From Terebella lapidaria (Eukaryota > Annelida > Polychaeta > Terebellida > Terebellidae): DNA of 64,000 nucleotides. The notes beneath the pieces are model-generated. The model was given only the letters and a program-made list of their open reading frames with translations, did not search any database and was not told the DNA's origin. Positions within the stretch are counted from its first letter, which is position 1. The number at the start of each line of letters is the position of its first letter. Shown piece after piece: positions 1 to 64,000 of the stretch. The translations under genes were made by a program, and so were the position numbers. Location: the NCBI GenBank assembly GCA_949152475.1, contig OX424557.1, positions 24,985,462 through 25,049,461 on the forward strand, in the 5' to 3' direction.

Positions 1-247
1 ATTGAATGTTCAGTAAATTTGTGAAAATTGGAGCCATGAAAACATTAAAAATATCTGTAAAATCTAGAATCCTCATAAGATTCTGATTAAGTTTTGTCAG
101 ATTATAGACAAAGTTCGAGGTCAATCATAGAATTGACATCTTTGTCTGATTGATATACCTCTTCTGAATGACATGGTTCAAATTTCATGAACCTACGACA
201 ATTCCAATGGATGTTATTACCGGAAACGTGTTTTTCTGGGATTTCGA

Positions 248-272
248 TGACCTTGACCTTGACCTTTGACCT
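248..272 (-). promoter_or_regulatory. Nuclear-receptor-like hexamer cluster with a DR1
   Basis: TGACCTTGA occurs at 248-256 and overlaps a second copy at 254-262. On the minus strand each reads TCAAGGTCA, the extended half-site used by FTZ-F1/NR5A and ERR receptors. Bases 260-272 read AGGTCAAAGGTCA on the minus strand, a perfect direct repeat with one-base spacing of the HNF4/RXR type. The cluster recurs in every array unit and in most core segments elsewhere. The motif match is seen; any binding is inferred. Confidence 0.6.
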
Positions 273-386
273 TTGCACTTCAAGTCGTAGAGGTCAATGC
301 TGTCAATATGCATATCAAGTTTCAAGAGATTCCATGCAGTATTGACGGTGTTATGGCCTTTTGAAACTTCGGAAATTTGACGTTTA

Positions 387-405
387 TGACGTCATTGTGA
401 CGTCA
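387..405. promoter_or_regulatory. Paired CRE-type octamers
   Basis: Two perfect TGACGTCA palindromes lie at 387-394 and 398-405, eleven bases apart start to start, so on nearly the same face of the helix. TGACGTCA is the full cAMP-response/CREB-ATF site. The pair is kept in divergent copies across the window, for example near 46456 and 53077. Confidence 0.55.
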
Positions 406-672
406 GTTTACGTCGCAGCGCCAAAAATAAGATATCACTGGAATCAGGGGCTCAAGACCTTTCTAACGATATACTACTCGATGTGCTGCGCCGACCTTCG
501 TACTTGACCTTGACTTCGACCTCAGGCGAACTTCTCAAAGTCAAGGTCAAATGTCGAGATCAAGGTCACAGAAGATAGAACTCGAGTTTATCTACATTAT
601 GAAATTAATTTGAAGTCTCTAGGACCATTAGAACCGAAGTTATGGCCACTTATGTGTTTTCAACGTTTTGCG

Positions 673-697
673 TGACCTTGACCTTGACCTTTGACCT
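673..697 (-). promoter_or_regulatory. Second hexamer cluster with a DR1
   Basis: TGACCTTGA repeats run into a perfect DR1 at 685-697 (AGGTCAAAGGTCA on the minus strand). Each unit therefore has two such clusters about 425 bp apart. Confidence 0.55.
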
Positions 698-856
698 AGA
701 ATCACCAAAATCGAACTTGACCTGCCCGTTATCCTACAGAATATGCACACCAACTTTGGAAGGAATTGAGTAAGAAATGTGGACGCTAGAGTGCGAACAA
801 ACAAACAAATCCACAAACAAATCCACAAACAAACTTCCCCACAAACAGATCAACAT

Positions 857-885
857 ACTTGCCAAAATCGAAGATTCTGGCAAGT
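857..885 (-). other. Element 5' terminal hairpin, GCCAG subfamily (array reference)
   Basis: On the minus strand the arms are ACTTGCCAGAATC and GATTTTGGCAAGT around a TTC loop, a 13-bp stem with one G.T pair. On the plus strand that pair is an A.C mismatch. The same hairpin occurs in every A and B unit (positions given with the units) but not in the C units. It is followed on the minus strand by a GTTT-rich tract. Confidence 0.8.
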
Positions 886-892
886 AATAAAG

Positions 893-940
893 TTCTGATA
901 TAAAGTGGCCTGTCGCTTGACCCAGACTGTATTTAGACAT
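893..940. other. Conserved head with TATAAA
   Basis: A stretch beginning near TATAAA (899-904) is conserved in every head copy, including the most divergent ones near 25012 and 29072. It could be a plus-strand core promoter or simply a conserved internal block of the transposon. Nothing in the sequence shows which. Confidence 0.35.
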
Positions 941-1261
941 GAGTTTTAGGCTTTATTATATCAGTTGGACACCTCTGAGTCTGAAAACAAAAGAATTGTT
1001 TTGTTGTTTGAGATGTGCACTTGGACACATATATGATATACTGTACTGCTGCTCAACCGAGTGTGTATATTTAGAAGTGGACATGTCCACAGGGGGTAAT
1101 CGTTTCTGCAGCTTATTGGCGTGTGAACGGATTGAGAATCAGATTCACCCCACTGTTCTTTTTACTTTGATATCTCGACGAGTTTTCAATTTATTCCAAA
1201 TGTAAAAGGTGCATTATAAACTAGAAATAACACTGCAACTGACTGTATGAAATGCTTTAGA

Positions 1262-2592
1262 ATTGAATGTTCAGTAAATTTGTGAAAATTGGAGCCATGA
1301 AAACATTAAAAATATCTGTAAAATCTAGAATCCTCATAAGATTCTGATTAAGTTTTGTCAGATTATAGACAAAGTTCGAGGTCAATCATAGAATTGACAT
1401 CTTTGTCTGATTGATATACCTCTTCTGAATGACATGGTTCAAATTTCATGAACCTACGACAATTCCAATGGATGTTATTACCGGAAACGTGTTTTTCTGG
1501 GATTTCGATGACCTTGACCTTGACCTTTGACCTTTGCACTTCAAGTCGTAGAGGTCAATGCTGTCAATATGCATATCAAGTTTCAAGAGATTCCATGCAG
1601 TATTGACGGTGTTATGGCCTTTTGAAACTTCGGAAATTTGACGTTTATGACGTCATTGTGACGTCAGTTTACGTCGCAGCGCCAAAAATAAGATATCACT
1701 GGAATCAGGGGCTCAAGACCTTTCTAACGATATACTACTCGATGTGCTGCGCCGACCTTCGTACTTGACCTTGACTTCGACCTCAGGCGAACTTCTCAAA
1801 GTCAAGGTCAAATGTCGAGATCAAGGTCACAGAAGATAGAACTCGAGTTTATCTACATTATGAAATTAATTTGAAGTCTCTAGGACCATTAGAACCGAAG
1901 TTATGGCCACTTATGTGTTTTCAACGTTTTGCGTGACCTTGACCTTGACCTTTGACCTAGAATCACCAAAATCGAACTTGACCTGCCCGTTATCCTACAG
2001 AATATGCACACCAACTTTGGAAGGAATTGAGTAAGAAATGTGGACGCTAGAGTGCGAACAAACAAACAAATCCACAAACAAATCCACAAACAAACTTCCC
2101 CACAAACAGATCAACATACTTGCCAAAATCGAAGATTCTGGCAAGTAACAAATCCACAAACAAACTTCCCCACAAACAGATCAACATACTTGCCAAAATC
2201 GAAGATTCTGGCAAGTAATAAAGTTCTGATATAAAGTGGCCTGTCGCTTGACCCAGACTGTATTTAGACATGAGTTTTAGGCTTTATTATATCAGTTGGA
2301 CACCTCTGAGTCTGAAAACAAAAGAATTGTTTTGTTGTTTGAGATGTGCACTTGGACACATATATGATATACTGTACTGCTGCTCAACCGAGTGTGTATA
2401 TTTAGAAGTGGACATGTCCACAGGGGGTAATCGTTTCTGCAGCTTATTGGCGTGTGAACGGATTGAGAATCAGATTCACCCCACTGTTCTTTTTACTTTG
2501 ATATCTCGACGAGTTTTCAATTTATTCCAAATGTAAAAGGTGCATTATAAACTAGAAATAACACTGCAACTGACTGTATGAAATGCTTTAGA
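1262..2592 (-). repeat. Macrosatellite unit, type B (70-bp hairpin duplication)
   Basis: It matches type A except that the 70 bp at 2079-2148, holding the end of the (CAAA)-like tract and the terminal hairpin, are followed by an exact second copy at 2149-2218. The two hairpins lie at 2118-2146 and 2188-2216. Confidence 0.93.
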
Positions 2593-3853
2593 ATTGAATG
2601 TTCAGTAAATTTGTGAAAATTGGAGCCATGAAAACATTAAAAATATCTGTAAAATCTAGAATCCTCATAAGATTCTGATTAAGTTTTGTCAGATTATAGA
2701 CAAAGTTCGAGGTCAATCATAGAATTGACATCTTTGTCTGATTGATATACCTCTTCTGAATGACATGGTTCAAATTTCATGAACCTACGACAATTCCAAT
2801 GGATGTTATTACCGGAAACGTGTTTTTCTGGGATTTCGATGACCTTGACCTTGACCTTTGACCTTTGCACTTCAAGTCGTAGAGGTCAATGCTGTCAATA
2901 TGCATATCAAGTTTCAAGAGATTCCATGCAGTATTGACGGTGTTATGGCCTTTTGAAACTTCGGAAATTTGACGTTTATGACGTCATTGTGACGTCAGTT
3001 TACGTCGCAGCGCCAAAAATAAGATATCACTGGAATCAGGGGCTCAAGACCTTTCTAACGATATACTACTCGATGTGCTGCGCCGACCTTCGTACTTGAC
3101 CTTGACTTCGACCTCAGGCGAACTTCTCAAAGTCAAGGTCAAATGTCGAGATCAAGGTCACAGAAGATAGAACTCGAGTTTATCTACATTATGAAATTAA
3201 TTTGAAGTCTCTAGGACCATTAGAACCGAAGTTATGGCCACTTATGTGTTTTCAACGTTTTGCGTGACCTTGACCTTGACCTTTGACCTAGAATCACCAA
3301 AATCGAACTTGACCTGCCCGTTATCCTACAGAATATGCACACCAACTTTGGAAGGAATTGAGTAAGAAATGTGGACGCTAGAGTGCGAACAAACAAACAA
3401 ATCCACAAACAAATCCACAAACAAACTTCCCCACAAACAGATCAACATACTTGCCAAAATCGAAGATTCTGGCAAGTAATAAAGTTCTGATATAAAGTGG
3501 CCTGTCGCTTGACCCAGACTGTATTTAGACATGAGTTTTAGGCTTTATTATATCAGTTGGACACCTCTGAGTCTGAAAACAAAAGAATTGTTTTGTTGTT
3601 TGAGATGTGCACTTGGACACATATATGATATACTGTACTGCTGCTCAACCGAGTGTGTATATTTAGAAGTGGACATGTCCACAGGGGGTAATCGTTTCTG
3701 CAGCTTATTGGCGTGTGAACGGATTGAGAATCAGATTCACCCCACTGTTCTTTTTACTTTGATATCTCGACGAGTTTTCAATTTATTCCAAATGTAAAAG
3801 GTGCATTATAAACTAGAAATAACACTGCAACTGACTGTATGAAATGCTTTAGA
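2593..3853 (-). repeat. Macrosatellite unit, type A
   Basis: A 1261-bp unit with its terminal hairpin at 3449-3477. I see no difference from the reference unit. Confidence 0.92.
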
Positions 3854-5184
3854 ATTGAATGTTCAGTAAATTTGTGAAAATTGGAGCCATGAAAACATTA
3901 AAAATATCTGTAAAATCTAGAATCCTCATAAGATTCTGATTAAGTTTTGTCAGATTATAGACAAAGTTCGAGGTCAATCATAGAATTGACATCTTTGTCT
4001 GATTGATATACCTCTTCTGAATGACATGGTTCAAATTTCATGAACCTACGACAATTCCAATGGATGTTATTACCGGAAACGTGTTTTTCTGGGATTTCGA
4101 TGACCTTGACCTTGACCTTTGACCTTTGCACTTCAAGTCGTAGAGGTCAATGCTGTCAATATGCATATCAAGTTTCAAGAGATTCCATGCAGTATTGACG
4201 GTGTTATGGCCTTTTGAAACTTCGGAAATTTGACGTTTATGACGTCATTGTGACGTCAGTTTACGTCGCAGCGCCAAAAATAAGATATCACTGGAATCAG
4301 GGGCTCAAGACCTTTCTAACGATATACTACTCGATGTGCTGCGCCGACCTTCGTACTTGACCTTGACTTCGACCTCAGGCGAACTTCTCAAAGTCAAGGT
4401 CAAATGTCGAGATCAAGGTCACAGAAGATAGAACTCGAGTTTATCTACATTATGAAATTAATTTGAAGTCTCTAGGACCATTAGAACCGAAGTTATGGCC
4501 ACTTATGTGTTTTCAACGTTTTGCGTGACCTTGACCTTGACCTTTGACCTAGAATCACCAAAATCGAACTTGACCTGCCCGTTATCCTACAGAATATGCA
4601 CACCAACTTTGGAAGGAATTGAGTAAGAAATGTGGACGCTAGAGTGCGAACAAACAAACAAATCCACAAACAAATCCACAAACAAACTTCCCCACAAACA
4701 GATCAACATACTTGCCAAAATCGAAGATTCTGGCAAGTAACAAATCCACAAACAAACTTCCCCACAAACAGATCAACATACTTGCCAAAATCGAAGATTC
4801 TGGCAAGTAATAAAGTTCTGATATAAAGTGGCCTGTCGCTTGACCCAGACTGTATTTAGACATGAGTTTTAGGCTTTATTATATCAGTTGGACACCTCTG
4901 AGTCTGAAAACAAAAGAATTGTTTTGTTGTTTGAGATGTGCACTTGGACACATATATGATATACTGTACTGCTGCTCAACCGAGTGTGTATATTTAGAAG
5001 TGGACATGTCCACAGGGGGTAATCGTTTCTGCAGCTTATTGGCGTGTGAACGGATTGAGAATCAGATTCACCCCACTGTTCTTTTTACTTTGATATCTCG
5101 ACGAGTTTTCAATTTATTCCAAATGTAAAAGGTGCATTATAAACTAGAAATAACACTGCAACTGACTGTATGAAATGCTTTAGA
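3854..5184 (-). repeat. Macrosatellite unit, type B
   Basis: The same 70-bp duplication occupies 4671-4740 and 4741-4810, with hairpins at 4710-4738 and 4780-4808. It is the first unit of the 6742-bp higher-order repeat. Confidence 0.92.
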
Positions 5185-6002
5185 ATTGAATGTTCAGTAA
5201 ATTTGTGAAAATTGGAGCCATGAAAACATTAAAAATATCTGTAAAATCTAGAATCCTCATAAGATTCTGATTAAGTTTTGTCAGATTATAGACAAAGTTC
5301 GAGGTCAATCATAGAATTGACATCTTTGTCTGATTGATATACCTCTTCTGAATGACATGGTTCAAATTTCATGAACCTACGACAATTCCAATGGATGTTA
5401 TTACCGGAAACGTGTTTTTCTGGGATTTCGATGACCTTGACCTTGACCTTTGACCTTTGCACTTCAAGTCGTAGAGGTCAATGCTGTCAATATGCATATC
5501 AAGTTTCAAGAGATTCCATGCAGTATTGACGGTGTTATGGCCTTTTGAAACTTCGGAAATTTGACGTTTATGACGTCATTGTGACGTCAGTTTACGTCGC
5601 AGCGCCAAAAATAAGATATCACTGGAATCAGGGGCTCAAGACCTTTCTAACGATATACTACTCGATGTGCTGCGCCGACCTTCGTACTTGACCTTGACTT
5701 CGACCTCAGGCGAACTTCTCAAAGTCAAGGTCAAATGTCGAGATCAAGGTCACAGAAGATAGAACTCGAGTTTATCTACATTATGAAATTAATTTGAAGT
5801 CTCTAGGACCATTAGAACCGAAGTTATGGCCACTTATGTGTTTTCAACGTTTTGCGTGACCTTGACCTTGACCTTTGACCTAGAATCACCAAAATCGAAC
5901 TTGACCTGCCCGTTATCCTACAGAATATGCACACCAACTTTGGAAGGAATTGAGTAAGAAATGTGGACGCTAGAGTGCGAACAAACAAACAAATCCACAA
6001 AC

Positions 6003-7702
6003 GAGAGCCCATAGGGCACACACTTGCCAGAACCAAAATATATGTAATATGCCAATGACATGACATATGGATTTGAGCAAATTGACGACACTTACTATCC
6101 TACTTACTACGTTTACTTCCTTACTTCACTTCATTTTACTTCACTTTACTTCAGAAACTACTCATACTGTCATTGAACGTCACAGCGACAAAATTAAGAT
6201 ATCACTGGATTTAGGAGACCAAGAACTTTCTAACGGTATACTACTCGATATGGTGAGCTGAACTTCGTACTTGACCTCGAATGCTTGAAGGTTTGCTAAG
6301 AAGTATGACTGCCCTTACGTTTATGACATCATATCGAAAAATTTATCATGACAGCAAAGAGAACCACACATGGCCTACTTTCAGCAGAATTGAACAAGCT
6401 TTCCATCCTACGGGTTGATTCGTTCCACTTTAGGATGAATACTTTCCGAGATACAACCTTATTTCGAAAGTTGACGTTTGACGTCATGGCGTCATTGTCG
6501 TTGCACGTAACGTCTTGAAACTCAATAGATGGCTGGGTATTAATATCCCACATATGTCCTCATGACCACAGTCCAATAGCTTCAAATTTGAGTGCACTGT
6601 GGATGTTTGAAAGTTTGCTGAAAAGTAGAAAAATTGGTATGACGTTTATGACGTCATAGCGGAAAATCTTTCATTGCAAAAAAGTATTGGAAAGTGCTCT
6701 CGTAAACCAGAATTCAACGAGCTTTCCAATGGTGCAAGCCGTTTCTCTGTATGATAAATATTTCCCGATATATAGCCCCATTTTGTAAATTGACGTTTTA
6801 CGTCATGACGTCATTGACGTTGCACGTAGCGTGTTGAAACTCGGAACATAGCTAAGCATTATGATTCCACATATGTTCTCACAATTACAGCCCAATGTCT
6901 TCAAATGTGAGGGCGCTGTAGATATTTGAAAGTTCGCTGCAAAGTCGAAAAATTGGTATGACAGGCCTTACGTTTATGACGTCATAGCGGAAAATCTTTC
7001 ATTGCGGAAAAGTATCGGACAGTACGCTTCCAAACAAGAATTCAACGAGCTTTCCAATGGAGCCATTCGCTTCTCTGTACGACAAATACTTTTCGATATA
7101 TAGCCCCATTTCGAAAATTGACGTTTTACGTCATGACGTCATTGACGTTGCACGTAACATGTTGAAACTCGGTATATGGCTGTGCGTTATTATTCCACAT
7201 GAGTTCTGATAATTACAGTCCAATACCTCCAAATTGTAGAGAACTGTGGATGTTTGAATATTCGCTGAAAAGTCGAAAAATTGGTATGACAGGCCTTACG
7301 TTTATGACGTCATAGCGGAAAATCTATCATGGCGGAAAAGTATCGGACAGTACCCATCTAAACTAGAATTCAACGAGCTTTCCAATGGTGCAATTCGCTT
7401 CTCTGTACGACAAATAATTTTTGATATATAGCCCCATTTTGAAAAATGACGTTTCACGTCGTGACGTCATTGACGTTCGAACAATCCACGTAAAACTTCA
7501 CAGTTTGATGGAGGATACCATTATATATCCGTGTGTTGAATTTCAGAGGTATCGGTTTAAATGTGACTGCTGTGTGAATTTCTGAAAATTCGAAAAAAAA
7601 TGAGAGATGTCTGGTGCATGTACAGGACCTTTGGTCCTGAGACAAATTACCGCTAAAAACCGGGAATGGGGCTGATCCATCCGCCGGTTCGTCGTCCCCA
7701 AT
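6003..7702 (-). mobile_element. Element fragment joined into the C unit (copy 1)
   Basis: It begins with the stem-loop GCCCATAGGGC (6007-6017) followed by ACTTGCCAGAAC, which is the 3' end of the GCCAG subfamily read on the minus strand. An (ACTT)-rich stretch follows (about 6105-6155), then four tandem 328-bp-type monomers (about 6290-7490). Last comes the full head, with the perfect hairpin CAGGACC-TTT-GGTCCTG at 7623-7639. No matching 5' terminal hairpin closes it, so it is a 3'-end fragment fused to a head module. Confidence 0.75.
6290..7490 (-). repeat. Tandem 328-bp monomers, about four copies
   Basis: The landmark CGTTTATGAC recurs at about 6318, 6643, 6971 and 7299, spacings of 325, 328 and 328 bp. 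The first monomer is the most divergent. Monomers carry a cluster of ACGTCA and TGACGT motifs, including the palindrome ACGTCATGACGT. The run ends in a different tail at about 7490. Confidence 0.85.
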
Positions 7703-8073
7703 AGTTCTGATATAAAGTGGCCTGTCGCTTGACCCAGACTGTATTTAGACATGAGTTTTAGGCTTTATTATATCAGTTGGACACCTCTGAGTCTGAAAAC
7801 AAAAGAATTGTTTTGTTGTTTGAGATGTGCACTTGGACACATATATGATATACTGTACTGCTGCTCAACCGAGTGTGTATATTTAGAAGTGGACATGTCC
7901 ACAGGGGGTAATCGTTTCTGCAGCTTATTGGCGTGTGAACGGATTGAGAATCAGATTCACCCCACTGTTCTTTTTACTTTGATATCTCGACGAGTTTTCA
8001 ATTTATTCCAAATGTAAAAGGTGCATTATAAACTAGAAATAACACTGCAACTGACTGTATGAAATGCTTTAGA

Positions 8074-10595
8074 ATTGAATGTTCAGTAAATTTGTGAAAA
8101 TTGGAGCCATGAAAACATTAAAAATATCTGTAAAATCTAGAATCCTCATAAGATTCTGATTAAGTTTTGTCAGATTATAGACAAAGTTCGAGGTCAATCA
8201 TAGAATTGACATCTTTGTCTGATTGATATACCTCTTCTGAATGACATGGTTCAAATTTCATGAACCTACGACAATTCCAATGGATGTTATTACCGGAAAC
8301 GTGTTTTTCTGGGATTTCGATGACCTTGACCTTGACCTTTGACCTTTGCACTTCAAGTCGTAGAGGTCAATGCTGTCAATATGCATATCAAGTTTCAAGA
8401 GATTCCATGCAGTATTGACGGTGTTATGGCCTTTTGAAACTTCGGAAATTTGACGTTTATGACGTCATTGTGACGTCAGTTTACGTCGCAGCGCCAAAAA
8501 TAAGATATCACTGGAATCAGGGGCTCAAGACCTTTCTAACGATATACTACTCGATGTGCTGCGCCGACCTTCGTACTTGACCTTGACTTCGACCTCAGGC
8601 GAACTTCTCAAAGTCAAGGTCAAATGTCGAGATCAAGGTCACAGAAGATAGAACTCGAGTTTATCTACATTATGAAATTAATTTGAAGTCTCTAGGACCA
8701 TTAGAACCGAAGTTATGGCCACTTATGTGTTTTCAACGTTTTGCGTGACCTTGACCTTGACCTTTGACCTAGAATCACCAAAATCGAACTTGACCTGCCC
8801 GTTATCCTACAGAATATGCACACCAACTTTGGAAGGAATTGAGTAAGAAATGTGGACGCTAGAGTGCGAACAAACAAACAAATCCACAAACAAATCCACA
8901 AACAAACTTCCCCACAAACAGATCAACATACTTGCCAAAATCGAAGATTCTGGCAAGTAATAAAGTTCTGATATAAAGTGGCCTGTCGCTTGACCCAGAC
9001 TGTATTTAGACATGAGTTTTAGGCTTTATTATATCAGTTGGACACCTCTGAGTCTGAAAACAAAAGAATTGTTTTGTTGTTTGAGATGTGCACTTGGACA
9101 CATATATGATATACTGTACTGCTGCTCAACCGAGTGTGTATATTTAGAAGTGGACATGTCCACAGGGGGTAATCGTTTCTGCAGCTTATTGGCGTGTGAA
9201 CGGATTGAGAATCAGATTCACCCCACTGTTCTTTTTACTTTGATATCTCGACGAGTTTTCAATTTATTCCAAATGTAAAAGGTGCATTATAAACTAGAAA
9301 TAACACTGCAACTGACTGTATGAAATGCTTTAGAATTGAATGTTCAGTAAATTTGTGAAAATTGGAGCCATGAAAACATTAAAAATATCTGTAAAATCTA
9401 GAATCCTCATAAGATTCTGATTAAGTTTTGTCAGATTATAGACAAAGTTCGAGGTCAATCATAGAATTGACATCTTTGTCTGATTGATATACCTCTTCTG
9501 AATGACATGGTTCAAATTTCATGAACCTACGACAATTCCAATGGATGTTATTACCGGAAACGTGTTTTTCTGGGATTTCGATGACCTTGACCTTGACCTT
9601 TGACCTTTGCACTTCAAGTCGTAGAGGTCAATGCTGTCAATATGCATATCAAGTTTCAAGAGATTCCATGCAGTATTGACGGTGTTATGGCCTTTTGAAA
9701 CTTCGGAAATTTGACGTTTATGACGTCATTGTGACGTCAGTTTACGTCGCAGCGCCAAAAATAAGATATCACTGGAATCAGGGGCTCAAGACCTTTCTAA
9801 CGATATACTACTCGATGTGCTGCGCCGACCTTCGTACTTGACCTTGACTTCGACCTCAGGCGAACTTCTCAAAGTCAAGGTCAAATGTCGAGATCAAGGT
9901 CACAGAAGATAGAACTCGAGTTTATCTACATTATGAAATTAATTTGAAGTCTCTAGGACCATTAGAACCGAAGTTATGGCCACTTATGTGTTTTCAACGT
10001 TTTGCGTGACCTTGACCTTGACCTTTGACCTAGAATCACCAAAATCGAACTTGACCTGCCCGTTATCCTACAGAATATGCACACCAACTTTGGAAGGAAT
10101 TGAGTAAGAAATGTGGACGCTAGAGTGCGAACAAACAAACAAATCCACAAACAAATCCACAAACAAACTTCCCCACAAACAGATCAACATACTTGCCAAA
10201 ATCGAAGATTCTGGCAAGTAATAAAGTTCTGATATAAAGTGGCCTGTCGCTTGACCCAGACTGTATTTAGACATGAGTTTTAGGCTTTATTATATCAGTT
10301 GGACACCTCTGAGTCTGAAAACAAAAGAATTGTTTTGTTGTTTGAGATGTGCACTTGGACACATATATGATATACTGTACTGCTGCTCAACCGAGTGTGT
10401 ATATTTAGAAGTGGACATGTCCACAGGGGGTAATCGTTTCTGCAGCTTATTGGCGTGTGAACGGATTGAGAATCAGATTCACCCCACTGTTCTTTTTACT
10501 TTGATATCTCGACGAGTTTTCAATTTATTCCAAATGTAAAAGGTGCATTATAAACTAGAAATAACACTGCAACTGACTGTATGAAATGCTTTAGA
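8074..10595 (-). repeat. Two macrosatellite units, type A
   Basis: Two consecutive 1261-bp units, starting at 8074 and 9335, with terminal hairpins at 8930-8958 and 10191-10219. They complete the first copy of the B C A A higher-order repeat. Confidence 0.92.
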
Positions 10596-11926
10596 ATTGA
10601 ATGTTCAGTAAATTTGTGAAAATTGGAGCCATGAAAACATTAAAAATATCTGTAAAATCTAGAATCCTCATAAGATTCTGATTAAGTTTTGTCAGATTAT
10701 AGACAAAGTTCGAGGTCAATCATAGAATTGACATCTTTGTCTGATTGATATACCTCTTCTGAATGACATGGTTCAAATTTCATGAACCTACGACAATTCC
10801 AATGGATGTTATTACCGGAAACGTGTTTTTCTGGGATTTCGATGACCTTGACCTTGACCTTTGACCTTTGCACTTCAAGTCGTAGAGGTCAATGCTGTCA
10901 ATATGCATATCAAGTTTCAAGAGATTCCATGCAGTATTGACGGTGTTATGGCCTTTTGAAACTTCGGAAATTTGACGTTTATGACGTCATTGTGACGTCA
11001 GTTTACGTCGCAGCGCCAAAAATAAGATATCACTGGAATCAGGGGCTCAAGACCTTTCTAACGATATACTACTCGATGTGCTGCGCCGACCTTCGTACTT
11101 GACCTTGACTTCGACCTCAGGCGAACTTCTCAAAGTCAAGGTCAAATGTCGAGATCAAGGTCACAGAAGATAGAACTCGAGTTTATCTACATTATGAAAT
11201 TAATTTGAAGTCTCTAGGACCATTAGAACCGAAGTTATGGCCACTTATGTGTTTTCAACGTTTTGCGTGACCTTGACCTTGACCTTTGACCTAGAATCAC
11301 CAAAATCGAACTTGACCTGCCCGTTATCCTACAGAATATGCACACCAACTTTGGAAGGAATTGAGTAAGAAATGTGGACGCTAGAGTGCGAACAAACAAA
11401 CAAATCCACAAACAAATCCACAAACAAACTTCCCCACAAACAGATCAACATACTTGCCAAAATCGAAGATTCTGGCAAGTAACAAATCCACAAACAAACT
11501 TCCCCACAAACAGATCAACATACTTGCCAAAATCGAAGATTCTGGCAAGTAATAAAGTTCTGATATAAAGTGGCCTGTCGCTTGACCCAGACTGTATTTA
11601 GACATGAGTTTTAGGCTTTATTATATCAGTTGGACACCTCTGAGTCTGAAAACAAAAGAATTGTTTTGTTGTTTGAGATGTGCACTTGGACACATATATG
11701 ATATACTGTACTGCTGCTCAACCGAGTGTGTATATTTAGAAGTGGACATGTCCACAGGGGGTAATCGTTTCTGCAGCTTATTGGCGTGTGAACGGATTGA
11801 GAATCAGATTCACCCCACTGTTCTTTTTACTTTGATATCTCGACGAGTTTTCAATTTATTCCAAATGTAAAAGGTGCATTATAAACTAGAAATAACACTG
11901 CAACTGACTGTATGAAATGCTTTAGA
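10596..11926 (-). repeat. Macrosatellite unit, type B
   Basis: The 70-bp duplication is at 11413-11482 and 11483-11552, with hairpins at 11452-11480 and 11522-11550. It lies 6742 bp from the B unit at 3854. Confidence 0.92.
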
Positions 11927-14815
11927 ATTGAATGTTCAGTAAATTTGTGAAAATTGGAGCCATGAAAACATTAAAAATATCTGTAAAATCTAGAATCCTC
12001 ATAAGATTCTGATTAAGTTTTGTCAGATTATAGACAAAGTTCGAGGTCAATCATAGAATTGACATCTTTGTCTGATTGATATACCTCTTCTGAATGACAT
12101 GGTTCAAATTTCATGAACCTACGACAATTCCAATGGATGTTATTACCGGAAACGTGTTTTTCTGGGATTTCGATGACCTTGACCTTGACCTTTGACCTTT
12201 GCACTTCAAGTCGTAGAGGTCAATGCTGTCAATATGCATATCAAGTTTCAAGAGATTCCATGCAGTATTGACGGTGTTATGGCCTTTTGAAACTTCGGAA
12301 ATTTGACGTTTATGACGTCATTGTGACGTCAGTTTACGTCGCAGCGCCAAAAATAAGATATCACTGGAATCAGGGGCTCAAGACCTTTCTAACGATATAC
12401 TACTCGATGTGCTGCGCCGACCTTCGTACTTGACCTTGACTTCGACCTCAGGCGAACTTCTCAAAGTCAAGGTCAAATGTCGAGATCAAGGTCACAGAAG
12501 ATAGAACTCGAGTTTATCTACATTATGAAATTAATTTGAAGTCTCTAGGACCATTAGAACCGAAGTTATGGCCACTTATGTGTTTTCAACGTTTTGCGTG
12601 ACCTTGACCTTGACCTTTGACCTAGAATCACCAAAATCGAACTTGACCTGCCCGTTATCCTACAGAATATGCACACCAACTTTGGAAGGAATTGAGTAAG
12701 AAATGTGGACGCTAGAGTGCGAACAAACAAACAAATCCACAAACGAGAGCCCATAGGGCACACACTTGCCAGAACCAAAATATATGTAATATGCCAATGA
12801 CATGACATATGGATTTGAGCAAATTGACGACACTTACTATCCTACTTACTACGTTTACTTCCTTACTTCACTTCATTTTACTTCACTTTACTTCAGAAAC
12901 TACTCATACTGTCATTGAACGTCACAGCGACAAAATTAAGATATCACTGGATTTAGGAGACCAAGAACTTTCTAACGGTATACTACTCGATATGGTGAGC
13001 TGAACTTCGTACTTGACCTCGAATGCTTGAAGGTTTGCTAAGAAGTATGACTGCCCTTACGTTTATGACATCATATCGAAAAATTTATCATGACAGCAAA
13101 GAGAACCACACATGGCCTACTTTCAGCAGAATTGAACAAGCTTTCCATCCTACGGGTTGATTCGTTCCACTTTAGGATGAATACTTTCCGAGATACAACC
13201 TTATTTCGAAAGTTGACGTTTGACGTCATGGCGTCATTGTCGTTGCACGTAACGTCTTGAAACTCAATAGATGGCTGGGTATTAATATCCCACATATGTC
13301 CTCATGACCACAGTCCAATAGCTTCAAATTTGAGTGCACTGTGGATGTTTGAAAGTTTGCTGAAAAGTAGAAAAATTGGTATGACGTTTATGACGTCATA
13401 GCGGAAAATCTTTCATTGCAAAAAAGTATTGGAAAGTGCTCTCGTAAACCAGAATTCAACGAGCTTTCCAATGGTGCAAGCCGTTTCTCTGTATGATAAA
13501 TATTTCCCGATATATAGCCCCATTTTGTAAATTGACGTTTTACGTCATGACGTCATTGACGTTGCACGTAGCGTGTTGAAACTCGGAACATAGCTAAGCA
13601 TTATGATTCCACATATGTTCTCACAATTACAGCCCAATGTCTTCAAATGTGAGGGCGCTGTAGATATTTGAAAGTTCGCTGCAAAGTCGAAAAATTGGTA
13701 TGACAGGCCTTACGTTTATGACGTCATAGCGGAAAATCTTTCATTGCGGAAAAGTATCGGACAGTACGCTTCCAAACAAGAATTCAACGAGCTTTCCAAT
13801 GGAGCCATTCGCTTCTCTGTACGACAAATACTTTTCGATATATAGCCCCATTTCGAAAATTGACGTTTTACGTCATGACGTCATTGACGTTGCACGTAAC
13901 ATGTTGAAACTCGGTATATGGCTGTGCGTTATTATTCCACATGAGTTCTGATAATTACAGTCCAATACCTCCAAATTGTAGAGAACTGTGGATGTTTGAA
14001 TATTCGCTGAAAAGTCGAAAAATTGGTATGACAGGCCTTACGTTTATGACGTCATAGCGGAAAATCTATCATGGCGGAAAAGTATCGGACAGTACCCATC
14101 TAAACTAGAATTCAACGAGCTTTCCAATGGTGCAATTCGCTTCTCTGTACGACAAATAATTTTTGATATATAGCCCCATTTTGAAAAATGACGTTTCACG
14201 TCGTGACGTCATTGACGTTCGAACAATCCACGTAAAACTTCACAGTTTGATGGAGGATACCATTATATATCCGTGTGTTGAATTTCAGAGGTATCGGTTT
14301 AAATGTGACTGCTGTGTGAATTTCTGAAAATTCGAAAAAAAATGAGAGATGTCTGGTGCATGTACAGGACCTTTGGTCCTGAGACAAATTACCGCTAAAA
14401 ACCGGGAATGGGGCTGATCCATCCGCCGGTTCGTCGTCCCCAATAGTTCTGATATAAAGTGGCCTGTCGCTTGACCCAGACTGTATTTAGACATGAGTTT
14501 TAGGCTTTATTATATCAGTTGGACACCTCTGAGTCTGAAAACAAAAGAATTGTTTTGTTGTTTGAGATGTGCACTTGGACACATATATGATATACTGTAC
14601 TGCTGCTCAACCGAGTGTGTATATTTAGAAGTGGACATGTCCACAGGGGGTAATCGTTTCTGCAGCTTATTGGCGTGTGAACGGATTGAGAATCAGATTC
14701 ACCCCACTGTTCTTTTTACTTTGATATCTCGACGAGTTTTCAATTTATTCCAAATGTAAAAGGTGCATTATAAACTAGAAATAACACTGCAACTGACTGT
14801 ATGAAATGCTTTAGA
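11927..14815 (-). repeat. Macrosatellite unit, type C (second copy)
   Basis: It lies 6742 bp from the first C unit and has the same joints. The element fragment inside it spans about 12745-14444. I see no differences between the two C units in the stretches compared. Confidence 0.92.
12745..14444 (-). mobile_element. Element fragment joined into the C unit (copy 2)
   Basis: It has the same content and order as 6003-7702: the GCCCATAGGGC stem-loop (12749-12759), the ACTTGCCAGAAC motif, four 328-bp-type monomers and the head with its 7-bp perfect hairpin (14365-14381). Its identical breakpoints show that it arose by duplication with the surrounding array, not by a second insertion. Confidence 0.75.
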
Positions 14816-17800
14816 ATTGAATGTTCAGTAAATTTGTGAAAATTGGAGCCATGAAAACATTAAAAATATCTGTAAAATCTAGAATCCTCATAAGATTCTG
14901 ATTAAGTTTTGTCAGATTATAGACAAAGTTCGAGGTCAATCATAGAATTGACATCTTTGTCTGATTGATATACCTCTTCTGAATGACATGGTTCAAATTT
15001 CATGAACCTACGACAATTCCAATGGATGTTATTACCGGAAACGTGTTTTTCTGGGATTTCGATGACCTTGACCTTGACCTTTGACCTTTGCACTTCAAGT
15101 CGTAGAGGTCAATGCTGTCAATATGCATATCAAGTTTCAAGAGATTCCATGCAGTATTGACGGTGTTATGGCCTTTTGAAACTTCGGAAATTTGACGTTT
15201 ATGACGTCATTGTGACGTCAGTTTACGTCGCAGCGCCAAAAATAAGATATCACTGGAATCAGGGGCTCAAGACCTTTCTAACGATATACTACTCGATGTG
15301 CTGCGCCGACCTTCGTACTTGACCTTGACTTCGACCTCAGGCGAACTTCTCAAAGTCAAGGTCAAATGTCGAGATCAAGGTCACAGAAGATAGAACTCGA
15401 GTTTATCTACATTATGAAATTAATTTGAAGTCTCTAGGACCATTAGAACCGAAGTTATGGCCACTTATGTGTTTTCAACGTTTTGCGTGACCTTGACCTT
15501 GACCTTTGACCTAGAATCACCAAAATCGAACTTGACCTGCCCGTTATCCTACAGAATATGCACACCAACTTTGGAAGGAATTGAGTAAGAAATGTGGACG
15601 CTAGAGTGCGAACAAACAAACAAATCCACAAACAAATCCACAAACAAACTTCCCCACAAACAGATCAACATACTTGCCAAAATCGAAGATTCTGGCAAGT
15701 AATAAAGTTCTGATATAAAGTGGCCTGTCGCTTGACCCAGACTGTATTTAGACATGAGTTTTAGGCTTTATTATATCAGTTGGACACCTCTGAGTCTGAA
15801 AACAAAAGAATTGTTTTGTTGTTTGAGATGTGCACTTGGACACATATATGATATACTGTACTGCTGCTCAACCGAGTGTGTATATTTAGAAGTGGACATG
15901 TCCACAGGGGGTAATCGTTTCTGCAGCTTATTGGCGTGTGAACGGATTGAGAATCAGATTCACCCCACTGTTCTTTTTACTTTGATATCTCGACGAGTTT
16001 TCAATTTATTCCAAATGTAAAAGGTGCATTATAAACTAGAAATAACACTGCAACTGACTGTATGAAATGCTTTAGAATTGAATGTTCAGTAAATTTGTGA
16101 AAATTGGAGCCATGAAAACATTAAAAATATCTGTAAAATCTAGAATCCTCATAAGATTCTGATTAAGTTTTGTCAGATTATAGACAAAGTTCGAGGTCAA
16201 TCATAGAATTGACATCTTTGTCTGATTGATATACCTCTTCTGAATGACATGGTTCAAATTTCATGAACCTACGACAATTCCAATGGATGTTATTACCGGA
16301 AACGTGTTTTTCTGGGATTTCGATGACCTTGACCTTGACCTTTGACCTTTGCACTTCAAGTCGTAGAGGTCAATGCTGTCAATATGCATATCAAGTTTCA
16401 AGAGATTCCATGCAGTATTGACGGTGTTATGGCCTTTTGAAACTTCGGAAATTTGACGTTTATGACGTCATTGTGACGTCAGTTTACGTCGCAGCGCCAA
16501 AAATAAGATATCACTGGAATCAGGGGCTCAAGACCTTTCTAACGATATACTACTCGATGTGCTGCGCCGACCTTCGTACTTGACCTTGACTTCGACCTCA
16601 GGCGAACTTCTCAAAGTCAAGGTCAAATGTCGAGATCAAGGTCACAGAAGATAGAACTCGAGTTTATCTACATTATGAAATTAATTTGAAGTCTCTAGGA
16701 CCATTAGAACCGAAGTTATGGCCACTTATGTGTTTTCAACGTTTTGCGTGACCTTGACCTTGACCTTTGACCTAGAATCACCAAAATCGAACTTGACCTG
16801 CCCGTTATCCTACAGAATATGCACACCAACTTTGGAAGGAATTGAGTAAGAAATGTGGACGCTAGAGTGCGAACAAACAAACAAATCCACAAACAAATCC
16901 ACAAACAAACTTCCCCACAAACAGATCAACATACTTGCCAAAATCGAAGATTCTGGCAAGTAATAAAGTTCTGATATAAAGTGGCCTGTCGCTTGACCCA
17001 GACTGTATTTAGACATGAGTTTTAGGCTTTATTATATCAGTTGGACACCTCTGAGTCTGAAAACAAAAGAATTGTTTTGTTGTTTGAGATGTGCACTTGG
17101 ACACATATATGATATACTGTACTGCTGCTCAACCGAGTGTGTATATTTAGAAGTGGACATGTCCACAGGGGGTAATCGTTTCTGCAGCTTATTGGCGTGT
17201 GAACGGATTGAGAATCAGATTCACCCCACTGTTCTTTTTACTTTGATATCTCGACGAGTTTTCAATTTATTCCAAATGTAAAAGGTGCATTATAAACTAG
17301 AAATAACACTGCAACTGACTGTATGAAATGCTTTAGAATTGAATGTTCAGTAAATTTGTGAAAATTGGAGCCATGAAAACATTAAAAATATCTGTAAAAT
17401 CTAGAATCCTCATAAGATTCTGATTAAGTTTTGTCAGATTATAGACAAAGTTCGAGGTCAATCATAGAATTGACATCTTTGTCTGATTGATATACCTCTT
17501 CTGAATGACATGGTTCAAATTTCATGAACCTACGACAATTCCAATGGATGTTATTACCGGAAACGTGTTTTTCTGGGATTTCGATGACCTTGACCTTGAC
17601 CTTTGACCTTTGCACTTCAAGTCGTAGAGGTCAATGCTGTCAATATGCATATCAAGTTTCAAGAGATTCCATGCAGTATTGACGGTGTTATGGCCTTTTG
17701 AAACTTCGGAAATTTGACGTTTATGACGTCATTGTGACGTCAGTTTACGTCGCAGCGCCAAAAATAAGATATCACTGGAATCAGGGGCTCAAGACCTTTC

Positions 17801-18598
17801 TAACGATATACTACTCGATGTGCTGCGCCGACCTTCGTACTTGACCTTGACTTCGACCTCAGGCGAACTTCTCAAAGTCAAGGTCAAATGTCGAGATCAA
17901 GGTCACAGAAGATAGAACTCGAGTTTATCTACATTATGAAATTAATTTGAAGTCTCTAGGACCATTAGAACCGAAGTTATGGCCACTTATGTGTTTTCAA
18001 CGTTTTGCGTGACCTTGACCTTGACCTTTGACCTAGAATCACCAAAATCGAACTTGACCTGCCCGTTATCCTACAGAATATGCACACCAACTTTGGAAGG
18101 AATTGAGTAAGAAATGTGGACGCTAGAGTGCGAACAAACAAACAAATCCACAAACAAATCCACAAACAAACTTCCCCACAAACAGATCAACATACTTGCC
18201 AAAATCGAAGATTCTGGCAAGTAATAAAGTTCTGATATAAAGTGGCCTGTCGCTTGACCCAGACTGTATTTAGACATGAGTTTTAGGCTTTATTATATCA
18301 GTTGGACACCTCTGAGTCTGAAAACAAAAGAATTGTTTTGTTGTTTGAGATGTGCACTTGGACACATATATGATATACTGTACTGCTGCTCAACCGAGTG
18401 TGTATATTTAGAAGTGGACATGTCCACAGGGGGTAATCGTTTCTGCAGCTTATTGGCGTGTGAACGGATTGAGAATCAGATTCACCCCACTGTTCTTTTT
18501 ACTTTGATATCTCGACGAGTTTTCAATTTATTCCAAATGTAAAAGGTGCATTATAAACTAGAAATAACACTGCAACTGACTGTATGAAATGCTTTAGA
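14816..18598 (-). repeat. Three macrosatellite units, type A
   Basis: Units start at 14816, 16077 and 17338, with hairpins at 15672-15700, 16933-16961 and 18194-18222. The first two complete the second B C A A block. Confidence 0.92.
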
Positions 18599-19929
18599 AT
18601 TGAATGTTCAGTAAATTTGTGAAAATTGGAGCCATGAAAACATTAAAAATATCTGTAAAATCTAGAATCCTCATAAGATTCTGATTAAGTTTTGTCAGAT
18701 TATAGACAAAGTTCGAGGTCAATCATAGAATTGACATCTTTGTCTGATTGATATACCTCTTCTGAATGACATGGTTCAAATTTCATGAACCTACGACAAT
18801 TCCAATGGATGTTATTACCGGAAACGTGTTTTTCTGGGATTTCGATGACCTTGACCTTGACCTTTGACCTTTGCACTTCAAGTCGTAGAGGTCAATGCTG
18901 TCAATATGCATATCAAGTTTCAAGAGATTCCATGCAGTATTGACGGTGTTATGGCCTTTTGAAACTTCGGAAATTTGACGTTTATGACGTCATTGTGACG
19001 TCAGTTTACGTCGCAGCGCCAAAAATAAGATATCACTGGAATCAGGGGCTCAAGACCTTTCTAACGATATACTACTCGATGTGCTGCGCCGACCTTCGTA
19101 CTTGACCTTGACTTCGACCTCAGGCGAACTTCTCAAAGTCAAGGTCAAATGTCGAGATCAAGGTCACAGAAGATAGAACTCGAGTTTATCTACATTATGA
19201 AATTAATTTGAAGTCTCTAGGACCATTAGAACCGAAGTTATGGCCACTTATGTGTTTTCAACGTTTTGCGTGACCTTGACCTTGACCTTTGACCTAGAAT
19301 CACCAAAATCGAACTTGACCTGCCCGTTATCCTACAGAATATGCACACCAACTTTGGAAGGAATTGAGTAAGAAATGTGGACGCTAGAGTGCGAACAAAC
19401 AAACAAATCCACAAACAAATCCACAAACAAACTTCCCCACAAACAGATCAACATACTTGCCAAAATCGAAGATTCTGGCAAGTAACAAATCCACAAACAA
19501 ACTTCCCCACAAACAGATCAACATACTTGCCAAAATCGAAGATTCTGGCAAGTAATAAAGTTCTGATATAAAGTGGCCTGTCGCTTGACCCAGACTGTAT
19601 TTAGACATGAGTTTTAGGCTTTATTATATCAGTTGGACACCTCTGAGTCTGAAAACAAAAGAATTGTTTTGTTGTTTGAGATGTGCACTTGGACACATAT
19701 ATGATATACTGTACTGCTGCTCAACCGAGTGTGTATATTTAGAAGTGGACATGTCCACAGGGGGTAATCGTTTCTGCAGCTTATTGGCGTGTGAACGGAT
19801 TGAGAATCAGATTCACCCCACTGTTCTTTTTACTTTGATATCTCGACGAGTTTTCAATTTATTCCAAATGTAAAAGGTGCATTATAAACTAGAAATAACA
19901 CTGCAACTGACTGTATGAAATGCTTTAGA
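18599..19929 (-). repeat. Macrosatellite unit, type B
   Basis: The 70-bp duplication is at 19416-19485 and 19486-19555, with hairpins at 19455-19483 and 19525-19553. Unlike the earlier B units at 3854 and 10596, no C unit follows it. Confidence 0.92.
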
Positions 19930-22900
19930 ATTGAATGTTCAGTAAATTTGTGAAAATTGGAGCCATGAAAACATTAAAAATATCTGTAAAATCTAGAATC
20001 CTCATAAGATTCTGATTAAGTTTTGTCAGATTATAGACAAAGTTCGAGGTCAATCATAGAATTGACATCTTTGTCTGATTGATATACCTCTTCTGAATGA
20101 CATGGTTCAAATTTCATGAACCTACGACAATTCCAATGGATGTTATTACCGGAAACGTGTTTTTCTGGGATTTCGATGACCTTGACCTTGACCTTTGACC
20201 TTTGCACTTCAAGTCGTAGAGGTCAATGCTGTCAATATGCATATCAAGTTTCAAGAGATTCCATGCAGTATTGACGGTGTTATGGCCTTTTGAAACTTCG
20301 GAAATTTGACGTTTATGACGTCATTGTGACGTCAGTTTACGTCGCAGCGCCAAAAATAAGATATCACTGGAATCAGGGGCTCAAGACCTTTCTAACGATA
20401 TACTACTCGATGTGCTGCGCCGACCTTCGTACTTGACCTTGACTTCGACCTCAGGCGAACTTCTCAAAGTCAAGGTCAAATGTCGAGATCAAGGTCACAG
20501 AAGATAGAACTCGAGTTTATCTACATTATGAAATTAATTTGAAGTCTCTAGGACCATTAGAACCGAAGTTATGGCCACTTATGTGTTTTCAACGTTTTGC
20601 GTGACCTTGACCTTGACCTTTGACCTAGAATCACCAAAATCGAACTTGACCTGCCCGTTATCCTACAGAATATGCACACCAACTTTGGAAGGAATTGAGT
20701 AAGAAATGTGGACGCTAGAGTGCGAACAAACAAACAAATCCACAAACAAATCCACAAACAAACTTCCCCACAAACAGATCAACATACTTGCCAAAATCGA
20801 AGATTCTGGCAAGTAATAAAGTTCTGATATAAAGTGGCCTGTCGCTTGACCCAGACTGTATTTAGACATGAGTTTTAGGCTTTATTATATCAGTTGGACA
20901 CCTCTGAGTCTGAAAACAAAAGAATTGTTTTGTTGTTTGAGATGTGCACTTGGACACATATATGATATACTGTACTGCTGCTCAACCGAGTGTGTATATT
21001 TAGAAGTGGACATGTCCACAGGGGGTAATCGTTTCTGCAGCTTATTGGCGTGTGAACGGATTGAGAATCAGATTCACCCCACTGTTCTTTTTACTTTGAT
21101 ATCTCGACGAGTTTTCAATTTATTCCAAATGTAAAAGGTGCATTATAAACTAGAAATAACACTGCAACTGACTGTATGAAATGCTTTAGAATTGAATGTT
21201 CAGTAAATTTGTGAAAATTGGAGCCATGAAAACATTAAAAATATCTGTAAAATCTAGAATCCTCATAAGATTCTGATTAAGTTTTGTCAGATTATAGACA
21301 AAGTTCGAGGTCAATCATAGAATTGACATCTTTGTCTGATTGATATACCTCTTCTGAATGACATGGTTCAAATTTCATGAACCTACGACAATTCCAATGG
21401 ATGTTATTACCGGAAACGTGTTTTTCTGGGATTTCGATGACCTTGACCTTGACCTTTGACCTTTGCACTTCAAGTCGTAGAGGTCAATGCTGTCAATATG
21501 CATATCAAGTTTCAAGAGATTCCATGCAGTATTGACGGTGTTATGGCCTTTTGAAACTTCGGAAATTTGACGTTTATGACGTCATTGTGACGTCAGTTTA
21601 CGTCGCAGCGCCAAAAATAAGATATCACTGGAATCAGGGGCTCAAGACCTTTCTAACGATATACTACTCGATGTGCTGCGCCGACCTTCGTACTTGACCT
21701 TGACTTCGACCTCAGGCGAACTTCTCAAAGTCAAGGTCAAATGTCGAGATCAAGGTCACAGAAGATAGAACTCGAGTTTATCTACATTATGAAATTAATT
21801 TGAAGTCTCTAGGACCATTAGAACCGAAGTTATGGCCACTTATGTGTTTTCAACGTTTTGCGTGACCTTGACCTTGACCTTTGACCTAGAATCACCAAAA
21901 TCGAACTTGACCTGCCCGTTATCCTACAGAATATGCACACCAACTTTGGAAGGAATTGAGTAAGAAATGTGGACGCTAGAGTGCGAACAAACAAACAAAT
22001 CCACAAACAAATCCACAAACAAACTTCCCCACAAACAGATCAACATACTTGCCAAAATCGAAGATTCTGGCAAGTAATAAAGTTCTGATATAAAGTGGCC
22101 TGTCGCTTGACCCAGACTGTATTTAGACATGAGTTTTAGGCTTTATTATATCAGTTGGACACCTCTGAGTCTGAAAACAAAAGAATTGTTTTGTTGTTTG
22201 AGATGTGCACTTGGACACATATATGATATACTGTACTGCTGCTCAACCGAGTGTGTATATTTAGAAGTGGACATGTCCACAGGGGGTAATCGTTTCTGCA
22301 GCTTATTGGCGTGTGAACGGATTGAGAATCAGATTCACCCCACTGTTCTTTTTACTTTGATATCTCGACGAGTTTTCAATTTATTCCAAATGTAAAAGGT
22401 GCATTATAAACTAGAAATAACACTGCAACTGACTGTATGAAATGCTTTAGAATTGAATGTTCAGTAAATTTGTGAAAATTGGAGCCATGAAAACATTAAA
22501 AATATCTGTAAAATCTAGAATCCTCATAAGATTCTGATTAAGTTTTGTCAGATTATAGACAAAGTTCGAGGTCAATCATAGAATTGACATCTTTGTCTGA
22601 TTGATATACCTCTTCTGAATGACATGGTTCAAATTTCATGAACCTACGACAATTCCAATGGATGTTATTACCGGAAACGTGTTTTTCTGGGATTTCGATG
22701 ACCTTGACCTTGACCTTTGACCTTTGCACTTCAAGTCGTAGAGGTCAATGCTGTCAATATGCATATCAAGTTTCAAGAGATTCCATGCAGTATTGACGGT
22801 GTTATGGCCTTTTGAAACTTCGGAAATTTGACGTTTATGACGTCATTGTGACGTCAGTTTACGTCGCAGCGCCAAAAATAAGATATCACTGGAATCAGGG

Positions 22901-23712
22901 GCTCAAGACCTTTCTAACGATATACTACTCGATGTGCTGCGCCGACCTTCGTACTTGACCTTGACTTCGACCTCAGGCGAACTTCTCAAAGTCAAGGTCA
23001 AATGTCGAGATCAAGGTCACAGAAGATAGAACTCGAGTTTATCTACATTATGAAATTAATTTGAAGTCTCTAGGACCATTAGAACCGAAGTTATGGCCAC
23101 TTATGTGTTTTCAACGTTTTGCGTGACCTTGACCTTGACCTTTGACCTAGAATCACCAAAATCGAACTTGACCTGCCCGTTATCCTACAGAATATGCACA
23201 CCAACTTTGGAAGGAATTGAGTAAGAAATGTGGACGCTAGAGTGCGAACAAACAAACAAATCCACAAACAAATCCACAAACAAACTTCCCCACAAACAGA
23301 TCAACATACTTGCCAAAATCGAAGATTCTGGCAAGTAATAAAGTTCTGATATAAAGTGGCCTGTCGCTTGACCCAGACTGTATTTAGACATGAGTTTTAG
23401 GCTTTATTATATCAGTTGGACACCTCTGAGTCTGAAAACAAAAGAATTGTTTTGTTGTTTGAGATGTGCACTTGGACACATATATGATATACTGTACTGC
23501 TGCTCAACCGAGTGTGTATATTTAGAAGTGGACATGTCCACAGGGGGTAATCGTTTCTGCAGCTTATTGGCGTGTGAACGGATTGAGAATCAGATTCACC
23601 CCACTGTTCTTTTTACTTTGATATCTCGACGAGTTTTCAATTTATTCCAAATGTAAAAGGTGCATTATAAACTAGAAATAACACTGCAACTGACTGTATG
23701 AAATGCTTTAGA
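19930..23712 (-). repeat. Three macrosatellite units, type A
   Basis: Units start at 19930, 21191 and 22452, with hairpins at 20786-20814, 22047-22075 and 23308-23336. Confidence 0.92.
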
Positions 23713-24598
23713 ATTGAATGTTCAGTAAATTTGTGAAAATTGGAGCCATGAAAACATTAAAAATATCTGTAAAATCTAGAATCCTCATAAGATTCTGATT
23801 AAGTTTTGTCAGATTATAGACAAAGTTCGAGGTCAATCATAGAATTGACATCTTTGTCTGATTGATATACCTCTTCTGAATGACATGGTTCAAATTTCAT
23901 GAACCTACGACAATTCCAATGGATGTTATTACCGGAAACGTGTTTTTCTGGGATTTCGATGACCTTGACCTTGACCTTTGACCTTTGCACTTCAAGTCGT
24001 AGAGGTCAATGCTGTCAATATGCATATCAAGTTTCAAGAGATTCCATGCAGTATTGACGGTGTTATGGCCTTTTGAAACTTCGGAAATTTGACGTTTATG
24101 ACGTCATTGTGACGTCAGTTTACGTCGCAGCGCCAAAAATAAGATATCACTGGAATCAGGGGCTCAAGACCTTTCTAACGATATACTACTCGATGTGCTG
24201 CGCCGACCTTCGTACTTGACCTTGACTTCGACCTCAGGCGAACTTCTCAAAGTCAAGGTCAAATGTCGAGATCAAGGTCACAGAAGATAGAACTCGAGTT
24301 TATCTACATTATGAAATTAATTTGAAGTCTCTAGGACCATTAGAACCGAAGTTATGGCCACTTATGTGTTTTCAACGTTTTGCGTGACCTTGACCTTGAC
24401 CTTTGACCTAGAATCACCAAAATCGAACTTGACCTGCCCGTTATCCTACAGAATATGCACACCAACTTTGGAAGGAATTGAGTAAGAAATGTGGACGCTA
24501 GAGTGCGAACAAACAAACAAATCCACAAACAAATCCACAAACAAACTTCCCCACAAACAGATCAACATACTTGCCAAAATCGAAGATTCTGGCAAGTA
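23713..24598 (-). repeat. Last, partial macrosatellite unit
   Basis: It follows type A through the terminal hairpin (24569-24597) and then leaves the array. The array therefore ends exactly at an element 5' terminus, which suggests the hairpin is a real boundary. Confidence 0.9.
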
Positions 24599-24646
24599 AC
24601 AAGATGACTGACCAACATACTTGGCAAAATTTATTTTGCCAAGTAA
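24599..24646 (-). other. 5' terminal hairpin, GGCAAA subfamily
   Basis: A perfect hairpin at 24619-24644 has arms ACTTGGCAAAA and TTTTGCCAAGT with a four-base loop. It is preceded by the usual GACCAACAT flank. It directly follows the last array unit. Confidence 0.75.
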
Positions 24647-24650
24647 TGAA

Positions 24651-24933
24651 GCAATCGCTCAGAGAGCTAGGACTTGGCAAAATAAAGTAATGAACTGGAA
24701 AAGAAGTCTATACACTAGCTTTTACACTAGCTTGATACAGTTATTAAATTGTGTTGTTATGTTGTTTAGAACGAAATTCATGATCATGATTGTGTAAGTT
24801 GAAAATAAAAATAAAATAATTTCAAGAGAGATTTGAACCCGGGTCTGTGGATTCAAAGTCCTGAGCTCTATGCACAGCACCAACGTGGACGACAGCAGGA
24901 AGTGGCATATGTATGGTAACTGTTCCTTCAAGG
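24651..24933 (-). mobile_element. Short element fragment with a tRNA-derived block (S-type)
   Basis: It starts with the stem-loop GCTCAGAGAGC (24657-24667) followed by ACTTGGCAAAATAAAG (24672 on), the 3'-end layout of this subfamily on the minus strand. The body matches 25715-26040 in order but is divergent. It is interrupted at about 24933 by a head-type segment, so its 5' half is missing or displaced. Confidence 0.6.
24824..24892 (-). pseudogene. tRNA-derived sequence 1
   Basis: On the minus strand an A-box-like TGGTGCTGTGC is followed by GGACTTTGAATCC, which resembles a glutamine (TTG) anticodon arm, and then a B-box-like GGTTCAAATCT. The T-stem does not pair properly and no acceptor stem forms, so this is a tRNA-derived part of a repeat, not a working tRNA gene. 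Confidence 0.6.
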
Positions 24934-25369
24934 CAAATTACTGCTAAAAACCGGGAATGGGGCCGGTTCCTTTGCCGGCTCGTCACCCCCAGCAGTCCTA
25001 ATATAAGGGAGCCTGTCGCTTGACACAGACTGTATTTAGACTAGAGTTTTAGGCTTTGTTATATCACTTGTACATCACTGAGTTAGAAAACCACTGAAAT
25101 GTTGTTTGAGATCTGCATCTGGATACATATATGATATACTGTATTGCTATGCAACCGAGCGTGTGTATTTAGGACGGGACATGTCCACAGGGGGTAATCG
25201 TTTCTACAGCTTATTGGCGTGTGAACGGATTGAGAATCAGATTCACCCCACTGCTCTTTCTACTTTGATATCTCGGCGAGTTTTCAATCTATTCCAAATG
25301 TAAAAGGTGCATTATAAACTAGAAATAACACTGCAACTGACTGTATAAAAACTAAGTTAGAGATAATAG
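24934..25369. repeat. Divergent copy of the array head module
   Basis: It carries an upstream head with the arms GCCGG and CCGGC, the TATA-like stretch (about 25012) and the segment equivalent to 939-1240 of the array unit. The sequence then leaves the unit at about 25350, so no core or hairpin follows. It is clearly diverged from the array copies. Confidence 0.75.
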
Positions 25370-25714
25370 AGATTAGAGTTTTGAGGGAGGGTTGAACACG
25401 GGTCTTTGGATTCAAAGTCTTACGCTCTATCCACTGCACCAACGTTGCCGACAGTGTGAAGAAGTGTATTCCATGTAACAGTTACTTTATGGTTTTCCAG
25501 CCTCCATAGTTATACATGTAGTTATGTAACGGTTTTTCAGTCGCCAAGACAACAGTTTTTAAGCTATGACCTTCAAACTCGATAGGCTCGTGCAGAAGTC
25601 TCATGCGCATCTTCTATAAAACTTTAATGTCATTCCGACAAGGATTGCGTCCGCTATCGTGCGAACAGACGGACAGAACACATATTTGATCGCTGAGCAA
25701 CATACAACTGAAGC
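25370..25714 (-). mobile_element. S-type element fragment with tRNA-derived block 2
   Basis: On the minus strand a tRNA-like block (about 25385-25450) has an A box TGGTGCAGTGG that fits the consensus, the same glutamine-like anticodon arm and a degraded B box. The segment 25450-25700 matches 26010-26250. It ends in an ACAGACGGACAG stretch in place of the usual (GTTT)n tract. Both termini are missing. Confidence 0.55.
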
Positions 25715-25947
25715 AATCGCTCAAAGAGCTAGGACTTGGCAAAATAAAGTTAAAGATTTTGAAGAGAAGTCTATAAACTAGCTTTGGTCTATAAACCCCT
25801 GCACCATAATACTGTAATATATTTTTTTCAATTATTTATTTGTCGTTAACTAAATTGTACATTTATTAAGTTGTGTTGTTATGTTGTTTATAATTAAATG
25901 CATGATCATGATTCTGTAAGCTAAAAATAAAAAAAAAATAGTTTCAA

Positions 25948-26010
25948 GAGAGACTTGAACCCGGGTCTGGGGATTGAGAGTCATACGCTCTATGCTCAGC
26001 ACTAACGTGG
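25948..26010 (-). pseudogene. tRNA-derived sequence 3
   Basis: The minus strand shows an A-box-like TAGTGCTGAGC, a GACTCTCAATC anticodon-like arm and the B-box-like GGTTCAAGTCT. It lies inside the S element at the place equivalent to block 1. The stems are too degraded for a functional tRNA. Confidence 0.55.
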
Positions 26011-26262
26011 CTGGCAGTTGCAGGAGGTGTCATCCACGTAACAACTCATGTATGGCTTTCCAATCGCCATAGGTTTAAGCAATGTAACCGTTTTTTGGTC
26101 ACCAAGACAACAGTTTTTGAGCTATGATCCTCAAATTCAATAGGCTTATAAAGGAGTCTTATGCGCATCTTCTGTGTAAATTTGATGTCATTCAGACGAG
26201 GATTGCGGCCGCTATCGTGCAAACTGACGGACAGACAAACAAACAAGCTGACTGACCAACAT

Positions 26263-26289
26263 ACTTGGCAAAAATGTATTTTGCCAAGT
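26263..26289 (-). other. 5' terminal hairpin, GGCAAA subfamily
   Basis: Arms ACTTGGCAAAA and TTTTGCCAAGT close this hairpin. It is the 5' end of the S element, and the next element's 3' stem-loop begins only 12 bases later. Confidence 0.75.
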
Positions 26290-26679
26290 AACAAACGAGA
26301 GGCCATAGGCCACACACTTGCCGGAATGGATATTTGACAGGTTTCAATGATTTTCAAAACTTGACCTTGAAAGTTTGCTCATGTGACTTCATTTTTCTGA
26401 CCAAGTTCAAGGTATATCATGCATTTAACATATAAGTCTGAGTGTCATGCCTGTTCTGAATGATATGATTCAAATTTCATGAGCATACAAAGATTCAAGC
26501 AGAAGTTATTAATTACTGGAAAGGTGTTTTTTCTGGGATTTTGATGACCTTGACCTTGATCTTTGACCTTTGTACTACAATTCGTAGAGGTCAATGCTAT
26601 CAATGGGTATATCAAGTTTCAAGATACTCCATACAGTATTGACGCTGTTATGGCCTTTTGGAATTTCGGAAATTTAACC

Positions 26680-27300
26680 TGTATGATGCAGTCACAGTTT
26701 GATGATGCCAAAAACAAACGTAAAATACAACAGTTTGCAATGAAAATTGTAGCTCGATCAAATAGTTCATCCGAAGACACACTGAAATATTCCACTCATA
26801 TTCATGAAACACTTTTTTGTTATCTCCATAAAGGCACGAAGTAGTAGATTCTTTGTGTTTTCTGCTTCAGACTTGATTTTGATTTAATATCGCGAAACTC
26901 ATGTGGAATAATAATACCCAGCCATACACCGAGGTTGAAGGCTAGAAACGGTTCAATTTTCGTGAAAATCGGTCAAGTGAAGAGGTCACAAAAATCTCAA
27001 AAAATTCCTCACGCTGCCGCCACAGCAGCCACACCAATGCGCAGCCATGGGATATACCTGCATTTATTCTGAGGGCTGTCTCTTGTACGCTATATGCTTC
27101 ACACGCAGCAACTTTCAAGTGACAGTTTGGCTCAGTCAGTAAAGGCGTTAGATGTTGGTGCGCGGGGTCAGGGGTTCGATTCCTATTGCCACTTTTTTTT
27201 TTTTTTAAATTCCAACTAAATTACTTTTTCTGTTTCTGAGTGTTTTTTTGTATTAATTCTGATATGTTTTCCACAGTCACCCTTTTATCTAATTCTATTG
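26680..27300. repeat. 620-bp cassette inside element Y (copy 1)
   Basis: The core sequence breaks off at about 26680 and resumes as 328-bp monomers at about 27300. The cassette between them also occurs at about 32045-32665. Inside it, 26900-26933 is an inverted copy of part of the 328-bp monomer. The remainder is not recognised. Confidence 0.7.
27119..27192 (+). pseudogene. tRNA-like sequence with consensus B box (copy 1)
   Basis: It spans 74 bases. GTGACAG at the start can pair with TTGCCAC at the end with one mismatch and one G.T pair. The A box is TGGCTCAGTCAG-like. GGTTCGATTCC is a perfect B box. A run of T follows at once, which could stop RNA polymerase III. The anticodon arm does not fold well, so a tRNA-derived element or decayed tRNA is more likely than a working gene. 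Confidence 0.6.
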
Positions 27301-28560
27301 TTCTGATAATTACAGTCTAATACCTTTAAATTGAAGTGCACTGTGGATGTTTGAGAGTTTGCTAAAAAGTTGAAATATTGGTATGACAGGCCATACGTTT
27401 ATGACGTCATAGCGGAAAATCTATCATGGCGGAAAAGTATCAGACAGTACCCTTCTAAAGCAGAATTCAACGAGCTTTCCAATGGCGCAATTCTCTTTTC
27501 TGTACGACAAATACTTTCCGATATATAGCCCCATTTCGAAAAATGACGTTTCACGTCGTGACGTCATTGACGTTTCACCTAGCGTGTTGAAACTCGGTAT
27601 ATGGCTGGGTAGTATCATTCCACATGAGTTATGATAATTACAGCCTAATATCTTCAAATTTGAGTGCACTGTGGATGTCTGAAAGTTTGCTGAAAGGTCG
27701 AAATATCGGTATGACAGGCCATACGTTTATGACGTCATAACGGAAAATCTATCAGGGCGGAAACGTATCGGACAGTACCCTTCTGAACCAGAATTCAACG
27801 AGCTTTCCAATGGTGCAATGCGCTTCTCCGTGCGACAAATACTTTTCGATATATAGCCCCATTTCAAAAATTGACGTTTTACGTCATGACGTCATTGACG
27901 TTACACGTAGTGTGTTGAAACTTGGTACATGGCTGGGTATCATTATTCCACATACGTTCTGATAATCACAACCTAATAACTTCAAAATTGAGTGCACTGT
28001 GGATGTTTGAAAGTTTGCTGAAAAGTCGAAAAATTGGTATGACAGGCCTCACGTTTATGACGTCATAGCGGAAAATCTATCATAGCGGAAAAGTATCGGA
28101 CAGTACCCTTCTGAACCAGAATTCAACGAGCTTTCCAATGGTGCAATTTGCTTCTCCGTACGACAAATACTTTTTGATATATAGCCCCATTTCGAAAATT
28201 GACGTTTTACGTCATGACGTCATTGACGCTACACGTAGTGTGTTGAAACTTGGTATATGGCTGGGTATCATTATTCCACATACGTTCTGATAATTACAGC
28301 CTAATACCTTCAAAATTGAGTGCACTGTGGATATTTGAATGTTTGCTGAAAAGTCGAAAAATTGGTATGACAGGCCTTACGTTTATGACGTCATAGCGGA
28401 AAATCTATCTTGACGGAAAAGTATCGGACAGTACCCTTCTAAACCAGAATTCAACGAGCTTTCCAATGGTGCAATTCGCTCCTCTGTACGACAAATACTT
28501 TCCGATATATAGCCCCATTTCGAAAGTTGACGTTTTACGTCATGATGTCATTGACGTTCA
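27297..28560 (-). repeat. Tandem 328-bp monomers in element Y
   Basis: The landmark CGTTTATGAC recurs at 27396, 27724, 28052 and 28380, exactly 328 bp apart each time. Each monomer includes a CRE-type cluster, for example ACGTCATGACGT at 27881-27892 overlapping TGACGTCA at 27887-27894. Monomers differ by scattered substitutions, unlike the near-identical macrosatellite units. Confidence 0.9.
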
Positions 28561-28881
28561 ACCGATCCAGATATAACTTCGCAGTATGATGCATTATATC
28601 AACATATATTGGTGTGCTAAATTTCAAATGTATCGGACTGAATATGACTGTGGTGTAAATTTTTTAAATTTCGCCAATGATGAGAGATAGGGATTTTTTA
28701 AGTTTTCAAGAATTTTTGGTGACGTCATCAGTGAACCGATTTTTTCCAAAAACGTGCGATCCCGTCCCAGAGCGGATACCTATCTATCAAAAAAGTTTCG
28801 AGATCATAGCGCAAAAACTGTGGACGCTAGAGGGCGTACAGACAAACACACAAACACACAAACAAACCAACCGACCAATAT

Positions 28882-28911
28882 ACTTGCCGAAATCTTTAGA
28901 TTCCGGCAAGT
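28882..28911 (-). other. 5' terminal hairpin, GCCGG subfamily
   Basis: Minus-strand arms ACTTGCCGGAATC and GATTTCGGCAAGT pair over 13 positions with one G.T pair. This is the 5' end of element Y. Confidence 0.75.
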
Positions 28912-28932
28912 AACAAACGGAACTGACCAACA

Positions 28933-28961
28933 TAGTTGTCGAATTTTCAATTCGTCAACTA
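28933..28961. other. Terminal-type hairpin, TAGTTG variant
   Basis: Plus-strand arms TAGTTGTCGAATT and AATTCGTCAACTA close on a three-base loop with one T.T mismatch. The usual ACTTG start has changed to AGTTG on one arm with the matching change on the other. Confidence 0.65.
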
Positions 28962-29784
28962 ATAAAGCTCCGCAAGTAGAAGAGACCCTGCGTATATCCG
29001 TTTCATGTACAGGATCTTTGGTTTTTAGATGAATGGTGCTCCCTACGCGTTTTCGTCACCCCCGATAGTGCTGATATAAAAGATCCCCTCGCTTGCCACA
29101 GATTGTATTTAGACAAGGGTTTTAGGCTTTGTTACATCACTTGTGCATCACTAAGTTGGAAAACCACAGAAATGTTGCTTTAGACCAGTATTCAGATGCA
29201 TACAAGGTATATTGTATTACTACGCTACCGAGTGTTGATATTAGAGACGGTACGTGTGCACAGGGGGTAATCGTTTCCACATCATATTGAATTGTGAACG
29301 GGCTGACCAACAGTTTTACCCCAGGTCTCTTTAAGTCCTAATATCTCAGCGAGTTTTCAAGTTATTTTGAAAATAAAAAGTGCACCTTAAACTAGAAATA
29401 ACACTGCATTTTTCTACATAAACAGCTTCAAAATTCAATATCCAATGATTTTTTTAAAATTGGATCCAGAAGAAAATGAAATGTATCCGTAGAATCCGGA
29501 ATCCGGATCCGATCCGGATCAAACTTGCAATGTCTGTAGAGGTTGTCATTCTACACATGTGACTAAAATTTCAAGAGAATTCAATAAAAATTAAACGAGT
29601 TATGAATTTTTGAAAAATCGCCCCATGTTAAAGATAGGGATTTTTCGAGTTTTCAAGAATTTTTGATGACGTCATCAATAAACCGATTTTCTTCAAAAAC
29701 TTTCGGTGTCCTTCCTGGGTGAATACCTACCTATCAGAAAAATTTCGTGATGCTCGCACTAAAACTGTGGCCTGTATCGTGCAA

Positions 29785-29815
<31 letters not shown>

Positions 29816-29844
29816 AACAAACAAACAAACGGAACTGACCAACA
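28962..29844 (-). repeat. Divergent head module with a different core
   Basis: The head with its TATA-like stretch (about 29072) and the following segment are recognisable to about 29420. The frame that is open in other copies is closed here. The core is replaced by a block with GGATCCGATCCGG-like sequence and the AGATAGGGATTTTTCGAG tail seen in other elements. It ends in (ACAG)n(CAAA)n at about 29785-29831. Confidence 0.65.
29785..29831. repeat. Compound microsatellite (ACAG)n(CAAA)n
   Basis: Pure tetranucleotide repeats lie just before two terminal hairpins. This is the position of the GTTT-type tract in the element layout. Confidence 0.85.
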
Positions 29845-29934
29845 TAGTTGTCGAATTTTCAATTCGTCAACTAACAAACAAACAGACAAACCGAACTGAC
29901 CAACATAGTTGACGAATTTTTAATTCGTCAACTA
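29845..29934. other. Two tandem terminal hairpins, TAGTTG variant
   Basis: The hairpin at 29845-29873 repeats the 28933 sequence with its single mismatch. The hairpin at 29906-29934 has perfect 13-base arms TAGTTGACGAATT and AATTCGTCAACTA around TTT. They sit within CAAAC repeats, like the tandem hairpins of the B units. Confidence 0.7.
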
Positions 29935-29940
29935 ACAAAC

Positions 29941-30290
29941 AAATGAAATCGCTCGCTGCTGCTGACTTGACGGCTGAAAGCCTTCGCTGGTACAGCGAGT
30001 ACTTGCCGGAATTGAAAAAAGAGAACTTTGACCTTGAGCTGTAATGTCAAAGTCAAATGACACGACCAAGTCCCTCAAGGGACTTTAATATGCTACAATA
30101 TTTTTTAGATCAAACTGTTTTCAATGATTAGTTCTGAAGTTATAGCCGTTTATGTGATTTTGACCTTTTCCATGACCTTGGCCTTTGACCTAGAATCACC
30201 AAAAGTGTGCAGTCGCGAGAAGTGAGACTTTGAAAGAAATCCAGTGAGAATTGTGGACGCTAGAGGACTAAAAAAGCAAATGAGTTTCTT
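29941..30290 (-). mobile_element. 3' end of a GCCGG-subfamily element
   Basis: A perfect stem-loop TCGCTG-GTA-CAGCGA (29984-29998) precedes ACTTGCCGGAATT (30001-30013). This is the 3' terminal layout with a stem unrelated in sequence to the CCATAGG stem-loops. A short hexamer-bearing body follows and ends at a tail resembling GTGGACGCTAGAG (about 30252). Confidence 0.55.
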
Positions 30291-32044
30291 TGAAATTTCA
30301 CCAAATTTCTTCATTAAGACATGTCATTATGACGTTGTATGACGTCGGATTTCAAAAATAAAAACATATTTGGAAAGTACTTCCAAAGACCTTTCGAAAA
30401 AGGTACTACTCGATATATTCGCAAAGGGTCAAGGTCAAGGTCATTTTTGAGGTCAACTTTGACCTCAGGCATCGAGGTCAAAAGTGACATTCAAAGTCAT
30501 CTAAGAAAGGCTTTTTGATATGCTGTAATATGTTCCTAGTTTGAAATCTCTATGACGATTTTTACCAAAGTTATGGTCATTTATGTAATTTTGACCTTTT
30601 CCTTGACCTTGACCTCGACCTTTGGCCTCGGGTCACGAAAATTGTGCATCGCCTGTGCATGAAGATATAGAATATACTTGAATAATTTCATCAGAATCGA
30701 ACAACAATTGTGGACACTATGGCCTTTTGAATCTTCGAAAAATTGACGTTTATGACGTCACTGTGACGTCAATAAACGTCACATATCAAAACTAATGAAA
30801 TAGTATGCATCAAGCGATCATGACCTTCCATTTGATATACTACTTGATAAGTTTCAGTTAGTTTGAAAATTTGACATTGAAATTTTGCTCATGTGACCTC
30901 AATTTTCCGACCAAGTTCAAGGTCATTCATATCAATGACATATTCGTCTGATCGTCATATCCCTTCTAAATGGTATGATTTAAATTTCATGAGCCTACGA
31001 CGATTCAAGCAGATGTTATTACCAAAAAGGTGTTTTTCTGGGATTTTGATGACCTTGACCTTTGATCTTTGTACCTCAATTCGTGAAGTTCATTGCTGTC
31101 AATATGCATATGAAGTTTCAAGAGATTCCATACAGTATTGACGATGTTATGGCCAGTTGAAATTTCGGAAATTTGACGTTTTTGACGTGATTGTGACGTC
31201 ATTGTACGTCGCAGCGCCAAAAACAAGATATCACAAAAATCAGGGGCTCAAGACCTTTCCAACGATATACTTCTCGGTATGGTGCGCTGACCTTTGCACT
31301 TGACCTTGACATTCACCTCATGGTGAACTTCTCAAGGTCAAGGTCAAATGCCAAGGTCAAGGTCACTGAAGATAGAACTCGAGTTTATCTACAATATGAA
31401 CTTGGTTCGAAGTCTCTATAACGAATAGAACCGGAGTTATGGCCACTTATGTGTTTTTAACATTTTGCGTGACCTTGACCTTGACCTTTGATCTTGAGTC
31501 ACGAAAATTGTGCATTGCCTGTGCATGAAGACATATATTATACCTGTATAATTTCATCAGAATCGAACAAGCTTTGTGGACAATATGACCTTTTGAAATT
31601 TCGAAAAATTAACGTTTATGACGTCACTGTGACGTCAATAAACGTCACAACTCAAAACTGATGAGAAAGTATGTACCAGAGAATCAAGACCTTTCATTTA
31701 ATATACTACTCGATAGGTTTCAGTTAGTTTTAAAATTTGACCTTGAAGTTCTCCTCATATGACCTTATTTTCCTGACCAAGTTCAAGGTCAATCATGAAT
31801 TTGACATATAGGTCCGATTGCTATACCTCTTCTGAATGATATGGTTCAAATTTCATGAACCTACAACAATTCAAACGGATGTTATTACAGAAAAAGTGTT
31901 TTTCTGGGATTTCGATGACCTTGACTCTTGACCTTTGCACTTAAATTCGTGGAGGTCAATGCTATCAATGGGTATATCAAGTTGCAAGATGCTCCATACA
32001 GTATTGACGCTGTTATGGCATTTTGGAATTTCGGAAATTTAACC
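30291..32044 (-). repeat. Alternating core segments rich in TGACCT and TGACGTCA
   Basis: Two related core types alternate. One carries CACTGTGACGTCAATAAACG (near 30760 and 31627), the other CGTCGCAGCGCC (near 31208). The two P-type segments are about 865 bp apart. Both types carry TCAAGGTCA runs on one strand or the other. No reading frame of interest is present. Confidence 0.7.
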
Positions 32045-32665
32045 TGTATGATGCAGTCGGAGTTTGATGATGCCAGAAACAAACGTAAAATACAACAGTT
32101 TGCAATGAAAATTGTAGCTCGATCAAATAGTTCATCCGAAGACACACTGAAATATTCCTCTCATATTCATGAAACACTTTTGTTATCTCCATAAAGGCAC
32201 CAAGTAGTAGATTCTTTGTGTTTTCTGCTTCAGGCTTGATTTTGATTTAATATCGCGAAACCCATGTGGAATAATAATACCCAGCCATACACCGAGGTTG
32301 AAGGCTAGAAACGGTTCAATTTTCGTGAAAATCGGTCAAGTGTGAAGAGGTCACAAAAAGTCTCGAAAAATTCTTCACTCTGCCGCCACAGCAGCCACAC
32401 CAATGCGTAACCATGTGATATACCTGCATTCATTCTGAGCGCGGTCTCTTGTAGGCTATAATATGTTTCACACGCAATAAATTTCAAGTGACGGATTGGC
32501 TCAGTCAGTAAAGGCGTTAGGTCTTGGTGCGCGGGGTCGAGGGTTCGATACCTATTGCCACTTTTTTTTTTTTTTAATTCCAACTAAATTACTTTTTCTG
32601 TTTCTGCGTGTTTTTTTTTGTATTAATTCTGATATGTTTTCCATAGTCACCCTTTTATCTAATTC
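32045..32665. repeat. 620-bp cassette, copy 2
   Basis: It matches 26680-27300 at an offset of 5365-5369 bp with scattered substitutions, and again precedes 328-bp monomers. An inverted piece of the monomer is at about 32263-32296. Confidence 0.7.
32488..32561 (+). pseudogene. tRNA-like sequence with consensus B box (copy 2)
   Basis: It is again 74 bases, with GTGACGG at the start, TTGCCAC at the end, a TGGCTCAGTCAG A-box region, the B box GGTTCGATACC and a following T run. It differs from copy 1 at several bases. As there, the anticodon arm is not well formed. Confidence 0.6.
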
Positions 32666-33600
32666 TATTGTTCTGATAATTACAGTCTAATACCTTTAAA
32701 TTGAAGTGCACTGTCAAAGTTTGAGAGTTGGCTGAAAAGTCGAAATATTGGTATGACAGGCCTTCCGTTTATGACGTCATAGCGGAAAATCTATCATGGC
32801 GGACAGTACCCTCCTAAACTAGAATTCAACGAGCTTTCCAATGGTGCAATCCGCTTTTCTGTACGACAAATACTTTTCGATATATAGCCCCATTTCGAAA
32901 ATTGACGTTTTACGTCATGACGTCATTGACGTTGCCCGTAGCGTGCTGAAACTTGGGATATGACTGGATATCATCATTCTACATACGTTCTGATAATTAC
33001 AGTCCAATACCTGTAAATTTGAGTGCACTGTGGATGTTTGAAAATTTGCTGAAAAGTCGAAAAATTGGTATGACAGGCGTTACGTTTATGACGTCATAGC
33101 GGAAAATCTATCATGACGGAAAAGTATCTGACAGTATCCTTCTGAACCAGAATTCAACGAGCTTTCCACTGGTGCAATTCGCTTCTCTGTACGACAAATA
33201 CTTTTTGATATATAGCCCCATTTCGAAAATTGACGTTTTACGTCATGACGTCATTGACGTTACACGTAGCGTGTTGAAACTTGGTATGTGGCTGGGTATC
33301 ATAATTCCACATACGTTCTGATAATTACAGCCTAATAACTTCAAAATTGAGTGCACTGTGGATGTTTGAAAGTTTGCTGAAAAGTCGAAAAATTGGTATG
33401 ACAGGCCTTACGTTTATGACGTCATAGCGGGAAATCTATCATGGCGGAAAAGTATCGGACAGTACCTTTCTGAACCAGAATTCAACGAGCTTTCCAATGG
33501 TGCAATTCGCTTCTCTGTACGACAAATACTTTCCGATATATAGCCCCATTTTGAAAAATGACGTTTCACGTCGTGACGTCATTGACGTTCAAACAATCCG
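32666..33600 (-). repeat. Tandem 328-bp monomers, about three copies
   Basis: Landmarks fall at 32766, 33083 and 33411, spacings of 317 and 328 bp. The short first spacing comes from an 11-bp loss near 32804. Each monomer keeps the ACGTCATGACGT palindrome except the last, which reads ACGTCGTGACGT like other last monomers. Confidence 0.88.
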
Positions 33601-34222
33601 GGTAAAACTTCGCAGTTTGATGGAGGATACCATTATATATCCGTGTGCTGAATTTCAGAAGTATCGGTTCAAATGTGACTGCTGTGTGAATTTTTGAAAA
33701 TTCGCCAATGATGTTAGATAGGGATTTTTCGATTTTCAATGATTTTTGGTGACGTCATCAATGAACCGATTTTTTTTCAAAAACGTGCGGTGCTTTTCAT
33801 GGGCAAATGCCTATCTACCAAAAAAGTTTCGCGATGATTACACAAACACTGTAGACGCTAGAGTGCGAACAAAAAGAATGTGTTAAATTGAGCTTTCAAT
33901 GTTAAATTCAATTGGCTGTCAAATCCGTAATCCGAATCCGATCCGGATCAAACTTATAACGTTTATAGAGGTTGTCATTCTATACAGATGTTCAAAATTT
34001 CGAAACGATTCAATGCAAATTAAGCGAGTTATAAATTTGTGAAAATCGCCCCATGGTAAAAGATAGGGATTTTTCGATTTTCAATGATTTTTGGTGACGT
34101 CATCAATGAACCGATTTCTTCCATCTTCGAACTCGTCCGAGCCATTATCCTAGAGAATGTGCTCACCAAGTTTGGAAACAATCGAACCAGAAATGTGGAC
34201 GCTAGAGTGCGAACAAACAAAC
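33601..34222 (-). repeat. Two tail blocks after the 328-bp monomers
   Basis: The block containing AGATAGGGATTTTTCGA and TGGTGACGTCATCAATGAAC occurs at about 33710-33770 and again at about 34060-34115. Both copies end at a GTGGACGCTAGAGTGCG-like stretch (GTAGACGC in the first). The same tail closes other monomer arrays at 28660, 45410 and 47560. Confidence 0.7.
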
Positions 34223-36146
34223 GAGAAAACGCTGCAAGCAGCCTTGGCGAAATGCAGCGTCTTTTTTGCGTTTTAGATTTTAGCATTTTGACAGATTTGA
34301 TGATTTTTGCCATAAAACAAGATAACAACATCAGAATGAGATTACATCAGCGCTGTTCACAATTGTCTGAGCTGATGTTGCTCAAATACTTGAAAATTGA
34401 GCTGGACACACTTCAGATTTGATGACTTCTTGAGCGATACTTCAGACATTAATTGCAATATACAGTGGTTGTTTTTTTTATCACTGCTCCGCAGTGACAC
34501 TTGGCGAAATCCAACTGTGAAAAACTAATTGAATTTTTAATTTTGAAATGTCATTGAGGAGCAGTTTGTGTTATAAACAAAAACTATATTGGTGGGGCAA
34601 TTGCATTTACTGAATGCGTTATTGGTGTCTGATAGATGGCAATTGTGTAATTTAACTGTGCCAATAACTCAAAAGTATTCACAGCATGTCAACTTGATAG
34701 CAGTATATGTTTGTTTTATTTTACACTAAAACGGCCTGAGAACTGAACAATGGGCATCCTGAGCCAATTCGCTTAAAAAAATTCTACTTTCGGTTTTGTG
34801 TAATTTGACACCACAGGTGTAATCTGATACCAAACCACACCTATTATATTGCAAATTAGCCCTCCGGGTGAGAAAATAACGTTCTTTTTGCTCTATGATG
34901 ATATTTAATGAGATGTGGAGGTTTTTATGGAAAGTGAGTGATAATAAGGGAAAGTATCATTTTTAGGCCTTGAAAGACACCAGAATGGAAAAATAACTAA
35001 TCCTTGGGCATCCGGAGCCCATTTGCTTGAAAAATAATTCTACTTCCGGTTTGGTGTAATTTGACACCACAGGTGTAATCTGATAACAAACCACACTCAA
35101 TTTCATGCCAATTCGCCCTTTGGGTCCCAAAATAACGTCCTTTTTGCTCTACGATCAATATTTAATGAGATATGGAGGTTTTTATGGGAAGTGAGTGATA
35201 ATAGGGGAAAGTATCTCTTTTGGGCATTGAAAGACACCAAATTGGAAAAATAACTGATCCTTGGGCATCCTGAGCCCATTTGCTTGAAAAATAATTCTAC
35301 TTCCGGTTTGGTGTAATTTGACACCACAGGTGTAATCTGATAACAAACCACACTTAGTTTAATGCCAATTAGCCCTATGGGTACGAAAATAACGTCTTTT
35401 TTGCTCTATGAGCAATATTTACTGAGATATGGAGGTTTTGATGGGAAGTGAGTGATAATAGGGGAAAGTATCACTTTTGGGCATTGAAAGACACCAAATT
35501 GGCTTAATAACTGATCCTTGGGCATCCTGAGCCCATTTGCTTGAAAAATAATTCTACTTCCGGTTTGGTCTAATTTGACACCACAGGTGTAATCTGATAC
35601 CAAACCACACCTAATATAATGCCAATTAGCCCTACGGGTCCGAAAATAACGTCCTTTTTGCTCTACGATCTATATTTACGGAGATATGGAGGTTTTTATG
35701 GAAAGTGGGTGATAATAGGGGAAAATATCAATTTTTGGCCTTGAAACACACCAAAATGGCCTAATAACTGATCCTTGGGCATCCTGAGCCCATTTGCTTG
35801 AAAAATAATTCTACTTCCGGTTTGGTGTGGGATGACGTCATCATAGTGAAATACATGCTGATTTGCATAATCTATGATTTTTATATATTATACCTATGTG
35901 ACTGATCCGAAAATAACGTTATTTTTGCTCCATCTGCAATAGTTTTTGAGATATGGAGGTTTTAAGTTCATCATTGGCTTAAATGGCAAACGATTTTCAA
36001 AACGTTCCTGTGACCTTGACCTTTGACCTACGACCTTGAAAAACAATGCCGGATCTAACAATTTGGATGTGTATGTCTGGTGAAAATTTCACAAAAATCA
36101 GATGAAAATTGCGCCCCCTAGAGGGCGAACGGACAAACAAACAAAC
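34223..36146 (-). mobile_element. Element W', 257-bp core repeats, 5' end missing
   Basis: Its 3' end on the minus strand is the perfect stem-loop GCTGC-AA-GCAGC (34231-34242) with CTTGGCGAAAT (34243-34253). A second stem-loop CACTGC-TCC-GCAGTG (34482-34496) with ACTTGGCGAAAT lies inside. Then come about four 257-bp monomers, a short tail and a CAAAC tract at 36130-36146. Element X1 is inserted there, and no GGCG-type terminal hairpin follows X1, so the 5' end of W' is lost. Confidence 0.65.
34751..35870 (-). repeat. Tandem 257-bp monomers
   Basis: The landmark TGGGCATCC recurs at 34751, 35005, 35262, 35519 and 35776, spacings of 254, 257, 257 and 257 bp. Each monomer holds a two-level inverted repeat. 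At 35562-35606 the outer arms are GGTTTGGT and ACCAAACC, and inside lies ACACC-ACA-GGTGT. Confidence 0.88.
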
Positions 36147-37902
36147 GAGAGCCCATAGGGCACACACTTGCCAGAACCAAAATATATGTCATATGCCAAT
36201 GACATGACATATGGATTTAACAAATTGACGAAACTTACTTCCCTACTTACTACGTTTACTTACTTACTTTACTTCATTTTACTTCACTTTACTTCACAAA
36301 CTACTCATACTGTCATTGTTACCTCATTGAACGTCACAGTGCCAAAAATGAGACATCACTGGACTTAGGAGACCAAAAACTTTCTAAAGGTATACTACCC
36401 GATATGGTGAGCTGAACTTCGTACTTGCCCTCGACATTGAGCTCATCACAAAGTCTCAAGAACAAGGTCAAAGGTCAAATTCAAAGTCAAATAAGGAAGA
36501 TTTTTTAATATGCTGCAATATGGTCTTAGTTTGAACTCTCTACGACGATTAGTTTCGAAGTAATGGCCATTTATGTGATTTTGACGTAATTATGACGTCA
36601 TTTGTCGTCAATTCTATGCTGCAAACTTACTGTGAAATGATTTTTTTGAATATGCATGTCAAAATAATTTATATATGTATTATATTATCAGCAGACAAGT
36701 TCATAATATCTTGAAATAATAAGTTTTTTTTGAAAATTTAGCGATTTGTTGCCACAAAAACGTCAATTACGTCAAAATGGATATATGGATTGAGCTAAAA
36801 CTTGACAGAGAGCATCATAGGCCGAATCCACATCGTTTGCAGCTGTTAGGTCCGCAGTGAATCTTGTAAGTTTGCACACCTGACACTCAAAAGGCCTAAA
36901 TGTCAGTCTGAAATCACATTCGACGTCATTATGACGTCAATTGACGTCCGATTCCAAAAATGACAACACATTTGGACAGTACTCTTGAAGACCTTTCAAA
37001 TGAGTTACTACTCGATATTTTTGCAAAAGGTCAAGGTCAAGGTCATTTTTAAGGTCAATTTCGACCTTAGGCGCTTGCAAAGGCTATCGGTCATACGCCT
37101 TAGGTGTAATGGCAAAAGTTGTTAGGCTAAGTGAGTGCATTACTGTGGATTTACTTTCGTGTCTCTATTTTGCTTACTTTCTGAGATATAGTGACCTACA
37201 TGGTTTTCACTTGCAGGTCAATATTGACCTTGACTTTCGACCCTTGACCTTAAAATTTTTTGGAACATAAGAACTTATCCTTGACTATAAACGGGTTTAT
37301 CATTAGATTTTTACGCACAGTATTGACGCTTTTATCAGCATGGAGAGCTTGAAACATGCAATTTCGCTTATCATGGGACTGATTTTGTTGCCATAGAAAC
37401 GTCAATTACGTCATAACGGATTGACCGATCGCGCTAAAAATTGACATTGACCATAAGGGACCGGTCCCACATCGTTTCCAAGCATCAGATCGAAAATCGG
37501 AGGAGATGACCTCCAAGGTCAAATATTCGACCTCAGGCGAACTTCTCAAGTTCAAGGTCAAATGTCAAGGTCAAGGTCACGAAAGATAGAACTCGAGTTT
37601 ATCTACAATATGAACTTGATTTGAAGTCTCTAGCACTATTAGAACCGAAGTTATGGCCACTTATGTGTTTTCAACGTTTTGCTTGACCTTGACCTTGACC
37701 TTTGACCTACATACACCAAAATAGGACGTTTTCCGCGCGGTATACTAGAGAATATGTACACGAAATTTGGAGGAAATCGGGTGAGAAATGTGGACGCTAG
37801 GCTGTAAACAAACAAACAAACAAACACACAAACAAACACACAAACAAACACATCCACGAACAGACCAACATACTTGCCAAAATCGAAGATTCTGGCAAGT
37901 AA
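36147..37902 (-). mobile_element. Complete element X1 (GCCAG subfamily)
   Basis: On the minus strand it starts with the hairpin at 37872-37900 (outer arm ACTTGCCAGAATC) and a (GTTT)n tract (about 37805-37860). It ends with the inverted motif ACTTGCCAGAA (36166-36176 on plus) and the stem-loop GCCCATAGGGC (36151-36161). The core has hexamer clusters, an (ACTT)-rich stretch (about 36235-36300) and the inverted repeat ATATGTCAT/ATGACATAT (about 36183-36211). It lies between CAAAC repeats on both sides, as expected of insertion into a (GTTT)n tract. No protein is encoded. Confidence 0.78.
37872..37900 (-). other. 5' terminal hairpin of element X1
   Basis: Same sequence as the macrosatellite hairpin: minus-strand arms ACTTGCCAGAATC and GATTTTGGCAAGT. 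This links X1 to the family that built the left array. Confidence 0.75.
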
Positions 37903-38319
37903 CAAACAAACGAGAAAACGCTGCAAGCAGCCTTGGCGAAATGCAGCGTCTTTTTTGCGTTTTAGATTTTAGCATTTTGACAGATTTGATGATATTTGCC
38001 ATAAAACTAGATAACAGCATTACAATGAGATTACATCAGCGCTGTTCACAATTGTCTGAGCTGATGTTGCTCAAATACTTGAAAATTGAGCTGGACACAC
38101 TTCAGATTTGATGACTTCTTGAGCGATACTTCAGACATTAATTGCAATATACAGTGGTTGTTTTTTATCACTGCTCCGCAGTGACACTTGGCGAAATCCA
38201 ACTGTGAGAAACTAATTGAATTTATAATTTTGAAATGTCATTGAGGAGCAGTTTGTGTTATAAACAAAAACTGTATTGGTGGGACAATTGCACTTACTAA
38301 ATGCGTTATTGGTGTCTGA

Positions 38320-38445
38320 TAGATGTAGTTTAATCATGACAGTTACCATAGTATTGACACTCTGAAAAAATCTGACACGTTAAAATTGATTGGATTTTTC
38401 GATTTTGTAGTTACTACCTGTAACGTTGGTGGCAATTGTGTAATT
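38320..38445. repeat. Extra segment in W absent from W'
   Basis: About 115 bp between the GTCTGATAGATG and GGCAATTGTG landmarks are present here but missing at the equivalent place near 34636. I see no repeats at its edges that would explain it. Either copy could be the derived one. Confidence 0.5.
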
Positions 38446-38543
38446 CAACTGTGCCAATAACTCAAAAGTATTCACAGCATGTCAACTTGATAGCAGTATA
38501 TGTTTGTTTTATTTTACACTGAAACGGCCTGAGAACTGAACAA

Positions 38544-39420
38544 TGGGCATCCTGAACCAATTCGCTTGAAAATAATTCTACTTTCGGTTTTGTGTAGTTT
38601 GACACCACAGGTGTAATCTGATACCAAACCACACCTAGTATATAAAAAATTTTCCTTCCGGTTTGGTGTAATTTGACACAACAGCTGCATTCTGATACCA
38701 AACCTCACCTATTATATTGCAAATTCGTCCTTTGGGTCCCAAAATAACGTCCTTTTTGCTCTACGATCAATATTTAATGAGATATGGAGGTTTTCATGGG
38801 AAGTGAGTGATAATAGGGGAAAGTATCACTTTTGGGCCTTGAAAGACACCAAATTGGCTTAATAACTTATCCTTGGGCATCCTGAGCCCATTTGCTTGAA
38901 ATATAATTCTACTTCCGGTTTGGTGTAATTTGACACCACAGGTGTAATTTGATAACAAACCACACTTAGTTTAATGCTAATTAGCCCTATGGGTACGAAA
39001 ATAACGTCTTTTTTGCTCTACGAGCAATATTTACTGAGATATGGAGGTTTTAATGGGAAGTGAGTGATAATAGGGGAAAGTATCACTTTTGAGCATTGAA
39101 AGACACCAAATTGGCTTAATAACTGATCCTTGGGCATCCTGAGCCCATTTGCTTGAAAAATAATTCTACTTCCGGTTTGGTCTAATTTGACACCACAGGT
39201 GTAATCTGATACCAAACCACACCTAATATAATGCCAATTAGCCCTACGGGTCCGAAAATAACGTCCTTTTTGCTCTACGATCTATATTTACGGAGATATG
39301 GAGGTTTTTATGGAAAGTGGGTGATAATAGGGGAAAATATCAATTTTTGGCCTTGAAACGCACCAAAATGGCCTAATAACTGATCCTTGGGCATCCTGAG
39401 CCCATTTGCTTGAAAAATAA
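38544..39420 (-). repeat. Tandem 257-bp monomers in element W
   Basis: Landmarks fall at 38544, 38874, 39131 and 39388. The first spacing is 330 bp because a 73-bp part of the monomer with the inverted-repeat arm is repeated. The others are 257 bp. Confidence 0.85.
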
Positions 39421-41930
39421 TTCTACTTCCGGTTTGGTGTGGGATGACGTCATCATAGTGAAATACATGCTGATTTGCATAATCTATGATTTTTATATAT
39501 TATACCTATGTGACTGATCCGAAAATAACGTTATTTTTGCTCTATCTGCAATAGTTTTTGAGATATAGAGGTTTTAAGTTCATCATTGGCTTAAATGGCA
39601 AACGATTTTCAAAACGTTCCTGTGACCTTGACCTTTGACCTACGACCTTGAAAAACAATGCCGGATCTAACAATTTGGATGTGTATGTCTGGTGAAAATT
39701 TCACAAAAATCAGATGAAAATTGCGCCCCCTAGAGGGCGAACGGACAAACAAACAAACAAACAAAAAATCGGCCATAGGCCAACACTTGACGAAATGACT
39801 AAACATTTGTTTACATTTAAAACATTTACCCATAATTTACACATTGAAAAGATTTACTGAACAACTCCTCGACATTTGAAGAAAGATACTTTTTTCATGA
39901 AATTTTTACGTTGGGCAAACTTTTCAAGGTCAAGGTCAAAGTGCACATTCAAGGTCAGCGGACAAAGACCTTTTGATATGCTACAATATGGTCCCAGTTT
40001 GAACTTTCTATGACGAATAGTTCCGAAGTTATGGCAATTTTCTGTGATTTTGACCTTTTCTTTGACCTTGATCTTGACCCTTGACCTTGGGTCACGAAAA
40101 CTGTGCATTGCCCGTGCATGAAGATATAAATTATACTTGAACAATTCCATCAGAATCGAACAAGAATTCCGGACACTGTGGCTTTTCGAAATTTCGAAAA
40201 ATTTACGTACATGAGGTCACTGTGACGTCAATAAACGTCACATTTGAAAACTGATGGGAAACTATTTATCATGGGTTCAAGGCCTTCCATTTGATATATT
40301 ACTTGATACCTTTTAGTTAGTTTGAAAATTTGACCTTGAAGTTTTGCTCATGTGACCTCATTTTTCCGATCCAGTTCAAGGTTAATCATGGAATTGACAT
40401 ATAAGTCTGATTGCTATACCTCTTCTGAATGATATGGTTCAAATTTTATGAGACTACAACGATTCAAACAGATGTTATAACCGAAAGGGTGTTTTTCTGG
40501 GATTTCAATGACCTTGACCTTGACCTTTGACCTTTGTATTTCAATTTTTAAAGGTCAATGCTATTAATATGCATGTCAAGTTTCAAGGTATTCCATACAG
40601 TATTGACGCTGTTATGGCCTTTTGAAATTTCGGTACTTTGACGTTTATGACGTCATTGTGACGTCAGTGTACGTCGCAGCGCCGAAAATAGGGCATCACT
40701 GCAATCAATGGCTCAAAACCTTTCCAACGATATACTAATCGATATGGTGCGATGACCTTCGTATTTGACCTTGACATTCACCTTAGGCGAACTTCTCAAG
40801 GTCAAGATCAAATGCCAAGGCCAAGGTCACAGAAGATAGGACTCGAGTTTATCTACAATATGAACTTGGTTTGAAGTCTCTATAACAAATAGAACCGAAG
40901 TTATGGCCACTGATGTGTTTTTAACATTTTGCGTGACCTTGACCTTGATCTTTGACCTTGAGTCACGAAAATTGTGCATTGCCTGTGCATGAAGACATAT
41001 ATTATAAATGTGTAATTTCATCAGATTCAAACAAGATTTGTGGACACTACGACCGTTTGAAATTTCGGAAAATTAACGTTTATGACGTCACTGTGACGTC
41101 AATAAACGTCACATCTCAAAACTGATGAGACATTATGTACCAGGCAATCAAGACCTTTCATTTGATATACTACTTGATAGGTTTCAGTTAGTTTGAAAAT
41201 TTGACCTTGAAGTTTTCCTCATATGACCTTATTTTCCTGACCAAGTTCAAGGTCAATCATGAAATTGACATATACGCCCGATTGCTATACCTCTTCTGAA
41301 TGATATGGTTCAAATTTCATGAACCTACGACAATTCAAACGGATCTTATTACCGGAAACGTGTTTTTCTAGGATTTCGATGACCTTGACCTTGACCTTTG
41401 ACCTTTGTACTTAAATTCGTAGAGGTCATTGCTGTCAATATGCATATCAAGTTTCAAGAGATTCCATACAGTATTAACGATGTTATGGCCTTTTGAAATT
41501 TCGGAAATTTGACGTTTATGACGTCATTGTGACGTCAGTTTACGTCGCAGCGCCAAAAATAAGGTATCACTGGAATCAGGGGGTCAAGACCTTTCCAACG
41601 ATATACTACTCGATATGGTGCGCTGACATTCGTACTTGACCTTGACATTCACCTTATGGCGAACTTCTCAAGGTCAAGGTCAAATGTCAATGTCAAGGTC
41701 ACAGAAGATAGAACTCAAGTATATCTACAACATGAACTTAGTTTGATGTCTCTAGGACAATTAGAACCGGAGTTATGGCCATTTATGTGTTTTTGACGTT
41801 TTGCGTGACCTTGAACTCAATATTTGACCTTGACCTCCCAAAAATGAACTCATCCATCTGTATTTGATTGCACATCTTCTGACCTATTTGCATGATTCTA
41901 CGATCAAAATTGTGACCTGTGGAGCGCTAA

Positions 41931-41990
41931 CACACAAACAAACACACAAACAAACAAACAAACAAACAAACAAACAAACAGACAGACAAA
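41931..41990. repeat. (CAAA)n microsatellite with a short CAGA run
   Basis: Near-pure CAAA repeats change to CAGACAGA just before the hairpin of element Z. On the minus strand this is the GTTT tract behind the 5' terminus. Confidence 0.88.
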
Positions 41991-42006
41991 CGCGACTGAC
42001 CAACAT

Positions 42007-42033
42007 ACTTGACGAAATTTAATTTCGTCAAGT
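42007..42033 (-). other. 5' terminal hairpin of element Z
   Basis: The 13-base arms are perfectly complementary with a one-base centre. It is one of the few hairpins without a G.T pair on the minus strand. Confidence 0.75.
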
Positions 42034-42062
42034 AAAAAACATACATCCAAACCAACCAACAT

Positions 42063-42091
42063 ACTTGGCAAAATCGAAGATTTCGCCAAGT
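42063..42091 (-). other. 5' terminal hairpin of element W
   Basis: Minus-strand arms ACTTGGCGAAATC and GATTTTGCCAAGT pair with one G.T. The outer arm matches the inverted motif at 37932, not that of the neighbouring element Z. Confidence 0.75.
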
Positions 42092-42093
42092 AA

Positions 42094-44260
42094 AAATGAC
42101 TAAACATTTGTTTACATTTAAAACATTTACCCATAATTTACACATTGAAAAGATTTACTGAACAACTCGACATTTGAAGAAAGATACTTTTTTCATGAAA
42201 TTTTTACGTTGGGCAAACTTTTCAAGGTCAAGGTCAAAGTGCACATTCAAGGTCAGCGGACAAAGACCTTTTGATATGCTACAAATTATGGTCTCAGTTT
42301 GAACTTTCTATGACGAATAGTTCCGAAGTTATGGCAATTTTTGTGATTTTGACCTTTTCTTCGACCTTGACCTTGACCCTTGACCTTGGGACACGAAAAT
42401 TGTGCATTGCCCGTGCATGAAGATATAAATTATACTTGAACAATTCCATCAGAATCGAACAAGAATTCCGGACACTGTAGCTTTTCGAAATTTCGAAAAA
42501 TTTACGTACATGAGGTCACTGTGACGTCAATAAACGTCACATTTGAAAACTGATGGGAAACTATTTATCATGGGTTCAAGGCCTTCCATTTGATATATTA
42601 CTTGATAGCTTTTAGTTAGTTTGAAAATTTGATCTTGAAGTTTTGCTCATGTGACCTCATTTTTCCGATCAAGTTCAAGGTTAGTCATGGAATTGACATA
42701 TAAGTCTGATTGCTATACCTCTTCTGAATGATATGGTTCAAATCTTATGAGACTACAACGATTCAAACAGATGTTATAACTGAAAAGGTGTTTTTCTGGG
42801 ATTTCGATGACCTTGACCTTGACCTTTGACCTTCGTATTTCAATTCGTAAAGGTCAATGCTATTAATATGCATGTCAAGTTTCAAGGTATTCCATACATT
42901 ATTGACGCTGTTATGGCCTTTTGAAATTTCGGTAATTTGACGTTTATGACGTCATTGTGACGTCAGTGTACGTCGCAGCGCCGAAAATAGGGTATCACTG
43001 CAATCAGGGGCTCAAAACCTTTCCAACGATATACTACTCAATATGGTGCGCTGACTTTCGTACTTGACCTTGACATTCACCTCATGGCGAACTTCTCAAG
43101 GTCAAGGTCAAATGCCAAGGTCAAGGTCACAGAAGATATGACTCGAGTTTATCTACAATATGAACTTGGTTTGAAGTCTCTATAACAAATAGAACCGGAG
43201 TTATGGCCACTTATGTGTTTTAACATTTTGCGTGACCTTGACCTTGATCTTTGACCTTGAGTCACGAAAATTGTGCATTGCCTGTGCATGAAGACATATA
43301 TTATACCTGTATAATTTCATTAGAATCAAACAAGATTTGTGGACACTATGACCGTTTGAAATTTCGAAAAATTAACGTTTATGACGTCACTGTGACGTCA
43401 ATAAACGTCACATCTCAAAACTGATGAGAAAGTATGTACCAGGGAATCAAGACCTTTCATTTGATATACTACTTGATAGGTTTCAGTTAGTTTGAAAATT
43501 TGACCTTGAAGTTTTCCTCATATGACCTTATTTTCCTGACAAAGTTCAAGGTCAATCATGAAAATGATATATACACTCGATTACTATACCTCTTCTGAAT
43601 GACATGGTTCAAAATTCATGAACCTACGACAAATCAAACGGATGTTATTACCGGAAACGTGTTTTTCTGGGATTTCGATGACCTTGACCTTGACCTTTGA
43701 CCTTTGTACCTAAATTCGTAAAGGTCATTGCTGTCAATATGCATATCAAGTTTGAAGACATTCCATACAGTATTGATGATGTTATAGCCTTTTGAAATTT
43801 CGGAAATTTGACGTTTATGACGTCATTGTGACGTCAGTTTACGTCGCAGCGCCGAAAATAAGGTATCACTGCAATCAGGGGGTCAAGACCTTTCCAACGA
43901 TATACTACTCGATATGGTGCGCTGACCTTCGTATTTGACCTTGACATTCACCTTAGGCGAACTTCTCAAGGTCAAGGTCAAATCCCAAGGTCAAGGTCAC
44001 AAAAGATAGAACTCGAGTTTATGTACAATATGAACTTGGTTTGAAGTCTCTAGGCCAATTAGAACCGGAGTTATGGTCATTTATGTGTTTTTATCGTTTT
44101 GCGTGACCTTGACCTCAATATTTGACCTTGACCTCCCAAAAATGAACTCATCCATCCATATTGGATTGCACATCTTCTGACTTATTTTCAGGATTCTACG
44201 ATCAAAAATGTGACCTGTGGAGCGGTCACAAACAAACAAACAAACAAACAAACAAACCAG
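42094..44260 (-). repeat. Direct copy of the element Z body without its 3' end
   Basis: From ATGACTAAAC at 42096 it follows 39795-41940 at an offset of 2301 bp with scattered changes. The stem-loop and the ACTTGACG motif are absent; the copy starts right after the hairpin of W. It ends in a CAAA tract (about 44229-44258) where the next element begins. Confidence 0.8.
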
Positions 44261-45596
44261 CGACCATAGGTCGTAAGCTTGACGAAATGATTACTGAACT
44301 GATCCTGACCTTAACCTCTGAGATGTGACCCTGAAATTTTGCAGGTTATATTAGACAACATGCTATTTAGGCATAGACATTCAGCCCAATACCTCCAAAT
44401 TTGAGTTCACGGTGTAGGTTTGAATGTTTGCTGGAATGTCGAAAAATTTATATGACCGGCCTTACGTTTATGACGTCATAGCGAAAAATCTATCGTGGCG
44501 GAAAAGTCTCGGACAGCTCCCTCTCAAACCAGAATTCAACGAGCACTCCAGTGGTTCAATTCACTTCTCTGTACGACGAATACTTTTCAATATAAAGCTC
44601 CATTTTGAAAATTGACGTTATACGTCATGACGTCATTGACGTTGCCCGTAGCGTGTTGAAACTCGGTATATGACTGAGTATTAATATGCCACATATAGTC
44701 TCATAATCACAGTCCAATACCTTCAACTTTGAGTGCACGGTGTAGGTTTGAATGTTTGCTGAAATATCAAAAAAATTATATGACTGGCCTTACGTTTATG
44801 ACGTCATAGCGAAAAATCTATTATAGCAGAAAAGTATCTAACAGCACCCTCCTAAACCAGAATTCAACGAGCTTTCCAGTGGTGTGATGCGCTTCTCTGT
44901 ACGACGAATACTTTTCAATATATAGTTCCATTTTAAAAATTGACGTTTTACGTCATGACGTCATTGACGTTGCACGTGGCATGTTAAAACTCGGTATATG
45001 ACTGGGTAATAATATGCCACATATGTTCTCATAATCACAGTCCAATACCTTCAATTTTGAGTGCACAGTGTAGGTTTGAATGTTCGCTGAAAAGTCGAAA
45101 AATTGATATGACCGGCCTTACGTTTATGACGTCATAGCGAAAAATCTATCATGGCGGAAAAGTATCGGACAGCACCCACCTAAACCAGAATTCAACGAGC
45201 TTTCCAATGGTGCAATCCGCTTCTCTGTACGACGAATACTTTTTGAGATATAGCCCCATTTCAAAAATTGACGTTTTACGTCGTGACGTCCTTGACGTTC
45301 CATGGATCCAAACAAAACTTCGCGGTTTGATGGACAATATCATCATTCATCAATGTGTCAAATTTGAGAGGTATCGCACTAAATATGACTCCTGTGTGAA
45401 TTTTTGAAAATTCGCTAATGATGAGAGATAGGGATTTTTCGAGTTTTTAGGAATTTTTGGTGACGTCATCAATGAACCGAATTATTTCAAAAACGTGCTG
45501 TTACGTCCTTGGGCGAATACCTATCCATCAAAAAAGTTTTGAGATGCTAGCACAAAAACTGTGGCCGCTAGAGAGGTGACAAACAAACAAGAAACA
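44261..45596 (-). mobile_element. Element V1, 3' end with 328-bp monomers
   Basis: The stem-loop CGACCATAGGTCG (44261-44273) and AGCTTGACGAAAT (44276-44288) form a GACG-subfamily 3' end on the minus strand. Three 328-bp monomers follow (landmarks 44465, 44793, 45121), then the common tail and a short CAAAC stretch at about 45580-45600. No terminal hairpin follows directly; a possible partner lies at 55126-55154. Confidence 0.6.
44350..45300 (-). repeat. Tandem 328-bp monomers in V1
   Basis: The three landmark spacings are exactly 328 bp. The monomers share changes such as TATGACCGGCC that set them apart from those of element Y. Confidence 0.88.
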
Positions 45597-46893
45597 AACG
45601 GATATCTGGTGCATGCACAGGACCTTTGGTCCTGAGACAAATTACCGCTAAAAACCGGGAATGGGACTGATACATCCGCCGGTTCGTCGTCCCCAATAGT
45701 TCTGATATAAAGTGGCCTGTGGCTTGACCCAGACTGTATTTAGACATGAGTTTTAGGCTTTATTATATCAGTTGGACACCTCTGAGTCTGAAAACAAAGG
45801 AATTGTTTTGTTGTTTGAGATGTGCACTTGGATACATATATGATATACTGTACTACTGCTCAACCGAGTGTGTATATTTAGAAGGGGACATGTCCACAGG
45901 GGGTAATCGTTTCTGCAGCTTATTATTGTGTGAACGGATTGAGAATCAGATTCACCCCACTGCTCTTTCTACTTTGATATCTCGGCGAGTTTTCAATTTA
46001 TTCCAAATGTGAAAAGTGCATTATAAACTAGAAATAACACTGCACCTGACTGTATGAAATGCTTCAGAATTGAATGTTCAGTAAATTTGTGGAAATTGGA
46101 GACATGAAAACATTAAAAATATCTGTAAAATCCAGAATCCTCATAAGATTCTGATTAAGCTTTGTCAGATTATAGACAAAATTCGAGGTCAATCATGGAT
46201 TTGACATATTTGTCTGATTGATATACCTCTTCTGAATGACATGGTTCAAACTTCATGAGCCCACAATGATTCAAACAGATGTTATTACCGGAAACGTGTT
46301 TTTCTGGGATTTCGATGACCTTGACCTTGACCTTTGACCTTTGCACTTAAATTCGTAGAAGTCAATGCTGTCAAAGTGCATATCAAATTTCAAAGGATTC
46401 CATTCACTATTGACGGTGTTATGGCCCTTTGAAATTTCGGATTTTTGACGTTTATGACGTCATTATGACGTCAGTTTACGTCGCAGCGCCAAAAATGAGA
46501 TATCACTGGAATCAGGGGCTCGAGACCTTTCCAAAGATATACTACTCGATATGCTGCGCCGACCTTCGTACTTGACCTTGACTTTGACCTCCAGCGAACT
46601 TCTCAAGGTCAAGGTCAAAGTTCAAGGTCAAGGTCACGGAAGATAGAACTCGCGTATATCTACAATATGCACTTAATTTGAAGTCTCTATGACAATTAGA
46701 ACCAGAGTTATAGTCTTTTATGTGTTTTTCATGTTTTCTGTTGCCATGGAAACAATTTTTTAGAGATTTTGACCAAAAGCAATCGTTGTCTGCCTATTGA
46801 CCTACAGAACTCACCCTGAAAATTTGGTAACAATCCGATCAAAACTGTGGCCTGTAGAGCGCTAACAAACAAACAAACAAACAAAAAAACCAG
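45597..46893 (-). repeat. Head-plus-core unit related to the macrosatellite
   Basis: It has a full head with the perfect hairpin CAGGACC-TTT-GGTCCTG (45618-45634), the TATAAA stretch (about 45707), the segment equivalent to 939-1205, and the DR1 and CRE clusters. It ends in a CAAA tract interrupted by the next element. It differs from the left-array unit by scattered substitutions along its length. Confidence 0.8.
46740..46753. promoter_or_regulatory. X-box-like palindrome
   Basis: GTTGCCATGGAAAC fits the RFX X-box pattern (GTNRCC, 0-3 bases, RGYAAC) at all but one position. The same sequence is at 53360-53373, and a variant GTTGCCATAGAAAC lies at 37387-37400 and 51630-51643. Confidence 0.4.
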
Positions 46894-47778
46894 CGACCAT
46901 AGGTCGTAAGCTTGACGAAATGTTTACTGAACCGATCCTGACCTTGTCCTATGAGATGTGACCTTCAGCTCGATAAAGAGTACGGGATCCTCCTCTGCCA
47001 GCCATGAATCTTCCCACACAATCCGCTTCTCTGTATGACGAATACTTTACAATATATAATATAGCTCCATTTTGAAAATTGACGTTTTACGTCATGACGT
47101 CATTGACGTTGCACCTAGCATGTTGAAACTCGGCATATGGCTGGGTATTAATATTCCACATATGTTCTCATAATCACAGTCCAATACCTCCAAATTTGAG
47201 TGCACCGTGTAGGTTTGAATGTTTGCTGAAATGTCGAAAAATTGATATGACCGGCCTTACGTTTATGATGTCATAGCGAAAAATCTATCATGGCGGAAAA
47301 GTATCGGACAGCACCCTCCTAAACCAGAATTCAACGAGCTTTCGAAAGGTGCAATCCGCTTCTCTGTACGACAAATACTTTCCGATTTATAGCCCTATTT
47401 AGAAAATTGACGTTTTACGTCGTGACGTCATTGACGTTCAACCGATCCAAGTAAAATTTTGCAATTTCATGGACAATATCAACATATATTAATGAACTGA
47501 ATTTCAGAGGTACTGCTATAAAATTGACTGATGTGTGAATTTTTGAAAATTTGCCCTTTGTTAAAGATAGGGATTTTACGAGATCTCAAGAATTTTTAGT
47601 GACGTTATCAATGAAGTAACTTTCTTCAAAAACGTGCAGTGCCGTTACAGTGCAGATAGCTGTACATCAAAAAAGTTTGGGGATGCTAGCGCAAAAATTG
47701 TGGACGCTAGAGTGTGAAAAGACAAAAGAGTGAAGCATGCAATTTTGCTTATGATGGGAGTGATTTTGTTGCCACGCA
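46894..47778 (-). mobile_element. Element V2, 3' end with 328-bp monomers
   Basis: The stem-loop CGACCATAGGTCG (46894-46906) and AGCTTGACGAAAT (46909-46921) match V1. About one and a half monomers (landmark 47260) and the tail follow. At 47730-47778 a short piece related to the X-element core (compare 37350-37396) is joined before the next head. No terminal hairpin is present here. Confidence 0.6.
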
Positions 47779-49052
47779 TATCTGGTGCATGCACAGGATC
47801 TTTGGTCATGAGACAGATTAACGTTAAAAACCGGGAATGGGGCCGGTTGCTATGCCGGTTCGTCATGCCCAAAATTTCTGATATAAAGTGGCCTGTTGCT
47901 TGACCCAGACTGTATTTAGACATGAGTTTTAGACTTTATCATACCAGTTGGACACCTCTGAGTCAAAAAACAAAAGAAATGTTGTTTGAGATGTGCACTT
48001 GGATACATATATGATATACTGTACTACTTCGCAACCGAGTGTGTATATTTAGAAGGGGACATGTCCACAGGGGGTAATCGTTTCTACAGCTTATTAGCAT
48101 CTGAACGGATTGAGAATCAAATTCACCCCACTGCTCTTTCTACTTTGATATCTCAGCGAGTTTTCAAGTTATTCCAAATGTGAAAAGTGGACCATAAACT
48201 AGAAATAACACTGCAACTGACTGCAAGGAAATTCTTTAAAATTAATATTCAGTAAATGTGTGAAAATTGGAGTCATGAAAACATAAAAAATATCTGTAAA
48301 ATCCAAAAAACTCATAGGATTCTGATTAAGTTTTGTCAGATTATAGACACAGTTCGAGGTCGATCATGGAATTGACATATTTATCTGATTGCCATACCCC
48401 TTCTAAATGACATGGTTCACATTTCATGAGCCCACGATGATTCAAACGGATGCTATTACAGAAAACGTGTTTTTCTGGGATTTCGATGACCTTGACCTTG
48501 ACCTTTGACTTTTGTACTTGAGTTCGTAGAGGTCAATGCTGTCAAAATGCAGATCAAATTTCAAGGGATTTCATACACTATTGACGATGTTATGACCCTT
48601 TGAAATTTCGGATTATTGACGTTTAATACGTCATTGTGACGTCAGTTTACGTCGCAGCACCAAAAATGAGATATCACTGGAATCAGGGGCTCAAGACCTT
48701 TCCAACGATATACTACTCGATATACTGCGCCGACCTTCGTATTTTGACCTTGACTTCGACCTCAGGCGAACTTCTCAAGGTCAAGGTCAAAGGTCAAGGT
48801 CAAGGTCACGGAAGATAGAACTCGAATATATCTACAATATGCACTTGATCTGAAGTCTCTACGACGATTAGAACTGGAGTTATGAGCACTTATGTGTTTT
48901 CGACGTTTTGCGTGACCTTGACCTTGCTATTTGACCTTGAGCTTAAAGAGTCTGGGACCTTCCTTTCTCAGCCAAAAATCTTTCTACCAAATTTCATGAA
49001 TTTCCAATGAGAACTGTGGCCTGTAGAGCGCACACAAACAAACAAACAAACA
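47779..49052 (-). repeat. Head-plus-core unit, twin of the 55-58 kb units
   Basis: Landmarks match 55189-56462 at a constant offset of 7410 bp, with few differences seen outside the upstream head. It ends in a CAAA tract (49032-49055). Confidence 0.8.
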
Positions 49053-50394
49053 AACGAGAGCCCCTAGGGCACCCACTTGCCGGAACGCATACTCATAATA
49101 TTTGACAGGTTTCAATGAATTTGAAATTTCCAACTGTATCCTATTCAATATGGTGCACTGATGTTTCCAACTGTATCCTATTCAATATGGTACACTGAAC
49201 TTTGTACTCGACCTTGATATTGACTTGTGGCGAACCTCTCAAGGTCAAGGTCAAAGGTCACATTCAAGGTCACTCATGAAAGGCCTTTTAATATGCCACA
49301 ATATGGTCTTAGTTTGAACTCTCTGCGACGATTAGTTCCGAAGTTATGGCCATTTATGTGATTTTGACCTTTCTCTTGACCTTGACCTCGACCTTTGACC
49401 TTGAGTCACGAAAATTGTGCATTGTCTGTGTATGAAGACATATAGTTTACCTGTATAATTCCATCAGAATCGAACAAGGTTTGTGGACACTATGACCATT
49501 TGAAAGTTCGAAAAAATTACGTTTATGACGTCACTGTGACGTCAATAAACGTCACATCTCAAAACTGATGAGAAAGTATGTACCAGGGAGTCAAGACCTT
49601 TCATTTGATATACTACTTGATAGGTTTCAGTTAGTTTTGAAATTTGACCTTGAAGTTTTCCTCATATGACCTTATTTTCCTGACCAAGTTCAAGGTCAAT
49701 CGTGAAATTGACATATACCCTCGATTGCTATGTCTCTTCTGAATGATATGGTTCGAATTTCATGAACCTACAACAATTCAAATGGATGTTATTACCGGAA
49801 ACGTGTTTTTCTGGGATTTCGATGACCTTGACCTTGACCTTTGACCTTTGTACTTTAATTACTAGAGGTCATTACTGTCAATATGCACATCAAATTTTAA
49901 GAGATTCCATACAGTATTGACGATGTTATGGCCTTTTGAAATTTCGGAAATTTGACGTTTATGACGTCATTGTGACGTCAGTGTACGTCGCAGCGCCGAA
50001 AATAAGGTATCACTGCAATCAGGGGGCCAAGACCTTTCCAACGATATACTACTCGATATGATTCGCTGACCTTCGTACTTGACCTTGACATTCACCTCAT
50101 GGCGAACTTCTCAAGGTCAAGGTCAAATGTCAAGGTCAAGGTCACAAAAGATAGAACTCGAGTTTATCTACAATATGAACTTGGTTTGAAGTCTCTATAA
50201 CGAATAGAACCAGAGTTATGGCCACTTATGTGTTTTTAACATTTTGCATGACCTTGACCTTGACCTTTGACCTAGAATCACCAAAAACGTGCAGTCGCGA
50301 ACCATCATCCTAGAGAATATGCACACCAAGTTTGGGGAGAATCAAGAGAAAATTGTGGACGCTAGAGGGGGCACAAACAAACAAACAAACAAAC
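49053..50394 (-). mobile_element. Element U, 3' end of a GCCGG-subfamily element
   Basis: The stem-loop is GCCC-CTA-GGGC (49060-49070), with a CTA loop in place of ATA, followed by ACTTGCCGGAAC (49075-49086). The core has the two alternating segment types. It ends at a CAAAC tract in which element X2 sits. The best candidate for its 5' end is the perfect hairpin at 55001-55028. Confidence 0.6.
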
Positions 50395-52133
50395 GAGAGC
50401 CCATAGGGCACACACTTGCCAGAACCAAAATATATGTCATATGCCAATGACATGACATATGGATTTAACAAATTGACGAAACTTACTTCCCTACTTACTA
50501 CGTTTACTTACTTACTTTACTTCACTTCACTTTACTTCACAAACTACTCATACTGTCATTGTTACCTCATTGAACGTCACAGTGCCAAAAATGAGACATC
50601 ACTGGACTTAGGAGACCAAAAACTTTCTAAAGGTATACTACCCGATATGGTGAGCTGAACTTCGTACTTGCCCTCGACATTGAGCTCATCACAAAGTCTC
50701 AAGAACAAGGTCAAAGGTCAAATTCAAAGTCGAATAAGGAAGATTTTTTAATATGCTGCAATATGATCCTAGTTTGAACTCTCTACGACGATTAGTTTCG
50801 AAGTAATGGCCATTTATGTGATTTTGACGTAATTATGAAGTCATTTGTCGTCAATTCTATACTGCAAACTTACTGTGAAATGATTTTTTTGAATATGCAT
50901 GTCAAAATAATTTATATATGTATTATATTATCAGCAGACAAGATCATAATATCTTGAAATAATAAGTTTTCTTTGAAAATTTAGCGATTTGTTGCCACAA
51001 AAACGTCAATTACGTCAAAACGGATATATGGATTGAGCTAAAAATTGATAGAAACCATCACAGGACGAGTCCACATCGTTTGTGTATGCTAGATCTGCAG
51101 TAAATGTGATAACTTTGCACATCTGACACTTAAAAGGCCTAAATGTCAGTCTGAAATCACTCTTGACGCCATTATGACGTCAATTAACGTCCGATTCCAA
51201 AAATGACAACATATTTGGAAAGTACTCTCGAAGACCTTCCAAACGAGCTACTACTCGATATTTTTGCAAAAGGTCAAGGTCAAGGTCATTTTTTAGGTCA
51301 ATTTCGACCTTAGGCGCTTGCAAAGGCTATCGGTCATACGCCTTAGGTGTAAATGCAAAAGTTGTTGAGCTAAGTTAGTGCAATACTGTGGATTTACTTT
51401 CGTATCTCTATCTTGCTTACTTCCTGAGATATAGTGACCTACATGGTTTTCACTTGCGGGTCAATGTTGACCTTGACTTTCGACCTACGACCTTGAAATT
51501 TCGTGGATCAAAAGAAGTCATCCTTGCTAATTAACAGGTTCTTCATTGGATTCGTACGCACATTTTTGACGCTTTTATCAGCATGGACAGCTTGAAAAAT
51601 GCAATTTGGCTTATAATGGGACCGATTTCGTTGCCATAGAAACGTCAATTACGTCATAACGAATTGGCCGATTTGGCTAAAAATTGACATTGAGCATAAG
51701 GGACCGGTCCCACATCGTTTCCAAGCATCAGATCGAAAATCGGAGGAGGTGACCTCCAAGGTCAAATATTCGACCTCAGGCGAACTTCTCAAGTTCAAGG
51801 TCAAATGTCAAGGACAAGGTCACGAAAGATAGAACTCGAGTTTATCTACAATATGAACTTGATTTGAAGTCTCTAGCACTATTAGAACCGAAGTTATGGC
51901 CACTTATGTGTTTTCAACGTTTTGCTTGACCTTGACCTTGACCTTTGACCTACATACACCAAAATAGGACGTTTTCCGCGCGGTATACTAGAGAATATGT
52001 ACACGAAATTTGGAGGAAATCGGGTGAGAAATGTGGACGCTAGGCTGTAAACAAACAAACAAACAAACACACAAACAAACACATCCACGAACAGACCAAC
52101 ATACTTGCCAAAATCGAAGATTCTGGCAAGTAA
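50395..52133 (-). mobile_element. Complete element X2 (GCCAG subfamily)
   Basis: It is a near full-length relative of X1 at an offset of 14248 bp. The stem-loop is at 50399-50409, ACTTGCCAGAAC at 50414-50425 and the 5' terminal hairpin at 52103-52131. It shares the ATATGTCAT/ATGACATAT inverted repeat and a (GTTT)n tract (about 52048-52090), with scattered substitutions and small indels against X1. Confidence 0.78.
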
Positions 52134-52194
52134 CAAACAAAAAAACAAACGGCACCGATCAACATACTTGACAAAATCTTTGATTTCGTCAAGT
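52134..52194 (-). other. CAAA tract and terminal hairpin, GACG subfamily
   Basis: The hairpin at 52166-52194 has minus-strand arms ACTTGACGAAATC and GATTTTGTCAAGT with one G.T pair. It is preceded by CGATCAACAT where other hairpins have GACCAACAT. Confidence 0.72.
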
Positions 52195-53706
52195 AATAAT
52201 ATCCGGTGCATATATACAAGCTATTGGGCCTTAGGCAATGCACTACATGTATTATAAACCTGTAACAGTGCTCACAGTGCTCACAAACCCGGTGCTCACA
52301 AACCCCTGTTCGTCATCCCCAAAAGTTGTGATATAAAGTGGCCTGTCGCTTGACCCAGACTGTATTTAGACATGAGTTTTAGACTTTATCATACCATTTG
52401 GACACCTCTGAGTCAAAAAACAAAAGAAATGTTGTTTGAGATGTGCACTTGGATACATATATGATATACTGTACTACTATCCAACCGAGTGTGTATATTT
52501 AGAAGGGGACATTTCCACAGGGGGTAATCGTTTCCACAGCTTATTAGCATCTGAACGGATTGAGAATCGAATTCACCCCACTGCTCTTTCTACTTTGATA
52601 TCTCGGCGAGTTTTCAATTTATTCCAAATGTGAAAAGTGGACCATAAACTAGAAATAACACTGCAACTGACTGCAAAGAAATGCTTTATATTAATGTTCA
52701 GTAAATTCGTGAAAATTGGAGCCATGAAAACAATAAAAATATCTGTAAAATCCAAAATACTCATAGGATTCTGATTAAGTTTTGTCAGATTATAGACAAA
52801 GTTCGAGGTCAATCATGGAATTGACATATTTGTCTGATTGCCATACCTCTTCTGAATAACATGGTTCAAATTTCATGAGCCCACGATGATTCAAACGGAT
52901 GTTATCACCAGAAATGTGTTTTTCTGAGATTTCGATGACCTTGACCTTGACCTTTGACCTTTGTACTTCAGTTCGTAGAGGTCAATGCTGTCAAAATGCA
53001 TATCAAATTTCAACGGATTCCATACACTATTGACGATGTTATGACCCTTTGAAATTTCGGATTTTTGACGTTTATGACGTCATTGTGACGTCAGTTTACG
53101 TCGCAGCGCCAAAAATGAGGTATCACTGGAATCAGGAGCTTAAGACCTTTCCAACGATATACTACTCGATATGCTGCGCCGAACTTCGTACTTGACCTTG
53201 ACTTCGACCTCAACCGAACTTCTCGAGGTCAAGGTCAAAGGTCAAGGTCAAGGTCACAAAAGATAGAACTCGAGTATATCTACAATATGCACTTAATTTG
53301 AAGTCTCTATGATAATTAGAACCGGAGTTATAGTCTTTTATGTGTTTTTCATGTTTTCTGTTGCCATGGAAACAATTTTTTAGCGATTTTGACCAAAAGC
53401 AATCGATGTCTGTCTATTGACCTATAGAACTTACCCTGAAAATTTGGTAACAATCCGATCAAAACTGTGGCCTGTAAAGCGCTAACATACAAACAAACAA
53501 ACAAACAAACAAACAAACAAACAAAAAAACAAACGGCACCGATCAACATACTTGACAAAATCTTTGATTTCGTCAAGTAACAAACAGACAAACACATCCA
53601 CAAACCAACTGACCAACATACTTGCCAAAATCGAAGATTCTGGCAAGTAACAAACACATCCACGAACAGACCAACATACTTGCCAAAATCGAAGATTCTG
53701 GCAAGT
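52195..53706 (-). repeat. Array 2 unit 1 with three terminal hairpins
   Basis: The head here is the CCGGTGCATATATAC type with a GCCTTAGGC stem. The joint carries a GACG hairpin (53550-53578) and two GCCAG hairpins (53620-53648, 53678-53706) in CAAAC/CATCC repeats. An X-box-like site is at 53360-53373. Confidence 0.78.
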
Positions 53707-55154
53707 AATAAAGTTGTGATATAAAGTGGCCTGTGGCTTGACCCAGACTGTATTTAGACATGAGTTTTAGACTTTATTATATCAGTTGGACACCTGTGAG
53801 TCAGAAAACAAAAGAATTGTTTCGTTGTTTGAGATGTGCACTTGGATACATATATGATATACTGTACTACTGTTCAACCGAGTGTGTATATTTAGAAGGG
53901 GACATGTCCACAGGGGGTAATCGTTCCTACAGCTTATTGTTGTGTGAACGGATTGAGAATCAGATTCACCCCATTGCTCTTTCTACTTTGATATCTCGGC
54001 GAGTTTTCAATTTATTCCAAATGTAAAAAGTGCATTATAAACTAGAAATAACACTGCAACTGACTGTATGAAATGCTTTAGAATTGAATGTTCAGTAAAT
54101 TTGTGAAAATTGGAGCCATGAAAACATTGAAAATATCTGTAAAATCCAGAATCCTCATAAGATTCTGATTAAGTTTTGTCAGATTATAGACAAAGTTCGA
54201 GGTAAATCATAGAATTGACATATTTATCTGATTGATATACCTCTTCTGAATGACATGGTTCAAATTTCATGAACCTACGACAATTCCAACAGATGTTATT
54301 ACCGGAAACGTGTTTTTCTGGGATTTCGATGACCTTGACCTTGACCTTTGACCTTTGCACTTCAAGTCGTAGAGGTCAATGCTGTCAATATGCATATCAA
54401 GTTTCAATGGATTCCATACACTATTGACGATGTTATGGCCTTTTGAAATTTCGGATTTTCGACGTTTATGATGTCATTGTGACGTCAGTTTACGTCGCAG
54501 CGCAAAAAATAAGATATCACTGGAATCAGGGGCTCAAGACCTTTCTAACGATATACTACTCGATATGCTGCGCCGACCTTCGTACTTGACCTTGACTTCG
54601 ACCTCAGGCGAACTTCTCAAGGTCAAGGTCAAATGTCGAGATCAAGGTCACAGAAGATAGAACTCGAGTTTATCTACAATATGAACTTAATTTGAAGTCT
54701 CTAGGACCATTAGAACCGAAGTTATGACCACTTATGTGTTTTTGACGTTTTGCGTGACCTTGACCTTGACCTTCGACCTTTACACACCAAAATAGGACGT
54801 TTTCTTGCCACAAGTTCACAGAATATATACACGACTTTTGTAAGGTTTCGATCAAGAATTGGGGACGCTAGAGTGGGCACAAACAAACAAACAAACAAAC
54901 AGACAAACACATCCACAAACCAACTGACCAACATACTTGCCAAAATCGAAGATTCTGGCAAGTAACAAACACACAAACCGACAAACCAACCGACCAACAT
55001 ACTTGCCGGAATTTAAATTCCGGCAAGTAACAAACAAACATACATACAAACAAACAAACGGAACCGATCAACATACTTGACAAAATCTTTGATTTCGTCA
55101 AGTAACAAACGGAACCGATCAACATACTTGACAAAATCTTTGATTTCGTCAAGT
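53707..55154 (-). repeat. Array 2 unit 2 with four terminal hairpins
   Basis: The head is cut short in nearly the same way as in the left macrosatellite (AATAAAGTTGTGATATAAAG-like start), and the sequence is closer to that array than its neighbours are. The joint holds hairpins of three subfamilies: GCCAG (54935-54963), GCCGG (55001-55028) and GACG twice (55075-55103, 55126-55154). Confidence 0.78.
55001..55028. other. Perfect 28-bp palindromic terminal hairpin, GCCGG subfamily
   Basis: Arms ACTTGCCGGAATTT and AAATTCCGGCAAGT are fully complementary with no loop base, the most symmetrical terminal hairpin in the window. Confidence 0.75.
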
Positions 55155-56587
55155 AATAATATCCGGTGCATATAAACAAGCTATTGGGCCTTAGGCAATG
55201 CCCTACATGTACTATGAACCTGTAACAGTGCTCACAATGCTCACGAACCCGGTGCTCACAAACCCCTGTTCGTCATGCCCAAAATTTCTGATATAAAGTG
55301 GCCTGTTGCTTGACCGAGACTGTATTAAGACATGAGTTTTAGACTTTATCATACCAGTTGGACACCTCTGAGTCAAAAAACAAAAGAAATGTTGTTTGAG
55401 ATGTGCACTTGGATACATATATGATATACTGTACTACTTCGCAACCGAGTGTGTATATTTAGAAGGGGACATGTCCACAGGGGGTAATCGTTTCTACAGC
55501 TTATTAGCATCTGAACGGATTGAGAATCAAATTCACCCCACTGCTCTTTCTACTTTGATATCTCAGCGAGTTTTCAAGTTATTCCAAATGTGAAAAGTGG
55601 ACCATAAACTAGAAATAACACTGCAACTGACTGCAAGGAAATTCTTTAAAATTAATATTCAGTAAATGTGTGAAAATTGGAGTCATGAAAACATAAAAAA
55701 TATCTGTAAAATCCAAAAAACTCATAGGATTCTGATTAAGTTTTGTCAGATTATAGACACAGTTCGAGGTCGATCATGGAATTGACATATTTATCTGATT
55801 GCCATACCCCTTCTAAATGACATGGTTCACATTTCATGAGCCCACGATGATTCAAACGGATGCTATTACAGAAAACGTGTTTTTCTGGGATTTCGATGAC
55901 CTTGACCTTGACCTTTGACTTTTGTACTTGAGTTCGTAGAGGTCAATGCTGTCAAAATGCAGATCAAATTTCAAGGGATTTCATACACTATTGACGATGT
56001 TATGACCCTTTGAAATTTCGGATTATTGACGTTTAATACGTCATTGTGACGTCAGTTTACGTCGCAGCACCAAAAATGAGATATCACTGGAATCAGGGGC
56101 TCAAGACCTTTCCAACGATATACTACTCGATATACTGCGCCGACCTTCGTATTTTGACCTTGACTTCGACCTCAGGCGAACTTCTCAAGGTCAAGGTCAA
56201 AGGTCAAGGTCAAGGTCACGGAAGATAGAACTCGAATATATCTACAATATGCACTTGATCTGAAGTCTCTACGACGATTAGAACTGGAGTTATGAGCACT
56301 TATGTGTTTTCGACGTTTTGCGTGACCTTGACCTTGCTATTTGACCTTGAGCTTAACAAAGAGTCTGGGACCTTCCTTTCTCAGCCAAAAATCTTTCTAC
56401 CAAATTTCATGAATTTCCAATGAGAACTGTGGCCTGTAGAGCGCACACAAACAAACAAACAAACAAACAAACATACATACAAACAAACAAACGGAACCGA
56501 TCAACATACTTGACAAAATCTTTGATTTCGTCAAGTAACAAACGGAACCGATCAACATACTTGACAAAATCTTTGATTTCGTCAAGT
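55155..56587 (-). repeat. Array 2 unit 3 (1433 bp)
   Basis: It is nearly identical to the following unit and to 47870-49040. It ends with two GACG hairpins (56508-56536, 56559-56587). Confidence 0.85.
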
Positions 56588-58048
56588 AATAATATCCGGT
56601 GCATATAAACAAGCTATTGGGCCTTAGGCAATGCCCTACATGTACTATGAACCTGTAACAGTGCTCACAATGCTCACGAACCCGGTGCTCACAAACCCCT
56701 GTTCGTCATGCCCAAAATTTCTGATATAAAGTGGCCTGTTGCTTGACCGAGACTGTATTAAGACATGAGTTTTAGACTTTATCATACCAGTTGGACACCT
56801 CTGAGTCAAAAAACAAAAGAAATGTTGTTTGAGATGTGCACTTGGATACATATATGATATACTGTACTACTTCGCAACCGAGTGTGTATATTTAGAAGGG
56901 GACATGTCCACAGGGGGTAATCGTTTCTACAGCTTATTAGCATCTGAACGGATTGAGAATCAAATTCACCCCACTGCTCTTTCTACTTTGATATCTCAGC
57001 GAGTTTTCAAGTTATTCCAAATGTGAAAAGTGGACCATAAACTAGAAATAACACTGCAACTGACTGCAAGGAAATTCTTTAAAATTAATATTCAGTAAAT
57101 GTGTGAAAATTGGAGTCATGAAAACATAAAAAATATCTGTAAAATCCAAAAAACTCATAGGATTCTGATTAAGTTTTGTCAGATTATAGACACAGTTCGA
57201 GGTCGATCATGGAATTGACATATTTATCTGATTGCCATACCCCTTCTAAATGACATGGTTCACATTTCATGAGCCCACGATGATTCAAACGGATGCTATT
57301 ACAGAAAACGTGTTTTTCTGGGATTTCGATGACCTTGACCTTGACCTTTGACTTTTGTACTTGAGTTCGTAGAGGTCAATGCTGTCAAAATGCAGATCAA
57401 ATTTCAAGGGATTTCATACACTATTGACGATGTTATGACCCTTTGAAATTTCGGATTATTGACGTTTAATACGTCATTGTGACGTCAGTTTACGTCGCAG
57501 CACCAAAAATGAGATATCACTGGAATCAGGGGCTCAAGACCTTTCCAACGATATACTACTCGATATACTGCGCCGACCTTCGTATTTTGACCTTGACTTC
57601 GACCTCAGGCGAACTTCTCAAGGTCAAGGTCAAAGGTCAAGGTCAAGGTCACGGAAGATAGAACTCGAATATATCTACAATATGCACTTGATCTGAAGTC
57701 TCTACGACGATTAGAACTGGAGTTATGAGCACTTATGTGTTTTCGACGTTTTGCGTGACCTTGACCTTGCTATTTGACCTTGAGCTTAACAAAGAGTCTG
57801 GGACCTTCCTTTCTCAGCCAAAAATCTTTCTACCAAATTTCATGAATTTCCAATGAGAACTGTGGCCTGTAGAGCGCACACAAACAAACAAACAAACAAA
57901 CAAACAAACATACATACAAACAAACAAACGGAACCGATCAACATACTTGACAAAATCTTTGATTTCGTCAAGTAACAAACAAACAAACAAACAAACAAAC
58001 AAACGGAACCGATCAACATACTTGACAAAATCTTTGATTTCGTCAAGT
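56588..58048 (-). repeat. Array 2 unit 4 (1461 bp)
   Basis: It has the same body as unit 3. The 28-bp difference lies in the CAAA tracts around its two GACG hairpins (57945-57973, 58020-58048). Confidence 0.85.
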
Positions 58049-59993
58049 AATAATATCTGGTGCATATATACAAGCTATTGGGCCTTAGGCAATGCACTAC
58101 ATGTATTATAAACCTGTAACAGTGCTCACAATGCTCACAAAACCCTGTTCGTCATCCCCAATAGTTCTGATATAAAGTGGCCTGTCGCTTGACCCAGACT
58201 GTATTTAGACTAGAGTTTTAGGCTTTATTATATCAGTTGGACACCTCTGAGTCTGAAAACAAAAGAATTGTTTTGTTGTTTGAGATGTGCACTTGGATAC
58301 ATATATGATATACTGTACTACTATGCAACCGAGTGTGTATATTTAGAAGGGGACATGTCCACAGGGGGTAATCGTTTCTGCAGCTTATTGGCGTGTGAAC
58401 GGATTGAGAATCAGATTCACCCCACTGCTCGTTCTACTTTGATATCTCGGCGAGTTTTCAATTTATTCCAAATGTGAAAAGTGGACCATAAAGTAGAATT
58501 AACACTGCCACTGACTGCATGAAAAGCTTCGTAATTGAAAGTTCAGTAAATTTTTGAAAATTGGAGCCATTGACACATAAAATGTATTTGAAAGACCCAA
58601 AGACTGATAGGATTCGGATCTTTTGTGACGTCATCAATAGAGCTATTTTTCTCAAAATCATTCTGTAAAGAGCCATTATCCTACAGAATATCTACATCAA
58701 ATTTGAAAAGAATCAAGCAACAAATGTGGACGCTATGAGTATGAAAAGACAAACAAATGAAATTTTCCGTCATAAAAAGGTCAATTAGGCCATTACCACT
58801 GCAATTATTGAACTGATATTTGTCAAATAGCTTCAGTAGGTATCCCCAATACTTCCCAGAGCACCGGATCAACAATAATCATGAATGGTTTATGCATCTC
58901 ATGTAAACAATCAAATGAAGTATGATAAAATCACGTTTCACGTCATTATGACGTCATATGACGTCAGATTCCAAAAATAAGAACATATATCGAAACTACT
59001 CCCGAAGACCTTTCAAACGAGTTACTACTCGATATTTTCGCGAAAGGTCAAGGTCAAGGTCATTTTTTTGGTCAACTTCGACCTCAGGCGCTTGCAAAGG
59101 CTATCGGCCATACGCCTTAGGTGTAAATACAAAAGTTGATAGACTAAGTGAGTGCAATACTTTGGATTTACTTCCGCGTTTCTATCTTTCTTAGTTCCTG
59201 AGATGTAGGGACCTACATGGTTTTCACTTGCAGGTCAATATTGACCTTGGCTTTCGACCTTTGACCTTGAAATTTTTTGGAACACAAGAACTTATCCTTA
59301 ACTATAAACGAGTTTATCATTAGATTTTTAAGCACATTATTGACGCTTTTACCAGCATGGACAGCTTGAAACATGCAATTTCGCTTATAATGGGACTGAT
59401 TTCCTTGCCATAGAAACGTCAATTACGTCATAACGAATTGACCGATCGCGCTAAAAATTGATATTGACCATGAGGGACCGGTCCCACATCGTTTCCAAGC
59501 ATCAGATCGAAAATCGGAGGAGGTGACCTCCAAGGTCAAATATTCGACCTCAGGCGAACTTCTCAAGGTCAAGGTCAAAGGTCAAGGTCAAGGTCACGGA
59601 AAATAGAACTCGAGTATATCTACAATATGCACTTGATTTGAAGTCTCTACGACGATTAGAACTGGAGTTATGAGCACTTATGTGTTTTCGTCGTTTTGCG
59701 TGACCTTGACCTTGTTATTTTACCTTGAGCTTAACAAAGAGTCTGGGACCTTCCTATTTCAGCCTAGAAATTTTCTACTAAATTTCATGAATTTCCAATG
59801 AGAACTGTGGCCTGTAGAGGGCACACAAACAAACAAACAAACAAACAAACAAACAAACAAACAAACAAACAAACATACAAACAAACGGAACCGATCAACA
59901 TACTTGACAAAATCTTTGATTTCGTCAAGTAACAAACATACAAACAAACGGAACCGATCAACATACTTGACAAAATCTTTGATTTCGTCAAGT
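58049..59993 (-). repeat. Array 2 unit 5 (1945 bp), recombinant with an X-type core
   Basis: The head is of the array type to about 58620. The segment to about 59560 then matches the core of X1/X2 (compare 36960-37530), and the array type resumes after GACCTCAGGCGAACTTCTC. The joint has a long CAAA tract (59823-59886) and two GACG hairpins (59902-59930, 59965-59993). Confidence 0.75.
59823..59886. repeat. Long (CAAA)n microsatellite
   Basis: About 60 bases of CAAA repeats with a single CATA interruption lie just before the hairpins. This is the longest such tract in the window. Confidence 0.88.
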
Positions 59994-62739
59994 AATAATA
60001 TCCGGTGCATATATACAAGCTATTGGGCCTTAGGCAATGCCCTACATGTACTATAAACCTGTAACAGTGCTCACAATGCTCACAAACCCGGTGCTCACAA
60101 ACCCCTGTTCGTCATGCCCAAAAGTTGTGATATAAAGTGGCCTGTCGCTTGACCCAGACTGTATTTAGACATGAGTTTTAGACTTTATCATACCAATTGG
60201 ACACCTCTGAGTCAAAAAACAAAAGAAATGTTGTTTGAGATGTGCACTTGGATACATATATGATATACTGTACTACTTCGCAACCGAGTGTGTATATTTA
60301 GAAGGGGACATGTCCACAGGGGGTAATCGTTTCTACAGCTTATTAGCATCTGAACGGATTGAGAATCAAATTCACCCCACTGCTCTTTCTACTTTGATAT
60401 CTCGGCGAGTTTTCAAGTTATTCCAAATGTGAAAAGTGGACCATAAACTAGAAATAACACTGCAACTGACTGCAATTCTTTAAAATTAATGTTCAGTAAA
60501 TGTGTGAAAATTGGAGCCATGAAAACATAAAAAATATCTGTAAAATCCCAAAAACTCATGGGATTCTGATTAAGTTTTGTCAGATTATAGACAAAGTTCG
60601 AGGTCAATCATGGAATTGACATATTTATCTGATTGCCATACCCCTTCTAAATGACATGGTTCAAATTTCATGAGCCCACAATGATTCAAACAGATGTTAT
60701 TACCGGAAACGTGTTTTTCTGGGATTTCGATGACCTTGACCTTGACCTTTGACCTTTGCACTTAAATTCGTAGAAGTCAATGCTTTCAAAGTGCATATCA
60801 AATTTCAAAGGATTCCATTCACTATTGACGGTGTTATGGCCCTTTGAAATTTCGGATTTTTGACGTTTATGACGTCATTATGACGTCAGTTTATGTCGCA
60901 ACGCCAAAAATGAGAAATCACTGGAATCAGGGACTCAAGACCTTTCCAACAATGTACTACTCGATATAGTGCGCTGACCTTCGTACTTGACCTTGATATT
61001 CACCTCATGGCATACTTCTCAAGGTCAAGGTCAAATGTCAAGGTCATGGTCACAGAAGACAGAACTCGAGTATATCTACAATATGAACTTGATTTGAAGT
61101 CTCTACGATGATTAGAACTGGAATAATGAACACTTATGTGTTTTCGACGTTTTGCGTGACCTTGACCTTGTTATTTGACCTTGAGCTTAACAAAGAACTA
61201 GCGACCTTTCTTTTTCAGCCCAGAAACTTTCTACCAGATTTCATGAATTTCCAATGAGAACTGTGGCCTGTAGAGCGCACACAAACAAACAAACAAACAA
61301 ACAAACAAACATACAAACAAACGGAACCGATCAACATACTTGACAAAATCTTTGATTTCGTCAAGTAATAATATCCGGTGCATATATACAAGCTATTGGG
61401 CCTTAGGCAATGCCCTACATGTACTATAAACCTGTAACAGTGCTCACAATGCTCACAAACCCGGTGCTCACAAACCCCTGTTCGTCATGCCCAAAAGTTG
61501 TGATATAAAGTGGCCTGTCGCTTGACCCAGACTGTATTTAGACATGAGTTTTAGACTTTATCATACCAATTGGACACCTCTGAGTCAAAAAACAAAAGAA
61601 ATGTTGTTTGAGATGTGCACTTGGATACATATATGATATACTGTACTACTTCGCAACCGAGTGTGTATATTTAGAAGGGGACATGTCCACAGGGGGTAAT
61701 CGTTTCTACAGCTTATTAGCATCTGAACGGATTGAGAATCAAATTCACCCCACTGCTCTTTCTACTTTGATATCTCGGCGAGTTTTCAAGTTATTCCAAA
61801 TGTGAAAAGTGGACCATAAACTAGAAATAACACTGCAACTGACTGCAATTCTTTAAAATTAATGTTCAGTAAATGTGTGAAAATTGGAGCCATGAAAACA
61901 TAAAAAATATCTGTAAAATCCCAAAAACTCATGGGATTCTGATTAAGTTTTGTCAGATTATAGACAAAGTTCGAGGTCAATCATGGAATTGACATATTTA
62001 TCTGATTGCCATACCCCTTCTAAATGACATGGTTCAAATTTCATGAGCCCACAATGATTCAAACAGATGTTATTACCGGAAACGTGTTTTTCTGGGATTT
62101 CGATGACCTTGACCTTGACCTTTGACCTTTGCACTTAAATTCGTAGAAGTCAATGCTTTCAAAGTGCATATCAAATTTCAAAGGATTCCATTCACTATTG
62201 ACGGTGTTATGGCCCTTTGAAATTTCGGATTTTTGACGTTTATGACGTCATTATGACGTCAGTTTATGTCGCAACGCCAAAAATGAGAAATCACTGGAAT
62301 CAGGGACTCAAGACCTTTCCAACAATGTACTACTCGATATAGTGCGCTGACCTTCGTACTTGACCTTGATATTCACCTCATGGCATACTTCTCAAGGTCA
62401 AGGTCAAATGTCAAGGTCATGGTCACAGAAGACAGAACTCGAGTATATCTACAATATGAACTTGATTTGAAGTCTCTACGATGATTAGAACTGGAATAAT
62501 GAACACTTATGTGTTTTCGACGTTTTGCGTGACCTTGACCTTGTTATTTGACCTTGAGCTTAACAAAGAACTAGCGACCTTTCTTTTTCAGCCCAGAAAC
62601 TTTCTACCAGATTTCATGAATTTCCAATGAGAACTGTGGCCTGTAGAGCGCACACAAACAAACAAACAAACAAACAAACAAACATACAAACAAACGGAAC
62701 CGATCAACATACTTGACAAAATCTTTGATTTCGTCAAGT
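59994..62739 (-). repeat. Array 2 units 6 and 7 (1373 bp each)
   Basis: Two units at an exact 1373-bp period (59994-61366, 61367-62739) show no differences that I could see. Each ends in one GACG hairpin (61338-61366, 62711-62739). Confidence 0.88.
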
Positions 62740-64000
62740 AATAATATCCGGTGCATATATACAAGCTATTGGGCCTTAGGCAATGCCCTACATGTACTAT
62801 AAACCTGTAACAGTGCTCACAATGCTCACAAACCCGGTGCTCACAAACCCCTGTTCGTCATGCCCAAAAGTTGTGATATAAAGTGGCCTGTCGCTTGACC
62901 CAGACTGTATTTAGACATGAGTTTTAGACTTTATCATACCAATTGGACACCTCTGAGTCAAAAAACAAAAGAAATGTTGTTTGAGATGTGCACTTGGATA
63001 CATATATGATATACTGTACTACTTCGCAACCGAGTGTGTATATTTAGAAGGGGACATGTCCACAGGGGGTAATCGTTTCTACAGCTTATTAGCATCTGAA
63101 CGGATTGAGAATCAAATTCACCCCACTGCTCTTTCTACTTTGATATCTCGGCGAGTTTTCAAGTTATTCCAAATGTGAAAAGTGGACCATAAACTAGAAA
63201 TAACACTGCAACTGACTGCAATTCTTTAAAATTAATGTTCAGTAAATGTGTGAAAATTGGAGCCATGAAAACATAAAAAATATCTGTAAAATCCCAAAAA
63301 CTCATGGGATTCTGATTAAGTTTTGTCAGATTATAGACAAAGTTCGAGGTCAATCATGGAATTGACATATTTATCTGATTGCCATACCCCTTCTAAATGA
63401 CATGGTTCAAATTTCATGAGCCCACAATGATTCAAACAGATGTTATTACCGGAAACGTGTTTTTCTGGGATTTCGATGACCTTGACCTTGACCTTTGACC
63501 TTTGCACTTAAATTCGTAGAAGTCAATGCTTTCAAAGTGCATATCAAATTTCAAAGGATTCCATTCACTATTGACGGTGTTATGGCCCTTTGAAATTTCG
63601 GATTTTTGACGTTTATGACGTCATTATGACGTCAGTTTATGTCGCAACGCCAAAAATGAGAAATCACTGGAATCAGGGACTCAAGACCTTTCCAACAATG
63701 TACTACTCGATATAGTGCGCTGACCTTCGTACTTGACCTTGATATTCACCTCATGGCATACTTCTCAAGGTCAAGGTCAAATGTCAAGGTCATGGTCACA
63801 GAAGACAGAACTCGAGTATATCTACAATATGAACTTGATTTGAAGTCTCTACGATGATTAGAACTGGAATAATGAACACTTATGTGTTTTCGACGTTTTG
63901 CGTGACCTTGACCTTGTTATTTGACCTTGAGCTTAACAAAGAACTAGCGACCTTTCTTTTTCAGCCCAGAAACTTTCTACCAGATTTCATGAATTTCCAA
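62740..64000 (-). repeat. Array 2 unit 8, cut by the window end
   Basis: It follows units 6 and 7 without visible differences to the last base. The array therefore continues beyond the window. Confidence 0.85.

Follow-up and report, generated by a model that had tools for sequence, protein, structure and literature searches.

The 64-kb stretch of DNA analyzed here (the window) is very probably a pile of HINEs of at least five parallel classes, in which each class carries one code matched at both ends, and the ends are presumably read by Rep and joined into TT sites. The finding that the repeats of the window are HINEs, i.e., non-autonomous Helentrons of a known kind, is supported by their layout, their target, and the ends they have in common with a coding element; that they are active, move by rolling-circle transfer, and are recognized by Rep is what we infer beyond this. 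As is expected of HINEs, which encode no transposition protein, frames of at least 120 amino acids were not found in the 64-kb window. Searches of it for Rfam families and tRNAs gave no matches.

Each class possesses one subTIR code of 11-12 nt, which forms the outer arm of a hairpin at the 5′ end and lies immediately internal to a short palindrome at the 3′ end. The classes are named after the four bases following CTTG (CCGG, CCAG, ACGA, GCGA, and GCAA). An earlier sequence-only reading of this DNA had proposed a minus-strand order of 5′ motif, GTTT tract, core repeats, 3′ motif, and 3′ stem-loop. On that strand, to which all of the window elements described below belong, the parts are 5′ subTIR, complementary IR, tetranucleotide tract, central repeats, 3′ subTIR, and 3′ palindrome. 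This is the layout of a HINE (5′ subTIR, IR or palindromic subTIR, microsatellite, central repeats, 3′ subTIR, and 3′ palindrome), and HINE and Cg_HINE elements are printed with that same order of parts in the available portions of PMC4067079 and PMC7492417. The traits of canonical Helitrons (5′ TC, 3′ CTRR, A/T insertion) were not seen; the ends are (T)ACTTG…CTCG(T) and the target is TT.

The four end pairs on which the sequence-only reading was built (26316/28911, 36166/37900, 39785/42033, and 37932/42091) are all present at these coordinates. In the CCGG-class HINE (26297..28912), the 3′ palindrome GGCCATAGGCC (26301-26311) stands next to the 3′ subTIR ACTTGCCGGAAT (26316-26327); 328-bp central repeats occupy 27300-28558, and the inverted copy of the subTIR is the outer arm, and thus the 5′ subTIR, of the 5′ hairpin at 28883-28910. 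The CCAG-class HINE (36147..37901) comprises a 3′ palindrome (36151-36161), the 3′ subTIR CTTGCCAGAA at 36167 with its partner at 37890-37899, an ACAA/GTTT tract (37806-37852), and a 5′ hairpin (37873-37899). It sits in the ACAA tract of a GCGA-class element (34235..36146; left end 34243, 257-bp repeats 34751-35828), whose homology to the coding element ends at 36146, the edge of the CCAG insertion, and for which no hairpin of its own was seen. A second GCGA-class HINE (37910..42092), both ends of which are homologous to the 26.8-kb coding element, has its 3′ palindrome at 37920-37931, the 3′ subTIR CTTGGCGAAAT at 37932 with its partner at 42080-42090, a second, inner 3′-end copy at 38168-38197, 257-bp central repeats at 38644-39440, and its 5′ hairpin at 42064-42090. 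Nested in this element is the ACGA-class HINE (39769..42034), with a 3′ palindrome (39771-39781), the 3′ subTIR CTTGACGAAAT at 39786 and its partner at 42022-42032, 436-bp central repeats (40268-41615), an ACAA/GTTT tract (41929-41991), and a 5′ hairpin (42008-42032). The ACGA pair interrupts the ACAA tract of its host, two uninterrupted homologues of which were aligned.

While these pairs are real, a fifth class had been overlooked in the count of four complete elements. The GCAA class, CTTGGCAAAAT, is represented by an element at 24645..26290 with 3′ ends at 24673 and 25735, the 3′ palindromes GCTCAGAGAGC and GCTCAAAGAGC, and a 5′ hairpin at 26264-26288. Additional CCAG pairs are found at 6023/8957 (6003..8958), at 12765/15699, which is a copy of the former inside one higher-order repeat, and at 50415/52130 (50395..52131). 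The remainder includes a stretch of tandem units of about 1.26 kb with the CCAG 5′ hairpin, mostly without a 3′ end (1..24596; 19 hairpins and two left ends; units with a doubled hairpin measure 1.33 kb), and a stretch with many 5′ hairpins, chiefly of ACGA in a 27-nt form and of CCAG (52104..62738), within which no left ends were found. In total, the CCGG, CCAG, ACGA, and GCGA motifs occur 5, 28, 17, and 5 times in the window, where dinucleotide shuffles expect 0.01-0.12.

The pairing of the ends in the window was assessed by one rule, which takes out nested pairs throughout before joining the next ends. Eight of nine pairs are of the same class (2.4 expected, P 0.0003), or seven of eight when the repeat copy is excluded (P 0.0006). 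The mismatch is the left end 49076 (CCGG), which faces the hairpin 52167 (ACGA) after removal of 50415/52130. Left ends without a clear partner are 24673, 30002, 34243, 44278, and 46911, and 34500 and 38187 are second, inner copies resembling 3′ ends. Taken alone, the four matched pairs make a weak test, since a shuffle matches all four with a probability of 0.042; the claim of class pairing is therefore carried by the genome-wide data.

Among the ends listed for C1 up to 47.2 Mb, the two partners agree in class in 47 of 52 adjacent 5′/3′ pairs (35.2 expected), with the qualification that strict end patterns miss varied ends, so that an “adjacent” pair may skip one end. None of 20,000 label shuffles within 200-kb blocks reached this number. 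Below 41.31 Mb, the part of C1 for which GCAA 3′ ends are listed, 35 of 39 pairs match. Among 63 GCGA-class 3′ ends, 44 have a GCGA hairpin 1.6-5.0 kb off on the correct side and strand and none has one on the wrong strand, at a GCGA share of only 75 of 2,015 hairpins; reversed-pattern controls gave no matches. The GCAA class counts 2,418 3′ ends (at most one mismatch) and 925 hairpins genome-wide. Random pairing across subfamilies was thus not seen, and the ends pair by class beyond the window as well. The end pairs had been called private to their subfamilies, which holds as a strong rule with exceptions (one of nine pairs in the window, five of 52 on C1).

The same counts bear on the view that a few founders were multiplied by segmental or tandem duplication together with their surroundings, in which case matched ends would be silent on recognition. 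Tandem arrays and higher-order repeats are indeed evident in the window and on C1, and the end classes are locally clustered. However, the 200-kb-block shuffles preserve this clustering and still fall short of the pairs observed among the listed ends, the GCGA 3′ ends form 40 clusters separated by over 50 kb, and the ten GCGA copies whose flanks were read lie in different surroundings. Nesting and the empty sites described below represent genuine insertions, and one would still have to explain how five separate codes arose, all of them matched between the two ends. Duplication as the whole account is, therefore, improbable.

Insertion at TT, which the sequence-only reading had claimed, fits two empty sites, each of which is shorter than the joined flanks by exactly AA (TT on the sense strand), with no longer duplication. 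These were read once each for two of five joined flanks, and a 2-bp TT duplication is indistinguishable from TT insertion with a terminal T. For the other three, no empty site was found among 40 scored of 2,566 candidates, which is not evidence of absence, as two of these three flank blocks did not list their own flanks. The bases before the 3′ tip are AA in 26 and TA in two of 28 distinct flanks. A TT target without target-site duplication is a feature of HINEs.

The search for a Rep/helicase element with the same ends led to C7:2332884-2359703, a protein-coding element of 26,820 bp with both ends of the GCGA class (CTTGGCGAAAT), i.e., with the subTIRs and the 3′ palindrome of a Helentron. 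The position C7:2362514 was rejected as its left end, because the copy to which it belongs is closed by a hairpin at 2359723; the left end lies at 2359703. Some Helentron families carry an RPA-like frame in addition; the domain scan here covered the large frame. This single frame of 2,308 amino acids, scanned as two halves, contains STPR, DUF6570, OTU, Helitron_like_N, PIF1, and Exo_endo_phos domains. Rep and a PIF1-like helicase are thus combined in one protein (PF14214, 2.9e-31; PF05970, 7.5e-19) with a C-terminal AP-type endonuclease (PF03372, 2.1e-9, residues 880-1059 of the second half). The frame is oriented opposite to the 5′-to-3′ sense of the ends. The frames on C7 and C1 include the motif IEFQARGSPHAH, which is of the Helentron type according to the rule given in the available text of PMC4067079 (Rep motif 2 with S before P, (V/I)ExQxRGSPHxH).

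With the window elements, the C7 element shares the 257-bp central repeats and the right end (87.6% identity to window 34723-36146; in the C3 and C1 copies, the best-matching pieces reach 90.9% and 91.4%). The 3′ (left) end is only about 68% identical over about 550 bp, while more than 95% is printed for HINEs and their autonomous partners outside the mite and 84-99.9% in the mite (PMC4067079, available text); the C7 copy is therefore considered a family-level partner and not the direct parent.

The coding element also bears on the name “Helentron/Helitron2-like” of the sequence-only reading, of which the Helentron part is supported. Helitron2 proper would have similar asymmetric inverted repeats and hairpins with a Rep/helicase devoid of endonuclease, and asymmetric inverted repeats with palindromes at both ends are indeed a printed trait (PMC4067079 and PMC5148889, available portions). 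The C-terminal endonuclease groups the coding element with the Helentrons rather than with Helitron2, and this together with OTU and the Helentron-type Rep motif makes Helitron2 quite unlikely, the endonuclease scan covering the GCGA class. A cut-and-paste MITE with imperfect terminal inverted repeats, although suggested by inverted motifs at both ends and a window devoid of coding capacity, is hardly credible, given asymmetric ends (a hairpin at the 5′ end versus a separate palindrome at the 3′ end), empty sites that permit a TT duplication of 2 bp at most, and a matching coding element with Rep and helicase in whose large frame no transposase family came up in the domain scan, which rules this reading out for the GCGA class.

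Coding partners were linked to three of the five classes, the GCGA element being read end to end and the CCGG and ACGA candidates being joined by position only. The candidate CCGG- and ACGA-end elements carry Reps of separate clades, and Rep clades so far follow the end class (GCGA 0.99, CCGG 1.0, ACGA inside a clade of 1.0). The GCGA Rep copy on C3 is accompanied by four successive hairpins (GCGA, CCGG, CCGG, GCGA). The copy on C1 lacks its own hairpin, its tract being occupied by another element, and its class was assigned by right-end homology. For L021, which belongs to a different Rep clade, the nearest upstream 3′ end is CCGG, and for L023 of the same clade a GCGA hairpin is found 10 kb away; the mapping of end class to Rep clade consequently has exceptions.

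For the HINE pile, the following scenario is proposed. Each class's Rep would recognize its own code at both ends and nick the minus strand, which is the sense strand, at the T/ACTTG boundary of the 5′ end; a single strand would be peeled off as far as the 3′ palindrome (…CTCG/T) and would be joined into a TT site, often in the TTTG tract that lies close to the 5′ end in a further element of this type. Recognition of the code combined with joining into tetranucleotide tracts would explain both nesting and class-matched ends.

A more far-reaching and tentative suggestion is that several co-resident Helentron systems are kept apart by the short subTIR code, with a Rep clade of their own reading both ends and a hairpin-held 5′ end. 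The code, which differs by one base between GCGA and GCAA, would be common to the HINEs of a clade, and on the transferred strand the 5′ end would be kept in the form of a single-stranded hairpin. The left motif is an exact copy of the outer arm in the pairs 26316, 36166, and 37932, and it is in these three of the four pairs that a single base of the inner arm departs from the outer arm; the arms of the ACGA hairpin (42008-42032) match fully. Of 17 distinct inner-arm differences, 14 are G.T pairs on the transferred strand, in copy counts that include overlapping loci, and ten further hairpin rows hold one G.A difference. Since the differences are almost only G.T, the inner arm may be conserved for its ability to pair and the outer arm for the sequence itself. 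Perfect pairing of the 3′ subTIR with the outer arm would also be possible and might act as a switch bringing the ends together.

Summarizing, one genome harbors at least five classes together, with thousands of ends, one full coding partner, and candidates for two more classes. What is new are further members of the HINE/Helentron group; beyond that, they provide a system in which Rep-to-end specificity can be examined, since with co-resident classes and coding partners the discrimination by Rep of its own from neighboring ends becomes testable with natural one-base variants. The tetranucleotide tract of one element serves as landing site for the next, which is a route to satellite-like arrays. 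Pearl elements of bivalves have a tetranucleotide tract and core repeats in a layout like that of the window elements, the likeness being one of description only.

The published systems are compared here as far as the available portions of the cited papers describe them. Like Cg_HINE of Crassostrea gigas (PMC7492417), the present elements combine a 5′ subTIR and complementary IR, a tetranucleotide tract, a 3′ subTIR, and a 3′ palindrome, have satellite-like central repeats, and form several parallel families within one genome; unlike there, where no autonomous element could be related, a coding element with matching ends was read throughout. The Metaseiulus, Culex, and Drosophila Helentrons and HINEs (PMC4067079) have in common with the present system Rep/helicase with a C-terminal endonuclease, the SPH motif, a subTIR that is itself palindromic, the TT target, and, in one Drosophila family, a Rep frame opposite to the ends. 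The present system differs from these in that OTU, Rep, helicase, and endonuclease lie in a single 2,308-amino acid frame of a 26.8-kb element, in that the HINEs are more diverged from the coding copy, and in the fixed G.T pair of most 5′ hairpins seen. Helitron2/FoHeli of Fusarium (PMC5148889) lacks the endonuclease present here, and FoHeli1/2 target TNAT instead of TT; asymmetric terminal inverted repeats, end hairpins, reversed frames, and composite ends through self-insertion are found in both systems.

The window, at C3:24985462-25049461, is made up of nested and tandem repeats; it holds no open frame of at least 120 aa, and neither a tRNA gene search nor an Rfam search of it gave a match. 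By a systematic scan of its 5′ hairpins and left (3′) ends, five end classes were distinguished, CCGG, CCAG, ACGA, GCGA, and GCAA, each named for the four bases following CTTG. In plus-strand order, the left end consists of a palindrome, a short spacer, and the CTTG-motif, while the right end is a hairpin, the outer arm of which is the CTTG-motif inverted. The four end pairs proposed in the sequence-only reading (26316/28911, 36166/37900, 39785/42033, and 37932/42091) were all recovered, with motifs far more frequent within the window than expected by chance, and the left motif does correspond to the outer hairpin arm: in three of the four pairs the arms differ at one position, where the left motif agrees with the outer arm, the hairpin of the fourth (42008-42032) having perfect arms. 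A GCAA pair, with left ends at 24673 and 25735 and a hairpin at 26288, had been overlooked. Since the first four pairs all match in 4% of shuffles, they prove little by themselves. The hairpin next after a left end is of the same class in seven of seven cases, one of them a higher-order repeat copy; removal of nested pairs yields two further pairs, 37932/42064, which matches, and 49076/52167, which does not (CCGG versus ACGA). In all, 8/9 pairs in the window are of one class, against 2.4 expected.

The pairing was followed through the genome (762 Mb, 438 contigs), where exact matches to the hairpin pattern number 2,015 and those to its reversed control zero. For the GCGA class, 75 hairpins and 63 3′ ends (≤2 mismatches) were found; for 44 of the 63, a GCGA hairpin lies on the correct side and strand at a distance of 1.6-5.0 kb without another GCGA 3′ end in between; for 11, a tandem neighbour places one on the wrong side within 6 kb, and none has one on the wrong strand. 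Ends of the other classes comprise 527 3′ ends of the CCGG/CCAG pattern, 831 ACGA and 2,418 GCAA 3′ ends (≤1 mismatch each), 925 GCAA hairpins, and 491 short ACGA hairpins. On contig C1 below 47.2 Mb (196 3′ ends and 219 hairpins among those listed), a hairpin is followed by a 3′ end within 6 kb at 52 places among the matches listed; the classes agree at 47 and differ at five. Shuffling gave a mean of 18.1 matches, or 35.2 when confined to 200-kb blocks, and 47 was reached in 0/20,000 shuffles of either type. Random pairing of ends between classes, named beforehand as the finding that would speak against the scheme, was therefore not borne out by this test.

Outer flanks were read on both sides of ten GCGA copies. 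In several, the host sequence is an ACAA tract belonging to another element, and the 3′ tip of one copy, L081, is missing. The dinucleotide before the 3′ tip is AA in 26/28 and TA in 2/28 distinct flanks, and that after the 5′ end is AA in 54/54, many of these loci having been fetched by a pattern already containing TT. Joined flanks of four GCGA copies and one CCGG copy (L052) served in a search for empty sites, and two of the five blocks found places running through the junction (30 with a best identity of 98%, and eight with a best full-length identity of 89%). One empty site was read per block, and each falls short of the join by exactly two A. Both sites thus fit the expected insertion between T and T as well as a duplication of TT: either (T)ACTTG…CTCG(T) stands between two T, or the TT has been doubled, with no duplication beyond these two bases. 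Uninterrupted homologues also exist of the tract hosting the nested element 39769-42034.

A Rep/helicase-bearing element with the same ends, the search for which had been suggested, was found among 150 scored Rep matches to the PF14214 profile. It lies at C7:2332884-2359703 (26,820 bp, read end to end), has the left end ACGAGAAAACGCTGCAGTGCAGCCTTGGCGAAAT and a right hairpin with the GCGA outer arm, and shares with the window elements the 257-bp central repeats and the right end (87.6% identity across 1,440 alignment columns); homology extends to the left end at only ~68% identity. Its single open frame of 2,308 aa contains STPR, DUF6570, OTU, Helitron_like_N, PIF1, and Exo_endo_phos domains as well as the motif IEFQARGSPHAH, which is Helentron-type according to the relevant passage of PMC4067079. 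In window orientation the frame is on the plus strand and runs against the sense of the ends; such reversal has been printed for other Helentrons as well. Two relatives were read in part. The copy on C3 has its frame broken into two overlapping pieces and ends on the right in four consecutive hairpins (GCGA, CCGG, CCGG, GCGA). The copy on C1 has an open frame of 2,407 aa, and its tract holds another GCGA-type element (left end 17315, hairpin 19450 of the oriented stretch); its own hairpin was not seen in the part read, and its GCGA class is assigned from right-end homology to window 38955-39800 (91.4%).

GCGA elements have a second, inner 3′-end-like copy, palindrome TCACTGCTCCGCAGTGA plus CTTGGCGAAATC, ~256 bp inward of the first (window 34481-34510 and 38168-38197), which is present with one change in the motif in the C7 element as well; this suggests a composite 3′ end through self-insertion. 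A further 3′ palindrome, of the TTGGCC(AGT/ACT)..GGCCAA type, occurs at 17315 of the C1 copy in window orientation (L071/L072) and at locus L066. As a different palindrome here accompanies the GCGA subTIR, the code of the subTIR seems to change more slowly than the palindromes.

Candidate coding elements of other classes, in which a Rep match lies by position between same-class ends, are C1:38283310-38309100 and C1:41180368-41201705 (CCGG) and C1:46374314-46396051 and C1:70541305-70561797 (ACGA); the ends of the last are among the matches listed, and a closer 27-nt hairpin outside them is possible. A fifth long pair, C1:13185095-13201000 (ACGA, 15.9 kb), has no Rep among the matches listed. 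A FastTree phylogeny was built from 30 Rep segments (24 from L009-L038, a set of 30 Rep loci from which six with scores equal to others were dropped, plus six added). The two CCGG Reps form one clade (support 1.0), the three GCGA-type Reps a separate one (0.99), and the two ACGA Reps belong to a third clade of eight (1.0), where an ACGA hairpin is also present 10-11 kb from the Rep matches of L028 and L032. L021 and L023 belong to a further clade of ambiguous end class, so that a general clade-to-class rule is not proven.

Among 18 distinct 5′ hairpins, 14 of 17 arm differences are outer G versus inner T, two are T.T, and one is C.A, with one additional row showing G.A. The commonest difference is a G.T pair on the sense strand, and this strand folds better than the other in all four classes compared by one hairpin each (CCGG, CCAG, GCGA, ACGA), which fits a hairpin that is used in single-stranded form on the sense strand. 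The same pattern could arise from C-to-T change and shared ancestry, so single-stranded use is only a lead. Another hairpin type, AGTTG(T/A)CGAATT…AATTCGTCAACT, is present next to these elements, its own positions being 28929-28955 and 29840-29940, once in tandem.

Two kinds of arrays occur. One, represented by window 1-24.6 kb and C1:38.54-38.64 Mb, consists of 5′ ends, 3′ ends being scarce or absent, and its units have one flank in common. A flank, …AAACTCATGTCTAAATACA…TATATCAGAACTT, is common to tandem units of the CCAG, CCGG, and ACGA classes (window 1-24596, L047, L064); where CCAG and CCGG units were read, another 5′ end comes right after it, and in the ACGA unit additional sequence follows it. 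The pattern looks like read-through of 3′-truncated copies into one common neighbour. In the other kind, GCAA 3′ ends recur about every 1.04-1.08 kb with fewer hairpins. One such array, at C1:41.15-41.31 Mb, contains the 21.3-kb CCGG candidate, with ~23 bp between the candidate's 5′ end and a GCAA 3′ end. Within elements with 328-bp repeats, tRNA-like sequence, GGCTCAGTCAGTAAAGGCGTTAG…GGTTCGATTCC, leads into a run of T (27128-27207 and 32494-32576) and looks like a SINE head; the tRNA finder reports no gene there.

The Helentron/HINE identity initially proposed agrees in layout, target, and proteins with the descriptions consulted in PMC4067079 and PMC7492417. For oyster HINEs, the corresponding passage of PMC7492417 states that no autonomous element could be related to them, and a later link was not found in the open-access literature, including the consulted sections of PMC7992393. 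The elements described here are well supported as a fresh set of members within the already known HINE/Helentron kind, the testable part being the class code.
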